NCBI GenBank assembly: GCA_023701285.1 | Contig: JAMPXH010000011.1 | Coordinates: 1 to 57,545, forward strand | Length of the DNA: 57,545 bases | Direction of reading: 5' to 3' | DNA from: Candidatus Didemnitutus sp. | GTDB taxonomy: Bacteria; Verrucomicrobiota; Verrucomicrobiia; Opitutales; Opitutaceae | Part shown: positions 1 to 57,545 of the stretch, piece after piece | Position numbering within the stretch: position 1 is the stretch's first letter | How the letters are laid out: every line of letters starts with the position of its first letter | The notes under the pieces: model-generated | Database searches by the model: none | Told to the model about the DNA's origin: nothing | Seen by the model: only the letters and a program-made list of their open reading frames with translations | Made by a program: the position numbers and the translations under genes

Positions 1-156
1 CAGCTCATCGGGTTTCGGTGCGACGGATTGCCCGCTCGCGACGGAGGCGCAGAGCAGCCCGAGCGCGACCAGCGCGAGGGAGCTCCCGCCGGGCAAGCGG
101 ACGAACTTGGGCACGGAAACGCCGATGACGGCAGTGACAGCGAGGGGTGATTTCAT
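1..156 (-). CDS. 5' end of a secreted or outer-membrane protein (partial)
   Basis: This minus-strand reading frame starts with ATG at 156 and runs off the left edge, leaving 52 codons. The visible part begins MKSPLAVTAV, has a hydrophobic stretch at about residues 26-40 and an ASVASGQ-like signal peptidase I site, then enters a Pro/Lys-rich mature start. That layout is a long Sec signal peptide. In Opitutaceae such N-termini often belong to TonB-dependent receptors, so an outer-membrane receptor is a reasonable inference, but nothing of the plug or barrel is visible. It lies downstream of the response regulator on the same strand with about 158 bp between them, so it probably has its own promoter. 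There is no Shine-Dalgarno sequence before the ATG. Confidence 0.6.
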   Translation of the reverse strand, partial: MKSPLAVTAVIGVSVPKFVRLPGGSSLALVALGLLCASVASGQSVAPKPDEL

Positions 157-242
157 GAATTTTGAGGAGGACGAGGTTTGAAACCCAAGGCTGGCACGCG
201 GCAGGGGATGCATGCGTGCGGGCCGACAGTCCGCGGGGTGAG

Positions 243-254
243 GGTGAACTCACC
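243..254. promoter_or_regulatory. Palindrome GGTGA-AC-TCACC
   Basis: A 5-2-5 inverted repeat lies about 90 bp upstream of the ATG at 156. It is too short for a terminator and has no T-tract, so a regulator site in the promoter of the partial secreted-protein gene is the simplest reading. This is inference only. Confidence 0.25.
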
Positions 255-281
255 GAGCTTAGCAACTGTGCGCCCACCTCG

Positions 282-300
282 CCACCCCCCATTGGGGTGG
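282..300. promoter_or_regulatory. Inverted repeat CCACCCC-N5-GGGGTGG
   Basis: A perfect 7-bp inverted repeat with a 5-base spacer sits just past the end of the response regulator gene and upstream of the gene starting at 156. No T-run follows on the minus strand, so it is a weak terminator candidate. It shares CCACCC...ATTGGGG with 3186-3200 in the kinase/transporter promoter region, which makes an operator possible. Confidence 0.35.
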
Positions 301-314
301 ATTCGTCGTGCCGC

Positions 315-953
315 CTATTCCAGGTGCACGATGCCGTGCCGGACGGCGCTGATGACGGCGTCGGTGCGGTCGCGCACTTTCAGCTTCGCGAACAGGGTCT
401 TGAGGTGCGACTTCACCGTCTCCTCCGAGATGAACAGCTGGGCGCCGATCTCCTTGTTGCTGCGGCCGCGCACGAGGAGCTGGAGCACCTCCTGCTCGCG
501 CGGCGAGAGCGACTGCCGCTGCGCGCGCTCCGCGAGCCGCTCCGCGACGCGGGGCGGCACTTCGGTGCTGCCCTGATGCACGGAGCGGAGCGTGCCGGCG
601 ATCTCCTCCGTCGACATGTCCTTCAGCAGGTAGGAACGCGCGCCGGATTGCATGGCGCGGAACACGTCCTCGTCGGCGTCGTAGGTCGTCAGCACCACGA
701 CGCGCACCTCGGGATCGCGCGCGCGCAACGCGATGATCGTCTCCACGCCGCCGATTCCCGGCAGCCGCAGGTCCATCAACACCACGGAGGCGAGACCCGG
801 CTGGTAGGCGGCGATCGCCTCCTCGCCGGAGGCATACTGAGCCACCACCTTCATGCCGGGCTGGCTGTCGATCAACGAAGCCAGGCCCATCCTGAACGTC
901 GGATGATCTTCCACGATCATCACCTTGATTGCGGGGGCGGGGGGTTTTTTCAT
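315..953 (-). CDS. NarL/FixJ-family response regulator
   Basis: This is a two-component response regulator of 212 aa. The N-terminal receiver domain (about 8-125) has the acidic pair ED at 15-16, the phospho-acceptor Asp61 in LMDLRLPG, and the late Lys in YLLKD. The C-terminal LuxR/GerE helix-turn-helix (about 145-205) shows LSPREQEVLQLL and SNKEIGAQLFISEETVKSHL. The ATG at 953 is chosen over an upstream in-frame TTG at 971 because it begins right before the receiver fold. It lies 40 bp downstream of the sensor kinase on the same strand and is surely its partner. Targets cannot be read from sequence. The divergent sodium/galactose genes and the adjacent secreted-protein gene are the obvious candidates. 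Confidence 0.95.
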   Translation of the reverse strand: MKKPPAPAIKVMIVEDHPTFRMGLASLIDSQPGMKVVAQYASGEEAIAAYQPGLASVVLMDLRLPGIGGVETIIALRARDPEVRVVVLTTYDADEDVFRAMQSGARSYLLKDMSTEEIAGTLRSVHQGSTEVPPRVAERLAERAQRQSLSPREQEVLQLLVRGRSNKEIGAQLFISEETVKSHLKTLFAKLKVRDRTDAVISAVRHGIVHLE

Positions 954-993
954 CGGGGTGGGAAACTGCAACGGATGCCGAAGCGCAGCGCGG

Positions 994-3144
994 TCAAATC
1001 GGATCGGGCGCCTTGACCGTGACCTCCAGCCGCATGCCGCCGTCCGGGTCGGGGCCGAGCCGGAATTCGCCGTTCATCTGGCTGGCGCGCTCCCTCATGC
1101 CGCGGAGGCCGAAGTGCGAACCCGCGGCCTGCGCCGTCGCGGGATCGAAGCCCGGGCCGTCGTCGCGCACCGTCAAGCGCACCGTCGCGTCGTCATAGCT
1201 GAGCGTGATTTCAACGACGCTCGCACGCGCGTGCCGCAAGGCGTTGGAGACCGCTTCCTGGCCGATGCGCAGGAGATTGTTCTCGATGTTCGGCGCCAGC
1301 CGCCGCGCGCGACCCTGCACGCTGGAGCGGATCTCGCAGGCGTGCCCGGAGCGCAGTTGCTCCGCGACCGTGCGCAGCGCACCGGCGAGGTCCGTCCGCT
1401 CCAGGATGTGCGAACGCATGTTCCAGATGGACTCGCGCGCCTCGGCCAGGCACTTGCGCACGATCTGGTGCGCAGTGGCGATGAAGGGCATCAGCGCGGC
1501 CTGCTCCCCGGCCGGGACGGAATTGCGGGCCAGCTCCAGCTGCATCGAGACGGCGTTGAGGTCCTGCGCCAGCGTGTCGTGGATCTCGCGCGCCAACCGG
1601 TTGCGCTCCGCCAGCATGGCGGTGAACTCGACCTCGGCGAGCTTGCGGGCCTCCTCCCGCTGCGCGATCTGCCGGCGGGCGAGGATCGCACCGACCACCA
1701 ACACCACCAACATGACGCCGAGGATCGCGCTCACGAGCCGCAGCGCGCGCGGCGTGGTGAGCCACGGCGCGGCGCGCAGCACCGCGACGTCGTCCGGCGT
1801 GCGCAGCAGGATCTGGAGATCCTCGGCCACCCACAGGCCCGTCGGACGGAGAAAATCCGTCTGCCCGACGAGGCACATGCCCTGCACGCGCACATGGCTG
1901 CCCGGCTCCCACGCGGCGGCCTCGGTCTCGTCGACCGCTTGCAGCAGGCGCGCCGGCACCAATTTGCCCTGCCAATCGAGCAGGAGAGTCGCGCCCTCGG
2001 GAGTCACGCGGAACTCCCGCACGACGGCGTAGAGCTGCACGAGATTCGAGTCCTGCCGGGAAATGTCCTCCCACACCTGCAGCAGCTGCGGCGCCGGCGC
2101 GGGCCCGGCGGAGAGTTGGCGGAAAATCGCATCGCTCAGGCTCGGTGTGTAGCCGCCGTGGTCGGGAAACCCGACGATGGCGACCTCGTCGCCCGGCGCG
2201 AGGTTGCCCCGCTGGATCGAGGCGATGCGCATGCCGCGTCCGCCTTCGCGGATCCAGAGCGTGTGGCCGTCCTTGTGCCCGGTGACGACACCGCGCACGT
2301 GCACGCGGTGTCCGGTGAAACCGTCGCGGGAGAAACGCAGCACGCTCCCGATCGGCTGGACCGGCAGCGCGAAGGGATCGGCCGGCGGCGGCGCGAGGAC
2401 CTCGATCAGCGAGCGGTCGGGCACCTGGAGATTGGCGCGCACGAACTGGCGGTTGGCGTTGTGGACGTTGAACACGACCGCGCGGATCCGCACTTCCGCA
2501 TCGACCAAATCGTCCGGCGCAACGGGTCCGTTCACCTGCACCATCATCTTGTCGTCACCTTGCGCGATGATCAGCAGCCAGCTGGGACGCGGGCTGCCCG
2601 ACGGCATCGCAGGCTCGCCGCCGCCTGCACCGGCGCGGGAGATCGGCATGCGGTCTGGCGGCGTGGGGATGCAGGAGCGCACGATGCCGCGCAACTCGAC
2701 CCAGGCCGCGTCGAAACCACCGGCGTTGAGTTCCGCGATCGTCGAGCTTCGCGGTGCGGGCAACCGGCTCGGACCGAGGCGCACGACACGATTGGAGCGG
2801 ACGATCGGCGCAAAGTCGCCGGCATCGCTCACGCCGAACACTTCCAGTTCGTCGCCCAGCTGGAAATCACCGCCGACCGGCCGGTCTAGTTCCACGTAGA
2901 TGCCTTCCGAGCCATCATACAGCACGATCGCGTTGCCGGGCACGGTGACGAGAAGGAGGTGGCCGCGCAGCCGCACGGGAATCGCGCGGTTGGCTTCCTC
3001 CGGCGAGAGCCGGCGCACCTCGGCCGCGCTCGTGAGGTGGACGGAGGATTCGGCCCGCACCGCCGCCGGCAACCAGAAGATCGCCAGCAATCCGACGAGC
3101 AACAAGGCGGGGTTGGGGAACAGCACGATCACGTTCAGATACAT
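994..3144 (-). CDS. NarL-type sensor histidine kinase with OB-fold-like ectodomain
   Basis: This membrane histidine kinase has 716 aa. A signal or anchor segment lies near residues 8-30. A large extracytoplasmic region (about 31-455) follows with at least three repeated beta-rich units, each with a pattern like VRLRG...AIVLYDGSEG...GDELEVFG, which looks like OB-folds. A transmembrane helix (about 465-485) leads to a HisKA_3 dimerization box REIHDTLAQDLN with the phospho-acceptor His522, and then a HATPase_c domain with NALRHARA and DDGPGF motifs. The ATG at 3144 is chosen because it directly precedes the hydrophobic segment. An open frame continues upstream but only as antisense to the transporter. 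The kinase is transcribed away from the sodium symporter and pairs with the response regulator just downstream. The ligand is unknown; a sugar or polysaccharide fragment is a guess from context. Confidence 0.92.
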   Translation of the reverse strand: MYLNVIVLFPNPALLLVGLLAIFWLPAAVRAESSVHLTSAAEVRRLSPEEANRAIPVRLRGHLLLVTVPGNAIVLYDGSEGIYVELDRPVGGDFQLGDELEVFGVSDAGDFAPIVRSNRVVRLGPSRLPAPRSSTIAELNAGGFDAAWVELRGIVRSCIPTPPDRMPISRAGAGGGEPAMPSGSPRPSWLLIIAQGDDKMMVQVNGPVAPDDLVDAEVRIRAVVFNVHNANRQFVRANLQVPDRSLIEVLAPPPADPFALPVQPIGSVLRFSRDGFTGHRVHVRGVVTGHKDGHTLWIREGGRGMRIASIQRGNLAPGDEVAIVGFPDHGGYTPSLSDAIFRQLSAGPAPAPQLLQVWEDISRQDSNLVQLYAVVREFRVTPEGATLLLDWQGKLVPARLLQAVDETEAAAWEPGSHVRVQGMCLVGQTDFLRPTGLWVAEDLQILLRTPDDVAVLRAAPWLTTPRALRLVSAILGVMLVVLVVGAILARRQIAQREEARKLAEVEFTAMLAERNRLAREIHDTLAQDLNAVSMQLELARNSVPAGEQAALMPFIATAHQIVRKCLAEARESIWNMRSHILERTDLAGALRTVAEQLRSGHACEIRSSVQGRARRLAPNIENNLLRIGQEAVSNALRHARASVVEITLSYDDATVRLTVRDDGPGFDPATAQAAGSHFGLRGMRERASQMNGEFRLGPDPDGGMRLEVTVKAPDPI

Positions 3145-3185
3145 TTTCCCGCGCCACCGCAAGGCGTTCGATGCGGCGGACAACT

Positions 3186-3200
3186 CCACCCTATTGGGGG
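3186..3200. promoter_or_regulatory. Candidate regulatory element in divergent promoter region
   Basis: The 183-bp region between the kinase (minus) and symporter (plus) must hold both promoters. It contains CCACCCTATTGGGGG, an imperfect inverted repeat closely resembling the perfect one at 282-300. The shared CCACCC...ATTGGGG core suggests one regulator, possibly the adjacent NarL-type protein. I could not define -35/-10 boxes with confidence. Confidence 0.3.
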
Positions 3201-3327
3201 AATGGTCGAACCTGTCGCCGGCTGTTAGGATGCCGCGGCGATTCGTCGCCGAGCCCCCTCGTCCACCGCGCGGATCCGTTCCGTATCCGTCCGGCAGACG
3301 CTCCATCCCCACCCTGTCCCACCTGCC

Positions 3328-5259
3328 ATGTCTCCCCTCGACCTCTTGGTCTTCATCCTCTTCGTTGCCGGCGTCGTCGTCATCGGCCTCTGGAAAAGTC
3401 GCGACGAAAAGACCACCGGCGAGTCCGGTGCGAGCGACTACTTCCTCGCGGGGCGCGGTCTGACCTGGTGGCTCGTCGGCATCTCGCTCATCGCCGCCAA
3501 CATCTCGACCGAACAATTCGTCGGCATGTCGGGTCAGGCGGCGGACTGGCTCGGGTTGGCCATCGCGTCCTATGAGTGGATGGCGGCGATCACGCTCGTG
3601 GTGGTGGCGTTCGTCTTCCTGCCGACGTTTCTCCGCACCGGCATCTACACGATCCCGGAATTTCTCGAACACCGCTACGGCCCCATGTCGCGCACCATCA
3701 TGGCGGTGGCGACGCTCATCATCCTCGTCGGCGTGCCGACCGCGTCCGTCATTTTCTCCGGCGCGAAGGTCATCAGCGTGGCCTTCCAGGGCACTCTCAT
3801 CCTCGGTTTCGATCTCGGCAACATCACCGTGGCCTGCTGGATCATCGGCATCTCGGCCGCGGTCTACGTCTTCGCCGGCGGGTTGAAGGCCTGCGCGTGG
3901 GCCGACCTGATCCAAGGCGTCGCGCTCATCGCGGGCGGCGGCATCATCACGTGGCTGGCGTTCCGCGCCCTCGGCTCGGCCGACCCGGTGGCGCTCGCCA
4001 GCACTGCGGCCGTGCCGGATTCCGTCTCCATCGATCAGCTGGCATCCGCCGGCGCCGTGGAGCGTTTCCAACTGCTCACGGCCGGATCCGTCGAGGCCGG
4101 AGGGAAGCTCCACATGGTGCGACCGGCCTCCGATCCGGCGATTCCGTGGACCGCGTTGCTCGTGGGCCTGTGGATTCCGAATTTCTTCTACTGGGGTCTG
4201 AATCAATACATCATGCAGCGGACGCTCGGCTCGAAATCTCTCGCCGAAGGCCAGAAGGGCATCGTCTTCGCCGCGGCCCTCAAGCTGGTGATTCCCTTCA
4301 TCGTCGTCATCCCCGGCATCCTCGCCTTCAACCTCTTCAACGGCGACCTGCGCGCCGAGGCCCAGCGCAAGAACGCCCCCGCGCTCGCGCAATTCGCCGC
4401 GGCACCCGCGCAGGTGTTTCCCTTCACCGTCGATTTCGCCAAGGTCGAGCCGGCGCTCGCCGCGCAGATCCTCGCCCACAACCAGCGCCAGGCCGGCGCG
4501 GCGCAGGGCGCCGCAGCACCGGCTCCGACGCAACCGGAAGAGCTGTTCGCCGCGAACGCGCAGGCCATCGACGCCGCGAGCGGCAAGGGTGTGCCCGTCG
4601 CCTCCAAGCTCGTCGGCTACGATTACGACGCCGCCTTCCCCACCCTCCTCCGCAACCTGCTGCATGAGGGCACGGGCCTGAAGGGCTTCGTCTTCGCCGC
4701 GATCTTCGGCGCCGTCGTGAGTTCGCTCGCCTCGATGCTCAACGCCGCCTCGACGATCTTCGCCATGGATATCTGGGCCAAGGCGCGGAAGTCCACGGCG
4801 GCGCCCGAACTCGTCAAGGTGGGCCGCGTCTGCGTCGTGCTCTTCGTCGCGATCGCCTGCCTCATCGCCCCCGGGCTCGGCCGGCCGGAGTTCGGCGGCA
4901 TCTTCACCTTCATCCAGGAATTCCAGGGCTTCATCAGCCCGGGCATCCTCGCCGTGTGTCTCTTCGGTCTGCTCGTGCCGCGCGCGCCGCGCTTCCTCGG
5001 CTGGCTCGGCATCGTGCTCAACGCGGTCCTCTACGGCGTGTTCAAGCAGACCCTCGACGTCGCGTTCCTGGACCGCATGGCCATCTGCTTCGCGCTCGTC
5101 ATCGCCACCCTCACGGTCGCGACGCTGATCCGTCCGCTCGCGCAACCCGTCACGCTGCCGGTCAACACGAGTTACGACGTGACACCGTCCCGCGGCGCCA
5201 AGATCGCCGGCGCCGGCGTCTGCATCGCGACCGTGCTCCTCTACATCATCTTCTGGTGA
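3328..5259 (+). CDS. SGLT-like sodium:solute symporter
   Basis: This inner-membrane sodium/solute symporter of the SSS family has 643 aa and about 14 predicted helices. The first half matches the SGLT subgroup: SDYFLAGRGLTWWLVG, SLIAANISTEQFVGMSG, a YEWMAA helix and IPEFLEHRYGP. With galK, galT and galE immediately downstream, galactose or a related hexose is the likely substrate. An unusual feature is an Ala/Pro/Gln-rich insertion of roughly 95 residues (about 350-440) between the helix ending in GILAFNLFNGD and the next conserved stretch GLKGFVFAAIFGAVVSSLASML. It is longer than the loop usual at this point. The gene is first in the gal operon; galK starts 5 bp after its stop. Confidence 0.93.
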   Translation: MSPLDLLVFILFVAGVVVIGLWKSRDEKTTGESGASDYFLAGRGLTWWLVGISLIAANISTEQFVGMSGQAADWLGLAIASYEWMAAITLVVVAFVFLPTFLRTGIYTIPEFLEHRYGPMSRTIMAVATLIILVGVPTASVIFSGAKVISVAFQGTLILGFDLGNITVACWIIGISAAVYVFAGGLKACAWADLIQGVALIAGGGIITWLAFRALGSADPVALASTAAVPDSVSIDQLASAGAVERFQLLTAGSVEAGGKLHMVRPASDPAIPWTALLVGLWIPNFFYWGLNQYIMQRTLGSKSLAEGQKGIVFAAALKLVIPFIVVIPGILAFNLFNGDLRAEAQRKNAPALAQFAAAPAQVFPFTVDFAKVEPALAAQILAHNQRQAGAAQGAAAPAPTQPEELFAANAQAIDAASGKGVPVASKLVGYDYDAAFPTLLRNLLHEGTGLKGFVFAAIFGAVVSSLASMLNAASTIFAMDIWAKARKSTAAPELVKVGRVCVVLFVAIACLIAPGLGRPEFGGIFTFIQEFQGFISPGILAVCLFGLLVPRAPRFLGWLGIVLNAVLYGVFKQTLDVAFLDRMAICFALVIATLTVATLIRPLAQPVTLPVNTSYDVTPSRGAKIAGAGVCIATVLLYIIFW

Positions 5260-5264
5260 ACGCC

Positions 5265-6449
5265 ATGGCTCCCGCTCCTTCCGCCGACTCCGCCGCCGCG
5301 TTGCAGGACCGCGTGCGCCGGCAATTCGAGGTGCTCTACGGACGTTCGCCCGCCCTCTTCGCGATCGCGCCGGGACGCGTCAACGTCATCGGCGAACACG
5401 TCGACTACAACGGCGGTTGGGTGCTGCCCGCCGCCCTCGACCGCTGCCTCGTGATGGCCGTCGCACCCCGTGACGACGAGCGCGTCCGGCTCGCCACCGC
5501 CGATTTCGAAGGCGGGCTGGAATTCGACGGCCGCGACCTCGCCCCGGGGCGCGCGACGGACTGGAGCCGCTACGTGCGCGGCGTCATGTCCGGCCTCGCC
5601 CATGCCGGGCACCCGCTGCCGGGCTTCGATGCCTGCATCGCCTCGAGCATCCCCGTCGGCGGCGGGCTCAGCAGCAGCGCCGCGCTCGAAGCCGCCACCG
5701 CCCTCGCCGGCCTCGCCTTGACCGGCGCGACGATGGACCGCTTCGCCCTCGCCAAACTTTGCCAACGCGCCGAGCACGACTACGCCGGCGTCCCCTGCGG
5801 CATCATGGACCAGGCCGCCGTCCTCTGCTGCGAGGAAGGACACCTGCTGCTCCTCGACTGCGAAACGGAGACCTTCGTGCAGACTCCGTTGCCCAACGCG
5901 GAATGGAGCCTGCTCATCGTGAACTCCGGTGTCTCGCACGAACTCGCGAGCGGCGAATACGCCCGGCGCCGCGCAGCCTGCGAACAGGCGGCCCGCCGCC
6001 TGCGCGTGCCTTCCCTGCGGCACATCGAGCCCGCCGCGCTGGATGAAGCCCTTGCGCTCCCCGCCCTGACCGAGGAGATGCGCCGCTGCGTGCGCCACGT
6101 CGTCACGGAGAACCAGCGCACGAGGCAATGCGTGGACGCGCTTCAGCGCGGCGACTTCCTCGCCGCGGGCCGGCTGCTCAACGCCAGCCACGCCTCGCTG
6201 CGCGACGATTATCAGGTCAGTTGCGAGGAACTCGATTTCATCGCCGCCACGGCCCAAGCCGAAGCCGCGGTGGCCGGCTGCCGCATGACGGGCGGCGGCT
6301 TCGGCGGCTCCTGCGTCGCGCTCGTGCGCCGCACCGACGCGCCCGACGTCATGCGGCGCATCGGCGACGCCTTCCAAGCCCGCTACGGCCGTCAGCCCGT
6401 GGCCTTCGTCACGTCCACCGGCCGCGGCGCCCACGTCATCAACGCATGA
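5265..6449 (+). CDS. galK: Galactokinase
   Basis: This 394-aa GHMP kinase phosphorylates alpha-D-galactose to galactose-1-phosphate with ATP in the cytoplasm. All family signatures are present: the galactokinase signature GRVNVIGEHVDYNGG (37-51), the ATP-binding GGGLSSSAALE (132-142), the catalytic base region CGIMDQ with Asp182, and the C-terminal GHMP motif CRMTGGGFGGSC. The ATG at 5265 is used because it is 5 bp past the symporter stop and gives the usual family length. The frame is open further upstream only as an overlap. The stop overlaps the galT start in ATGA, which implies translational coupling. Confidence 0.97.
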   Translation: MAPAPSADSAAALQDRVRRQFEVLYGRSPALFAIAPGRVNVIGEHVDYNGGWVLPAALDRCLVMAVAPRDDERVRLATADFEGGLEFDGRDLAPGRATDWSRYVRGVMSGLAHAGHPLPGFDACIASSIPVGGGLSSSAALEAATALAGLALTGATMDRFALAKLCQRAEHDYAGVPCGIMDQAAVLCCEEGHLLLLDCETETFVQTPLPNAEWSLLIVNSGVSHELASGEYARRRAACEQAARRLRVPSLRHIEPAALDEALALPALTEEMRRCVRHVVTENQRTRQCVDALQRGDFLAAGRLLNASHASLRDDYQVSCEELDFIAATAQAEAAVAGCRMTGGGFGGSCVALVRRTDAPDVMRRIGDAFQARYGRQPVAFVTSTGRGAHVINA

Positions 6450-7474
6450 GTTCCCCGATCCCGGCGCCGAACCTGCTCCCGCACCGCCGCCGCAATCCGC
6501 TCACGGGCGAGTGGGTGCTCTGCTCGCCGCACCGCACCAGCCGGCCCTGGCAGGGACAGCAGGAAGCCATCGCCGGCGACGTCCGCCCCGCGCACGACCC
6601 GACGTGCTACCTCTGCGCCGGCAACCGCCGGGCCAGCGGCGAGATCAATCCCACCTACCGCGACACCTACGTCTTCGAGAACGATTTTCGCGCGTTGCTC
6701 GATCAGGAAACGAAGGCCGGCGCCGCCTCCTCCATCCTCTTCGAACAGGCGCCCGTGCGCGGCACGTGCCGCGTGATCTGCTTCTCCCCGCGCCACGACC
6801 TGACGCTCGCCCGCATGCAGCCCGCGGAGATCGAAGCCGTGATCGACACTTGGCAAAAGCAGACCGCCGAACTTGGCCGACGCTACCGCTGGGTGCAGGT
6901 GTTCGAGAACAAGGGCGCTGTCATGGGCTGCTCGAATCCCCACCCGCACGGCCAGGTCTGGGCGATGGATTTCCTGCCCACGCTGCCCGAGCTCGAGGAC
7001 CGGCATCAGCGCAGCTACGCCCACGCGCACGGCCGGCCGCTGCTGCTTGATTATGCGGAGGAGGAATTCCGCCGCGAGGAGCGCGTCGTGTGGCACAACG
7101 ACGACTGGCTCGTCGTGGTGCCGCACTGGGCCACGTGGCCGTTCGAGACGCTGCTCCTGCCACGCTTCCCGGCGCCGCGCCTCACCGATGTCGCGCCCGC
7201 GCAGGTCGCCTCGCTCGCCGCCGCGCTGCAGGCGTTGCTGCGCCGCTACGACGCGCTCTTCCAGGTGGATTTCCCCTACTCGATGGGCTGGCACGGCGCG
7301 CCCTTCGACCGCACGGCCGGCGAGCACTGGCAGGTGCACGCGCATTTTTATCCGCCGCTGCTGCGCTCGGCCACGGTGAAGAAATTCATGGTCGGCTTCG
7401 AGATGCTCGGCGAAGCCCAGCGCGACATCACCCCCGAGGCCGCCGCCGCGCGCCTGCGCGAAGTCGTGCCCTGA
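6446..7474 (+). CDS. galT: Galactose-1-phosphate uridylyltransferase
   Basis: This 342-aa enzyme swaps UMP between UDP-glucose and galactose-1-phosphate, the second Leloir step. The zinc-site CYLC (Cys54, Cys57) is visible in [12 protein letters not shown]. The active-site HIT-type triad [10 protein letters not shown] has His168 as the expected uridylylated nucleophile. The N-terminal [10 protein letters not shown] matches the family start. The ATG overlaps the galK stop by 4 nt, so the gene is co-translated. The length is normal and no key residue is missing. galE follows after 13 bp. Confidence 0.97.
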
Positions 7475-7487
7475 ACGCGCGTCCGCC

Positions 7488-8468
7488 ATGAGAATCCTCG
7501 TCACCGGCGGCGCCGGCTACATCGGCAGCGTCGCCACCGAAACCCTGGTCGGCCAGGGGCACGCCGTCCTCGTCTTCGACAATCTCCAGCAAGGCCACGA
7601 GGAGGCGCTCGAACCCGGCGCCGCCTTCGTGCGCGGCGATCTGCGCGATGCCGCCGCCATCTCGTCCGCGATCGGCGACTTCCGGCCCGATGCGGTCATG
7701 CACTTCGCCGCCAATTCGCTCGTCGGCGAGTCGATGCGCGATCCCTTCGCCTACCTCGGCGACAACGTCGTCGCCGCGCTGAACCTCCTGCGCGCCATGG
7801 ACGCCCACGGCGTGCAACGCATCATCCTCTCCTCGACCGCCAACCTCTTCGCCGACCCGCTGAAGATGCCGATCGAGGAGGACGAACGCATCATCCCCGG
7901 CAGCCCCTACGGTGAATCCAAGGGCATCATCGAACGCCTGCTCCACTGGCTTTCGGTCACCCGCGGCCTGCGTTACGCCTGCCTGCGCTATTTCAACGCC
8001 GCCGGCGCGACCGAGCGCCACGGCGAGGACCACGATCCCGAGCTGCACCTCATCCCGCTCGTTCTCCGAGTCGCCCTCGGTCAGCGCGACAGCATCTCGA
8101 TCTTCGGCGACGATTATCCGACGCCCGACGGCACCTGCATCCGCGACTACATCCACGTGCTCGACCTGATCGACGCGCACGTCCTCGCGCTCCACGCGCT
8201 CGAGCAGGGCAACCGTATCTACAACCTCGGCAACGGTCGGGGTTTCTCCGTGCGACAAGTCATCGACACCGCCGAGCGCGTCACCGGCCGCAAGATTGCC
8301 GTCAAGGTGGCCGCCCGTCGCCCGGGCGATCCCGCTGTGCTGGTGGCCGGCAGAGAGAAGATCCGCCGCGAACTCGGCTGGCAGCCCCGTCACCCCGACC
8401 TCGAAGCGATCGTGCGCACCGCGTGGCACTGGCACTCGCGGCATCCGCACGGCTACCGCCAAGCGTAA
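7488..8468 (+). CDS. galE: UDP-glucose 4-epimerase
   Basis: This 326-aa extended short-chain dehydrogenase interconverts UDP-galactose and UDP-glucose, closing the Leloir pathway. The Rossmann motif GGAGYIG (7-13) binds NAD. The catalytic SST (115-117) and Tyr141/Lys145 in SPYGESK are present, as is the substrate region YFNAAGA. The stretch after SST reads ANLFADP instead of the common CAVYG, a mild deviation within the family. It is the last gene of the symporter-galK-galT-galE operon. No clear plus-strand terminator follows; the next gene converges from the right. Confidence 0.95.
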
Positions 8469-8536
8469 GCCAGGCGGCCAGCCTCACCGACGCGCAGGAG
8501 CAGATGCGCTCCATCGCCCGGGCGGACGCGGCCGGC

Positions 8537-8570
8537 CAAAACAAAAACGCTGCACCCTGCGGCACAGCGT
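8537..8570 (-). terminator. Intrinsic terminator of the zinc peptidase gene
   Basis: Read on the minus strand, the hairpin ACGCTG...CAGCGT (8570-8565 with 8552-8547) is followed by TTTTGTTTTGG. It lies 33 bp past the stop of the minus-strand peptidase at 8603. The stem is short, but the T-tract is convincing. Confidence 0.65.
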
Positions 8571-8602
8571 CGAGAGATGCGGGCGCAACAGTGGCGCGAG
8601 CC

Positions 8603-9295
8603 TTACTCGTCCCGCCGGCCACCCAAGAGGAGCAGCAGGATGTGGAGCAAGCTGCCGAGCGACGCGACGAAGGCAGCGACGTAGGTCAGCGCGGCGGCAT
8701 CGAGCGTCTCATGGACACGCGGCATCTCATCGCGCTCGACGATGCCGAGGTTGACAAGTTGCAGCTTGGCGCGACGGCTCGCATCGAACTCCACCGGCAG
8801 CGTCACCAGTTGGAACAAGCAGATGACGGCCAGCGCGACGGCGCCGATCGTGAGGAAGATGCCGCCCAGCCCTTTCGCACCGAGCAGGATGCCGGCGATG
8901 ATGAGGAACTGCGAGGCGCCCGCCGAGATCTGGGTCGCGGGCACGAGGGTCTGACGCAGCTTCATCATGCCGTAGCCGACCTTGTGCTGGATGGCGTGGC
9001 CGGCCTCGTGCGCGGCGACACCGAGCGCGGCGAGGCTGGTGCCGTCGTAATTGTGCTCCGACAGGGCGAGCCGGCGATTGATCGGGTCGTAGTGGTCGGT
9101 GAGCTGGCCTTCCACACGGACGATCTGCACATCACGGACCCCCGCGCTTTGCATCACCGCGGCCGCAGCTTCGCGACCGGTGATGTGTCCGCGCGACGGA
9201 ATCCGCACGTTCTTGTTGTAGGCGCTCGTCACGCGCATCTGCGCGTAGAGGCCGAAGAGCATGGGGACGATGATGAGGATGATCCAGATGAACAT
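8603..9295 (-). CDS. YugP-type membrane zinc metallopeptidase
   Basis: This 230-aa integral membrane protein belongs to the neutral zinc metallopeptidase family typified by Bacillus YugP (Pfam Zn_peptidase_2). An N-terminal helix (about 2-20) precedes a domain containing the zinc-binding AAHEAGHAIQ motif (His96, Glu97, His100). Two or three further helices follow (about 120-165 and 200-222). A third ligand is expected in the EFDASRRA segment. Length and layout match the family. Its substrate is not established. It is transcribed in the same direction as the TonB receptor upstream, with 93 bp between them. Confidence 0.9.
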   Translation of the reverse strand: MFIWIILIIVPMLFGLYAQMRVTSAYNKNVRIPSRGHITGREAAAAVMQSAGVRDVQIVRVEGQLTDHYDPINRRLALSEHNYDGTSLAALGVAAHEAGHAIQHKVGYGMMKLRQTLVPATQISAGASQFLIIAGILLGAKGLGGIFLTIGAVALAVICLFQLVTLPVEFDASRRAKLQLVNLGIVERDEMPRVHETLDAAALTYVAAFVASLGSLLHILLLLLGGRRDE

Positions 9296-9388
9296 GGGAG
9301 GAATAAACAGCGCGAAACATTGGCGACCGGGAAGGATTTTCCAGTGAAATCGGCCGCACTGGAAAGCGGTGGCGCGCTTGTAATTCGG

Positions 9389-11230
9389 TCACCAGCGATG
9401 GGACACGCCGCCGCTGATTTGCCGCCGCGAGGCGGGCACCGACGGGACTTCCTGGAAGTCGTCGTCCCAGACGTTGTCGACCAGCAGCGAAAATTCCCAG
9501 CCGCGCAGACGCGGCGGCAGGTAATAGATGCCCCAGTTCGAAAGCAGCGCTTCGTCACCGGTCGTGCGCAGGACGTTCCGCTCCTGGGTGCGCACCTCGT
9601 TGTCGAAACGCAGCTCCACGCCGAGGCCCAGCCGCCACGTGAACGCCGCGGTCAGACGGTGGCGGGGAAAGTTGAGGGCATAGTAACTGCCGGTGACGGA
9701 GGCGTCGAAGTCCGTGCGCTTGCGCAGCCATTGGTAGCCCGCCACCGCGTCGAATCGCGCAGAGCGGTAGGCGACGACGACTTCGAGGCCGTAGGTGTCG
9801 AGATCGAGCGCCGTGGCCGTGCGCACGCCGGGAAAAGTCCAGTCGACCAGATCGTCGTCGCGACGATGGAACGCCGCCGCCTCGACCTGCCAGGCCCCGC
9901 GGGACAGGGACGCGCCGAGTTCGAGGTTGTGGCTGCGTGTCGCTCCGAGATCGCGATTGCCGCGGAAGAGTCCGGCAGCCGGATTGGAATTGAGCGCGGT
10001 GTAAGTCGGAAACTGCGCCGCCTGCGCATATTCAAGATAGACACGCCGTCCGTGCCCGGCGCGCTCGATACCGACGATCGGCGAGAGGACTGCCCCGTGG
10101 CGGTTCGAGTCGTCGTAGTTCGCCCCGGCGCGGAGCGTCAGCGTGTCGCCGTGCGCCAGCGGCCGGCTCCACTCGGGCACGAAGGAGAGCTTCCAATTCG
10201 AGCGTCCGGAAAAGCGGCCGTAAGTCAGCGCCGTCGAATCGATATCATCCGTGCTCACATCGGCGCCGTAGCGCACCGCCGCCGCGCCGAGCGCCACGCG
10301 CCCCGCCACCGACGCACCGTAAACCCAGGTCGTGTGCTCGAACAGCGTGTTCGGCGCGAAGCGGTTGAACTCGTAGTCGTCGCGATGACGCCGGTGGTAG
10401 GCGCCGAGTTCCAATTCGTTGCCCTGCGCATCGCGCCAGACGTGATTGAGCGCGACGAGGATGGTTTCCAAATCCTCCGATTCACGAAAACCGGCAAACG
10501 GGGTGTAGAGGTTGGGCCAGCCGAAAAACTTCGTCTGGTAGCCGGCAAACACATCGGTCTGGGACAACGCGCCACGCACTTGCAAGCGCACCGCCGCGCG
10601 GCGGAAATCGTGATCGCCGAAGTCGACCGTGCCATCGGACTCCGAGCGAGAGAGATCGACATCGACACCGAGCGTGCGCTCGCCCGCCGACAGTTCACGC
10701 GCCGTGGCGAGGTAGACAGACTGACGGTTGAAACGGTTCTGCCCCGCTCCCACGGACACGAATCCACCCGGCGCGATTGGACGCCAAGCGTAGGCGACCG
10801 TGCCAACGCTGGCGTTGAAGCCCCGGATCGCATTCTGCGCCCCGGTCAGAACCTGCACGGGCCCCAGCATGCGTGGCGGAACCGGAATCTCGGCGAAATA
10901 GTGCCCGGTCTGCGGATCGCCCAAGGCCAGCGCTCCGAGCCGGAACCCGGTGTTCTCGAAGATGCCGCCCCGGATCGCGATATCGGCCTGCGCTTCGGCC
11001 AGGTTGCGGCCCTGCACGTCGACACGCGGCTCGAAACGCAGCGCCGACACCGGCATGTCCATCGTGGCCGATGGCTCCTGATTGGCGATGCGCTCCGAAC
11101 GCACGGGAAACTCCGGCAGCTCAAGCGGCGCGTCCGAGTCCGCCATCTGCGCTTGGGCCGCCAAGGCGAGCAGGCACCCCACTCCCGCTCCGACCAGCGT
11201 CCGCGTCCGCGAACGTCGGCGATGCATCAT
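9389..11230 (-). CDS. TonB-dependent outer-membrane receptor
   Basis: This 613-aa outer-membrane receptor has a signal peptide MMHRRRSRTRTL...LALAAQAQ (about 1-28). A short plug domain (about 40-150) follows with ADIAIRGGIFENTGFRLG and a GPVQVLTGAQNAIRGF segment equivalent to the conserved plug 'VEVLRGPASALYG' motif. The rest is an aromatic-rich beta-barrel that ends in a C-terminal aromatic residue (SHRW). The size fits BtuB/FepA-like receptors, not the very large SusC type. The ATG at 11230 is favoured because it gives a clean signal peptide; an in-frame ATG at 11260 would add ten residues. The ligand is unknown. A ferredoxin gene lies just upstream on the same strand, separated by a terminator. 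Confidence 0.9.
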   Translation of the reverse strand: MMHRRRSRTRTLVGAGVGCLLALAAQAQMADSDAPLELPEFPVRSERIANQEPSATMDMPVSALRFEPRVDVQGRNLAEAQADIAIRGGIFENTGFRLGALALGDPQTGHYFAEIPVPPRMLGPVQVLTGAQNAIRGFNASVGTVAYAWRPIAPGGFVSVGAGQNRFNRQSVYLATARELSAGERTLGVDVDLSRSESDGTVDFGDHDFRRAAVRLQVRGALSQTDVFAGYQTKFFGWPNLYTPFAGFRESEDLETILVALNHVWRDAQGNELELGAYHRRHRDDYEFNRFAPNTLFEHTTWVYGASVAGRVALGAAAVRYGADVSTDDIDSTALTYGRFSGRSNWKLSFVPEWSRPLAHGDTLTLRAGANYDDSNRHGAVLSPIVGIERAGHGRRVYLEYAQAAQFPTYTALNSNPAAGLFRGNRDLGATRSHNLELGASLSRGAWQVEAAAFHRRDDDLVDWTFPGVRTATALDLDTYGLEVVVAYRSARFDAVAGYQWLRKRTDFDASVTGSYYALNFPRHRLTAAFTWRLGLGVELRFDNEVRTQERNVLRTTGDEALLSNWGIYYLPPRLRGWEFSLLVDNVWDDDFQEVPSVPASRRQISGGVSHRW

Positions 11231-11262
11231 GTTAATTTTGATTTTATGAAGCTTAACCATAC

Positions 11263-11299
11263 GGGTAAAACAAAGCCGCCGAGTATGAATCCGGCGGCT
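11263..11299 (-). terminator. Intrinsic terminator after the ferredoxin gene
   Basis: Minus-strand hairpin AGCCGCCG...CGGCGGCT (8-bp stem, 11299-11292 with 11281-11274) is followed by TTGTTTTACC. It starts 10 bp past the ferredoxin stop and sits immediately before the TonB receptor start, so the two genes are probably separate transcription units. Confidence 0.75.
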
Positions 11300-11309
11300 G
11301 CTGCGGGTC

Positions 11310-11546
11310 TTATTCCTCGCCGTCGTTGCCGATGGCCTCGACGGGGCAGCCTTCCAAGGCCTCCATGCAAAGGGCCGCTTCTTCTTCGGTCGTCGGCTGT
11401 TTGTGGACGAACGAGTAGCCGCCTTCGTCGTGGCGGGTGAAGAAATTGGGCGCCGTCTCACGGCAGAGATCGCAGTCGATGCATTGCTGATCGACGTAGA
11501 ATTTACCCGCCGCGTTATCCTTCCACTTTTCTGCTTTGTTGGCCAT
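11310..11546 (-). CDS. Small [4Fe-4S] ferredoxin
   Basis: This 78-aa soluble electron carrier has a single cluster motif. The ligands are Cys22, Cys25 and Cys28 in QCIDCDLC and Cys67 in GCPVEAI. A fifth cysteine, Cys60, lies on the helix before the last ligand, where some single-cluster ferredoxins carry a disulfide or semi-conserved Cys. The acidic C-terminus (NDGEE) is typical. The ATG at 11546 gives MANKAEKWKDNA and the usual length; the open frame extends further but without family similarity. The partner is unknown, though the CysJ-like reductase at 26636 and the hydrogenase are redox enzymes in the same window. Confidence 0.92.
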   Translation of the reverse strand: MANKAEKWKDNAAGKFYVDQQCIDCDLCRETAPNFFTRHDEGGYSFVHKQPTTEEEAALCMEALEGCPVEAIGNDGEE

Positions 11547-11674
11547 TTCGGGCGATTCAACGCCAATCGCTTCCTCTGTCAAGCGGACCAATGGCGTCTG
11601 ACGCACTCCGCTGCCGCGGCCGCGGAGCCAAGCGGGGCTTGTATTTGCAATCGGGGCACATAACTTCCGCCCCG

Positions 11675-12559
11675 ATGCTGTCCGACCGATCTTACATGCG
11701 CTCCGATTACCCGCAGGAGACGACATCGGTGCTGACTTGGATCCTGTCGGCCACGCTGGCGGGCGCCGCCCTGCAGTTTGCGTTCGGACAATTGGGCTTC
11801 CGGAGCTTCGACGCGCTGTTCGCCCTGTCGTTGGACGGTTTGCGGCACTTCAAGGTGTGGACGCTGGCGAGCTACGTGTTGCTCCACGGCGACCTGCTGC
11901 ACCTGTTGTTCAATGCTCTCGGCATTTTCCTCATCGGTCGAGAGGTCGCTCCGCTGCTCGGCACCACGCGTTTCCTCCAATTCTACCTCGCCGCCGCCGT
12001 GTTGGGCGGCGTGCTCTGGCTGGGCGTCAGCGCCTTGGGAGGCGGAGGCGTCCTGGTGGGGGCGTCCGCCTGCGTGGTGGGCATGCTGGTCTTCTTCGCG
12101 TTGGTCTATCCCGAGCGCGAGGTCACCTTTCTCGTTTTCTTCGTCCTGCCCGTCACACTGAAGCCGAAGATCCTCGCGTGGGGCCTGCTCGTCTTCGAAC
12201 TGCTCGGCTTGCTCTTCAGCGAATTGCCCGACGCGCTGTTCCCCACGGCCATCGCGCACTCCGCCCACCTCGGCGGCATGCTGGCCGCCTGGGTCTATTT
12301 CCGTTTCTTCTACGCCGCCGCAGGCTGGGACCGGGCCTCGCAGCCGAGGATCGAGTTCGCCACGTGGTTCCGTCGGCGGTCACCCGCACCGGAAGCCCCG
12401 CCCAAGATCGAGACCAAGACCGAGACGCCGGCCCGCCGGGACCTGCGCGCGGAAGTCGATCGCATCCTCGATAAGATAAATTCGCACGGCTTCGGCGCTC
12501 TTACTGAGGATGAAAAACGCATCCTGGACGACGCCAAGGACATGCTCAGCCGCCGCTGA
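11675..12559 (+). CDS. Rhomboid-family intramembrane serine protease
   Basis: This 294-aa protein has six predicted membrane helices in its first 210 residues. The rhomboid core is visible: HGDLLHLLFNALGIFLIG (71-88) on the helix forming the oxyanion site, the catalytic Ser131 in GASAC (the usual GxSG is here GASA) and His198 in HSAHLGG. A hydrophilic tail (211-294) ends in a short helical module, FGALTEDEKRILDDAKDML, like the small C-terminal domain found on rhomboids of Bacteroidota and Verrucomicrobiota. The ATG at 11675 is preferred; another in-frame ATG lies at 11696. It is divergent from the ferredoxin gene. Substrates are unknown. Confidence 0.9.
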   Translation: MLSDRSYMRSDYPQETTSVLTWILSATLAGAALQFAFGQLGFRSFDALFALSLDGLRHFKVWTLASYVLLHGDLLHLLFNALGIFLIGREVAPLLGTTRFLQFYLAAAVLGGVLWLGVSALGGGGVLVGASACVVGMLVFFALVYPEREVTFLVFFVLPVTLKPKILAWGLLVFELLGLLFSELPDALFPTAIAHSAHLGGMLAAWVYFRFFYAAAGWDRASQPRIEFATWFRRRSPAPEAPPKIETKTETPARRDLRAEVDRILDKINSHGFGALTEDEKRILDDAKDMLSRR

Positions 12560-12683
12560 TCCGGTGATCGCCCGCCCTTCCCAACCGCCTGCGGCCCCCT
12601 CCGCTCCCGCCCTTCGTCGCGCGGAACACGCCGCTCGTCGAATTAGGAAACAATCTTCGCTCCTGCGCGACTAATCCCCACCC

Positions 12684-14879
12684 ATGCGTCTCCGCCCCCT
12701 TTTCCACGCCCTCTGCGCCCTGGTGCTGCTGCCCTCGGTGTTCGCCAACACCGACCGCAACTTCGCCACGAATCCGCTGATGCAGAACGAGGTCCGCACG
12801 CTCAAGCAGATGCTCGATTACATGCACTTCAACCGCAACGCGGTCGCCAACACCGATTACCCCAAGCTCATCACCGACTACATGGCGCTCCTCGACCCGC
12901 AGCGCCTCTACTTCACCTCGCCCGACGAGCAATCCCTGCGCCGCCTCTACGGTCCGCAACTGGAGAACGACCTCGCCTACCGCGGCAACATCGACGCGGC
13001 CTTCCGGATCTTCGGCCTTTTCGAGGAACGCGTGAAGAACCGCGTGACCTGGGTGCACGAACAACTCGCCAAGGACATCGACCTCACCACCGACGAGACC
13101 TACACCTTCGATCGCAGCAAAGCGGCCTGGCCCGCCAGCCAGCAGGAAGCCGACGAGCTCTGGATGCGCCGCCTCAAGGCCGAGCTCATCAATGAACTCC
13201 TCCGCGACAAATCCGTCGACGAGGCCAAGGCGGTCATGAACCGCCGCTTCGACCGCTACCTCAAGAACACCTCCGAGCTCCAAGCCCCTGAGATCCAGGA
13301 ACGCTTCCTCACCGCGCTCATGCGGCTCTACGATCCGCATTCGGCTTATTTCTCCGCGCCCAGCCTCGAGGACTTCAACGTCGACATCAACCTGAAGCTC
13401 GAAGGCATCGGTGCCGTCCTCAGCGTCAACGAAGAAGGCGTCTGCAACATCGTCAGCGTCGTCCCCGGCGGCCCCGCCGACCTCACCGGCAAGATCAAAC
13501 CCAACGACCAGATCCTCGCCGTTCAGCAAGCCGGCAGCGAACCCATCGACGTCGTCGGCATGCGCCTCCGCCAAGTCGTCCAACTGGTCCGCGGCGTCAA
13601 AGGCACGCAGGTCACGCTCACCATCGTCCCCGCCAAGGCGACCGACAAATCCAAGACCGAGCTCGTCACCGTCACCCGCGACGTCATCAAGATCAACCAA
13701 GCCCGCGCCAGCGCCAGCATCTACGAAGTCCCCGACAGCGACGGCAAGATCAGCCCCGTGGGCGTCATCTCGCTGAACTCCTTCTACGGCGGCATGAATC
13801 CCGGCGACACCGACGACACCGCCACGGCCTCCCGCGACGTCGCCGAGCTGATCGCGAAACTGAAGCAGGAAAACATCGCCGCCCTCGTCATCGACCTCCG
13901 CCGCAACGGCGGCGGCCTCCTCTCCGAGGCGATCAACCTCACCGGCCTCTTCATCGACCAGGGCCCCGTCGTGCAAGTGCGCGACTCGATGGGCCGCGTC
14001 GCCCTCGGCCGCGACAACAACCGCTCCATCCTCTACGACGGCCCGCTCGCCGTGCTCACCTCCCGCTTCAGCGCCTCCGCCTCCGAGATCTTCGCCGGCG
14101 CACTCCAGAACTACGGCCGCGCCGTCGTCATCGGCGACAGCTCCACCTACGGCAAGGGCACCGTGCAATCCATCTACGAGATGCAGAACTACATGCCCCG
14201 CATGTCGAGCGACTACGGCAAGCCCGGCGCCGCCAAGCTCACCATCCAGAAATACTACCTCCCCAACGGCGCCTCGACCCAGAAGCGCGGCGTCGTGCCC
14301 GACATCGCCCTCCCTTCCATCGACGACTTCCTCGACATCGGCGAGGCCCGCGAACCCAACGCGCTCGTGTGGGACGAGATCAACTCCACGCCCTTCGAGG
14401 GCAAACCGCTCAACCAAGCCTTCGTCGCCCCGCTCCTCAGCGCCAGTCAGCAGCGCCAGCAATCGCTGGACGAATTCGCCCTGCTCAAGCGCAACATCGA
14501 CTGGTTCCGGATCAAGACCGAGCAGAAGACCGTCTCCCTCAACCTCGAGCTGCGCCGCAGCGAGAAGACGACCAACGAGGCGCAGTCCAAGGAGTTCGAA
14601 TCCGCCTATGCCGCCATGGCGAAGACCGATTTCCCCAAACGCGAGATCAAGCTCGACGCCGTCCTCGCCGAGAAGGAACCGCCCGCCCCCGAGCCCGATC
14701 CCGCCGCCGCGGAGGGTGACACCGACGCGGTCGATCCCGCCGCCGCCGCGAAATTCGACGTTCATCTGCGCGAAACCTTGCGCGTCGTGTCCGACGCAGT
14801 GCGCCTCTCCGACGACCCGGTCTGGGCCAAGCGCAGCAGCACGCCGACCTTCGTGATGCCCGGCCTACGCCGTGGCTAG
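12684..14879 (+). CDS. prc: Tail-specific carboxy-terminal processing protease (Prc type)
   Basis: This 731-aa periplasmic S41 peptidase starts with a signal peptide (about 1-21, MRLRPLFHALCALVLLPSVFA). An N-terminal helical domain (about 25-225) is followed by a PDZ domain (about 235-330) with GIGAVLSVNEEG. The catalytic core has the Ser in SRFSASASE (about Ser465) and the Lys in STYGKGTVQ (about Lys491). A C-terminal helical domain (DUF3340-like, about 540-731) completes the long Prc/Tsp form. It trims C-termini and helps control peptidoglycan hydrolases in other Gram-negatives. The last 15 nt overlap the 3' end of prmC on the other strand. The 124-bp upstream gap shows no strong promoter or hairpin. 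Confidence 0.95.
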   Translation: MRLRPLFHALCALVLLPSVFANTDRNFATNPLMQNEVRTLKQMLDYMHFNRNAVANTDYPKLITDYMALLDPQRLYFTSPDEQSLRRLYGPQLENDLAYRGNIDAAFRIFGLFEERVKNRVTWVHEQLAKDIDLTTDETYTFDRSKAAWPASQQEADELWMRRLKAELINELLRDKSVDEAKAVMNRRFDRYLKNTSELQAPEIQERFLTALMRLYDPHSAYFSAPSLEDFNVDINLKLEGIGAVLSVNEEGVCNIVSVVPGGPADLTGKIKPNDQILAVQQAGSEPIDVVGMRLRQVVQLVRGVKGTQVTLTIVPAKATDKSKTELVTVTRDVIKINQARASASIYEVPDSDGKISPVGVISLNSFYGGMNPGDTDDTATASRDVAELIAKLKQENIAALVIDLRRNGGGLLSEAINLTGLFIDQGPVVQVRDSMGRVALGRDNNRSILYDGPLAVLTSRFSASASEIFAGALQNYGRAVVIGDSSTYGKGTVQSIYEMQNYMPRMSSDYGKPGAAKLTIQKYYLPNGASTQKRGVVPDIALPSIDDFLDIGEAREPNALVWDEINSTPFEGKPLNQAFVAPLLSASQQRQQSLDEFALLKRNIDWFRIKTEQKTVSLNLELRRSEKTTNEAQSKEFESAYAAMAKTDFPKREIKLDAVLAEKEPPAPEPDPAAAEGDTDAVDPAAAAKFDVHLRETLRVVSDAVRLSDDPVWAKRSSTPTFVMPGLRRG

Positions 14880-15710
14880 GATGAACCGGTCGCGGCCGGT
14901 CAGATCCTGTCGCGATTCGATCTGCGCGTAGCCGCAGGACTCCGCCAGCGCCCGCAGGCTCGCGTGCTGGGCGATACCCGTCTCAAGCGCCAGCCAACCG
15001 CCCGGCGCGAGCCGTGCCCGCGCCTGCGCGAGGATGATCTGCAGGGCCTCCGTGCCTTGCTCGCCGGGCGTCAGGGCCGGGTGCGGCTCATACCGTTTCA
15101 CCTCCGGCTCCGCCTCCTCCACTTCGCGCAAAGTCAGGTAAGGCGGATTCGCCACGATCAACCCGAAGGTCTCGCCCGGCGCGACCGCCGAAAACCAATC
15201 GGATTTTCTGAAGTCCACCCGCTCCGCCAAGTCGAGCGCAGTCGCGTTTTCCCGTGCCAGCGCCAGCGCCTCGTCGCTTGCATCGACCGCCACGACCGCC
15301 GCGTCAGGGTAAGCGCGTGCCAAGGCCAGCGCGATCGCGCCCGTGCCGGTGCCGAGATCGAGCACCCGCTCGGGCGGCGTGCTGCAACGTTCCTTGACCA
15401 GCTCCACCAGCAATTCCGTCTCCGGCCGCGGGATCAGCGCGCGCCGGTCGACCTTGAGCGTGAGGCCGGAGAATTCCGCCGTGCCGATGATGTATTGCAG
15501 CGGCTCGCGCTCACTGCGGCGCTTCACGAGCGGCCGGAGCTTCGCCAGTTCCGTCTCCGTCAGCGGGCGCTCGAATTGCAGGTAGAGCTGCATGCGCTTG
15601 AGTCCGAGCGCGTGGCCGATGAGCAGCTCGGTGTTGAGCCGCGGACTCTCCACGCCGTGCTTCGCGAGAAAATCCGTCGTGCGTTTGATGATTTCGAGGA
15701 CGGTCAGCAT
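14865..15710 (-). CDS. prmC: Release factor glutamine methyltransferase
   Basis: This 281-aa SAM-dependent enzyme methylates the glutamine of the GGQ motif in peptide release factors. The N-terminal helical PrmC_N domain (about 1-70) is followed by a Rossmann methyltransferase domain with VLDLGTGTGAIALALA (116-131) for SAM. The diagnostic substrate motif NPPY (188-191) is present. The ATG at 15710 is chosen over a further upstream frame start because it lies 4 bp after the prfA stop and gives the normal length. prfA-prmC is a widely conserved pair encoding the substrate and its modifier. The stop codon lies inside the end of prc on the opposite strand. Confidence 0.97.
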   Translation of the reverse strand: MLTVLEIIKRTTDFLAKHGVESPRLNTELLIGHALGLKRMQLYLQFERPLTETELAKLRPLVKRRSEREPLQYIIGTAEFSGLTLKVDRRALIPRPETELLVELVKERCSTPPERVLDLGTGTGAIALALARAYPDAAVVAVDASDEALALARENATALDLAERVDFRKSDWFSAVAPGETFGLIVANPPYLTLREVEEAEPEVKRYEPHPALTPGEQGTEALQIILAQARARLAPGGWLALETGIAQHASLRALAESCGYAQIESRQDLTGRDRFILATA

Positions 15711-15714
15711 GCGA

Positions 15715-16833
15715 TCAATCCTCGTCTCCCGCGCGCACACGCACCGGCAGCGGGCCGCCGGTGAGCTCCGCGAGCTTCTCCTCGAACTCCGCGCGCTGCA
15801 GCGCCTCGATCAGCGGGTCGAGCGCGCCCTCCATCACCTGCGGCAGGCTGTAGAGCGTCAGGCCGATGCGGTGGTCCGTGACGCGGTTCTGCGGGAAATT
15901 GTAGGTGCGGATGCGCTCGCTGCGGTCGCCGGTGCCGATCTGCGTCTTGCGCTGCGCGGCGTAGCGCGCGCGCTCCTCGTCCTCCTTGAGCTTGAGCAGG
16001 CGCGAACGCAGCACGGCCATCGCGCGGGCCTTGTTCTTGATCTGCGAGCGGTCGTCGGCGCAGAACACGATCAGGCCCGTCGGCCTGTGGATGATGCGCA
16101 CGGCCGAATCGGTCGTGTTCACACCCTGCCCGCCCGGGCCGCTCGCTCGCTGCACGGTGATGTCGAGTTCCTGCGGGTCGATGTGGATGTCGACCTCCTC
16201 GGCCTCGGGCAACACAGCCACGGTCACGGTGGAGGTGTGGATGCGGCCGTTCGCCTCGGTGACCGGGATGCGCTGCACGCGATGCACGCCGCTCTCGTAT
16301 TTGAGACGCTTGTAGACGTCGGTGCCCGTGATGAGGAAGATGACTTCCTTGAACCCGCCGCGGTCCGAGCCGCTCGAGCTCATCGGCTGCACCTTCCAGC
16401 CACGGCCCTCGGCATAGCGCACGAACATCCGGTAAAGCTCCGCGGCAAACAGGCTCGCCTCGTCGCCGCCGGCGCCGGCGCGGATTTCCATGACGGTGTT
16501 GCGCGAGTCCGACGGCTCGGGCGGGATCATCGCACGCAACACCTGTTCGTGCAGCGCGACCCGCCGGGCCTCGAGTTCGGGCAGTTCCAGCTCCGCCAGC
16601 GCGCGCAGATCCGCATCGGCGCGGACGTCCTTCAGCAACGCGCGATGCTCGTCGAGCTCGCGCCCCACCTGCTCATAATCGCGGTAATCATCCACCAACG
16701 CGCGCGTGCGCTGCTGCTCGCGCGTGACATCGGCGGCCCTCCGGGCGTTGGCGTAGAACGACGGCTCCGCCATCTGCGCATCGAGTTCATCGAGGCGGCG
16801 CTGGAAGGGTGCGATGTCGGGCAGTTGGTCCAT
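15715..16833 (-). CDS. prfA: Peptide chain release factor 1
   Basis: This 372-aa class I release factor terminates translation at UAA and UAG. Recognition as RF1, not RF2, rests on the tripeptide motif PVT (190-192, PxT class) in [11 protein letters not shown], together with the absence of an RF2-type SPF. The universal GGQ (234-236) in [10 protein letters not shown] catalyses peptidyl-tRNA hydrolysis and is the substrate for PrmC encoded 4 bp downstream. Length is slightly above the E. coli protein, with a longer N-terminal coiled region. It is divergent from the HAD gene at 16940. Confidence 0.97.
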
Positions 16834-16939
16834 GCGGGGGCACGGCGGAGGAAATTGCGAATTGCGTAAGCCGCGGCGAGCAGCTTGGTTCGACAGCCAA
16901 TCAGGGCCGGCTCCGGCCGCCTAGTAAAACTTTTCCGCG

Positions 16940-17956
16940 ATGGCTTCTCCGCTCTTCACGCAAAACATCATCGCCTGCATCTGGGACTTCGACAAGACGC
17001 TTATTCCCGCCTACATGCAGGCGCCGCTTTTCCGGCGGTTCGGCGTCGACGAGGCGACCTTCTGGGCCGAGACCAACGCACTGGCCGAGCACTACCGCCG
17101 CCGCGGCTACCACATCTCGCCCGAGATCAGCTACCTCAACCACCTGCTCACGCACGTCCTCGCCGGGCCGATGGCCGGGCTGAACAACAAGATCCTGCGC
17201 GAGTGCGGTGCGGAGATAAAATTCTACCCGGGTCTGCCGGAGTTTTTCCAAAGTTCGCGCCAGTGGGTGAAGTCCAGGCCCGAGTTCGCGAAGCACGAGA
17301 TCGTGCTCGAGCATTACATCGTCAGCACCGGTCTGGCGGAAATGATCCGCGGCAGCGCCATCGCGCCCTACGTCGACGGCATCTGGGCCTGCGAATTCAT
17401 CGAGAACCCGCTCCGCCCCGGCTTCCTCCGGCAAAAGGAATTCCCGTTGGAGGCCGCCGCCGAGATCGCGCAGATCGGCATGATGATCGACAACACCACG
17501 AAGACGCGCGCCATCTTCGAGATCAACAAGGGCACGAACCGCAACGCCGCCATCGACGTCAATGCCAAGGTCACCCCGGAGGACCGCCGCATCCCGCTCC
17601 AGAACATGATCTACATCGCGGACGGCCCGAGCGACATCCCGAGTTTCTCCGTGGTGAAGAAAGGCGGCGGCAAGACCTACGGCGTCTACAATCCCGCCGT
17701 GCGCGCCGAATTCGAGCAGAACGACCGCCTGCGCCACACCGGCCGCATCGATCATTACGGCCCCGCCGACTACACCGAGACCAGCCCGACCACGCATTGG
17801 CTGCACCTGCAGATCGAGAAGATGTGCGAGCGCGTCGTCGCCGACCGCGAGTCCGCCGTGGCGCAACGCGTCACGCGCCCGCCGCGTCACCTGAATTCCG
17901 AGGACGACGCCCGCAAGGCGGCCAAATCGCCGAAGCAGACGAGCTTCCTCGAGTAA
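16940..17956 (+). CDS. HAD-superfamily hydrolase
   Basis: This 338-aa cytoplasmic protein has the HAD nucleophile motif WDFDKTL with Asp16 (nucleophile) and Asp18, and a C-terminal motif IADGPSDIPSF, the acidic motif IV. A large helical cap spans about 25-130. Spacing and the DGPSD motif fit a phosphatase of the haloacid dehalogenase type; the substrate cannot be told from sequence. The C-terminal 40 residues are charged and probably disordered. No operon partner is evident: the upstream gene is divergent, and the downstream gene converges across a strong hairpin. Confidence 0.85.
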   Translation: MASPLFTQNIIACIWDFDKTLIPAYMQAPLFRRFGVDEATFWAETNALAEHYRRRGYHISPEISYLNHLLTHVLAGPMAGLNNKILRECGAEIKFYPGLPEFFQSSRQWVKSRPEFAKHEIVLEHYIVSTGLAEMIRGSAIAPYVDGIWACEFIENPLRPGFLRQKEFPLEAAAEIAQIGMMIDNTTKTRAIFEINKGTNRNAAIDVNAKVTPEDRRIPLQNMIYIADGPSDIPSFSVVKKGGGKTYGVYNPAVRAEFEQNDRLRHTGRIDHYGPADYTETSPTTHWLHLQIEKMCERVVADRESAVAQRVTRPPRHLNSEDDARKAAKSPKQTSFLE

Positions 17957-18010
17957 GCGCCCGCACTTGCGGTGACGCGGTGCGCCGCGACCGCCGGGTC
18001 GCCCCGGCTT

Positions 18011-18044
18011 AAAAAGGAGCGCCGTCCCCACCCGGAGACGGCGC
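18011..18044 (-). terminator. Hairpin between convergent genes
   Basis: The stem GCGCCGTC (18019-18026) pairs perfectly with GACGGCGC (18037-18044). On the minus strand it is followed by TCCTTTTTAAG, a good intrinsic terminator for the lysozyme-like gene ending at 18082. On the plus strand only CCTTAC follows, so it may stop the HAD transcript weakly. Confidence 0.75.
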
Positions 18045-18081
18045 CCTTACTATGGCCTAAGAAAAGTGATGATTCAGACGC

Positions 18082-18804
18082 TCATTGGAGCAACGCGATG
18101 CGCGGTGCGGCCGCCACCGGCAGCGTGAAGACATGCGCGGTGCCCGTGGGCGTGGACGCGACTGAGGCAACCGCGGCAGCCGGCGCAGCGCGATCCGTGT
18201 AAACGGTCGGCTCCTCCGCCGCGAGCGGTTCGGTCTTCAAGGCGAAGAGCGCCGTGGTCGAGGCCGCCGGGAAATGCAACGGCGTAGCCTCCAGGCTGAA
18301 GCGCGGCGTGGCGGACCGCAGCGCAACATCGACGCCGACGCCGGCCTTGGCACGAGACGCGCGCCCCGCGGCGACCGCACGCTGCTGCTGTTGCGCCTCG
18401 ACGAGGTTGTGCACCCGTTCCGCGTAATTGTAGGTCACCGTCGGCACGCGGCCGTTGGTCACGGCCCCGAGACCGCTGTTCCACGCCATCGCGATGTTGA
18501 AGGGACTGGGATCGATCCCCGAATCGGTCAACCCGCGCTTGATCCACTCGTAGTGCTTGATCGCCACTTCGTCGGCATGCTCGCGAACGACAGCGAGGCT
18601 GAAGGGCTTGCGCGTGTGCATCCGCCACGTCTGCACCCGGAACTGGTAAGGCCCGAGCTCTCCCTTCGATCCGCGGCGCGTGTGGTTCGTGGGATTCTCC
18701 ACGAGATTGATCGCGCGCAAGGTGTCCGCGCGGTCGCCGGCGGCCGCAGGGAGCGCGGCACAGAGCACCAGGCAGAAGGCAAGAAAGTGGACGGATATCT
18801 TCAC
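18082..18804 (-). CDS. Secreted protein with lysozyme-like domain
   Basis: The protein is 240 aa if read from the GTG at 18804, which yields a textbook signal peptide (VKISVHFLAFCLVLCAALPAAAG). An in-frame ATG at 18864 would add a charged leader of 20 residues. The mature N-terminal half (about 25-145) has ENPTNHTRRGSKGELGPYQ, then AMAWNSGLGAV and YAERVHNLV. This order of a Glu after the first helix, a G-(E/P)xGPYQF turn and an A-WN-G segment resembles goose-type lysozyme or lytic transglycosylase folds. The C-terminal third is Ala/Pro/Thr-rich and looks disordered. A peptidoglycan role is an inference; catalytic activity is uncertain. It has its own terminator. Confidence 0.7.
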   Translation of the reverse strand: MKISVHFLAFCLVLCAALPAAAGDRADTLRAINLVENPTNHTRRGSKGELGPYQFRVQTWRMHTRKPFSLAVVREHADEVAIKHYEWIKRGLTDSGIDPSPFNIAMAWNSGLGAVTNGRVPTVTYNYAERVHNLVEAQQQQRAVAAGRASRAKAGVGVDVALRSATPRFSLEATPLHFPAASTTALFALKTEPLAAEEPTVYTDRAAPAAAVASVASTPTGTAHVFTLPVAAAPRIALLQ

Positions 18805-19043
18805 GGGAGCTTGGGCACAAAGTGTCCGAAAGCGCCCAAGACAAGCGGCTTTCTTGCCCCTCATTTTACAGGGCGCGCCGCTCTGTCCCTCTCTTTACAA
18901 GTGCCTGTGTAAGTCGCTCTTTTCCGGTCCGGGACGTGCGCCTTTTTTGCCTAATCCCGGACGTGAAATTTATTTTATTTTCGGCTGCCGGACGACCACC
19001 GCAGCCATACCGCCCGTCCGCGCTGTCGCCAACCGCACCCCGC

Positions 19044-19793
19044 TCACTCAGGGCACGCGTTCTTCATACACTGCTGGAGTGCCTGCAGCGAGTCATCGGT
19101 CACCGCGACATAGTGGTTCCGCTCATCGGACCAAGCCGCGCCGGCGAAGCCCTTGCGCTTGAAATACTGGGGCCGCTCGCGGACGGGCATCGTCGGGAAA
19201 TCGTCCCGGCGCGCGACGAAGAGGTGGTATTCCTTGCCGTCGCCGAAGCAGATCAGCGAGACCTGTTTGCCGCGGTAATCGATGCGCTTGCAACCCAGGC
19301 TGCGCAGCCGGTGAAAGCCTTCGGGGAGCACCGTGGGCAGCGGAGCCTTCTGTTGTTCCAACCACGCCCGCAGCTCCGCAATGTCGGCGCCATGCTCGCC
19401 GAGAAAAAAGCCCCCGGCCACGTAGTCGGCGGCAAAGGCGGTGATGTCCTCGCTCGCCGCGTTGGCGCGGGTGGTCCAGATGCCCGCGACGCCGAGCAAC
19501 AGCACGAGGCTCGCCGCCAGGCCCAACCACGCCGGAGCCCGCCACCACGGCGCAGGCAGCGGTGCCCCTGCCTTCGCTCCGGCGAGGATGGCTTCCCGCA
19601 GTTCGGGCGGCGGAGCGATCGCGGCCAACTTGTCCGCCACCGCCCGGTCAAAGGCCTGCTCGGCCGCGAACCACCGGGCCAGCTCCGGATCGCGCCGGGC
19701 CAGCGCCAACGCCTCGGCCAGCGCCTCATCGCCCGCGTCGGCGCCATGCGCGCGGTAGGCGCGCAGCACGAATTTCGCCTCTTCGTTCGTCAT
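19044..19793 (-). CDS. Membrane anti-sigma factor (inferred)
   Basis: This 249-aa single-pass protein has a cytoplasmic N-terminal part (1-82) rich in Ala/Glu, one helix (about 87-106, LGLAASLVLLLGVAGIW), and a periplasmic domain (about 110-249). The periplasmic part contains three cysteines, one being in ACPE at the C-terminus. The start codon overlaps the stop of the ECF sigma gene by 4 nt, the usual arrangement for a sigma/anti-sigma pair. I do not see the HxxxCxxC zinc motif of ZAS anti-sigma factors, so the assignment rests on topology and coupling. The periplasmic domain probably senses the signal. Confidence 0.75.
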   Translation of the reverse strand: MTNEEAKFVLRAYRAHGADAGDEALAEALALARRDPELARWFAAEQAFDRAVADKLAAIAPPPELREAILAGAKAGAPLPAPWWRAPAWLGLAASLVLLLGVAGIWTTRANAASEDITAFAADYVAGGFFLGEHGADIAELRAWLEQQKAPLPTVLPEGFHRLRSLGCKRIDYRGKQVSLICFGDGKEYHLFVARRDDFPTMPVRERPQYFKRKGFAGAAWSDERNHYVAVTDDSLQALQQCMKNACPE

Positions 19794-20338
19794 GAGATTT
19801 TCCTCCCGAGGTCGATCGGCACCACTTTGGCCGCCAACGCGGCGGAATCCCGCCGCCGCAGCGCGGCGCGGAGGTGAGCCTTGCCCCGCGAAAGGCGTGA
19901 CATGACGGTGCCGATCGGCACCTCCAGCGCGCCCGCGATTTCCTTGTAGGACAGCTCCTCCAGATAAAAAAGCGTCAGCGGCACGCGGTAGACTTCGTCG
20001 ACCTCCTGCAAGGCCTCCACCACCAGCCCCGCATCCATCCCGGTCACAAGATCCACCTCGGGCGCCGCCGGCTCGGCCTCTTCGACTGGCAGGTCTTCGA
20101 GCGCCTGCCATTGCCCCGCGCGACGGCGCCCGCGCAGAAACTCACGGTAGAGGGTCGTGAAAAGCCAGGACTTCGCCTTTTCCGTCTCGCGGAGCTGCTC
20201 ACCCTTGCGCGCCCAGATGAAGAAGGTCTGCTGCGTCAGGTCCGAGGCGTCCGCGGCGTTGCGCGCCAAGCTCAGCGCGAAGCGATAGAGCGGCGCGTAG
20301 TGGGCATCGACCAGTTGCGTGAACTTATCCGCGGACAT
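19790..20338 (-). CDS. ECF-family RNA polymerase sigma factor
   Basis: This 182-aa group 4 sigma factor has region 2 (about 8-75), with the core-binding and -10 recognition stretch YRFALSLARNAADASDLTQQ. Region 4 (about 115-170) has VYRVPLTLFYLEELSYKEIAGALEVPIGTVMSRLSRGK, a standard helix-turn-helix for the -35 element. Region 3 is absent, as expected. It is translationally coupled to the membrane protein downstream (ATGA overlap), which likely sequesters it. ECF genes of this type often autoregulate; I could not identify a target promoter in the 98-bp region shared with the divergent reductase gene. Confidence 0.94.
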   Translation of the reverse strand: MSADKFTQLVDAHYAPLYRFALSLARNAADASDLTQQTFFIWARKGEQLRETEKAKSWLFTTLYREFLRGRRRAGQWQALEDLPVEEAEPAAPEVDLVTGMDAGLVVEALQEVDEVYRVPLTLFYLEELSYKEIAGALEVPIGTVMSRLSRGKAHLRAALRRRDSAALAAKVVPIDLGRKIS

Positions 20339-20436
20339 GGACCAAGTGGGAGGCGGGCCAGCGTGATTTATTCCCGGCTGGTTGCAAACCGTGTCGCCTC
20401 GCTTGCGCCGGGCCGGAGGCTCGCTTTGCTGCGGGC

Positions 20437-20934
20437 ATGTCGCACGTCGTCCAAGCCATCGCCGCCACGTCCAAGCCCGAATTCTACGCCGCCTTCAACC
20501 GCCAGCTTGAGGCGGTGCTGCATGGCGAGCGCGATTGGACGGCCAATCTGGCGCAGACGTCGGCCCTGCTGATGCAGACGCTGCCCGATTTGAACTGGGC
20601 CGGGTTCTACCTCCTGAAAGACGGCGAGCTCGTGCTCGGGCCCTTCCAAGGCAAGGTCGCCTGCGTGCGCATCGCCCTCGGCCGAGGCGTGTGCGGCACC
20701 GCCGCCGCCCGCCGTGCGAGCGTGGTCGTGCCGGACGTCCACACCTTCCCCGGACACATCGCCTGCGACAGCGCCTCGAATTCCGAGGTGGTCGTGCCGC
20801 TCCTGCATCAGGGCCGGCTCCACGGCGTGCTCGATCTCGACAGCCCCAGGCCCGGGCGCTTCACCGACGAGGATGCGCGCGGCTTGGAGCAGACCGTGGC
20901 GATCCTGATGCAGGCCTCAACCCTGCCCGCCTGA
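20437..20934 (+). CDS. msrC: Free methionine-R-sulfoxide reductase (GAF type)
   Basis: This 165-aa cytoplasmic GAF-domain enzyme reduces free L-methionine-(R)-sulfoxide. The three conserved cysteines Cys76, Cys86 and Cys110 (in GKVACVRIALGRGVCG and FPGHIACD) have the same spacing as the functional cysteines of the E. coli enzyme (84/94/118). Other family motifs are WAGFYL and a terminal SEVVVPL...LHGVLDLDSP. It is divergent from the ECF sigma gene, so an oxidative-stress link between the two is possible but not shown. A strong hairpin follows the stop. Confidence 0.93.
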   Translation: MSHVVQAIAATSKPEFYAAFNRQLEAVLHGERDWTANLAQTSALLMQTLPDLNWAGFYLLKDGELVLGPFQGKVACVRIALGRGVCGTAAARRASVVVPDVHTFPGHIACDSASNSEVVVPLLHQGRLHGVLDLDSPRPGRFTDEDARGLEQTVAILMQASTLPA

Positions 20935-20970
20935 GCGGCCGGCCGATCGGCGTCGAGGCCCGAAAACACG

Positions 20971-21002
20971 AAGCCCGCCAACCTTTTCAGATTGGCGGGC
21001 TT
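20971..21002. terminator. Bidirectional hairpin between msrC and tRNA-Phe
   Basis: An 11-bp perfect stem AAGCCCGCCAA / TTGGCGGGCTT surrounds a 10-base loop. It lies 36 bp after the msrC stop and 5 bp from the 3' end of the minus-strand tRNA gene, so it can serve convergent transcripts. The T-tract is weak on both sides, but the stem is very stable. Confidence 0.7.
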
Positions 21003-21007
21003 GAAAG

Positions 21008-21083
<76 letters not shown>

Positions 21084-21197
21084 ACAAAAAACGAGCGGCC
21101 AGTAAAAAGGCGCGCAAAAGGGCGCGTCAACGGGAATTTGGATTTTTTACCGCCACCGCCGAGTGGGCCGAATCCCCCATGAAGACGTGGAGCGAGC

Positions 21198-22277
21198 TCA
21201 GACCAGCGTCTCGCGGTCGCGGCTGCGCAGGTAGATGGTCTTGTTGTCGAGATCGTGCACGGCTTGGATGTAGCGGATGGTGCGGCTGCGGGCGCGCATG
21301 AGGATCGAGTAGGTCGTCGCGTGGCGGCCCACGACCTTCACTCCGGGCAACAACCAACTGGAGGTGATACCGGTGGCGCAGAAGATGGCGCCCTTGCCGG
21401 TGACGAGGTCCGCGGCGTGGAAGATCTTCTTGAGCTGCTTGGCCGCCGGGTCCTTGGCGATGCGGGCGCGCTCCTCGTCGTCCCGCACCCACATGCGGAG
21501 TTGCTGGTCGCCGCCGAGCGCGCGCAGGGCCGCGGCCGTGAGCACGCCTTCGGGCGAGCCGCCGATGCCCATGTAGAGATCGACGCCGCTGTCGGGCAAC
21601 GAGGGCGCGATGGCGGCGGTGACGTCGCCGTCGGCGATGAGCCGCAGGGCCGCGCCCACTTTGCGCACGCTGCGGATGATCTTTTCGTGTCGCGGTCGGT
21701 CGAGCACGACGACGACGACCTCGCGCACGTTCTTGCCGCGGATCTTCGCGGTGCGGCGGACGATCTCCTCGACCGGCGTGTCGAGGTCGAAGCGGAGGCG
21801 CCGGTCCTTGCGCATGGCCTCGGCAACCGTGGGACCGTAGGCGAGTTTCTCCGAGTAGAAGGTCGGGATGTTGAGCATCGCGGCGCCCTTCTCCGGCGCG
21901 AGCACGCCGGCCATGACGGAGATGGAGTTGGGCATGCCCTTGGAAATATTCGTCGTGCCGTCGATGGGATCGAGGGCGATGTTGAACTTCGGCGAGCCGG
22001 GTTTGCCGGTGCCGAGCATGTCGCCGAGGAAGATGCCGGGGGCGTCGTCCTTGATGCCTTCGCCGATCACGACCTCGCCGCGCATGTCGATGCGGTCGAA
22101 GGTGCCGTTGATGGCGTCGCACGCGGCGGCGTCGGCTCCTTCCTTGTCGCCGCGGCCGATCCAGTGGACGGCGTTGAGGGCGGCGTTCTCCGTGGCGCGC
22201 ACGAATTCGAACTCGAGACTGCGCTCAGGGTCACTTTCGGTGAGACTCAGGCGGGGGACAACGGGGGATTTGGCCAT
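21198..22277 (-). CDS. glpX: Fructose-1,6-bisphosphatase class II
   Basis: This 359-aa cytoplasmic enzyme dephosphorylates fructose-1,6-bisphosphate in gluconeogenesis. GlpX-family motifs are visible: GRGDKEGADAAACDA (41-55), the metal site EGIKDDAPGIF with the acidic cluster at 73-78, and the Li-sensitive phosphatase signature LDPIDGTTN (102-110). GIGGSPEGVLTAAAL and CATGIT follow. The ATG at 22277 gives the normal length; the frame remains open upstream but without family similarity. No operon partner is apparent. The gap to the tRNA gene (115 bp) has no clear hairpin. Confidence 0.95.
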   Translation of the reverse strand: MAKSPVVPRLSLTESDPERSLEFEFVRATENAALNAVHWIGRGDKEGADAAACDAINGTFDRIDMRGEVVIGEGIKDDAPGIFLGDMLGTGKPGSPKFNIALDPIDGTTNISKGMPNSISVMAGVLAPEKGAAMLNIPTFYSEKLAYGPTVAEAMRKDRRLRFDLDTPVEEIVRRTAKIRGKNVREVVVVVLDRPRHEKIIRSVRKVGAALRLIADGDVTAAIAPSLPDSGVDLYMGIGGSPEGVLTAAALRALGGDQQLRMWVRDDEERARIAKDPAAKQLKKIFHAADLVTGKGAIFCATGITSSWLLPGVKVVGRHATTYSILMRARSRTIRYIQAVHDLDNKTIYLRSRDRETLV

Positions 22278-22436
22278 GGGGTGATGGTGCTGGGCGAAGC
22301 AAAGCGGCGCGCCCCACCCTTCGGCAACCCACCGGCGAAGGTGCCGAACGACTATTAGTTTAGCGGCAGGCACGGACAGCGCACGGACTGACAAAGAGAT
22401 TGAGCCATTCGGCCCGGTGCCCATCTTGACAGACCT

Positions 22437-23024
22437 GTGAGCCACATCGCCGCCGCCCTGGCCAAGAGCAAAGGCAAAGCCGTCAACGCCCCCAAGGATA
22501 CGGAGCTCGTTCCGGCCGCGCCGGCCCCTATTTCATATGTGCCTCCTCCGGCCACCGGGCCGATCGACCCTCCGCGCCGCTCGCGAGGGCTGATCGCCGG
22601 GGCGGCCTTGGCTGTGATGCTGCTGGGCGCTGCGGCTTACCTTTTCTGGCCGACGGGAAAACCCGTGGAGCCGCAACCCGCCGCGCCGGCCGCAGCCGCG
22701 TCGAGCGTGGCTGCCGCAGAAGTCGGGCCAGCGGAGGCGCCGCGTCCGGAAATCTCGCAGGTGGCCGGCGCTCCGACTCCGGACGAAGCGGGCAGCCGCG
22801 CCCTGCCGGCGGCGCCGGAGGTCGACATGACGGTCGTTTTCGAAACGGTGCGTGCGTTCTCCATCTCGGCCGTGATGGAAGGGCCGGACGGACGGGCGAT
22901 GATCGACGGCAAACTGCGTCACGTCGGCGACGAGGTCGCGCCCGGGATCTGGTTGCACGGGATCGGCGAAGGCCGGGTCTTGTTCCGCGACGAAGCGGGC
23001 CAGACTTATCCCCGCCGCTTCTGA
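22437..23024 (+). CDS. GspB-like single-pass membrane protein
   Basis: This 195-aa protein starts at GTG 22437; there is no suitable downstream ATG before the membrane helix. A short cytoplasmic part (1-47, MSHIAAALAKSKGKAV...) leads to one helix (about 50-70) and an Ala/Pro-rich linker. A C-terminal domain (about 130-195) contains AVMEGPDGRAMIDGKLRHVG...GIWLHGIGEGRVLFRD. This layout resembles the type II secretion protein GspB, whose C-terminal domain has a similar 'MING..L.vGD.v..g..v..I..d.v.l' pattern. No other secretion genes are in the window, so the role is inferred only from architecture. Confidence 0.6.
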   Translation: MSHIAAALAKSKGKAVNAPKDTELVPAAPAPISYVPPPATGPIDPPRRSRGLIAGAALAVMLLGAAAYLFWPTGKPVEPQPAAPAAAASSVAAAEVGPAEAPRPEISQVAGAPTPDEAGSRALPAAPEVDMTVVFETVRAFSISAVMEGPDGRAMIDGKLRHVGDEVAPGIWLHGIGEGRVLFRDEAGQTYPRRF

Positions 23025-23051
23025 GCGCAGCAGCGGCGCCACGCGGCGGGC

Positions 23052-23984
23052 TCAGGTAGGCAGGCGCCCGAGCACGGAATTGCGTGCCAGCTCGGCGAGC
23101 ATGCGCTCGCTGTCGGCGACGTTGGCCTCGGTCTCGTCCGGGTTGACGAAAGGCCCGATGGCGCTGCGCAGGGACTCGAGCACACGCATGACGTAACCAT
23201 GCAAGGCCTCGGATTGGCTGGCATCGGCCAGCTGGGCCTGCGCGTAGAGCTGCGGGAGCGTCTCGTCGGAGAGTTTCTTCGCGTCAGCGGAGATCTCGTC
23301 GAACTGCACCTGCGCCTCCGCCAGCGGCAGGTTGCTGATCATCGCCACCCACTGGGAAAAGTTCACGGCGCGCAGCTTGGGCAACGCGGTCGCCGGGAGG
23401 CTCGCCTGCGCGAGCAGGGATTGCTGCACGTCGACGATGTCGTTCGCGAAGGTGACCTCGTCTTCGACTTGCCGCCCGGCTTGGATCGCGAGCAGGAAGG
23501 CTTGGAGAGTCGATTGCGAATAGTTCTGGCGTTCCCAGTGATAGCCGGAGGTGGCCATGTTGCGCGCGTTGCCCAAGGCCTGGGTGAAGCCGTAGAGCTT
23601 CTCGGCGAAGCGCTGCAGGCAGCGGTCCCAATCGGCCCGGCGCTCGCGGATCGCGAGGGCGCGGAGGTAATCGGGGTGATGCTCGCGGCAATGGTCCTCG
23701 GCCGCCTCGAGCACCAATCGGCGGATGTGGGGCTCCACCCGATCGAGCTGGGCGATGCCGGTGCGGAGCAGGGTCAGGACCTCCTCGAATTCGGCTCCTT
23801 CCGCGGTGTGCGCGGCTTTGGCCGCCGCGGAGGCAAAAAGGCCGGGCTTCCGGGCGCGCCATGCCTGCAGCCGGCTTTCGTGTTCGGCCAAGACCGGAGC
23901 GATCGCCTCGCGGCCGAGGTGCAAGTGCGCTTCGCGCACCAGCAAGTCGCGGATGCGGCCCGGCATCATGAGCGAAAGACCCAT
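23052..23984 (-). CDS. Conserved-looking helical protein of unknown function
   Basis: This 310-aa protein has no signal peptide or membrane helix. The whole sequence reads as amphipathic alpha-helices rich in Ala, Leu, Arg, Glu and Gln. Recognisable but unassigned patches are RRADWDRCLQRFAEKLYGF, GNARNMATSGYHWERQNYS and FSQWVAMISNLPLAEAQV. I do not recognise the family. The ATG at 23984 (MGLSLMMPGRIRDLLV) is chosen since upstream codons look non-coding; an ATG 15 or 18 bp further in is possible. The 3' end converges on the GspB-like gene 27 bp away. It is separated from fabF by a 164-bp gap containing a perfect inverted repeat. Confidence 0.7.
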   Translation of the reverse strand: MGLSLMMPGRIRDLLVREAHLHLGREAIAPVLAEHESRLQAWRARKPGLFASAAAKAAHTAEGAEFEEVLTLLRTGIAQLDRVEPHIRRLVLEAAEDHCREHHPDYLRALAIRERRADWDRCLQRFAEKLYGFTQALGNARNMATSGYHWERQNYSQSTLQAFLLAIQAGRQVEDEVTFANDIVDVQQSLLAQASLPATALPKLRAVNFSQWVAMISNLPLAEAQVQFDEISADAKKLSDETLPQLYAQAQLADASQSEALHGYVMRVLESLRSAIGPFVNPDETEANVADSERMLAELARNSVLGRLPT

Positions 23985-24085
23985 GCGGCTGGGACAAAAT
24001 CTGCAATCGGCATCACCGGCCGATACGCCTGCGTCGCAACGGTTTTCCTGTCCGACTGGGCTTCGGCCGGGTGATGCGGGCACCT

Positions 24086-24111
24086 TTTCATGGGGAATGA
24101 ACCCCATGAAA
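24086..24111. promoter_or_regulatory. Perfect 10-bp inverted repeat TTTCATGGGG-N6-CCCCATGAAA
   Basis: It lies between the end of fabF and the start of the unknown helical protein, both on the minus strand, about 102 bp upstream of the latter's ATG. No T-tract follows on either strand, so an operator or an RNA structure is as likely as a terminator of fabF. Confidence 0.4.
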
Positions 24112-24148
24112 TGCAGGAGCCAACCAGCCCAGGCAAGCCGCGAACGGC

Positions 24149-25399
24149 TTAGAGCTTACGGAAGACGAGCGCGGCGTTCTGGCCGCCGAAGCCGAGGTTG
24201 TCGCTCAGGACCGTGCGAACGTTCGCGCTGCGCTTCACGTTGGGCACATAGTCGAGGTCGCACTCGGGGTCGGGCGTTTCCAGATTGATGGTGGGCGCGA
24301 TCTCGCCGGTCTGGATGGTCTTCACGCTCACCACCGCTTCGACGCCGCCAGCGGCGCCGAGCAAGTGGCCGGTCATGGACTTCGTGGAGCTGATGGCGAC
24401 CTTGCGGGCGTGCTCGCCGAAGACCTTCTTGATGGCGAGGGTCTCGAACTTGTCGTTGTAGGGTGTCGAGGTGCCGTGGGCGTTGATGTAGTCGATCTCG
24501 TCGGGACGGACGCGGGCGTCGTTGAGCGCGCGACTCATGGCGAGGGAGAGGCCTTTGCCTTCCGGATCGGGGGAAGTGATGTGGTAGGCGTCGCAGGTGG
24601 CGGCGTAGCCGGAGAGTTCGCAGTAGATGCGGGCCCCGCGCGCGAGGGCGTGCTCGAGGCTTTCGAGCACGAGGATGCCGGCGCCTTCGGCCATGACGAA
24701 GCCGTCGCGGTTGGCGTCGAAGGGACGGCTGGATTTCTGCGGGTTCTCGTTGTTGGTGCTCATGGCCTTCATCGAGCAGAAGCCCGCATAGGCCAGGGGC
24801 GTGATGGCGGCCTCGGCGCCGCCGCAGACCATGACATCCGCCTCGCCGCCGCGGATCATGCGCAGGGACTCGCCGATGGCGTGGGTGGCGGTGGCGCAGG
24901 CGCTGACGACGCCGAAATTCGGACCGCGCGCGCCCAGATCGATGGCCACGAGGCCGCCGACCATGTTGCTGATGAGCGCGGGAATCATGAACGGGGAGAC
25001 CTTGCGCGGACCTTTTTCGATCAGGTTCTTGTGCTGGGTCTCGATCGTCCACATGCCGCCGATGCCGGAGCCGATGAGCACGCCGACGCGGTCGGCATCC
25101 TCCTTGGTCATGTCGAGCTTGGCGTCCGCCACGGCCTGGCGGGCGGCGCAGAAGCCGAAGTGCGTGTAACGATCGTTCCGGCGCGCCTCCTTCGGGTCCA
25201 TGTGCTGGTTGACGTCCCAGTTGCGGACCTCGGCGCCGATCTGGCAGGTGTGGTCTTTCGCATCGAACAGCGTGACGCGGTCGATGCCGCATTTGCCGGC
25301 GAGGAGATTGGCCCAGAATTCGTCGACGTTATGGCCGAGGGCCGAGATGGCGCCCAGACCGGTGACAACGACGCGTTTGTGCGGAGAGACGGATTCCAT
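24149..25399 (-). CDS. fabF: 3-oxoacyl-[acyl-carrier-protein] synthase II
   Basis: This 416-aa condensing enzyme elongates fatty acids by adding malonyl-ACP to acyl-ACP. The catalytic triad is intact: Cys168 in VVSACATATHA, His308 in NAHGTSTPYND and His345 in STKSMTGHLLGAAG, with Lys340. The N-terminal VVVTGLGAISALG is typical. Length matches FabF. It follows fabG and acpP on the same strand, but a strong intrinsic terminator lies between acpP and fabF, so its expression must depend on read-through or its own promoter. Confidence 0.97.
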   Translation of the reverse strand: MESVSPHKRVVVTGLGAISALGHNVDEFWANLLAGKCGIDRVTLFDAKDHTCQIGAEVRNWDVNQHMDPKEARRNDRYTHFGFCAARQAVADAKLDMTKEDADRVGVLIGSGIGGMWTIETQHKNLIEKGPRKVSPFMIPALISNMVGGLVAIDLGARGPNFGVVSACATATHAIGESLRMIRGGEADVMVCGGAEAAITPLAYAGFCSMKAMSTNNENPQKSSRPFDANRDGFVMAEGAGILVLESLEHALARGARIYCELSGYAATCDAYHITSPDPEGKGLSLAMSRALNDARVRPDEIDYINAHGTSTPYNDKFETLAIKKVFGEHARKVAISSTKSMTGHLLGAAGGVEAVVSVKTIQTGEIAPTINLETPDPECDLDYVPNVKRSANVRTVLSDNLGFGGQNAALVFRKL

Positions 25400-25410
25400 T
25401 CAGCGCAGGA

Positions 25411-25467
25411 GAGTGAAAAGAAAAAGGCGTTCTACCAGTCCGGAATTGCCGGTCGGTAGAACGCCTT
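25411..25467 (-). terminator. Strong terminator or attenuator between acpP and fabF
   Basis: Minus-strand hairpin AAGGCGTTCTACC / GGTAGAACGCCTT (13 perfect base pairs, 25467-25455 with 25436-25424) is followed by TTTTTCTTTTC. It begins 14 bp after the acpP stop and ends just before fabF. It probably keeps acpP mRNA in excess over fabF. Confidence 0.9.
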
Positions 25468-25480
25468 GGAAAAGAGAAAC

Positions 25481-25744
25481 TTATTTAGCGCCAGCCTTCT
25501 GCTCGATGTAGGCGATCACATCGCCGACGGTCTGGAGCTTCTCGGCATCGGCCTCGGGAATCTCGCCCTTGATCTCGTTCTTGAACTCCTCTTCGAAGGC
25601 CATGATGAGCTCGACGGTGTCGAGGGAGTCGGCGCCCAGATCGTCGAGGAAGGAGGCCTCGCGGGTGATTTGCTCCTCGTTAACATTCAGCTGGTTAACG
25701 ATGATCTGCTTGACGCGTTGTTCGATGGTTTTCTGGTCGGCCAT
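25481..25744 (-). CDS. acpP: Acyl carrier protein
   Basis: This 87-aa acidic helical protein carries acyl chains on 4'-phosphopantetheine. The attachment site is Ser40 in [14 protein letters not shown], a perfect match to the family signature. The C-terminal helix ends [11 protein letters not shown]. The ATG at 25744 is used; the frame extends 14 codons further but the family start is here. It lies 38 bp downstream of fabG and upstream of fabF, the standard fab cluster order. A strong terminator follows directly, consistent with the high ACP demand of the cell. Confidence 0.98.
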
Positions 25745-25782
25745 GTGAATGAGGGTGTGTGAAAAGTGAGTGTGTCTTGGCA

Positions 25783-26529
25783 TCACATCACCATGCCGCC
25801 GTCAACGGTAAAAACCTGCCCGGTAATGTAGCCGGCTTCCTCGGAACAGAGGTAGGCGGTCATGTTGGCGATGTCGGCGGCTTCGCCGAGGCGCTTGAGC
25901 GGGATGACGCTGAGGAGCTTCTCGCCGGCCTCGGGCGGGAGCACGGAGGTCATGTCGGTCTTGATGAAGCCGGGGGCGACGGCGTTGCAGGTGACGTTGC
26001 GGGCCGCGAACTCCTTGGCGATGGCCTTGGTGAAGCCGATCATGCCGGCCTTGGCGGCGCAGTAATTGGCCTGACCGGCATTGCCCATGAGGCCGACGAC
26101 GGAGGTAATGTTCACGATGCGGCCCCAGCGCTTCTGGGTCATGGGACGGCCGATGAGCTTTGTCCAATGGTAGCAGCTCGTGAGGTTGGTGGAGATGACG
26201 GACTCCCAATCGTCCTCGGACATGCGGAAGAGCAGACCGTCCTTGGTGATGCCGGCGTTGTTGACGAGGATGTCGATGTGGCCGAACTCGGCGAGCAGCT
26301 GCTCGGAGGCCTGCTTCACCGCGGCGCCATCGGCGACGTCTACGGCGAGAGCCTTGGCCTTGCCGCCGCTGGCGACGATGGCCTCGGCGACCGCGCCGCA
26401 ACTCGCGGCGGATTTGCTCACGCAGATGACGGTCACGCCGTTCTTGGCGAGGAGTTCGGCGATGGCTTTGCCGATGCCGCGACCGGCGCCGGTGACGAGG
26501 GCCACACGATTGTTGTAGGTAAGGCTCAT
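25783..26529 (-). CDS. fabG: 3-oxoacyl-[acyl-carrier-protein] reductase
   Basis: This 248-aa short-chain dehydrogenase reduces 3-oxoacyl-ACP with NADPH. The cofactor motif TGAGRGIG (13-20), the NNAG (90-93) and the catalytic Ser143, Tyr156 and Lys160 (in NITSVVG and YCAAK) are all present, as is the C-terminal [14 protein letters not shown]. The ATG at 26529 is chosen because [20 protein letters not shown] matches the family start. It leads the fabG-acpP-fabF series. No fabD or fabH gene is present in the window. Confidence 0.96.
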
Positions 26530-26635
26530 GGGTAAATCCGGCAAGCTACGTGGCACCGCGCGTGACGCTGGGCAATCCCCAAGTCGACCCGCCCGGACAC
26601 TGCCCTGCGCGGTGCTCGCAGCTCGCCGCGGCGTC

Positions 26636-27805
26636 TCAGTAGACGTCGCGGAGGTAGCGGTGCTCCTTCTTGAGTGCCTTCACGTAATCGACGGCCGCAG
26701 CGGCATCCATGCCGCCATGCTGGGCCACGATCTCGTGCAGAGCCGCGTCGACGTCCTTCGCCATGCGCTTGGCGTCGCCGCAGACGTAGAAATAAGCCCC
26801 GCCATGCAGCCATTGCCAGAGCTCGGCGCCGGCGGCGCGCATGCGGTCTTGCACGTAGACCTTCTCGGCCTGGTCGCGCGAGAACGCGAGGTCGAGCCGG
26901 GCGAGCTTACCCTGCGCCTGCCACGCCAGCCACTCCTCCTCATAAAGGAAATCGCAGGCGCGCTTCTGGTCGCCGAAGAACAGCCAGTTCCGACCCGTCG
27001 CGCCACTGGCAACACGGTCCTGCATGAAGGCGCGGAACGGCGCTACCCCCGTGCCGGGTCCGACCATGATGATGTCCTTCGCGCCGTCCTCGGGCACGCC
27101 GAAGTGCGATTGCGACATGAACACCGGCACCGGCGTCCGGTGCAGCTCCGCGCGGTCGGCGAGGAAGGTGGAGCACACGCCGAAACGCTGACGCCCGTTC
27201 GTCTCGTAGCGCACGGCGGCAACCGTCAGGTGCACCTCGTCGGGATAAGGCCGCGAGGACGAAGCGATCGAGTAGAGGCGCGGCATGAGCTTGCGCAGAA
27301 GATCGACGAATTCCTGGGGCGTCAGACGCGCGCCGGGAAACTCGGCCAGCAGGTCGACGTATTCGCGCTGGTGCAGGAACTCCGCGAGCCGCTCCTTCGC
27401 CTCGGGCGCGAGCAGGCCGTCGAGGGTCGCCTTTTCCGCGGCGTCGGTGGTCTTGGCGGCGAGCAGCTCGATCGCCTTGCGCGTCGGGCCGGCGATCGTC
27501 AGCCGGCTCGTCAGCGCCTCGCGCAACGGGATCGGCGCGGCCAGCTTGAGCATGACCGGGCTGACCGGCTCTTCGCCGGTCGCATGCAGGCGACGGAGGA
27601 TTTCCTCCACCACGTCCGGGTGGTTGGTCGGGTAGATGCCGATCGAGTCGCCCGCCTTGTAGCTCAGGCCGCTGCCGGCGAGGCTCACGACGAAGTGCCG
27701 CGTGTCCTTGGCCGAGCCGGCCTTGTTGAGCAGGCGGTTCTCGGTCAAGCGAGCCGGGAACGGGTTGTCCTTCGTGAACGTGGCGTGGGCAGGTTCAACT
27801 TGCAT
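26636..27805 (-). CDS. CysJ-like NADPH flavoprotein reductase lacking the FMN domain
   Basis: This 389-aa cytoplasmic protein matches the FAD/NADPH half of sulfite reductase alpha subunit (CysJ) and cytochrome P450 reductase. Motifs are the FAD-binding connecting domain with YKAGDSIGIYP, RLYSIASSS (176-184), the pyrophosphate loop GVCSTFLAD (209-217), the NADPH site GPGTGVAPFRAF (249-260), YVCGDAKRMAKDV and the C-terminal RYLRDVY with the stacking Tyr. The flavodoxin-like FMN domain found at the N-terminus of CysJ is missing entirely. It may deliver electrons to a separate flavodoxin or ferredoxin. No sulfite reductase beta subunit lies nearby. The ATG at 27805 is used. Confidence 0.88.
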   Translation of the reverse strand: MQVEPAHATFTKDNPFPARLTENRLLNKAGSAKDTRHFVVSLAGSGLSYKAGDSIGIYPTNHPDVVEEILRRLHATGEEPVSPVMLKLAAPIPLREALTSRLTIAGPTRKAIELLAAKTTDAAEKATLDGLLAPEAKERLAEFLHQREYVDLLAEFPGARLTPQEFVDLLRKLMPRLYSIASSSRPYPDEVHLTVAAVRYETNGRQRFGVCSTFLADRAELHRTPVPVFMSQSHFGVPEDGAKDIIMVGPGTGVAPFRAFMQDRVASGATGRNWLFFGDQKRACDFLYEEEWLAWQAQGKLARLDLAFSRDQAEKVYVQDRMRAAGAELWQWLHGGAYFYVCGDAKRMAKDVDAALHEIVAQHGGMDAAAAVDYVKALKKEHRYLRDVY

Positions 27806-27936
27806 GGATAAGCCGTGTTTTTGCGGGCGGGCGCAGCAGTGAGGCAAGCCCGTTTGCTGTCACAGCCGGGAGCGCGGACCATGCATTAGGCCTTTCCTGT
27901 TGCCCCGCCCTGCGCCGCGGCCCACCGTGGGCGGAC

Positions 27937-28710
27937 ATGGAACCCGTTCGCATCCACAAGTTCATCGCCGATTCCGGCCTCTGCTCCCGCCGGGCCGCCG
28001 AAGCGCTGATCGCCGCGGGCGAAGTCTACGTGAACGGCCAGAAGGCCGAGCCCGGCCAGAAAATCGACCCCGCCACCGACAAGGTCACCGTCCGCGGCAA
28101 GGCCGTGCGCTCCACCGCCCAGCCCAAGGTCACCCTCGCCATGCACAAGCCGCGCGGCCTCGTCTGCAGCAACAGCGACCCGCACGCCGTCGACGGCACC
28201 ATCTTCGACCTCCTGCCGCGCGAGTGGGCCAAGCTCCGCCTCTTTTGCGCCGGCCGCCTCGACAAGGAGAGCGAAGGCCTCCTCATCCTCACGACCGACG
28301 GCGAGCTCGCCAACAAGCTCATGCACCCGTCCAACACGGTCGTGAAGCGCTACTACGTGCAACTCGAGGAACCCTTCCCCGCCTCGCGCCTCGGCCTGCT
28401 CATCCGCGGCGTGAAGGTCGAGGAGGAGTGGCTCAAGGTCGAGCGCGCCAACCTCGTCAATCCCTCCGCCGACAAGAAATCCGCCGCGCTCGACGTGCAC
28501 CTGCACCACGGCAAGAAGCGCGAGATCCGCCAGCTCTTCCTCGCCCTCGGCTACCCGGTGAAACGCCTCCGCCGCTACCAAATCGGCGCCTTCCCGCTGA
28601 AAGGAATTCCTTTGCGCGGGGTGAAACAACTTTCTACGAAGGAAATCTCATTGCTCTTCGCCACGCCCCGCCCGCGCGCGGTGCGCACTCCATCCGACCA
28701 TGAAGCTTAA
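27937..28710 (+). CDS. RluB/RsuA-type rRNA pseudouridine synthase
   Basis: This 257-aa enzyme isomerises a specific uridine in rRNA to pseudouridine. An N-terminal S4 RNA-binding domain (about 5-52, RIHKFIADSGLCSRRAAEALI) is followed by the catalytic domain with MHKPRGLVCSNS and the active-site Asp109 in AGRLDKESEGLLILT. The family motif GKKREIRQLF is near the C-terminus. RluB, RluE, RluF and RsuA cannot be separated with confidence by eye; RluB-like is most likely. It is divergent from the CysJ-like gene. Its last 11 nt overlap the start of the SH3-like gene, suggesting coupling. Confidence 0.92.
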   Translation: MEPVRIHKFIADSGLCSRRAAEALIAAGEVYVNGQKAEPGQKIDPATDKVTVRGKAVRSTAQPKVTLAMHKPRGLVCSNSDPHAVDGTIFDLLPREWAKLRLFCAGRLDKESEGLLILTTDGELANKLMHPSNTVVKRYYVQLEEPFPASRLGLLIRGVKVEEEWLKVERANLVNPSADKKSAALDVHLHHGKKREIRQLFLALGYPVKRLRRYQIGAFPLKGIPLRGVKQLSTKEISLLFATPRPRAVRTPSDHEA

Positions 28711-29473
28711 AGCCATTCTCCCGCTCCTCACGCTCGGCGCCCTCGCGCTCCAAGCCGAGCCGCTCGCCGCCGACACCGCCGTCTTCCAGCAAGCCGACGC
28801 CAGCTCCCCCGTCATCGCCCGCCTCAAGAGCGGCACCAACGCCGACAGCGTCGGCGAGGCTCCCGCCGGCTGGCGCCGCGTCGAGGTCGAGGGCCAGTTC
28901 GAGGCCTTCGTCCACACCCGCGACATCACCAAGAGCCTCGATGTCCGCGAAGGCTCCAACCTCCTCACCGCGCCGCAGAAAAACGCCGCCGTGCTCACCG
29001 TCGCCCAAAAAGGCGACAAGACTGACATCGTCGGCGTCCGCGGCGATTACTGCCAGGTGCAGGTGACGAAGAAGATCCAGGGCTTCATCGCCGTCGGCGC
29101 CACCGCCAACCGCCCCGCCGCCGCCGCGCCCGCGCTGCCGGCCGCTCCCACGACGCCTCCGCCCGTCGCCGCGCCCCCCACCACGGCCCCCGGCCGCGCC
29201 GTCGCCACCGACAACACCGCCGACCTTCCCCGCCTCTTCAGTGGCACCCTCGTCCTCGCCCGCCGCCCGCTCATCAATCCGAATCCCCCCTACGACTACC
29301 AGCTCACCGACACCTCCGGCCGCCGCTTCGCCTACGTCGACACCAAGCGCCTTCTCCTCACCGAGAAACTCGAATCCTACCTCGAACGCCACGTCGTCGT
29401 CACCGGCACCGTCCGCAACACGGTCGACGGGAAGGACCTCGTGGTCGCCGCCGAATCGATCCAGCTCAAATAA
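28700..29473 (+). CDS. Secreted SH3-like domain protein
   Basis: This 257-aa exported protein begins with a signal peptide ([24 protein letters not shown], about 1-24). Two bacterial SH3-like repeats follow (about 25-78 and 80-137), with [18 protein letters not shown] and a [16 protein letters not shown] strand. A Pro/Ala linker (about 138-172) leads to a C-terminal beta-rich domain (about 180-257) with an OB-like strand order, [15 protein letters not shown]...[10 protein letters not shown]. Function is unknown, but envelope localisation is clear. The start lies inside the end of the pseudouridine synthase gene in another frame, so translation may be coupled. A strong terminator follows. Confidence 0.8.
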
Positions 29474-29490
29474 GACAGACAAAACAATTC

Positions 29491-29520
29491 AGCCGGCCCC
29501 GCGAGGCCGGCTTCTTTTTT
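29491..29520 (+). terminator. Intrinsic terminator just before folD
   Basis: Stem AGCCGGCC / GGCCGGCT (29491-29498 with 29505-29512) with a 6-base loop is followed by TCTTTTTT. It ends 5 bp before the folD ATG, so it separates the SH3-like gene from folD and leaves no room for a normal folD promoter downstream of it. Confidence 0.9.
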
Positions 29521-29525
29521 CTCCC

Positions 29526-30404
29526 ATGGAAATCATCGATGGCAATCAAGTCGCCGCCACCATCATCGCCGAGCTGAAGGCCGAAGTCGCCACCTTCAGC
29601 GGCCGCAAGCCCTGCATCGCCCTCGTGCGCGTGGGCGACGATCCGGCCTCGATTTCCTACGTGAAGAAGAAACAGGCCACCGCCGCCGAGATCGGCATGG
29701 AGAGCCGCCTCTTCCTGCCGCCCGTCACCATCACCCAGGCCGAGCTCTGCACGCTCATCGACCAGCTCAACGCCGACGACACCGTCGACGGCATCCTCGT
29801 GCAGTCCCCGTTGCCCAAGGGCATCGAGGAAGTCGCCGTCTTCCGCCGCATCGCCGCGCACAAGGATGTCGACGGCTTCCACACGCTCAACCTCGGCAAG
29901 CTCGCACAGGAGGACGAGACCGGCTTCGTCGCCTGCACGCCCGCCGGCATCATGGAGCTGCTCGCGCGCGCCAACGTCACGCTCGCCGGCAAGCACGTCG
30001 TCGTCCTCGGCCGCTCCCTCATCGTCGGCAAACCCGCCGCGCTCCTCGCCGTGCAGCGCAAGGTCTGGGCCAACGCCACCGTCACGATCTGCCATTCTCA
30101 GACCGCCAATCTCCCCGCACTCACGCGCCAAGCCGACGTGCTCATCGCCGCCATCGGCAAGGCCGAGTTCGTCACCGCCGACATGGTGAAACCCGGCGTG
30201 GTCGTGATCGACGTCGGCGTGAACCGCGTGCCCGACGCCTCGCGCAAGACCGGCTACCGCCTCACCGGCGACGTGCATTTCCCGACCGTGTCGCCCCTGT
30301 GTTCCAAGATCACGCCGGTCCCCGGCGGCGTCGGCCCGATGACCGTCGCGATGCTGATGAAGAACACGGTCAAGGCCTACCGCCAGAGCCGCGCCGCCGC
30401 CTGA
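29526..30404 (+). CDS. folD: Bifunctional methylenetetrahydrofolate dehydrogenase/cyclohydrolase
   Basis: This 292-aa cytoplasmic enzyme interconverts 5,10-methylene-THF and 10-formyl-THF, supplying one-carbon units. The catalytic Tyr45 and Lys49 (SYVKKK), the loop VQSPLPKGI, the NADP-binding [13 protein letters not shown] and the C-terminal [14 protein letters not shown] are all present, and the length is standard. The ATG at 29526 is the family start ([10 protein letters not shown]). It sits 5 bp after a strong terminator of the upstream gene, so it needs a promoter within or upstream of that hairpin, or depends on read-through. Confidence 0.97.
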
Positions 30405-30594
30405 TCGCTCCGCCGGTTGCGCGCGGCGAGGCACGCGGCGTTTGCTGCTCCCGGAAACCCGGGCGCGAAGCCGTGCAACACGGCCGCCGATTCCCCGCGG
30501 CCGATACGCGCAATTTATTATCTTCAGAGATTCCGCTTCTGAAAGGGGTGCCCGCAGAAGCAGGCTTCAATCGATGACCTAGGTGCGATTGACT

Positions 30595-30609
30595 GGGGCT
30601 ATTAGCCCC
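30595..30609. promoter_or_regulatory. Inverted repeat GGGGCT-ATT-AGCCCC abutting a start codon
   Basis: A perfect 6-bp inverted repeat ends one base before the ATG of the PEP-CTERM gene at 30611. In mRNA it would fold into a hairpin covering the initiation region; as DNA it could be an operator. The rest of the 206-bp gap after folD shows an AT-rich patch (30511-30525) that may hold the promoter, but no confident boxes. Confidence 0.4.
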
Positions 30610-30610
30610 T

Positions 30611-31342
30611 ATGAATTCCTTCCTGCAGGCTCATGGTTGCCGCTTGGTGGCGCTGTTCGCATTCCTCACCGCCGGACTCTCGGCGCAAGTGACCTTCACC
30701 GTCCATACGACGGCGCGCTACTCCATCTACGGCTACACCGCCGGCCAAAATGTGACCTTCAGCTTCGTGCTGTCCGACGAGCTGCCGAATCAGGCGCCGT
30801 CCTCCTTCATTGCTTGGCAGAATTTCTGGGCTGAATCGGACGCCGCGCAAAACCCGCTGTGGGCCACCGTCTCGGGCACCGGCCTGACTGGCAACTTCCT
30901 CGCCGCGAGCGCGAGCAACGGATCCCCGTCGAGCATCACCATGATCAAGTCCGAATCCGGACCCGACGACTTGCACTTTCTGGCCACCAACCCCGACCTC
31001 GTCGGCTCGATGGGCTTGTCGCTGCCCGACGGCACCCCTCTCCGCTCCATCACGGCTTCGTTCGAAAATGTCACCGATTTCACTTACCCCGGAGTATTCA
31101 CCAACCCGGCGGACTATTTCGCCGCCTACGTCGGCACCTACACGCCGGAGGCTCCGTATTCCATGCTCGTGGTCGTTCCCGTCGGGACCCTCGATGGCGG
31201 CGGCACGTCGCTTTTCAACGTCGATGAGGTCGTGATCAGCATGGGCGGGCCGTCGATCCCCGAGCCCACCACGTTCGCACTCCTCTTCGGGTGCTCAGCG
31301 CTGCTGGGCGCTGTCGTGATCCGTCGCCGCCGCGCGGTTTGA
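30611..31342 (+). CDS. PEP-CTERM sorting-domain protein
   Basis: This 243-aa exported protein has a signal peptide (about 1-25, ending FLTAGLSAQ) and a beta-rich Ser/Thr/Gly-rich middle domain of unknown function. A complete PEP-CTERM tail follows at the end: the IPEPTT motif, a hydrophobic helix (FALLFGCSALLGAVVI) and the terminal basic cluster RRRRAV. Such proteins are processed by an exosortase and displayed or secreted, often with exopolysaccharide. No exosortase is encoded in the window. The middle domain is not one I recognise. A perfect inverted repeat abuts the start codon. Confidence 0.92.
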   Translation: MNSFLQAHGCRLVALFAFLTAGLSAQVTFTVHTTARYSIYGYTAGQNVTFSFVLSDELPNQAPSSFIAWQNFWAESDAAQNPLWATVSGTGLTGNFLAASASNGSPSSITMIKSESGPDDLHFLATNPDLVGSMGLSLPDGTPLRSITASFENVTDFTYPGVFTNPADYFAAYVGTYTPEAPYSMLVVVPVGTLDGGGTSLFNVDEVVISMGGPSIPEPTTFALLFGCSALLGAVVIRRRRAV

Positions 31343-31562
31343 GCGTCCGCGTGAAGCGGCGGGTGTGAGGCGCGCGGAAAATCGCGCGTCAGCATCGATC
31401 TGGGACGACGCAAATCGTCTCAATCGCCGGAGCGGCGAGTTCATTGCGCCCGCGCGTCGGGCTGGCTAGTCTGCGGGCGCCCCACCCAACCGCGCTCGGC
31501 CCACAGGCCGACGCAACGCGGCAACTCCCCAGCGTCCACCCGCACCGCTTCCGCTCTCCCCC

Positions 31563-33053
31563 ATGAGACTCACGCCCCGCTGCCTCCTTCTCCTTCTGTG
31601 CCTGAGCCTCGCGACCGCCACGTCCGTCGGCGCCACCACATGGGAAGCCGAGAGCGCCCGCGTCCGCGAAACGGTTACCTCGCTCGATGAGATCAGCGCC
31701 AGCGGCGGACGCGCCCTGCGGTTCGACGGGAGTGGCCACGCCGCGTGGACGGTGAACGTCGCCGCGGCCGGCCGCTACGAGCTTCATCTCCGCTATCGCA
31801 CCGCAGCCGACGCCGGCTGGCCCAAGCTCACGGTGAACGGCCACACGCGCGGACTCGGGCTCGACTCGACGCTGGGCGAATGGTCCGAGGTCACGCGGAT
31901 CGTCACGCTGCGCGCCGGCGACAACGAAATCGCGCTCGCCGCCAATCGACAGCGCTTCGACGCCGACCTCCTGCGCCTCGGCACGCCGTCCGGCAGCGGG
32001 CTCGTGCCCATCTACGAACTTCCTGTGCTGTCGCCGCGCACCGCCCGCGTCGATCTGCGCGCGCCGCAACCGCTGCTGTTCCTGCTGCGCGGCAACGGTC
32101 ATCGCGTCGCCCGTGTCACGCTCGCCGATCGTGAATTGTCGCCGAGCTTCGTGCCGTTCGCACCGGTGGAGGACGCCGCGCAAATGACCATCCCCGCCCC
32201 GGCGCTCGCCGATTTGCCGGCAGGCACGCACCCGTTGCGGATCGATTTCGTCGGCGGAGCCGAAGTCAGGATTCCGGTCGAGGTGAGCGCGGCGCCGGTG
32301 CCCGCGCCGCTGCTGATCGCGTCGCTCGACGTCTCGCACGGCAAGGCCACGCTCATCCGGCTGCCGGACGGACAAGTCGCGCTGATCGACTGCGCCCAGG
32401 CGTCGTTTGCCCAGAGCCGCCTGCTGCCGTTCCTCGCCGCCCACGGCATCGCCCGCATCGACCACCTGTTCCTCACCCACTACCACGACGACCACGCCGG
32501 CGGGCTGGACCTCCTGAAAGCCGCGCTGCCCGTCGGCGCGGTGCACGATTACCGCGATTACCGCAGCGGCGACCGCTTCACTCTGGGCGGAGTCGATTGG
32601 TTCGTGCTCAACGCCTACGCCGACGGCAGCGACGAGAATTCCCGCTCGCTCTCGCTCCAGCTCACCTACCGCGGCTTCGTCTACACCGACGGCGCGGACA
32701 TCTACGCGCAAAACCAAGCCGCCATCCTCGAGCGTTTCCCCGAGCGCGTGCGCAGCCATGTCTATTACGGCAACCACCACTTCCACGGCTCGGTGGATGT
32801 GAACTACCTCCGCCGCACCGACGCCGCGCTGTATCTCGTGTCCGCCGAGGATTCCGTCTACGCCCGCGCCGCCTACGCGCAGAGCTTCGTGCGCGACGTC
32901 GAGGGCTACCTCAAGGCGCACGACCGACGCCTCCGCGAGACACTCGTAACCCGCGAGACCGGCCACTGCCTCATCCGCGTGCACGACGCCGATCGCTGGA
33001 CCTACGAAACCACCCCCGTCGGCGCCGTGTTCCCCGACTTCGCCGCGCCCTGA
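31563..33053 (+). CDS. Secreted CBM-like/metallo-beta-lactamase fusion
   Basis: This 496-aa protein starts with a signal peptide (about 1-24, LLLLCLSLATATSVGA). An N-terminal beta-sandwich (about 25-145) has WEAESARV, GRALRFDGSGHAAWTVNV and GRYELHLRYRT, a pattern typical of CBM6/CBM35 carbohydrate-binding modules. A linker beta domain (about 150-255) precedes a ComEC-like metallo-beta-lactamase domain (about 260-470), with the metal motif THYHDDHAGG (HxHxDH at 306-311) and NHHFHGSVD. The MBL part resembles the extracellular hydrolase domain of ComEC/Rec2, but there are no membrane helices. Substrate is unknown; a carbohydrate-linked phosphodiester or nucleic acid is a guess. Confidence 0.78.
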   Translation: MRLTPRCLLLLLCLSLATATSVGATTWEAESARVRETVTSLDEISASGGRALRFDGSGHAAWTVNVAAAGRYELHLRYRTAADAGWPKLTVNGHTRGLGLDSTLGEWSEVTRIVTLRAGDNEIALAANRQRFDADLLRLGTPSGSGLVPIYELPVLSPRTARVDLRAPQPLLFLLRGNGHRVARVTLADRELSPSFVPFAPVEDAAQMTIPAPALADLPAGTHPLRIDFVGGAEVRIPVEVSAAPVPAPLLIASLDVSHGKATLIRLPDGQVALIDCAQASFAQSRLLPFLAAHGIARIDHLFLTHYHDDHAGGLDLLKAALPVGAVHDYRDYRSGDRFTLGGVDWFVLNAYADGSDENSRSLSLQLTYRGFVYTDGADIYAQNQAAILERFPERVRSHVYYGNHHFHGSVDVNYLRRTDAALYLVSAEDSVYARAAYAQSFVRDVEGYLKAHDRRLRETLVTRETGHCLIRVHDADRWTYETTPVGAVFPDFAAP

Positions 33054-33333
33054 CGCGCGCCGCGCAAGCAGCGCGCTGGATTCCGACGATTCCGCGCAAC
33101 GGCACCTCATCTGGGGAGCGCTGCCGATGACACTCCGCGGGACGCACACGCCGCGATGCGCCGCGGCGAGTTGCTGAACTCATCGCGACGAGGCGCGGGC
33201 AAGATCTGCGCAGCTTTGGCCACCCGAGGCCCCACACCCGGACTTGCGACAACCCTGCGAAAGTCACTACCCTCATTCCTCTCAACGACACGGGCCCTCG
33301 CACCAGTGGTGCGAGCGTCGTTCGAGTGACCCT

Positions 33334-36300
33334 ATGCTACACTCCCTTCTCCGGGCCTTTCATTGCGTGTTTTCATCCGTCGCCGCGAACGCGATCCAGC
33401 CGAGGTGCCAATCCCGCCCCGGCGTCCCACGGAGGGACCTGCGCTGGCTCCTCGTCGCTGCTTTCGCCACGACCACCGCGATCGCCGTGCACGCCCAACC
33501 TCTGCGTTTGATCGTCGCGCCCGAAATCGATGAAGGCGACGGCGTGCTGATCGCCGCCGTGGAACTGCCGCAACCGGCCGAGACCCCCACGCTCGTCACC
33601 ATCACCGCAACAATCCTCACCCCATCCGCGCAGGAGCTGGTCATCCCCGCCGGCAGCACGCGCGGGTTCATCTTCTTCGAACTCGGCGACGACAACTTGC
33701 TGCAAGGTCCGCGCCAAGCCGTGCTCCGGGCGAGCGCGGACAATTTCCAGTCGACGGCGACGGCCGTGCTGATCAACGACAACGACACGGCGGACTTGAC
33801 CGTCGAAGTCCCCGCAACCGTCACGGAGGGTGGCAGCGGACTTGTTTTTCTCACGCTGAGCCGGCCCGCGAGTTATGCCGTCACGGTCACACTCGTCTCC
33901 GGCTCGCCCGAGTTGAGTGTCACGACTTCGGTCTCCATCGCCAGCGGCGCCACGACGCGGCAGACTTGGATCTGGGCCGTCAATGACGGTGCCATCAACG
34001 GTTCCCGTTCGGCGAATTTCACCGTCTCCATACCCGCGTGGAACATCACGAAGACCGCCAGCGTGCGCATTGAGGATGACGACCAGCGCACGCTGACCCT
34101 GCAGTTGCCGGCCGCGATTCCCGAGAACTCCACCAATGCGACCGGGCAGTTGCTCCTCGGCGGCTCGCTCCAGACGGACTTGCAGGTCGCTCTCTCCAGC
34201 ACCGCTCCGGGAGTGCTCACCGTGCCTCCGTTCGTCGTGGTGCCGGCAGGTTTCAACACAGTGACTTTCCCGCTGGCCCCGATGGAAGACGCCGCCGCCA
34301 CCGGCAAGAGGACAGTGATGCTGCAAGCGACCGCGGATGGCTTCACCCCGGACGAAGCAGAGATCACCATTCAAGATGTGACCCTGAGCGACTTGACTCT
34401 CTCCGCCGCGCCACCGTGGGCGCTCATCGGCCAGAACTACACGCTCAACGTCGTCGCACGTAACGCGGACCTGCAGACCATCGCCGGCTTCGCCGGTGCC
34501 GTGCAGGCCCGCTGGGAGAGCACGCGGACCGGCGAGACCGTCGGTCCGGCCGTCGAGGGCACCTTCGCCGCCGGCACCGCGTCGTTCTCACTCTCGGTGC
34601 CGGACACGCTCGACGGACTGCGGGTGCGCGTCTCGGTGGGAGACTTCGTCGCTCGCACCGGCGAGATCCGCACTTACCGGCTGTTCGCCGCTTCAGCGCA
34701 AGGTCTCGCCATCGACCGGCAACGCGGCCGGATCCTCTACACGGCCGGGGCCCAGGCCGGCGCAGGATTCACCAACACGATGGTCGCCCTTGATCCCCTG
34801 ACCGGCGAACGCACGCCTTCTGTGTTCCTCGGCAGCGATCCGCGCACGCTCGCGGTCAGCGACGACAACTCCACCGCCTACATCGGCCTATGGGCGAGCA
34901 ACCAGATCGTGCAACTCGACCTTGCGACCGGATCGGTCGTGCGCAACATCCAGATGGGCGCGGGCAGCGTGTGGAGCACCTCCACCTTCACTCCCTACGA
35001 CATCGCCGTGGTGCCGGGCGCGCCGAACGCGATCGTTGTCGGACAGGACGACACCGCCTCCACCTACTCCACCGTGGTCCTCTACCGCGACGGCGCACTC
35101 GTGGCCGAGCAATCCTCCTACGACACGATCTCGCTCACCCCGTCGCGCCGCCCGGGCGTGGTCTTCGGCTACAACAATACGGACACCGGCTACGACTTCG
35201 GCGCGCTGACGGCTCAGGCCAGCGCCCTCACCCTGCAACGCTCCACCGCCAAGCCTTTCGAGGGTTTCAACCTCACCATCGAGGGCGAAGGCGACTACGT
35301 CATCGGCACCAACGGTGTCGTCGCCGACGGACAGACCTTGCTCTCCCGCGGCAAGCTGGCGCTGCCCACGAGCATCTCGCGCTGGGCCGTCGCGGCCGAC
35401 GCCGACAGCCGCCGTTTCTACGCCGCGGATGCGACCTCGGGCCTGTATATCTTCGACGCCATCACGCTTCGCCTGCAGCGGCAGCTGCCGCTGCCCAGCG
35501 GACTCGGCACGATCACCGAGATCAAGCGCTGGGGCCAGACCGGCCTGGCGCTGCGCCTCGCCACCGGGGCCATCGTGACCTTTACCCACCCGGACATCGC
35601 CCCGACCGCACCGCCCGCCGACGTGGAGATCGCCTTCGCGCCCCACAACGGTGAGATCCTCGCGGGCACCGCCCAGGAATTCGCCATCACCGCCCGCAAC
35701 CACGGCCCAAACCCCGCCCTTGAAGTGCGGGTCGGTCTCACCGTGCCCAGCGGCTTCACCTTCTCCTCCGTGCAGGCGGACGGCGCCCTCCTCGAGACCA
35801 CCACCGGTTCCTTCCTCGCACACCTCGGCACGCTCGCTTCCGGCGCCAGCCGCACCGTGCGCTTCGCGCTCAGCACCACCGTCAACGGCCCCAACGTCAT
35901 CCACGCCATCGCGCTGACCAGCTCCATCGACGAGAACGGCACCAACAACGTCACCACGCTGCCCGTCTCGGTCGTCTTCGCCGACCAACCCAACACCGCC
36001 CGCGCGCTCCAGCTTTACGCCGTCGATGTCGTGGCACACCCCAGCCAGCCCCTGATCTACGTCAGCACCGGCAAGGAGGGCGCCGCCACGCTCGCCCATC
36101 AGGTGCTCGAGATCGACCCCCGCACCGGCAAGATCCTGCGCACCCTGCTAACCGGGGATAATCCGCGCTCGCTGGCCATCACCGATGGTGGCGAGTTCCT
36201 CTACGTGGCGCTCGGCGACGTGGCCAAGGTGCTGCGCGTGAATCTGGCCGATTTCTCCGTCGCCCTCTCGATTCCACTGCCGCCCCGCTACAGCAGCAGC

Positions 36301-37866
36301 TACACCGCATCGGACCTCGTCACCTTGCCCGGCAAGCCCCGCTCCATCGCGGTGTCGATCGGACCCTACTACGGGGTTTCGATCCTCGACGATACCACTG
36401 CCCGCACCAACAGCACCGGCCTCTACGACGGCAACCGGGTCGAACGCGGACCGACCGACGACACCCTCGTCGCCTACGACGATTACACCAGCGGCTTCGA
36501 GCTCACCCGGCTCCGCGTCACCACCAGCGGCGTAACCCAGGAAGCCGTCAGCGGAGCCTTCAGCGGTTACTCGGTCGATTTCGTCACGTCCGGTTCCCTC
36601 GCCCTCAACACTCAGGGACGCCTCGTCGACACGAGCACCATGACGCTGCGCGGCCAGCTCCAGGGATTGTCCTCCACCTACGGCCTACCCGCACTCGAGG
36701 CCACCCGCCAACGCGCCTATACCGTCATCGGCTCCACGCTGCGGAGCTTCGACACCCACTATCTGGCAGCGATGCGCGATCTCGGCCTGCCCGTGAGCGG
36801 CTCGATGACGACGCGGAAAACAATCCGTTGGGGCACCGACGGGTTCGCCATCCTGCAACAGCAATCCAACACGTATTCCAGCACCACTCCCTATGCCGGA
36901 CAGCTCATCCTGGCGCGCAGCGACATGGTGCCCACCGCCGCGCCCTACGCCATCGAGCTGTTGATCGACCAACCTTCCGCCACCAGCGCCACCGTGCAGG
37001 GCAAGCAACTCAGCATCACCGGCCGGGCCTTCGCCGCCCAGGGCATGCAACGCGTAACCGTCAACGGTGAGGCCGCCAGTCCCCTCAACTCGCTCGGCCA
37101 ATGGAGCTACACCGCCACGCTGGTGCCCGGCCGCAACGAGTTCGTTGTCGTCGCGACCTCCGCCGGCGCCAGTCCCGAATCCAAGCAGGCGACCGTGGTC
37201 TACGATTTCGTCCCGCCACTACCCGCGATCTCCAGCGGCGCGGCGGCCAGCGGAGAGGTCGGCGCTCCGTTCCACTATGCCATCCAAGCCACCTTGTCCC
37301 CGCAGCTGTTCTCCGCGGACGGCTTACCCCCGGGTCTGGCGGTCGCCCCACAGACCGGAGTGATCGGCGGCACACCGACTCGCCCCGGCGTCTATCTCGT
37401 CCACCTCGCAGCCGCGAACGCGGAAGGCTGGGGCACCGCACAGACTCTCTCGCTCCGGATTGACGGCGACCATGTCGATTGGCTCGCCTCCTACTTCACG
37501 GAAAGCGAGCTGACCAATCCCGCCATCTCCGGCGGTGCCGCCGACCCCGATGCCGACGGCTGGCCCAATCTGCTGGAGTATGCGCTTGGCTTGGATCCAC
37601 GGTCGGCCGGCACGCCCGACTCCCTGACATTGGGCGCCGACGAGAACCACTGGTTCTTCAGCTTCCGCCGGCCTAAGACCAGTCAGGATATTTCCGTCCA
37701 AGTCGCCGCCTCATCTGACCTCGTGACCTGGACCTCCGGCAACGTCTCCCTGCAACTGCAGACTTCGGACGAACACAACGAAGTCTGGCAGGCTACCATG
37801 CCGCGCACCGGACCCGGCCGCATGTTCTTCCGGTTGGAGGTGCGTCCCTCGGCATCCGAGCCGTGA
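33334..37866 (+). CDS. Giant secreted Calx-beta/beta-propeller protein
   Basis: This 1510-aa protein is exported via an N-terminal segment (about 35-50, RRDLRWLLVAAFATTTAIAVHAQ). Visible parts in order are Calx-beta-like repeats (about 55-350, with ADLTVEVPATVTEGG), an Ig-like unit (about 350-450) and a YVTN-type beta-propeller (about 452-752, TLAVSDDNSTAYIGLW). A DUF11-like domain (about 759-879, NHGPNPALEVRVGLTVPSGF) is followed by a second propeller (about 889-1199, SLAITDGGEFLYVALGD), an Ig-like domain (about 1206-1294), and a putative Ig of the He_PIG type (about 1295-1379, GLPPGLAVAPQTGVIGG). The tail has DPDADGWPNLLEYALG, a calcium-binding type C-terminus common in secreted verrucomicrobial proteins. 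An in-frame ATG at 33244 gives a less likely start. It is probably an adhesin or surface structural protein; the function is unknown. Confidence 0.85.
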   Translation: MLHSLLRAFHCVFSSVAANAIQPRCQSRPGVPRRDLRWLLVAAFATTTAIAVHAQPLRLIVAPEIDEGDGVLIAAVELPQPAETPTLVTITATILTPSAQELVIPAGSTRGFIFFELGDDNLLQGPRQAVLRASADNFQSTATAVLINDNDTADLTVEVPATVTEGGSGLVFLTLSRPASYAVTVTLVSGSPELSVTTSVSIASGATTRQTWIWAVNDGAINGSRSANFTVSIPAWNITKTASVRIEDDDQRTLTLQLPAAIPENSTNATGQLLLGGSLQTDLQVALSSTAPGVLTVPPFVVVPAGFNTVTFPLAPMEDAAATGKRTVMLQATADGFTPDEAEITIQDVTLSDLTLSAAPPWALIGQNYTLNVVARNADLQTIAGFAGAVQARWESTRTGETVGPAVEGTFAAGTASFSLSVPDTLDGLRVRVSVGDFVARTGEIRTYRLFAASAQGLAIDRQRGRILYTAGAQAGAGFTNTMVALDPLTGERTPSVFLGSDPRTLAVSDDNSTAYIGLWASNQIVQLDLATGSVVRNIQMGAGSVWSTSTFTPYDIAVVPGAPNAIVVGQDDTASTYSTVVLYRDGALVAEQSSYDTISLTPSRRPGVVFGYNNTDTGYDFGALTAQASALTLQRSTAKPFEGFNLTIEGEGDYVIGTNGVVADGQTLLSRGKLALPTSISRWAVAADADSRRFYAADATSGLYIFDAITLRLQRQLPLPSGLGTITEIKRWGQTGLALRLATGAIVTFTHPDIAPTAPPADVEIAFAPHNGEILAGTAQEFAITARNHGPNPALEVRVGLTVPSGFTFSSVQADGALLETTTGSFLAHLGTLASGASRTVRFALSTTVNGPNVIHAIALTSSIDENGTNNVTTLPVSVVFADQPNTARALQLYAVDVVAHPSQPLIYVSTGKEGAATLAHQVLEIDPRTGKILRTLLTGDNPRSLAITDGGEFLYVALGDVAKVLRVNLADFSVALSIPLPPRYSSSYTASDLVTLPGKPRSIAVSIGPYYGVSILDDTTARTNSTGLYDGNRVERGPTDDTLVAYDDYTSGFELTRLRVTTSGVTQEAVSGAFSGYSVDFVTSGSLALNTQGRLVDTSTMTLRGQLQGLSSTYGLPALEATRQRAYTVIGSTLRSFDTHYLAAMRDLGLPVSGSMTTRKTIRWGTDGFAILQQQSNTYSSTTPYAGQLILARSDMVPTAAPYAIELLIDQPSATSATVQGKQLSITGRAFAAQGMQRVTVNGEAASPLNSLGQWSYTATLVPGRNEFVVVATSAGASPESKQATVVYDFVPPLPAISSGAAASGEVGAPFHYAIQATLSPQLFSADGLPPGLAVAPQTGVIGGTPTRPGVYLVHLAAANAEGWGTAQTLSLRIDGDHVDWLASYFTESELTNPAISGGAADPDADGWPNLLEYALGLDPRSAGTPDSLTLGADENHWFFSFRRPKTSQDISVQVAASSDLVTWTSGNVSLQLQTSDEHNEVWQATMPRTGPGRMFFRLEVRPSASEP

Positions 37867-37993
37867 CACGCGCCGCGGCTCGCCCGCGCCGGGTTTAAGA
37901 CACTTTCGCCCGCTGCGCACATTTTGGCGGCACGACCGCGCCGGGCGCGTCGCCGCGTCGCGCGGCATTAGGACCGCTCCGCGCCACCTCAAC

Positions 37994-38027
37994 TTGTGCG
38001 CAGCAATCCGCGGGCGGGTTTGCACAA
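37994..38027. promoter_or_regulatory. Inverted repeat TTGTGC-N22-GCACAA upstream of hox operon
   Basis: The 286-bp gap before hoxE holds an inverted repeat TTGTGC (37994-37999) and GCACAA (38022-38027), with a second overlapping pair GCGCAG/CTGCGC. Either could be an operator for the hydrogenase promoter. I see no recognisable FNR or sigma-54 site, and nothing else identifiable in the gap. Confidence 0.25.
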
Positions 38028-38152
38028 TCTGCGCCCAGTCCGCGCGCTCGCGTCCGGGTATCCTCGCGGAGTCAATCAACTCTCCCCGGCCGGTCCTGTT
38101 CGAGGCGGACCGCGAGGGCGGTGCGCCGAGGTCCGGATTGGCCCCCCGCCCC

Positions 38153-38704
38153 ATGCTCGTCACCGAAGCCCGCCGCCGCATCGAACGCAAAAAAAAGGCC
38201 GCCGCCCTGCCCGCCCCCGCCGGCGACAAACGGCTCGTCATCCTCGACACCTTCATGAAGCGCCAGCAGTTCCGCGGCGACGCGCTCATCGAGGTGCTCC
38301 ACAAGGCGCAGGAACTCTTCGGCTTCCTCGACGACGGCCTCCTGCTCTACATCGCCCGCGCGCTCAAGCTCCCGCCGAGCCGCGTCTACGGCGTCGCGAC
38401 CTTCTACCATTTCTTCAAGCTCAAGCCCCAGGGCGAGCACACCTGCGTCGTCTGCCTCGGCACCGCCTGCTACGTCAAGGGCGCCGACAAGATCATGGCC
38501 GCGATCGAGCAGCACGCCGGCATCCGCAACGGCGAGACCACGGCGGACAACAAGCTCTCGCTCCTCGCCGCACGCTGCATCGGCGCCTGCGGCATCGCGC
38601 CCGCCGTCGTCTACGACGGCACCGTCGCCCCGAAGCAAACCCCCGCCGGCGCCGTCGCGGCCGTCACCAAACTTCTCAACGCGCCATGCAAATCGAACAG
38701 CTGA
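38153..38704 (+). CDS. hoxE: NAD-linked [NiFe] hydrogenase diaphorase subunit HoxE
   Basis: This 183-aa NuoE-like subunit carries a thioredoxin-fold [2Fe-2S] cluster. The ligand pairs are Cys101/Cys106 (CVVCLGTAC) and Cys142/Cys146 (RCIGACG). VYGVATFYHFF is the typical helix before the cluster. It passes electrons within the diaphorase module of the cytoplasmic bidirectional hydrogenase. The ATG at 38153 is chosen because the family similarity starts shortly after; the upstream open frame is Arg/Pro-rich and non-coding in appearance. The stop lies 19 nt inside hoxF, so the genes are translationally coupled. It is the first gene of hoxEFUYHW. Confidence 0.94.
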   Translation: MLVTEARRRIERKKKAAALPAPAGDKRLVILDTFMKRQQFRGDALIEVLHKAQELFGFLDDGLLLYIARALKLPPSRVYGVATFYHFFKLKPQGEHTCVVCLGTACYVKGADKIMAAIEQHAGIRNGETTADNKLSLLAARCIGACGIAPAVVYDGTVAPKQTPAGAVAAVTKLLNAPCKSNS

Positions 38705-40308
38705 ACGCCATCGCCGAGAAGGAGCGCGCCGCGCGCAAGCCCACCTGCCTGCGCACCTGCATGTCCGCCGGCTGCCTCTCCTCTCAATCCGACCAGCTCA
38801 AGCGCAACCTCGACCAGGCGGTCGCCGCCGCCGGTCTCGCCGGCGAGGTCGAAGTCCGCCGCGTCGGCTGCATGGGTTTCTGCGGCCAGGGCCCGCTCGT
38901 CGCCGTCGACACGCCGGACGGCCACAGCCACCTCCTCGAACACGCCGCACCGGGCGATGCCGCCGCGATCGTCGGCTCGCTCAAAGGCGGCCCCTGCGAC
39001 CTTCCGCGCAGCGACGAGTCGCACCCTTTCTTCGCCCGGCAGCAGCGCATCGTCCGCGCCAACGGCGGCGTCGTCGATCCCGAGCGCATCGAGTCCTCCA
39101 TCGCCGCCGGCGGTTACCGCGCCCTCTATCAGGTGCTGACCGAGCGCGAGCCCGCCGAAGTCGTCACGGCCATCACCGCCAGCGGCCTCCGCGGACGCGG
39201 CGGCGCCGGTTACCCGACCGGCCTGAAATGGGCCACCGTCGCCCGCGCCGCCGATCCGAAGAAATACATCGTCTGCAACGGCGACGAAGGCGACCCCGGC
39301 GCCTTCATGGATCGCAGCATCCTCGAAAGCGATCCGCACCTCGTGCTCGAGGGCATGGCCATCGCCGCCTACGCGACGGGCGCCGACCAGGGCTTCCTCT
39401 ACGTCCGCGCCGAATACCCACTCGCCATCGCGCGCCTCAACACCGCCATCCGCCAAGCCAAGCAGATCGGCCTGCTCGGCTCCGGCATCTTCGAGACGCC
39501 CTTCTCGTTCAACGTCGAGGTGCGCATCGGCGCCGGCGCCTTCGTCTGCGGCGAGGAGACCGCGCTCATGGCCTCGATCGAGGGCGAACGCGGCGCGCCG
39601 CGCCCGCGCCCGCCCTTCCCCGCCGAGCGCGGACTCTGGGGCCACCCCACGCTCATCAACAACGTCGAGACCTTCGCCAACATCGTCCCCATCATCGCGC
39701 GCGGCGCGGAGTGGTATGCCTCGCTCGGCACGGCAAAGAGCAAAGGCACCAAGGTCTTCGCCCTCACCGGCAAGGTGAAGAACAACGGCCTCATCGAGGT
39801 CCCGATGGGCATCACGCTGCGCGAGATCGTCGAGGAACTCGGCGGCGGCGCGCCCGACGGCGCGAAAATCAAAGCCGTGCAAACCGGCGGTCCGTCCGGC
39901 GGCTGCATTCCTGCGCAACACCTCGACACGCCGGTCGACTACGACTCGCTCGGCCAGCTCGGCTCGATCATGGGCTCGGGCGGCATGGTCGTGATGGACG
40001 ATTCCACCAGCATGGTGGAGATCGCGAAGTTCTACATGGAGTTCTGCATGGATGAGTCCTGCGGCAAATGCATCCCCTGCCGCGCCGGCACCGTGCAGAT
40101 GCACCAATTGCTCACGAAGATCCTCGCACGCCAGGCGACCGCCGCCGACCTCGCGAAACTCGAGGAGCTCTGCGACCTGGTGAAGAACACCAGCCTCTGC
40201 GGCCTCGGCCAGACCGCCCCCAATCCCGTGCTCAGCACGCTGCGCTTCTTCCGCGAGGAATACGAGGCGCTCCTCCAACCCGACCCCGCCGCCACCCCGC
40301 ACCCCTGA
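38686..40308 (+). CDS. hoxF: NAD-linked hydrogenase diaphorase subunit HoxF
   Basis: This 540-aa subunit carries FMN and the NAD(H) site. An N-terminal [2Fe-2S] domain (about 15-95) has CMSAGC (25-30) and CMGFC (62-66). The NuoF-like core (about 150-450) shows the NADH motif GLRGRGGAGYPTGLKW, the FMN motif CNGDEGDPGAFMDRS and GGGAPDGAKIKAV. A C-terminal [4Fe-4S] domain has ESCGKCIPCRAGT and SLCGLGQTAPNP. It catalyses NAD+/NADH oxidation-reduction at one end of the complex. The ATG at 38686 overlaps hoxE by 19 nt, and hoxU follows 7 bp downstream. Confidence 0.96.
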   Translation: MQIEQLNAIAEKERAARKPTCLRTCMSAGCLSSQSDQLKRNLDQAVAAAGLAGEVEVRRVGCMGFCGQGPLVAVDTPDGHSHLLEHAAPGDAAAIVGSLKGGPCDLPRSDESHPFFARQQRIVRANGGVVDPERIESSIAAGGYRALYQVLTEREPAEVVTAITASGLRGRGGAGYPTGLKWATVARAADPKKYIVCNGDEGDPGAFMDRSILESDPHLVLEGMAIAAYATGADQGFLYVRAEYPLAIARLNTAIRQAKQIGLLGSGIFETPFSFNVEVRIGAGAFVCGEETALMASIEGERGAPRPRPPFPAERGLWGHPTLINNVETFANIVPIIARGAEWYASLGTAKSKGTKVFALTGKVKNNGLIEVPMGITLREIVEELGGGAPDGAKIKAVQTGGPSGGCIPAQHLDTPVDYDSLGQLGSIMGSGGMVVMDDSTSMVEIAKFYMEFCMDESCGKCIPCRAGTVQMHQLLTKILARQATAADLAKLEELCDLVKNTSLCGLGQTAPNPVLSTLRFFREEYEALLQPDPAATPHP

Positions 40309-40315
40309 TCCCGCC

Positions 40316-41032
40316 ATGGCTGTCAAAACCCTCACCATCGACGGACGCCCGCTGACCGCCCCCGACGACGCGACGATCCTCGACGTCTGCCAGGAGGCCG
40401 GCATCGCGCTCCCCACGCTTTGTCATCTCGACGGCGTCGGCGATGTCGGCGCCTGCCGGCTCTGCCTCGTCGAGATCGCGGGCTCGCCGAAACTCTTCCC
40501 CGCCTGCACCACCCGCGTCGCCGAAGGCATGGAAGTCACCACCAACTCGCCGCGCCTCCAGCACTATCGCCGCCTCACGCTCGAGTTGCTCTTCGCCGAG
40601 CGCAACCACGTCTGCGCCGTCTGCGTCGCCAACGGCCAGTGCGAGCTCCAGTCGCTCGCCGCCGATTGCGGCGTCGACCACGTCCGCTACGAATACCAGA
40701 CGCCGGCCTGCGACGTCGACCAGTCGCACCCGCTCTTCGGCATGGACCACAACCGCTGCATCCTCTGCAGCCGCTGCGTCCGCGTCTGCTGGCAGATCGA
40801 AGGCGCGGCCACCAAGGGCGTCACCGGCCGCGGCAGCCACTCGCGCATCGCCACCGACCTCAACCAGCCCTGGGGCGACTCCGACACCTGCAGCTGGTGC
40901 GGCAAATGCGTCATGGGCTGCCCCACCGGCGCACTCTTCTACCGCGGCGCCGCCACCGGCGAGATGCTGCACGACCGCTCGCGCCTCGAAGCCATCGTCA
41001 ACGCCCGGGAGACCAAACAATGGAACGCCTGA
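40316..41032 (+). CDS. hoxU: NAD-linked hydrogenase diaphorase subunit HoxU
   Basis: This 238-aa NuoG-N-terminus-like iron-sulfur subunit wires the diaphorase to the hydrogenase half. A plant-type [2Fe-2S] domain has Cys36, Cys47, Cys50 and Cys64 (CHLDGVGDVGACRLC). A His/Cys-ligated [4Fe-4S] site follows (NHVCAVCVANGQCELQ). Two further [4Fe-4S] motifs are CILCSRCVRVC and CSWCGKCVMGCPTG. The size is standard for HoxU. The stop is 13 nt inside hoxY. All cluster ligands appear intact. Confidence 0.96.
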   Translation: MAVKTLTIDGRPLTAPDDATILDVCQEAGIALPTLCHLDGVGDVGACRLCLVEIAGSPKLFPACTTRVAEGMEVTTNSPRLQHYRRLTLELLFAERNHVCAVCVANGQCELQSLAADCGVDHVRYEYQTPACDVDQSHPLFGMDHNRCILCSRCVRVCWQIEGAATKGVTGRGSHSRIATDLNQPWGDSDTCSWCGKCVMGCPTGALFYRGAATGEMLHDRSRLEAIVNARETKQWNA

Positions 41033-41565
41033 GATTCGCCACCGTCTGGCTCGGCGGCTGCGCCGGTTGCCACATGTCCTTCCTCGACCTCGACGAGTTC
41101 CTCATCGACCTCGCCGCCCGCGTGGAGCTCGTCCACAGCCCCATCGCCGACCTGAAACAGTATCCGGCCGGCGTCGACCTCTGCCTCATCGAAGGCGCCG
41201 TCTGCAACGAGGACCACGTCGAGCTCTTGCACACCATCCGGAAGCACACGCGCCTCCTCGTCTCCTTCGGCGACTGCGCCGTCACCGGCAACGTCCCCTC
41301 GATGCGCAACGTCCTCGGCGCGAAAAACGCCGACCAGGTCCTGCAACGCGCCTACGTCGAGGCCGCGGAGAACAACCCCGTGAAGCCCCGGCGCGACGGC
41401 ATCCTCCCGCCGCTGCTGCCGCGCGTCCTCCCCGTCCACGCGCTCGTCAAGATCGACTACAACCTGCCCGGCTGCCCGCCGCCCGCGGACCGCATCAAGG
41501 CCTTCCTTCTCCACCTGCTCGATAACGCCCCCGCGCTGCAAGGCGCCCAATTGAAATTCGGCTGA
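41020..41565 (+). CDS. hoxY: NAD-linked [NiFe] hydrogenase small subunit HoxY
   Basis: This 181-aa small subunit carries the proximal [4Fe-4S] cluster next to the [NiFe] site. The proximal ligands begin with Cys14 and Cys17 in [13 protein letters not shown], then [16 protein letters not shown] and [12 protein letters not shown]. The short length, with no Tat signal and no medial or distal clusters, matches soluble group 3d enzymes. The ATG at 41020 overlaps hoxU by 13 nt. hoxH follows after 35 bp. Confidence 0.96.
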
Positions 41566-41600
41566 GCGCCCCGCGCTCCGCCCCTCCGCCCGCGCCCCTC

Positions 41601-43034
41601 ATGACCCGTCGCATCGTCATCGACCCCGTCACCCGCATCGAAGGCCACGCCAAGATCAGCCTGCGTCTCGACGACGACGGCCACGTCGCCGACGCGGAGT
41701 TCCACGTCACCGAATTCCGCGGCTTCGAGAAATTCTGCGAAGGCCGTCCGCTCGCCGAGATGCCCGCCATCACGGCGCGCATCTGCGGCATCTGCCCCGT
41801 CTCGCACCTGCTCGCCTCCGCCAAGGCCGGCGACGCCATCCTCGCCGTGCGCGTGCCCACCGCCGCGGAGAAACTGCGCCGGTTGATGAACCTCGGCCAG
41901 TTCGTGCAGAGCCACGCGCTGAACTTCTTCCATCTCAGTTCACCCGATTTCCTTCTCGGCTGGGACACCCCGCCCGCCCAGCGCAACGTCTTCGGCCTGA
42001 TCGCGCAGCACCCCGAGCTCGCCCGCGCCGGCATCCGGCTGCGCCAGTTCGGCCAGGAAGTGATCGAGATTCTCGGTGGCAAGAAGATCCACCCCGCCTG
42101 GGCCGTGCCCGGCGGCGTGCGCAGCGGCATCGACCGCGCCGGCCTCGACCGCATCCGCGCCTGGTTGCCCGAGGCCTTCACGACCGCCGGCCTCGCGCTC
42201 GACCTTTTCAAGCGCACGCTCGCCACACACCAGCGCGAGATCGAGACCTACGGCGACTTTCCCTCGCTCTTCATGGGTCTCGTCGGCCCGCGCGGCGAAT
42301 GGGAACACCACGGCGGCAAGCTGCGTTTCACCGACAGCAACGGCCAGATCGTCGCCGACCAGCTCGACCCCGCGAAATATCCGCAGGTCATCGCCGAGTC
42401 CGTGCAGAACGGTTCCTACCTCAAGTCGCCCTATTACAAATCCCTCGGCCCTCTCGGCGGCATGTATCGCGCCGGCCCGCTTGCGCGGCTCAACGTCTGC
42501 AGCTTCATCGGCACGCCCAAGGCCGACGCCGAACTGACGCACTTCCGCTCCTTCGGCCGCAGCGGCGCCGTCACCTCCTCGTTCCTCTACCACTACGCGC
42601 GCCTCATCGAGATCCTCGCCGCGCTCGAACGCATCGAGCTTTACCTCGACGACGACGACCTGCTCCGCGACCACATCCGCTCCGACGCCGGCATCAACCA
42701 CCTCCACGGCGTCGGCGTGAGCGAGGCCCCGCGCGGCACGCTCTTCCACGAATACTGGGTCGACGAGCACGGCCTGCTCACGAAGGTGAACCTCATCATC
42801 GCCACGGGACACAACAACCTCGCGATGAACCGCACCGTCGCGCAGATCGCCCGCAGCTACATCCAGCCCGGCACGACCGACATTCCCGAGCCGCTGCTCA
42901 ACCGCATCGAGCACGGCATCCGCTGCTACGACCCCTGTCTCAGCTGCTCGACCCACGCCGCCGGCCAGATGCCGCTGCTCGTGCGTCTCTTCGCCCCGAA
43001 CGGCGAACTGCTCCGCGAAGTCGCCCGCGACTGA
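41601..43034 (+). CDS. hoxH: NAD-linked [NiFe] hydrogenase large subunit HoxH
   Basis: This 477-aa catalytic subunit holds the [NiFe] site that oxidises or evolves H2. The L1 motif RICGIC has Cys62 and Cys65. The L2 motif DPCLSCSTH has Cys446 and Cys449, followed by 25 residues that the maturation endopeptidase removes after His452. [14 protein letters not shown] is the family N-terminus. Motifs and neighbours place it in the bidirectional NAD-linked group 3d. All four nickel ligands are present, so the enzyme should be functional if hyp genes exist elsewhere in the genome. Confidence 0.97.
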
Positions 43035-43044
43035 CCTGCCGCCC

Positions 43045-43587
43045 ATGCCGCACTCCCGGAACGCAACGTTCGCCCCGGCCGCCCCCGCCCGCGAAGGCAC
43101 GCCCGCCGGCACGAAGCCCGCCGCTTCGGTTCGCATCCCGGCCGTGCCCTCGCGCCTGCTCATCATCGGCTACGGCAACACGCTCTTCGCCGACGACGGC
43201 CTCGGTCCGCTCGTCGCGCAACAGGTCGCGGATTGGTGCGCACCCGGCGTGCTCGCGTTGGAACGGCACGAACTCCTCCCCGAACTCGCAGCCGACCTCG
43301 CCGCCGCCGAGGAAGCGATCTTCGTCGACGCCGCGCTCGCCGGTGCGCGGGTGTGCCTCACGCGTCTCGCCCCGCCTGCGGCGCCAACCGAAACGCCGGC
43401 GGCGCACCTCAACCACGCGCTCACCCCCGCGGCCCTGCTCCGCCTGTCCGCCGCACTTTACGGCCGTGCGCCGGCCGCGTGGTTGCTCACGATTCCCGGG
43501 GCGGATTTCTCGCTCGGCGGCGCACTCTCCGAGACGGCCCGCGCCGGCTTGGCCGAGGCCGTGGCGATGCTGCGCCAGCGCATTTAA
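43045..43587 (+). CDS. hoxW: Hydrogenase maturation endopeptidase HoxW
   Basis: This HyaD/HoxW-family aspartic-like protease clips the C-terminal tail of HoxH after nickel insertion. The conserved core starts with LIIGYGNTLFADDGLGPLVAQQ (about 38-59), the family GxGNxLxxDDGxG motif with the metal-binding acidic residue, then FVDAALAGA, and LNHALTPAALL, where the metal-binding His is expected. From the ATG at 43045 the protein is 180 aa with an odd Pro/Ala-rich 35-residue leader; a GTG at 43144 would give 147 aa, closer to the family norm. It lies 10 bp after hoxH, which fits a dedicated role. Confidence 0.9.
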   Translation: MPHSRNATFAPAAPAREGTPAGTKPAASVRIPAVPSRLLIIGYGNTLFADDGLGPLVAQQVADWCAPGVLALERHELLPELAADLAAAEEAIFVDAALAGARVCLTRLAPPAAPTETPAAHLNHALTPAALLRLSAALYGRAPAAWLLTIPGADFSLGGALSETARAGLAEAVAMLRQRI

Positions 43588-43641
43588 CCGGGGCTTGCGT
43601 CGCCTCCTCCACGGGGCTTTTGTGGCGGCACTCCCACCCGC

Positions 43642-44760
43642 ATGGCCGCATCCAAGATCCTCGTCGTCGACGACCAGCCCATCAACGTCCAGCTGCTCAA
43701 GCGCAAGCTCGAGCGCGAGGGCATGAGCGTCGCCACGGCGTTCTCCGGCCGCGAGGCGCTCGACCTCGTCGCGGCGGACAAACCCGACCTCATCCTCCTC
43801 GACGTCATGATGCCCGACATGGACGGCATCGAGGTCTGCCAGCGCCTGCAGGCCGATCCGGAGACGAAGGTCATCCCCGTCATCTTCATCACCGCCCGCA
43901 CCTCGAAGGAAGGCAAGATCGAGGGCCTCGGCGTCGGCGCCGTCGACTACATCACCAAGCCCATCGACCTCGACGAGACGCTCGCCCGCGTGCAGACGCA
44001 GCTGCGCTTCGTGACGATGAACCGCGAGCTCGTGGAGCTCCAGCGCCGCCTCGGCGAGAGCCGCCGCGCCGCCACCATCGGCGCCGTCACCCAGGGCATC
44101 GCGCACAATCTCAACAACCTGCTCGGCGTCGTCATCGGCTACGTCGACCTCATCAAGGCCTACCACGAGAAGCCCGAGCTCGTGCGCAAGAACGCGCAGC
44201 ACCTCGAGGACGCGGTCAACCGCATCGTCGCCATCATCAAGCAGCTCACGAACCTCGTGGTGAAGAACAAGCCGCTGCTCGGGCGCACGCCGCTGGCGCA
44301 GCTGCTCGAAGGCAGCGTCCGCCGCTACCAGGCGGAGCATCGCATCGACCAACCCGTCACGATCGAGAACGCCGCCGGCGACCTGGCGATCGAGACGAAC
44401 GCGGAGGTGTTCGAGGATTCGGTGGCGAAGCTGCTCATCAACGCGTGGGAAAGCTACCACGACGCGCCCGACGACCAGCGCCGCATCACCCTGCGCACCG
44501 AAGTCGCCCCGCACGGCGAAGAGGACCATGTGTTGCTGGTGCATGTCGAGGATCGCGGCCAGGGCATCGACGCCGAGATCACCGACCACGCCTTCGAGCC
44601 TTTCATCAGTTCCAAGCACACCGTCGGCGTCGGCATGGGCCTGACCGTCGCGCGGCACTCCGTGCGCAACCTCGGCGGCGAAGTCACGCTCGCGGCGCGC
44701 GAAGGCGGCGGCGCGGTGGCCACGCTGCGTCACCCGCTCGAGCGCAAGACGAAGCACTGA
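43642..44760 (+). CDS. Hybrid REC-histidine kinase
   Basis: This 372-aa soluble protein has an N-terminal receiver domain (about 4-120) with Asp10/Asp11, the phospho-acceptor Asp54 in LILLDVMMPDMDG and Lys106 in YITKPID. A coiled linker leads to a HisKA-like helix with the H-box GIAHNLNNLLG (His155) and a HATPase_c domain (about 250-370) with DRGQGI and GVGMGLTVARHSV. There is no membrane segment. The receiver-first order suggests it works inside a phosphorelay. It begins 54 bp after hoxW on the same strand and may be co-transcribed with the hydrogenase, but a regulatory link to it is unproven. Confidence 0.88.
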   Translation: MAASKILVVDDQPINVQLLKRKLEREGMSVATAFSGREALDLVAADKPDLILLDVMMPDMDGIEVCQRLQADPETKVIPVIFITARTSKEGKIEGLGVGAVDYITKPIDLDETLARVQTQLRFVTMNRELVELQRRLGESRRAATIGAVTQGIAHNLNNLLGVVIGYVDLIKAYHEKPELVRKNAQHLEDAVNRIVAIIKQLTNLVVKNKPLLGRTPLAQLLEGSVRRYQAEHRIDQPVTIENAAGDLAIETNAEVFEDSVAKLLINAWESYHDAPDDQRRITLRTEVAPHGEEDHVLLVHVEDRGQGIDAEITDHAFEPFISSKHTVGVGMGLTVARHSVRNLGGEVTLAAREGGGAVATLRHPLERKTKH

Positions 44761-44807
44761 GCCATACAGTTGGACGCGATTCCCGACTGATGAGCTCCTG
44801 ACCATGG

Positions 44808-44866
44808 GGTGGTCGCCGCTGTCCCAGCGGCGACAGGCGTCGGCAGGGACACCGACGCCCACCACC
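44808..44866. repeat. REP-like double hairpin
   Basis: Between convergent genes lies a compact structure: a 10-bp stem GTCGCCGCTG / CAGCGGCGAC with a 3-base loop (44812-44834), directly followed by a 7-bp stem GCGTCGG / CCGACGC with an 8-base loop (44837-44858). GGTG and CACC outside could close a three-way junction. No T-tract follows. The look is that of an intergenic REP/BIME-type repeat, though no second copy is visible in this window. Confidence 0.5.
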
Positions 44867-44937
44867 TGCACGATCCCGGCTGAGCCCGCGCGGTCCGCGC
44901 CTGCTCGACTGCGAACCCGCGTTCCACCGCGGCGGGT

Positions 44938-45873
44938 TTAAGGCAACACTTCGATCCAGAACGGCACGAAGACATCGTTGCCGCCCAGATTCACCTGCGC
45001 CCACACGACGTAGCGGCCCGGATTGGGGATCGTGACCTTAAAGGTCAGTTCCGGACGCAGCGCGTCCGGCGTGTGCGTGAGATCGGCTTCGTTCGGGTGC
45101 AGGTGCGCGAAGCCCGTGCGGTCGAGATCGAAGGCGACGAGGTGCGCGTAGGCGCCCATCACGGGCTGCATCGGCACGGAGCGCTTGGTCGCGCCGGGGC
45201 TCTCGAGGCGGAACTTCAACTCGGCCGTGCGCCCCGCCTGGAGCAGCGGCGGAGTCTCGAGCGTGAAATTGAAGCCCGCCGCCTGCGCGGTCGTGCTGAC
45301 GCTGCGCACGACGCGCGCGACGTCGCCCGGCACCTCGAAATCGACCGCGGCGTAGAGCCCGCGCGCCGTGGCGGCGGGCATGAAATCGGCGAACACGCGA
45401 TACGTGCCGGCGCGCTCGGGCGTCAGGCGGAAGACCCACTCGCCGGGCTCGCGGCCGGGCTCGGGGTGCAGGTGTTGGTAGTCGTTCAGCGTGGGATCGA
45501 CGACGAGCAGGTGCAGCTTGCGCGTGTGGGCCACGAGCAGATCGGCCGGGCCGATGGGTTTGCCGCTCGCCGTGCTCATCGTGAGCGTGAAGGTCACCGG
45601 CTGGCCGCGCGTCGGCGGCACATCGCTGCGCAGCTTCAGTTGCACGGGCGACTTCGCGGAGATGACGGGGATGAACTGCGGGCTGTTCGGATCGCAGAAC
45701 TCGATCGCACCCTTTTCCTCCACCCGGAAATCCATGTGGTTGAGGTTCGAGCCGATCGGGAGCCAGCGCATGAACGCGTAGAAGCCGAGCGCCGCCGCGG
45801 TGATGAGGAGCAGCGCGCGCCATTGGGCGCGGGAGAAGGAGGTCGACGGGGAAGGACTGGCGGACTGGCTCAT
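44938..45873 (-). CDS. Membrane-anchored protein with duplicated HLHP motifs
   Basis: This 311-aa protein has one N-terminal helix (about 19-36) and a large periplasmic part. Two related units stand out: HTRKLHLLVVD...YQHLHPEP (about 116-139) and MGAYAHLVAFD...FAHLHPNE (about 239-262), each inside a beta-rich immunoglobulin-like or cupredoxin-like fold (about 70-185 and 195-311). His-rich repeated motifs next to a CusF-SCO protein and a copper oxidase suggest copper handling, which is inference. I do not recognise an established family name. The ATG at 45873 directly precedes the helix. It lies 55 bp downstream of the SCO gene on the same strand. Confidence 0.75.
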   Translation of the reverse strand: MSQSASPSPSTSFSRAQWRALLLITAAALGFYAFMRWLPIGSNLNHMDFRVEEKGAIEFCDPNSPQFIPVISAKSPVQLKLRSDVPPTRGQPVTFTLTMSTASGKPIGPADLLVAHTRKLHLLVVDPTLNDYQHLHPEPGREPGEWVFRLTPERAGTYRVFADFMPAATARGLYAAVDFEVPGDVARVVRSVSTTAQAAGFNFTLETPPLLQAGRTAELKFRLESPGATKRSVPMQPVMGAYAHLVAFDLDRTGFAHLHPNEADLTHTPDALRPELTFKVTIPNPGRYVVWAQVNLGGNDVFVPFWIEVLP

Positions 45874-45928
45874 CGTGGAGGAAAAGAAAAATAGCAGGCG
45901 GACGCGGATGCGTGCCCGGCGGCACCGT

Positions 45929-46906
45929 TCACCGCTGCATGCGTGGCAGGAAATCGTCCGTCGTCCAGCGACTGCCGTCGACGCGGTGGATGATGCGGCC
46001 GTCGCGGTCGATGAGCAGCGTGGCGAGGTTGTGCTTGATGGTGCCGCCCTCGAACTCGCGGATGATGCCGAGCTGGGCCAGCAGGTGCCGCACGGCGGCA
46101 TCGGGGCCGGTGAGGAAGGACCAGTTGGAAAGATCGAGACCGCGCGCGTCGGCATAATCCTTCAGCACGCCGGGCGTGTCGTAGTCGGGGTCGAGCGAGA
46201 TCGAGACGAACTCCACGTCCGTGACACCCGCCTGCTTCGCGGCCTGCTGCAGCTCGGACATCTTCTGCGTGGAGGCCGGGCACATGGTCGCGACCGGGCA
46301 ACGCGTGAAGATGAAGTTCATCATCACCCGCTTGCCGCGGAAACGGTTGGCCGAGGCGGTGCGGCCTTCCTGGTCGAGCAGGATGAAGTCGGGCGAGGAT
46401 TCGCCGACCTCGCGATAGACGCCGCGGCCGCGCGTGGCGGTATCCTGCGCGAGGGCCTTGGTGGCGGCGTCGAGCGCGCGGACGGTCACGGCATCGTCGG
46501 GCCAGATGCGCTCGAGATGATAATCCGGCGCGGCGCCGCGCTCGACGATCTCGGCGCGGATGCGCTGGCCGGGTTTGGCGTTCATGGCGTCGCCATGGGA
46601 AACTTTGAACTCCATCGTCATCGCCGGCATGTAGCCGGGGATCTCGTCGTGCGTGACGATGAGGACCTTGTTGGGAACGTCGGCGCTGAGGATCTCGCCC
46701 TTGAGGGGGAAACGCGGCTCGAAGCCGCGGCTCTTCATCGCGGCGCGGTAGGCATCCGCGGTGCCCTCGGCGGGACTCCAGGCGACGTCGCGCTCGGTGT
46801 CATCCGCGGCGGACGACGCCTCGTTGCGACCGCAACCGGCCAGGACCGCGATCGCCATAAGGGCGCATGCGGCCAGCCGCACCGCCGTCGAATACCTCGG
46901 AATCAT
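45929..46906 (-). CDS. CusF-SCO1/SenC fusion lipoprotein
   Basis: This 325-aa lipoprotein (lipobox VLAGC, Cys25) first shows a CusF-like copper-binding beta-barrel (about 68-130) with GYMPAMTMEF (91-100). A thioredoxin-fold SCO domain follows (about 165-325). Its metal cysteines are Cys203 and Cys209 in TRCPVATMCP, spaced CX5C, where classical SCO1 has CX3C; the distal ligand His292 (IKHNLATLLID) is present. SCO proteins deliver copper to the CuA site of cytochrome c oxidase, and a caa3 oxidase is encoded nearby. It is divergent from ctaA with 97 bp between the starts. Confidence 0.9.
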   Translation of the reverse strand: MIPRYSTAVRLAACALMAIAVLAGCGRNEASSAADDTERDVAWSPAEGTADAYRAAMKSRGFEPRFPLKGEILSADVPNKVLIVTHDEIPGYMPAMTMEFKVSHGDAMNAKPGQRIRAEIVERGAAPDYHLERIWPDDAVTVRALDAATKALAQDTATRGRGVYREVGESSPDFILLDQEGRTASANRFRGKRVMMNFIFTRCPVATMCPASTQKMSELQQAAKQAGVTDVEFVSISLDPDYDTPGVLKDYADARGLDLSNWSFLTGPDAAVRHLLAQLGIIREFEGGTIKHNLATLLIDRDGRIIHRVDGSRWTTDDFLPRMQR

Positions 46907-47003
46907 CGGCCTGACCCATTTGCCAATGCCGGATTTTGTCAAAAGGTTTGCGCCTCCTCGCGGCCAAGTATCACTTGCCCTTTCCCCTGACCGTCCACGC
47001 CTG

Positions 47004-47981
47004 ATGCAACGCACGTCCCACTACAAACCCGCCCTGGCTTGGTTTGCCACGCTCGGCAGCGCCTGGGTCTTCGTCCTCGTGACGCTCGGCGCGTTCACGA
47101 CGAGCATCGGCGCCGGCATGGCATTCCCTGACTGGCCGTTGTCGAACGGCTCGGTGAATCCCGAAGGCTGGCTGACCGACGTGGCGATGTTCGCCGAGCA
47201 TTCGCACCGGCTGACGGGGGCGTTGATGGGCTTCATCACCATCGGGCTCGCGGTGTGGCTGGGAAAGGGCGAGGAGCGCGCCTGGCTGCGCCGGCTCGGC
47301 TGGTGGGCGCTGGCGATCGTGATCGTGCAGGGCCTGATCGGCGGCAAGCGCGTGCTGCTCGACTCGCTGGCGGTGCCGGGCTTCGAAATGACGCTCGGGC
47401 AGATGCTGCGCATCCCGCATGGCGTGCTCGCTCAGGTGTTCGTGTGCGTGCTCTTCGCCATCGCCGCGGGACTCTCGCGCACGTGGATCGAGCGGCAGGG
47501 CGGCCTGCTCGGCGCGCCGGGCGAAAACGTGCGCCGGCTGGGTTTCTGGAGCCTGTTCCTGCTGCTCACCCAACTGTGGATCGCCGCGGCGATGCGCCAC
47601 AACCACGCCGGCATGGCCATCCCCTATTTCCCGTGGTCCACCGCCGAGCGCGACTGGCTGCCGCTGGCGTGGGATTACCGCGTGACGTTGCAATTTCTGC
47701 ACCGGGTCATGGCAGTGGTGCTGGCCGTGGTGATCAGCCTCTATGTCCGCGCCCTGTGGCGCGACGCGGCGGTGTCGCCGTTCCTGCGAAAACTGGGTCT
47801 CGGGCTCGTGGGTTTGCTGGCCTTGCAGATTCTGCTCGGGGCGAAAGTCATCTGGAGCGGGCGCGACGCCTACCTCACCACCGCGCACGTGATCGTCGGG
47901 GCGTTGACGTTGGCCGTCACTTTCCTCGTGACGTTTTTCACGCATCGTCATGCGATGGAGGCCCCACCGCCCCGCGCATGA
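47004..47981 (+). CDS. ctaA: Heme A synthase
   Basis: This 325-aa integral membrane enzyme oxidises heme O to heme A for the caa3 oxidase. About eight helices are visible, in two four-helix halves. Heme-ligand histidines appear in AEHSHRLTGA, RIPHGVLAQ, LQFLHRVMAV and TTAHVIVGAL, the expected two pairs. The N-terminal LGAFTTSIGAGMAFPDWPLSNG matches the family. The ATG at 47004 is used; the frame is open upstream as antisense to the SCO gene. The stop overlaps ctaB in ATGA. Confidence 0.95.
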   Translation: MQRTSHYKPALAWFATLGSAWVFVLVTLGAFTTSIGAGMAFPDWPLSNGSVNPEGWLTDVAMFAEHSHRLTGALMGFITIGLAVWLGKGEERAWLRRLGWWALAIVIVQGLIGGKRVLLDSLAVPGFEMTLGQMLRIPHGVLAQVFVCVLFAIAAGLSRTWIERQGGLLGAPGENVRRLGFWSLFLLLTQLWIAAAMRHNHAGMAIPYFPWSTAERDWLPLAWDYRVTLQFLHRVMAVVLAVVISLYVRALWRDAAVSPFLRKLGLGLVGLLALQILLGAKVIWSGRDAYLTTAHVIVGALTLAVTFLVTFFTHRHAMEAPPPRA

Positions 47982-48883
47982 CACCCCGCGAATCCATCCC
48001 GCCATCCTCCGCTCCGCGGGCGACGTGGCGCCATTATCTGGAACTGACGAAGCCGCGGCTGAGCCTGCTGTCCGTGACGACCGCCATGCTCGGCTACATG
48101 GCCGCGGTGCCCAATTGGGAATGGCTGCGCACCGGCTGGCTCGTGCTCGGCACGGCGTTGTGCGCGGGCGGCGTGGCGGCGTTGAACCAGTGGATGGAAT
48201 CCGACACGGACGCGAAGATGCAGCGCACCGCCGGACGTCCGCTGCCGACCGGCACGGTGCAACCGGGCTCCGCCTTCGTGCTCGGGTGGGTGCTGTGCGT
48301 GGCCGGCCTGGCGGTGTTGTTCCGCCAGGTGAACGGCATGTCGGCCTTCCTCGGCCTGGCGACGATCGTGGCCTACCTCGCGATCTACACGCCGGCCAAG
48401 CGCTGGTCGCGCTGGTCGACGGAGATCGGCGCCATCAGCGGCGCGTTCCCGCCGATGATCGGCTGGGCGGCGGCCGGTCGCTCGAATCCTGAGCTGGGGT
48501 GGAATCTCTTCGCCATCCTCTACACGTGGCAGATGCCGCACTTCTTCTCGCTGGCCTGGACTTACCGCAAGGACTACGCGGCGGCCGGCATGCCGATGCT
48601 CTCGGTCGTCGACCCGAGCGGACGCAAGGTGGCGACGCGCTCCTTCGTCTGGACCGTGCTGCTCATGGTCGCCGGGGCGATGCCGACGCTGCTGGGCTAT
48701 TGTTCGTGGTATTACTTCGCGTTCGCGGTGGTGCTCGGGCTGTGGATGCTGAAGTCGGCCTTCCACTTCCTCGATCCGGCGCGGCGCGACACGGAGGCCC
48801 GGCGTCTCTTCTACATCACGCTGGCCTACCTGCCGCTGTTGCTCGGCCTGTTGGTGGCGGACCGCATGTTTTTCCGGCTCTGA
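47978..48883 (+). CDS. ctaB: Protoheme IX farnesyltransferase (heme O synthase)
   Basis: This 301-aa UbiA-superfamily membrane enzyme adds the farnesyl group to heme B, giving heme O, the substrate of CtaA. The first allylic-diphosphate motif NQWMESDTDAKMQRTAGRPL is well preserved, along with LTKPRLSLLSV at the N-terminus and PHFFSLAWTYRKDY around the second conserved loop. About eight helices are predicted. The ATG overlaps the ctaA stop by 4 nt, so the two heme A biosynthesis genes are coupled. Confidence 0.96.
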   Translation: MTPRESIPPSSAPRATWRHYLELTKPRLSLLSVTTAMLGYMAAVPNWEWLRTGWLVLGTALCAGGVAALNQWMESDTDAKMQRTAGRPLPTGTVQPGSAFVLGWVLCVAGLAVLFRQVNGMSAFLGLATIVAYLAIYTPAKRWSRWSTEIGAISGAFPPMIGWAAAGRSNPELGWNLFAILYTWQMPHFFSLAWTYRKDYAAAGMPMLSVVDPSGRKVATRSFVWTVLLMVAGAMPTLLGYCSWYYFAFAVVLGLWMLKSAFHFLDPARRDTEARRLFYITLAYLPLLLGLLVADRMFFRL

Positions 48884-48936
48884 GGCGCCCTGAACGCGAA
48901 TCCACGCCCGCGCGCCGCCCGTAATCTTCCCCGCCC

Positions 48937-49389
48937 ATGTCCCTCGACGACATCCCCGCCCTGAACGCCGGCCTCAATGCGCTCGCCACCGTCCTCATGA
49001 CGATCGGGTTCGTGCTCATCAAGCAGGGCAAACGCGAAGGCCATCGCGTCGCCATGCTCTCCGCGGGCGTCGTCTCGGCGATCTTCCTCGTCGGCTACGT
49101 CACGCACAAGGCCCTGAAAGGCGCCGCGGCCGGTGCGGGCGAGGCGATCCACACGGAGTTCGGCGGCGAAGGGGCGATCCGCCTCGTCTATTATGTGATG
49201 CTGATCACGCATGTGCTGCTCGCGATCGCGATCGCCTACCTCGTGCCGCGCACCTTCTGGCTCGCGCTCAAGGGCAACTACGAGGTGCACAAGCGCTGGG
49301 CCCGTTTCACCTACCCGATCTGGTATTACGTCAGCGTCACCGGCGTGCTGGTGTATTTCTTTCTCTACGTCTGGTGGCCGAAGCGATGA
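48937..49389 (+). CDS. DUF420 membrane protein (CtaM-like)
   Basis: This 150-aa protein has four predicted membrane helices: LNALATVLMTIGFVLI, AMLSAGVVSAIFLVGYVTH, LVYYVMLITHVLLAIAIAYL and IWYYVSVTGVLVYFFLYVWW. It belongs to the DUF420 group usually encoded with caa3 oxidase genes; a member called CtaM is needed for heme-copper oxidase activity in some Gram-positives. Conserved histidines are in YVTHKAL, LITHVLLA and VHKRWARFTYP. It begins 53 bp after ctaB. A role in oxidase assembly is inferred from the family and from its neighbours. Confidence 0.85.
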   Translation: MSLDDIPALNAGLNALATVLMTIGFVLIKQGKREGHRVAMLSAGVVSAIFLVGYVTHKALKGAAAGAGEAIHTEFGGEGAIRLVYYVMLITHVLLAIAIAYLVPRTFWLALKGNYEVHKRWARFTYPIWYYVSVTGVLVYFFLYVWWPKR

Positions 49390-49415
49390 GCCGCCCGCCT
49401 CGAGCCGACTGGGCA

Positions 49416-49443
49416 TGAAAAAGCCGGACCCGCGGGCCCGGCT
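49416..49443 (-). terminator. Intrinsic terminator of the azurin-like gene
   Basis: Minus-strand hairpin AGCCGG...CCGGCT (49443-49438 with 49427-49422), with extra pairs in the GC-rich loop, is followed by TTTTTCATG. It begins 27 bp after the azurin-like stop and also lies downstream of the convergent DUF420 gene. Confidence 0.8.
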
Positions 49444-49470
49444 GGATGAAAGCGGAAGCGGACGGCGCGG

Positions 49471-49962
49471 TTACTTGACCACGAGCACGCCCTTCATGCC
49501 GGCCTGATAGTGAGCCGGGAAGGAGCAGAGGAACACGTATTCGCCCGGCTCGCTGGGAGCGGTGAAGCTGACCTCGTCGGTCTGCTTCGGCCCAAGCAGC
49601 TTGGTGTGGGCGATGATCTGCTCCTGGAAGGCGGCCGGGATGTAGTCCGTCGCCTGGGCGGTGATGGCGGCCTTGTCGAAGGCCTCCACGTCGGCGCCCT
49701 TCTTGAGCAGCACCCAGTTGTGGCCCATGGCGGCCTTGGGCATGCTGCCGATGTTGGTGAGGATGACCTTCACGGTCTGGCCGGCCTTCACCTCGGCGCG
49801 GGTGACGTTGAACTTCATGCTGTCGTTCGCCGTGAACTCGAGCGTGGCGAACGCCGCGTCGGTGGCGGCGGCGCCGGAGCCGGCGGTGGATTCCTGTTTG
49901 CCGCAGCCGGCCAGGGCGAGGACGCCGGCCAGAGCGAAGAGAGCAAGGGTGTGGTGTTTCAT
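49471..49962 (-). CDS. Azurin-like type 1 copper lipoprotein
   Basis: This 163-aa protein has a lipoprotein signal (LALAGC, Cys20) and a cupredoxin domain (about 36-163). The type 1 copper ligands are intact: His81 in MGHNWVLLKKG, then Cys146, His151 and Met156 in FLCSFPAHYQAGMKG. The order and the long region between ligands match azurin. It probably carries electrons in the periplasm, and as a lipid-anchored carrier could donate to the caa3 oxidase encoded divergently. The ATG at 49962 is preferred over in-frame upstream codons because it begins the signal peptide. It is monocistronic. Confidence 0.93.
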   Translation of the reverse strand: MKHHTLALFALAGVLALAGCGKQESTAGSGAAATDAAFATLEFTANDSMKFNVTRAEVKAGQTVKVILTNIGSMPKAAMGHNWVLLKKGADVEAFDKAAITAQATDYIPAAFQEQIIAHTKLLGPKQTDEVSFTAPSEPGEYVFLCSFPAHYQAGMKGVLVVK

Positions 49963-50001
49963 AAACGCGCGCATCATCGCACAGGTTCGGAAAACGCGCA
50001 A

Positions 50002-50013
50002 TGACCTGGGTCA
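50002..50013. promoter_or_regulatory. Palindrome TGACC-TG-GGTCA between azurin and cta genes
   Basis: A perfect 5-2-5 palindrome lies 40 bp upstream of the azurin-like ATG and 179 bp upstream of ctaC in the 229-bp divergent region. TTGACC on the minus strand could also serve as a -35 box for the azurin gene. A T-rich stretch (50100-50109) is the other notable feature of this gap. Confidence 0.35.
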
Positions 50014-50191
50014 AGAAACCTGCCCGCCTAATGTCCGGCGAGCCCGGGTTAATATCCGTCGCAAAAGGGTTTTGGAGATTCGCGCTACGCATAAATTGTC
50101 TTTTTTTTGCGGTTGAAATGGGCTCCGAGATGCGAACGCTGGCCGCCTTTCCGCGGCGCCGGCCCACCCTGCCGGAGCCCAACGACCTCAC

Positions 50192-51478
50192 ATGACCCGC
50201 ACACGCTCTGCTCACCGCACGTTCCTTTCCGTTGGCGCGCTCTCGCTGGCCCTCCTGAGCCTGCTCTGCCTCACGGGATGCTCGGATATCTTCAACCTGA
50301 GCGGCCACATGTCGACCCGTGACACGGCCGGCCCCGTCGCCCGCGCGCAATGGGATGTCTTCATGGTCACGGTGTGGGTGACGCTGTTCATCTTCATCGT
50401 CGTGGGCGCCGTGCTGGCCTACGCGCAGATCAAGTTCCGCGCGAAGAACACCGCCGACGAGCAGGCCGAGCCGCCGCCGCAGGGCCACGGCAACCCGCTG
50501 ATCGAAATCGGCCTCATCGTCGCCTCGGTCGCGCTGCTCGTCATCATCGCCATCCCCACGCTCAAAAACATCTGGTATACCCACGACGTGCCGGAGGCCG
50601 AGAAGGCCAACGCGATGGACATCAACGCGGTCGGTTACCAGTGGTGGTTCAAGTTCGAATACACCGGCGAGAAGGTCCAGCTGCCCGACGGCGGCGAGGC
50701 CACGCTGGTGACCGGCAACGAGCTAGTCATCCCCGCCGGTGTCCCGGTGCGCGTGCACCTGCGCACCATCGACGTCATCCACAGCTTCTGGGTCCCGAAA
50801 CTCGCCGGCAAGGTCGACATGATCCCGAACCGCGCGAACTTCCTCTGGATGCAGGCCGACAAGCCCGGCTATTTCTACGGGCAGTGCGCCGAGTATTGCG
50901 GCGAGTCGCATGCGATCATGCGCTTCCGCGTCATCGCGCTCTCCCCTTCCGACTACGTGAAGTGGCTCGACAACCAGAAGGCCGCCGCCCGCACCGCCAC
51001 CGCCGCCGCGATCCGCCGCGAAGACGAGCAGGTGCGGATGGAATTCGCCTCGCTGCCCGCCACCGGCCCGCGCAGCACGCTGGCGTCCACCAACGGCAGC
51101 CTCGACACCGATCCCCTCTCCGCCTGGAAGACCAAGCAGCACCCCGAGGCCGGCGAGAACGCCCCGCTCATCGCCGAGGGCCGCCGCCTCTTCAAGGAGA
51201 AGACCTGCATCAGCTGCCACACCGTCCGCGGCCATGAAGGCATCGGCATCACCGGCCCCGACCTGACGCACGTCGGCTCCCGCTCCACCATCGCCGCCGG
51301 CGTGCTGGAAAACACGCCCGAGCGCCTCTTCCAGTGGATCAAGGACCCGAACTACTTCAAACCGGGCAACAAGATGTATGTGGGCGGCTACGTCGACGCC
51401 CAGTCGCGCAAACCGCTCTTCACGCTGAACGACGACGAAATCCACGCCCTCGTCGCCTACTTGCAGAGCCTCAAGTAA
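50192..51478 (+). CDS. ctaC: caa3-type cytochrome c oxidase subunit II with fused cytochrome c
   Basis: This 428-aa membrane subunit starts with a lipoprotein-like signal (LLCLTGCSD). Two transmembrane helices (about 55-80 and 100-125) precede a CuA cupredoxin domain (about 140-270) with IHSFWVPKLAGK and the CuA ligands Cys232, Cys236, His240 and Met243 in QCAEYCGESHAIMRF. The C-terminal cytochrome c domain (about 325-428) has heme motif CISCH (339-343) and a Met ligand in GNKMYVGGYV. It receives electrons from periplasmic carriers and passes them to subunit I. It is first in ctaC-D-E-F-G. Confidence 0.96.
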   Translation: MTRTRSAHRTFLSVGALSLALLSLLCLTGCSDIFNLSGHMSTRDTAGPVARAQWDVFMVTVWVTLFIFIVVGAVLAYAQIKFRAKNTADEQAEPPPQGHGNPLIEIGLIVASVALLVIIAIPTLKNIWYTHDVPEAEKANAMDINAVGYQWWFKFEYTGEKVQLPDGGEATLVTGNELVIPAGVPVRVHLRTIDVIHSFWVPKLAGKVDMIPNRANFLWMQADKPGYFYGQCAEYCGESHAIMRFRVIALSPSDYVKWLDNQKAAARTATAAAIRREDEQVRMEFASLPATGPRSTLASTNGSLDTDPLSAWKTKQHPEAGENAPLIAEGRRLFKEKTCISCHTVRGHEGIGITGPDLTHVGSRSTIAAGVLENTPERLFQWIKDPNYFKPGNKMYVGGYVDAQSRKPLFTLNDDEIHALVAYLQSLK

Positions 51479-51527
51479 GCGCGCTCCGCCCCGCCCTCCT
51501 TCAACCGCACCCAACGTTTTTATTCCC

Positions 51528-53480
51528 ATGGCCCAAGCACTGGCTAAATCCGATTACCACGGCACCGAGCACGCCGCCCCGAAGCCGATCGAGCTCCTGC
51601 CGCGACCGACGTCCCGGACCGGTCTCGTCAGCTGGCTCACCACGGTCGACCACAAGAAGATCGGCCTGATGTATGCCGCCTTCGCGTGCATCTTCTTCCT
51701 CATCGGCGGCCTTGAGGCGCTGCTCATCCGCACGCAGCTCATCGTGCCGAACAACCGTTTCATCAGCGCCCAGTTCTACAACGAACTGTTCACGATGCAC
51801 GGCACCACGATGATCTTCCTCGCGGTGATGCCGCTGAACTCGGCGTTCTTCAACCTGCTCATCCCGCTCCAGATCGGCGCGCGCGACGTTGCGTTTCCCC
51901 GTCTGAACACGTTCTCACTTTGGACTTTCGTCGCCGGCGCGATCATTCTCAACGTCGGCTGGCTCTCCTACGTGTTCCCCGAGACTTTCACCTTCGGCCT
52001 GCCCGACGCCGGCTGGTTCGGCTACGCCCCGCTGACCTCGAAGGTCTTCACGCCCGACGCCTCGACGGACCTGTGGATCCTCGGCCTGCAAATCCTCGGC
52101 CTCTCCTCGATCGTCGCCTCGCTGAACTTCATCGTCACGATCATCAACCTGCGCGCGCCCGGTCTCACCATGATGCGCCTGCCGGTGTTCACGTGGATGA
52201 CGCTCATCACCAGTTTCCTCCTCGTGCTCGCGCTGCCCGCCATCGCCATCGCGCTGGTCGAGGTGATGTTCGACCGCCACTTCGGCACGAATTTCTTCGA
52301 GGCTTCCAACGGCGGGCAGCCCATCCTCTGGCAGCACCTCTTCTGGGTGTTCGGCCATCCTGAGGTCTACATCCTCATCCTCCCGCCGATGGGTTACGTC
52401 TCGGAAATCCTCCCGACCTTCGCCCGCAAGCCGCTCTTCGGTTACCCGATCATCGTCTTCTCCGGCGCGGCCATCGGCTTCATCGGCTTCGGCGTGTGGA
52501 GCCACCACATGTTCACCACCGGCATGGGCACGGTCGCCACGGCCGCTTTCTCCATCGCCACCATGGCCATCGCGGTGCCGACGGGCGTGAAGATCTTCAA
52601 CTGGATCGGCACCCTCTGGGGCGGCCAGATCATGACGCGCACGCCCATGATGTTCGCCCTCGGCTTCATCTGGATGTTCATGCTCGGCGGCTTCTCCGGC
52701 ATCATGCACTCCGCCGCCCCGGCCGACGCCCAGCAGCAGGATTCCTACTTCGTCATCGCGCACTTCCACTACGTGCTCATCGGCGGCGCCACCTTCGCGC
52801 TGCTGGCGGCGATCCACTTCTGGTTCCCGAAGTTCTTCGGCCGCCTCGTGCCGGAGTTCTGGGGCAAGCTCTCGTTCTGGATCATCTTCATCGGCTTCAA
52901 CACGACGTTCTTCCCGATGCACTTCCTCGGTCTGAACGGCATGCCGCGCCGCACCTGGACCTACGACGCCAACATGGGTTGGAACGAGGCCAACTTCATC
53001 GCCACCTGCGGCGCCTATCTCCTCGGCGTCGGCATCTTCACCTACTTCGCCGTCCTGATCTACACCTACTTCAAGGGCGAGAAGGCCGGCAACGATCCGT
53101 GGGACGGCCGCACGCTCGAGTGGTCCATCCCCTCGCCGCCGCCGGAGTATAACTTCAAGGCCATCCCCACCGTTCACGCCCGCGATGCCTTCTGGTATGA
53201 GAAGCACCACAAGGAGGAGATCGCCAAGGAGCAGGCCGAGCACATGCAGGCCGAGTCCGCGCACGGCGGCATCCACATGCCCGACCAGTCGTGGTATCCG
53301 CTCTTCGCCTCCATCGGCCTCCTCGTGGGCGCCCTCGCCTTCGCCTTCGGCCAGATCCCGCTCGCGATCGGCGGCGGCATCGTCCTGTTCCTCAGCTGCT
53401 ACCTCTGGGCGCTCGAAGGCCCCGGCGGCTACCACATCCACCTCGACGAAAAGGGCAACGAGACCATCTCGCGCCACTGA
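51528..53480 (+). CDS. ctaD: caa3-type cytochrome c oxidase subunit I
   Basis: This 650-aa catalytic subunit has 12 core helices and a C-terminal extension. The low-spin heme ligand (MHGTTMIFLAVMP), the CuB/His-Tyr site (FGHPEVYILILPPMG), the CuB pair HHMFTTGM and the heme a/a3 ligands AHFHYVLIGG are all visible. The GHPEVY form places it with A1-type heme-copper oxidases. It reduces O2 to water and pumps protons. After the core, residues about 530-650 carry a charged linker (HHKEEIAKEQAEHMQ) and two more helices, an extended form common in caa3 enzymes. It follows ctaC by 49 bp. Confidence 0.97.
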   Translation: MAQALAKSDYHGTEHAAPKPIELLPRPTSRTGLVSWLTTVDHKKIGLMYAAFACIFFLIGGLEALLIRTQLIVPNNRFISAQFYNELFTMHGTTMIFLAVMPLNSAFFNLLIPLQIGARDVAFPRLNTFSLWTFVAGAIILNVGWLSYVFPETFTFGLPDAGWFGYAPLTSKVFTPDASTDLWILGLQILGLSSIVASLNFIVTIINLRAPGLTMMRLPVFTWMTLITSFLLVLALPAIAIALVEVMFDRHFGTNFFEASNGGQPILWQHLFWVFGHPEVYILILPPMGYVSEILPTFARKPLFGYPIIVFSGAAIGFIGFGVWSHHMFTTGMGTVATAAFSIATMAIAVPTGVKIFNWIGTLWGGQIMTRTPMMFALGFIWMFMLGGFSGIMHSAAPADAQQQDSYFVIAHFHYVLIGGATFALLAAIHFWFPKFFGRLVPEFWGKLSFWIIFIGFNTTFFPMHFLGLNGMPRRTWTYDANMGWNEANFIATCGAYLLGVGIFTYFAVLIYTYFKGEKAGNDPWDGRTLEWSIPSPPPEYNFKAIPTVHARDAFWYEKHHKEEIAKEQAEHMQAESAHGGIHMPDQSWYPLFASIGLLVGALAFAFGQIPLAIGGGIVLFLSCYLWALEGPGGYHIHLDEKGNETISRH

Positions 53481-53506
53481 GCCGTCCCCGGACCACTTCC
53501 CTACCC

Positions 53507-54358
53507 ATGAGCAGTCACGCCTCCGCCGGCGCCATCGACCATCACCACGATCCGTCCACCGCGACGGGCATTCCGAACAAGAAGCTCCTCTGGTGGGCTT
53601 TCCTGGCCTCGGACTGCATGTTCTTCGGCGCCCTCATCTCGACGCATCTCGTCTACCGCATCAACCCGCCGCCGGGCAACCACGTGCCCACGCAGGTCTT
53701 CGACCTCGAGCTGACGTCCTTCTCGACGTTCATCCTGCTCATGTCGTCCCTGATGATGGCGCTCGCCGTGAACGCCATCCAGCGCGGCCAGATCCGGTCG
53801 ATGCGGAATTCCCTCCTCACGACGATCTTCTTCGGCTGCATCTTCCTCGGCTGCCAGGTGTATGAGTTCGTGCACTTCGTCCACGAGAAGAAGATGACGC
53901 TGTCGAACAGCCTCTTCGGCTCCACGTTCTACACCCTCACCGGCACGCACGGCACGCACGTCGCCATCGGCGTGCTCATCCTCGGCCTGATGTATGTCCG
54001 CTCCTTCAAGTCCTCCTCCCCGCACAGCGGCGGCTGGGGCGAATTCCTGAAGACCGTCGTGCACGTCGCCGCCGTCTGCGTGGCGATGGCCGTCACCTTC
54101 ATCGTCGTCGTCCCCGCCGGCATCGGCCTAGTCAAGGGCGAGGTCGCCCTCGGCGCGTTCCTCAGCGGCAACCTCATGCCGCTGCTGGCGCTGGCCGGCG
54201 CGGGTGTCGTCATGGCCTGGCTCGGACGCGCGACCCACGGCGTCGACTTCGGCGAGCGCAACGCCATCGATGTCGAGGCGGTCGGCCTCTACTGGCACTT
54301 CGTCGACATCGTCTGGATCGTGATCTTCACCGCCGTTTACCTGCTCGAATACCTCTAA
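53507..54358 (+). CDS. ctaE: caa3-type cytochrome c oxidase subunit III
   Basis: This 283-aa membrane subunit has seven or more predicted helices. Family features are LLWWAFLASDCMFFGALIS, FSTFILLMSSLMMALAV and FYTLTGTHGTHVAIGV, followed by the C-terminal VGLYWHFVDIVWIVIF. The carboxylate and histidine of GTHGTHV are conserved. A His-rich N-terminus (DHHHD) precedes the first helix. An extra pair of helices at about 180-240 lengthens it beyond the minimal subunit III. It stabilises subunit I and its proton path. The ATG at 53507 is 26 bp past the ctaD stop. Confidence 0.94.
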   Translation: MSSHASAGAIDHHHDPSTATGIPNKKLLWWAFLASDCMFFGALISTHLVYRINPPPGNHVPTQVFDLELTSFSTFILLMSSLMMALAVNAIQRGQIRSMRNSLLTTIFFGCIFLGCQVYEFVHFVHEKKMTLSNSLFGSTFYTLTGTHGTHVAIGVLILGLMYVRSFKSSSPHSGGWGEFLKTVVHVAAVCVAMAVTFIVVVPAGIGLVKGEVALGAFLSGNLMPLLALAGAGVVMAWLGRATHGVDFGERNAIDVEAVGLYWHFVDIVWIVIFTAVYLLEYL

Positions 54359-54365
54359 TCCCACC

Positions 54366-54719
54366 ATGTCCGCTCACGCCTCCACCGCTCCGGCCACCGC
54401 CGGCCACCACGAGCCGAGCAAGTTCCACATCTACGTCCAGATCGCGATGCTCCTCGGTGTGATCACCGGCATCGAGGTCGTGCTGATCTACCTGCCGTTC
54501 GCCAAATGGCTCGTGGTCACGGGACTCGTCGTGCTCTCCGCCGTGAAGTTCCTCTACGTCATTTTCTACTTCATGCACCTGAAGTGGGATAAGGCGTTTT
54601 GCACGATCCTGTTCTTCATCGGCATGGTCCTCGCCGGCGGCACGATGTGGGCGCTGCTCCACCTCTTCGGCGCCGAGGCCAGCAAGCCCCTGACCTCGGT
54701 CATCGGCATGCTGCTCTGA
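54366..54719 (+). CDS. ctaF: caa3-type cytochrome c oxidase subunit IV
   Basis: This 117-aa membrane protein has three predicted helices (about 22-42, 48-72 and 78-102). Residues FYFMHLKWDKA match the prokaryotic subunit IV family (COX4_pro). It begins 7 bp after ctaE, and a strong terminator follows 25 bp after the stop. It likely helps assemble or stabilise the oxidase. Confidence 0.92.
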   Translation: MSAHASTAPATAGHHEPSKFHIYVQIAMLLGVITGIEVVLIYLPFAKWLVVTGLVVLSAVKFLYVIFYFMHLKWDKAFCTILFFIGMVLAGGTMWALLHLFGAEASKPLTSVIGMLL

Positions 54720-54743
54720 GCCACCCGCCGCCCGCTCCTCCCG

Positions 54744-54771
54744 AAGCCGCGCCGACCGCGCGGCTTTTTTG
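54744..54771 (+). terminator. Intrinsic terminator after ctaF
   Basis: Stem AAGCCGCG / CGCGGCTT (54744-54751 with 54759-54766) with a 7-base loop runs into a TTTTTTG tract. It closes the ctaC-D-E-F unit, so ctaG needs read-through or its own start site. Confidence 0.9.
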
Positions 54772-54808
54772 TTTCCAGAGCCTGCCGGGCTCCACACTGT
54801 CAGTCCGC

Positions 54809-55603
54809 ATGATCGATTGGACGCACTGGCACAACGAGCCCTTCCTGGTCGGAGGCCTCGCCTTGCTTGGCTGGCTCTACGCCGTGCTGACCGGTCCCTG
54901 GCGCGAACGCCTCGCCCCGGGCACACCCTACCCGCGGGCGCACGCGGTGAAATTCTACTCGGCGCTCGCGATCTTCTACCTCGCCGTGGGATCGCCGCTG
55001 GATCAGGTCGCGGAGCGCTTCCTGTTCAGCGCCCACATGCTGCAGCACCAGCTCATCATCTACCCCGCGGCCATCCTGCTGCTGCTCGGCCTCCCCGACT
55101 GGGCGGTGCGGCCCGTCACCGGCCAGGCCAATTTGCGCTGGCTCCTCGGCCTGTTCACGCACCCGATCATCTGCGGCCTGCTCTACTGCGTCATCATGTC
55201 GTGCTGGCATTTCCCCTTCCTCTACGAGTGGGCGTTGCAGAACCGCACGGTGCACATCCTTGAGCACTTCACGATGTTCGGCGCCGCGCTCTTCCTCTGG
55301 TGGCCGATCTGCAGCCCCTCGCGCGAGTATCCGCCGACGGCGCCGGCGTGGCAGATGTTCTACTTCGTGGGCATCACCATCGGCATGACGCCGGTGTTCG
55401 CCTACATCACGTTCGCGACGGATATCCTCTACCCCACCTACGAGTTCGCCCCGCGCATCATCGCCAACTTTAGCCCGAAGGACGATCAGCTCCTCGCCGG
55501 CTCGATGATGAAGCTCGGCGGCATGCTCGTGATGATGGGGGCCTTCGCGATCGCGTTCTACCGCTGGTATCAGCAATCCGAGGGCCGCCCCGGCCGCGCC
55601 TGA
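54809..55603 (+). CDS. ctaG: Cytochrome c oxidase assembly factor CtaG (caa3 type)
   Basis: This 264-aa integral membrane protein of the caa3_CtaG family has about seven helices. Conserved segments are FSAHMLQHQLIIYPAAILLLL, SCWHFPFLYEWAL, VHILEHFTMFGAALFLWWP and QMFYFVGITIGMTP. Several membrane histidines (in SAHMLQHQ, CWHFP and LEHFT) fit a copper or heme handling role. It is needed for formation of caa3 oxidase in Bacillus. The ATG at 54809 is used; the codons upstream overlap ctaF and the terminator. The next gene starts 4 bp after the stop. Confidence 0.93.
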   Translation: MIDWTHWHNEPFLVGGLALLGWLYAVLTGPWRERLAPGTPYPRAHAVKFYSALAIFYLAVGSPLDQVAERFLFSAHMLQHQLIIYPAAILLLLGLPDWAVRPVTGQANLRWLLGLFTHPIICGLLYCVIMSCWHFPFLYEWALQNRTVHILEHFTMFGAALFLWWPICSPSREYPPTAPAWQMFYFVGITIGMTPVFAYITFATDILYPTYEFAPRIIANFSPKDDQLLAGSMMKLGGMLVMMGAFAIAFYRWYQQSEGRPGRA

Positions 55604-55607
55604 GCCG

Positions 55608-57404
55608 ATGACTTGGGAAATCGCGCTCGTCCTCCTGCTGCTGCTCGCGGCCTTCGTCTCCTTCGTGTGGGAGAAGATCCCGCCGGACGTGACGGCGCTG
55701 GCGCTCTTCGTCATCATCGTGCTCAGCGGCCTGCTGACCGAGAGCCGCGCCTTCAGCGTGCTCGCCAACCCCGCGCCGCTCACCGTGGGCGCGATGTTTG
55801 TGCTGAGTGCGGCCTTGGTGAAGTGCGGCGCCATCGACCGCCTCGCGGCGTTGCTCGGGCGCGCGGCGGGTTTCCACTATTTCACGCTCGTGCTGGTGAT
55901 CATGCTCGGGGCCGGCGCGATCTCGGCCTTCGTGAACAACACCCCCGTGGTGGTCGTGTTCACCCCCGTGATCCTCAGCCTCGCCAAGCGGACCAACCAA
56001 CCCGCCTCGCGCTTCCTCATGCCGCTGTCGTTCGCCGCCGTGCTCGGCGGCTGCTGCACGCTGCTCGGCACGAGCACGAACCTCGTCGTCTCGGGCATCG
56101 TGCGCGACCGCGGCCTCGAACCGTTGGGCATGTTCGAGCTGGCCTGGATCGGCCTGCCGCTGGCGGCTGTCGGTGCGCTCTACGTGGCGCTGCTTGGCAA
56201 ATGGCTCCTGCCCGTGCGCGAATCCCGCTCGGCCCACCTCGCCGACGACGAGCGCCGCGACTACCTCGCCGAGGTCTTCGTGCAGGACGGTTCGCCCGCC
56301 ATCGGCCGCACCGCCGGCGCCATCGGGCTGACGCCGGGCAACGGCATCACCGTGCTCGAACTCGTCCGCGACGAGGTCGAGCATGTCGCCGGCGCCTCCA
56401 CCCTGCCGCTCGAGGCCGGTGACCGGCTGGTGCTCTCCTGCCGGCCCAAGGGCGTCGCGCATGCGCGCTCCGTCGTGGGCATCGATCTCGGAGCGGAAAA
56501 GGAGCTGGGCCTCGCCCAGATCGCCGCGCACGAAGGCGTGCTCGTCGAGGCGATCGTCAGCGCAAATTCCGGCTTGGTCGGCCGCACGCCGCGCGAGGTG
56601 AATTTCCGCGAGCGCTACCGCTCCGTCCTGCTCGCCGTGCACCGGCCCGGCCTGCAGTTGCGCGAATCAGGCCCGGACACCCCGCTCAAGTTCGGCGACA
56701 TCCTGCTGCTCATGGGCACGGAACAGGCGATCGAGGCCCTGCGCGGCCATCCGGATCTGTTGCTGATCGACCGGCCACCGCTGCCCGCGCGCAGCCAGAC
56801 GCGCAACCTCGCGATCGTGCTCGCGACCATCGCCGGTGTCGTGCTCCTGCCCAGCCTCGGCCTGCTCCAGATCGAGGTCGCCGCCCTGGTCGGCTGCGTC
56901 GTCGTCTTCCTCACCGGCTGTCTCAAGCCGAAGGACGGCTACCAAGCCATCGAGTGGAACCTGCTTTTCCTCATCTACGGCATGCTCGCGCTCGGCCTCG
57001 CGATGGAGGAGACGGGCACCTCCGCCTTCCTCGTCGACCGCACGCTCGGGCTGGTGCAGCAGTTCGTCCCGCCCGAGCACAAGGCGCTCGTCATGCTCGC
57101 GGCGTTCTACCTCATCGCGTCGCTGCTCACCGAGGTGCTCTCCAACAATGCCGTCGCCGCGCTGCTGACGCCGCTGGCATTGAGCGTCGGACCGTCGCTG
57201 GGCGTGGATTCGCGGCCCTTCGTCATCGCGGTGTGCATCGCCGCCTCCGCCTCGTTCGCCACGCCGATCGGTTACCAGACGAACACCTACGTCTACGGCG
57301 TGGGCGGCTACCGTTTCGCCGACTTCGTGAAATTCGGCACGCCGCTCAACGTGATCTGCTTCGTCATCGCGCTCTACGTGATCCCGGCCGTGTGGCCGTT
57401 CTGA
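55608..57404 (+). CDS. SLC13/DASS-type permease with two RCK_C-like domains
   Basis: This 598-aa inner-membrane transporter has a first half of about five helices with the sodium/substrate motif AFVNNTPVVVVFTPV (about 107-121) and a matching second-half motif LSNNAVAALLTPLAL. Between them lie two cytoplasmic TrkA-C (RCK_C) domains (about 215-300 and 305-385), ending GDILLLMGTEQAIEAL. This layout is that of SAC1/SLC13-like proteins, which move sulfate or dicarboxylates or sense their supply. Substrate cannot be determined here. It is 4 bp downstream of ctaG and may be co-transcribed with it, though no functional link is obvious. Confidence 0.9.
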   Translation: MTWEIALVLLLLLAAFVSFVWEKIPPDVTALALFVIIVLSGLLTESRAFSVLANPAPLTVGAMFVLSAALVKCGAIDRLAALLGRAAGFHYFTLVLVIMLGAGAISAFVNNTPVVVVFTPVILSLAKRTNQPASRFLMPLSFAAVLGGCCTLLGTSTNLVVSGIVRDRGLEPLGMFELAWIGLPLAAVGALYVALLGKWLLPVRESRSAHLADDERRDYLAEVFVQDGSPAIGRTAGAIGLTPGNGITVLELVRDEVEHVAGASTLPLEAGDRLVLSCRPKGVAHARSVVGIDLGAEKELGLAQIAAHEGVLVEAIVSANSGLVGRTPREVNFRERYRSVLLAVHRPGLQLRESGPDTPLKFGDILLLMGTEQAIEALRGHPDLLLIDRPPLPARSQTRNLAIVLATIAGVVLLPSLGLLQIEVAALVGCVVVFLTGCLKPKDGYQAIEWNLLFLIYGMLALGLAMEETGTSAFLVDRTLGLVQQFVPPEHKALVMLAAFYLIASLLTEVLSNNAVAALLTPLALSVGPSLGVDSRPFVIAVCIAASASFATPIGYQTNTYVYGVGGYRFADFVKFGTPLNVICFVIALYVIPAVWPF

Positions 57405-57410
57405 GCCAAG

Positions 57411-57440
57411 AAAAAGCCCGCCGATGGACGGTCGGCGGGC
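57411..57440 (-). terminator. Intrinsic terminator of the right-edge gene
   Basis: Minus-strand stem GCCCGCCGA / TCGGCGGGC (57440-57432 with 57424-57416) is followed by TTTTTCTTGG. It lies 33 bp after the stop of the partial minus-strand gene at the edge and 11 bp past the convergent permease stop. Confidence 0.85.
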
Positions 57441-57473
57441 GCGGGTGAAGGCGGAGGCGAACCCGGCGCGGGC

Positions 57474-57545
57474 TCAGGCGCGGGCCACGAGATCCTCGAT
57501 CGAGTCGCTCTCCGTGCCGATGTCGGCGAAGAGCCACGTCGAGAG
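57474..57545 (-). CDS. 3' end of a minus-strand gene (partial)
   Basis: A minus-strand reading frame enters from the right edge and ends at TGA 57474-57476, leaving 23 codons that read LSTWLFADIGTESDSIEDLV then ARA. The call rests on open frame, codon bias and the strong terminator placed right after it. The fragment is too short to assign a family. Confidence 0.6.
   Translation of the reverse strand, partial: LSTWLFADIGTESDSIEDLVARA

Follow-up and report, generated by a model that had tools for sequence, protein, structure and literature searches.

The window, by which we mean the whole 57,545-nucleotide stretch of DNA analysed here, encodes a protein with two homologous histidine-bearing domains (hereafter, the HLHP protein) next to a CusF-SCO gene and a caa3 oxidase cluster. 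As judged from sequence comparison and gene context, a copper role for this protein is very likely. More specifically, we consider it probable that it is a membrane-tethered extracytoplasmic copper chaperone which, together with SCO, delivers copper to the CuA centre of caa3 in the Opitutales-like lineage. A sequence-only reading of the window had hesitated between a copper chaperone and a redox accessory factor; the former is now supported by the SCO, caa3 and copper genes that neighbour family members, and by the substitution of a SCO-PCuAC-CtaG set in one congener.

Domain organization and conserved histidines

The HLHP gene is single-copy in its own genome (one match). The structural model of its product is confident (mean pLDDT 90.4, pTM 0.83) and consists of an N-terminal helix (residues 15-37), a less certain linker and two beta domains, an arrangement that suggests an extracytoplasmic location for the latter. 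The features of the protein and of its neighbourhood are collected in Table 1.

Table 1. Position of the HLHP gene, its parts and the neighbouring genes in the window
Feature	Position	Strand	Remarks
HLHP protein gene	44938..45873	-	311 aa; N-terminal helix (predicted anchor) and two Ig-like HLHP domains
Predicted membrane anchor, residues 15-37	45763..45831	-	long N-terminal helix in the model and hydrophobic run in the sequence
Juxtamembrane H46-x13-C60 segment	45694..45738	-	typical of the Opitutales-like clade
Domain 1, residues 77-186, Ig-like beta sandwich	45316..45645	-	model, profile alignment and fold search
Domain 1 metal-site candidate (H116, H121, H134, H136, P137)	45463..45528	-	alignments
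Domain 2, residues 193-311, Ig-like beta sandwich	44941..45297	-	model, profile alignment and fold search
Domain 2 metal-site candidate (H244, H257, H259, P260)	45094..45144	-	alignments
CusF-SCO fusion	45929..46906	-	PF02630 E 3.8e-23, PF11604 E 8.8e-10; 325 aa, start by eye
ctaA (COX15)	47004..47981	+	divergent from CusF-SCO; start by eye
ctaB	48074..48817	+	UbiA match region; gene start not fixed
DUF420 protein (CtaM family)	48937..49389	+	named CtaM after the accessible part of PMC9145763
Azurin/plastocyanin-like protein, within the cta cluster	49471..49962	-	PF00127 E 6.8e-17; start by eye
ctaC, subunit II fused to cytochrome c (caa3 type)	50192..51478	+	C-x3-C-x3-H-x2-M, the CuA pattern
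ctaD (COX1)	51528..53480	+	
ctaE (COX3)	53600..54358	+	start not fixed
ctaF (COX4_pro)	54366..54719	+	
Caa3_CtaG match region	54872..55573	+	

When aligned profile against profile, the two domains proved homologous (probability 99.0, E 7.6e-18 over 98 columns), and the duplication is therefore far above chance. Domain 1 bears the motif HLLVVDPTLNDYQHLHPEP with H121, H134 and H136, and domain 2 the motif HLVAFDLDRTGFAHLHPNE with H244, H257 and H259, both with the spacing H-x12-H-x-H-P; domain 1 has in addition an invariant histidine of its own, H116. The sequence-only reading had placed the duplicated motif at the end of each unit: the duplication holds, whereas the strand layout puts the motif in the middle of the domain.

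The conservation of these residues was assessed in two alignments. Alignment A2 comprises the window protein and 65 of the best 80 of 572 relatives; all seven histidines are invariant in its 66 rows, although the invariance of H244 is partly built in because the loci were found by a pattern around this residue. The same seven are invariant in the 28 rows of alignment A1, which spans five phyla and includes six plasmid rows found by tblastn without the motif pattern. The prolines are nearly as constant in A2 (P137 in 64 and P260 in 65 of 66 rows), and the remaining two histidines of the window protein are variable (35/66 and 2/66). M239 is found in 37/66 rows, and no methionine beyond the start is common to the family. 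One HLHP copy, at L070:8001-9112, has stops in the matched stretch, possibly a frameshift or a pseudogene, and was omitted from A2.

Branch-specific residues

Thirty Opitutales-like rows group on one side of a tree branch (97/92) and share residues that are rare or missing elsewhere: C60 is present in all 30 and in none of the 36 other rows, H46, juxtamembrane like C60, in 28/30 versus 7/36, and M239 in 30/30 versus 7/36. On the basis of this distribution, we propose that H46 and C60 may offer SCO or CtaC an additional site for exchange. The idea of a redox accessory factor found no support: no cysteine is conserved family-wide in the 66 rows of A2, C60 being restricted to the Opitutales-like clade.

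Family relationships and distribution

A Pfam search with the window protein gave nothing above cut-off (the best being Golvesin_C, E 0.039); NCBIfam yielded no match, and the PDB no relative by sequence at E below 0.05. Foldseek and VIA-align matched the model to generic Ig-like folds (best Z 8.6 among the 50 matches listed); no copper protein was among the matches listed, an absence that excludes nothing. The YtkA family PF13115 matches 19 of the 66 aligned HLHP proteins at E <= 0.01 (best 6e-8) and does not match the window protein; when 16 HLHP proteins were scored singly against it, only one (L088) was above the cut-off (29.7 vs 25.9 bits). The HLHP family may thus be a remote, duplicated, histidine-bearing cousin of the YtkA domains.

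Relatives occur in genomes of the window's own order, of Actinomycetota and of Pseudomonadota. Plasmids carry them too: 218 records gave a match, 93 of them staphylococcal, and the plasmid relatives come from Bacillota, Bacteroidota, Cyanobacteriota, Actinomycetota and haloarchaea. The HLHP domains are naturally fused to an HMA domain in Paenarthrobacter (L036:4701-5693) and to a heavy-metal-binding HMBD domain in Hymenobacter (L034:4698-5639). In the haloarchaeon Natronococcus (L135:3473-4660), the match lies at the C terminus of a protein with a helix-turn-helix annotation, possibly a metal sensor. In one genome, a further HLHP-like stretch, matched weakly at 29% identity, lies within a 763-aa open frame (G029:C78:73340-73846).

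Searches of the open-access literature found no paper tying the HLHP motif to copper; no HxHP motif was mentioned among the papers listed for CopZ and CsoR, and the accessible parts of the PCuAC/Sco literature on Verrucomicrobi treated only another protein. As far as the open-access literature, Pfam and NCBIfam are concerned, the HLHP proteins are undescribed as a class. The C. glutamicum gene cg3283 was considered as a possible copper-induced member, its gene order showing no clear fit in the accessible part of PMC3140484.

SCO genes adjoin HLHP throughout the Opitutales-like loci

In the window, the CusF-SCO gene lies 55 bp upstream of the HLHP gene on the same strand; its product has a lipoprotein-like start and an N-terminal CusF domain. 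It is probably the operon partner of the HLHP gene. On the other side, a response regulator receiver followed by a histidine-kinase-like ATPase (43642-44760, opposite strand) adjoins the HLHP gene, and frames resembling an NAD-linked [NiFe] hydrogenase operon (HoxF, HoxU, HoxY, HoxH and a protease, by eye) occupy 37996-43587.

We surveyed the gene neighbourhood at 80 genome loci, the best 80 of 572 confirmed relatives, a selection weighted towards the window's order and Actinomycetota. Thirty-eight loci (L037-L073 and L075) were labelled Opitutales-like from their records (Opitutae, Opitutia, Opitutales, Opitutaceae, Opitutus or Verrucomicrobia/Verrucomicrobiota) and 42 as others. Because neighbour genes were identified by tblastn from a limited number of reference sequences, some copper genes were possibly overlooked.

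A SCO gene lies upstream of HLHP on the same strand in all 38 Opitutales-like loci of these best 80, with a tblastn gap below 400 bp in 37 of them and of 519 bp in the last (L042). Beyond SCO, divergent ctaA/ctaB are found in 34/38; of the four loci without them, three (L048, L058 and L062) have a short flank on that side, and in one (L067) neither gene lies within 8 kb. The CusF part was seen by tblastn in 30/38, the exceptions being L058, where the contig end cuts it, and seven more distant loci; Pfam scans of three proteins (those of the window, L037 and L041) confirmed it in each. The azurin-like gene, which lies within the cta cluster and is read in the opposite direction, was matched in 17/38.

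SCO was also met outside the order: the HLHP gene of G222, from another order, lies about 1.2 kb from a SCO gene, and in a Rickettsiales bin (L080) a SCO-like gene (PF02630 E 5.7e-11) is directly upstream of HLHP. Overall, the survey bore out the earlier suggestion of a link with copper genes: copper or SCO genes adjoin family members from six bacterial phyla, those of the window's order being SCO and caa3.

Copper pumps and regulators adjoin HLHP in other lineages

At the 42 other loci of the best 80, a P-type ATPase gene is present in 37 and starts less than 400 bp downstream of HLHP on the same strand in 32 of these; the loci without one in reach are L077, L078, L080, L082 and L092. An HMA-domain match lies upstream on the same strand in 28/42, and a CsoR-type regulator is nearby in 22/42. 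Plasmids gave a similar picture. We opened 18 of the 218 plasmid neighbourhoods (one per genus, hand-picked, with 4 or 5 kb of flanking sequence if the record was long enough) and found a P-type ATPase near HLHP in 12: those of Staphylococcus, Rothia, Hymenobacter, Gloeocapsa, Paenarthrobacter, Micrococcus, Mycolicibacterium, Nostoc, Exiguobacterium, Rhodococcus, Pseudanabaena and Gordonia. The Cytobacillus plasmid has a multicopper oxidase near HLHP and the Leptolyngbya plasmid a cation efflux protein; no clear copper gene was seen in the four remaining neighbourhoods opened (Priestia, Natronococcus, Haladaptatus and Planococcus).

Most relatives outside the window's order thus adjoin efflux pumps, a setting as compatible with buffering or export as with delivery. 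HLHP could accordingly be a copper buffer or resistance protein that sequesters copper outside the membrane, whether released by the efflux ATPase or present in the medium, its linkage to SCO in the window's order reflecting only shared copper regulation. The abundance of pumps, HMA proteins and CsoR-type regulators at these loci and on plasmids speaks for this explanation. We nevertheless regard it as unlikely, since SCO adjoins HLHP in every one of the order's 38 loci, HLHP is absent where COX2 is absent, and the one congener that lost HLHP lost it along with SCO and CtaG and holds PCuAC (see below).

The pumps also bear on the nature of the metal. Sites made of histidines only would suit Zn(II) too, and the protein might hold zinc or another metal, or use its histidines for folding, the copper neighbours being coincidental. 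However, all seven neighbouring ATPases scored (five from plasmids, two from genomes) pass the cut-off of the copper-type model TIGR01511 (NCBIfam), with higher bit scores than against the cadmium-type TIGR01512, whose cut-off they pass too. Likewise, two CsoR-type regulators and one HMA protein scored best, below cut-offs, against the copper models RicR and CopZ. Together with the tie of HLHP to COX2 genomes, these results make a zinc site or a folding role highly improbable.

HLHP accompanies COX2

HLHP is present in 37 of 57 related genomes and a match to COX2 (PF00116) in 45. All 37 HLHP-bearing genomes match COX2 and none of the 12 COX2-negative ones carries HLHP (Fisher p 1.8e-7). In two HLHP-bearing genomes, G003 and G009, the COX2 match is only weak (E 3.6e-5 and 1.3e-4, in frames of 188 and 187 aa) and HLHP lies on short contigs (13.4 and 4.0 kb); counting both as negative gives p 1.1e-5. 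Both p values overstate the association because related genomes are not independent. A search with the A2 profile found HLHP in none of the 20 negative relatives.

Eight relatives match COX2 without having HLHP (G011, G020, G024, G031, G035, G040, G043 and G049). In six of them the COX2 frames, of 245-273 aa, are too short for a cytochrome c fusion; G011 and G035 have a COX2 of caa3 length, and G035 is also without PCuAC. In G035, a SCO gene and an azurin-like gene lie beside a nosZ-like frame (L120:3892-5793, by eye), and this SCO may serve nitrous oxide reductase.

In a phylum sample of 193 genomes, the A2 profile matches 29; of the 34 genomes of the window's order in this sample, 28 have HLHP and COX2 and six have neither. 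A rule by which PCuAC or HLHP always accompanies COX2 had to be discarded: 36 COX2-matching genomes of the sample have neither, PF00116 also matching subunits that lack CuA, such as that of E. coli. One further COX2 match (G100:C3:15859-16224, E 3.1e-63) contains an in-frame TGA in a bacterial bin and is perhaps from a mitochondrial contig.

PCuAC, the standard chaperone for CuA, is rare in these samples: it was matched in 1/57 relatives (G011), 0/193 genomes of the phylum sample and 3/372 of an order sample. Two of these three (G298 and G405) were set aside as likely contamination, the matches lying in bins of two families on 4-kb contigs (L132, G298:C285; L131, G405:C365) that share identical frame starts, including a SCO-like frame and a 179-aa PCuAC; in the third (G309) the match is partial only. 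YtkA is absent from 56/57 relatives, and its sole carrier (G055) has neither HLHP nor COX2.

In one congener, PCuAC stands in place of HLHP

Among 12 congeners, G011 is alone in lacking HLHP, and among the 57 relatives it is alone in having PCuAC. Its genome is 2.2 Mb (74% complete), and the swap is seen in this one genome only. The caa3 locus of G011 (L117, G011:C4:208000-226000) retains open frames for ctaA, ctaB, DUF420, azurin and ctaC and full-length stop-free matches for ctaD, ctaE and ctaF, the genes being 55-81% identical to those of the window; ctaC, the single COX2 match in G011, keeps the CuA pattern. By contrast, CusF-SCO is in pieces with stops, as is CtaG, and all that is left of HLHP is a remnant of about residues 41-104 split over two frames. 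At a second locus (L118, G011:C3:346000-360000), SCO (PF02630 E 1.7e-41), PCuAC (E 1.4e-29) and Caa3_CtaG (E 2.2e-46) are consecutive open frames.

Since G011 has decayed CusF-SCO, HLHP and CtaG and holds SCO, PCuAC and CtaG, the three lost functions match the three present: PCuAC stands in place of HLHP. Such a replacement suggests that HLHP is a copper chaperone serving CuA. The cassette lies 2 kb from purC (by eye), which is 76% identical to that of the window's genome and 70-76% to those of congeners; the idea that contig C3 is foreign DNA is thus unsupported, one gene having been compared. The G011 stretches compared have 50-53% GC, versus 68%; the small genome and AT-rich stretches suggest a reduced, perhaps host-bound, lineage.

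The decay of CtaG alongside HLHP calls for a comment, as CtaG is tentatively held to be a CuB factor (PMC9145763, accessible part). HLHP might by the same token assist CuB or subunit I assembly in general, or be a copper-free structural partner of SCO. Against this stand its seven invariant histidines and its tie to copper pumps in other phyla, and we consider such roles improbable.

Proposed mechanism and significance

From the helix, the histidines and the gene context we infer the location of HLHP outside the membrane, copper binding, its stoichiometry and a direct hand-over to SCO or CtaC, as follows. Held outside the membrane by its N-terminal helix, HLHP would bind one copper ion in each Ig-like domain through a histidine cluster (H121, H134 and H136 plus H116 in the first; H244, H257 and H259 in the second) and exchange it with a partner. 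Together with the upstream SCO (CusF-SCO in the window), it would put copper into the CuA centre of cytochrome caa3, a job performed elsewhere by PCuAC or CtaK. In other phyla, HLHP proteins accompanied by Cu-type P-type ATPases and CopZ-like genes would probably take up or buffer exported copper.

A broader scheme, which we put forward tentatively from these sequence comparisons, is that of a class of two-site copper carriers in at least six bacterial phyla and haloarchaea, acting on the outer face as acceptors, in many lineages directly from a CopA-type pump, and as donors to copper enzymes. The window's branch might then have gained a juxtamembrane His-Cys site and become a dedicated CuA loader replacing PCuAC or CtaK.

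If HLHP does load CuA, it would represent a third solution to this assembly step, beside PCuAC and CtaK. CuA loading without PCuAC is being worked on in Bacillus, and HLHP offers a concrete candidate in another phylum, along with a natural gene replacement and straightforward predictions. A function would thereby be assigned to a large family whose members in copper operons are mostly labelled hypothetical proteins, including the 93 matching staphylococcal plasmid records, of which one neighbourhood was opened.

Comparison with known copper-delivery proteins

CusF, CopC and other periplasmic copper proteins are beta-rich and set in copper operons, traits that HLHP would share. The window HLHP protein has no Pfam match to these or other periplasmic copper families at E <= 10. 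SCO/SenC, whose gene adjoins HLHP on the same strand, handles copper outside the cytoplasm according to the literature; it has a thioredoxin fold with a CxxxC motif (PMC9145763, accessible part) and is here fused to CusF, whereas HLHP has no PF02630 match.

HLHP resembles PCuAC in its proposed job as copper donor to CuA beside SCO. In Thermus, copper is inserted by PCuAC and the cysteines are reduced by Sco (PMC6696091, in the part accessible). The two proteins differ in fold: PCuAC is a cupredoxin with a hairpin, HLHP a pair of Ig-like domains. The window protein has no match to PF04314 (PCuAC, cut-off 29.4 bits) at E <= 10 and lacks the PCuAC motif H(M)X10MX21HXM (given in the accessible text of PMC9145763), having instead H-x12-HxH and no invariant methionine. 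By sequence, HLHP is not a member of the PCuAC family.

The closest parallel is found in B. subtilis, which according to the accessible part of PMC9145763 has no PCuAC and possesses CtaK (YtkA), first reported only in 2020-2021, with Sco, Caa3_CtaG and CtaK all caa3-specific; the same source equates CtaM with DUF420. Copper rescues ctaK and sco defects (PMC13344008, accessible part). Like HLHP as we picture it, YtkA/CtaK is membrane-anchored and extracytoplasmic and acts with Sco on caa3 in a host without PCuAC (accessible parts of PMC9145763 and PMC13344008). HLHP differs in having two domains, a helix instead of a lipid anchor and histidine-only motifs: YtkA/CtaK is a lipoprotein with conserved histidine and methionine (PMC9145763, same part), and the window protein has no family-wide methionine beyond the start. 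The one YtkA-matching protein inspected (L134) is Met-rich and has no HxHP. The gene set of the window parallels that of B. subtilis, with SCO, CtaG and DUF420, and with HLHP in the place of CtaK; HLHP probably works like both PCuAC and YtkA.
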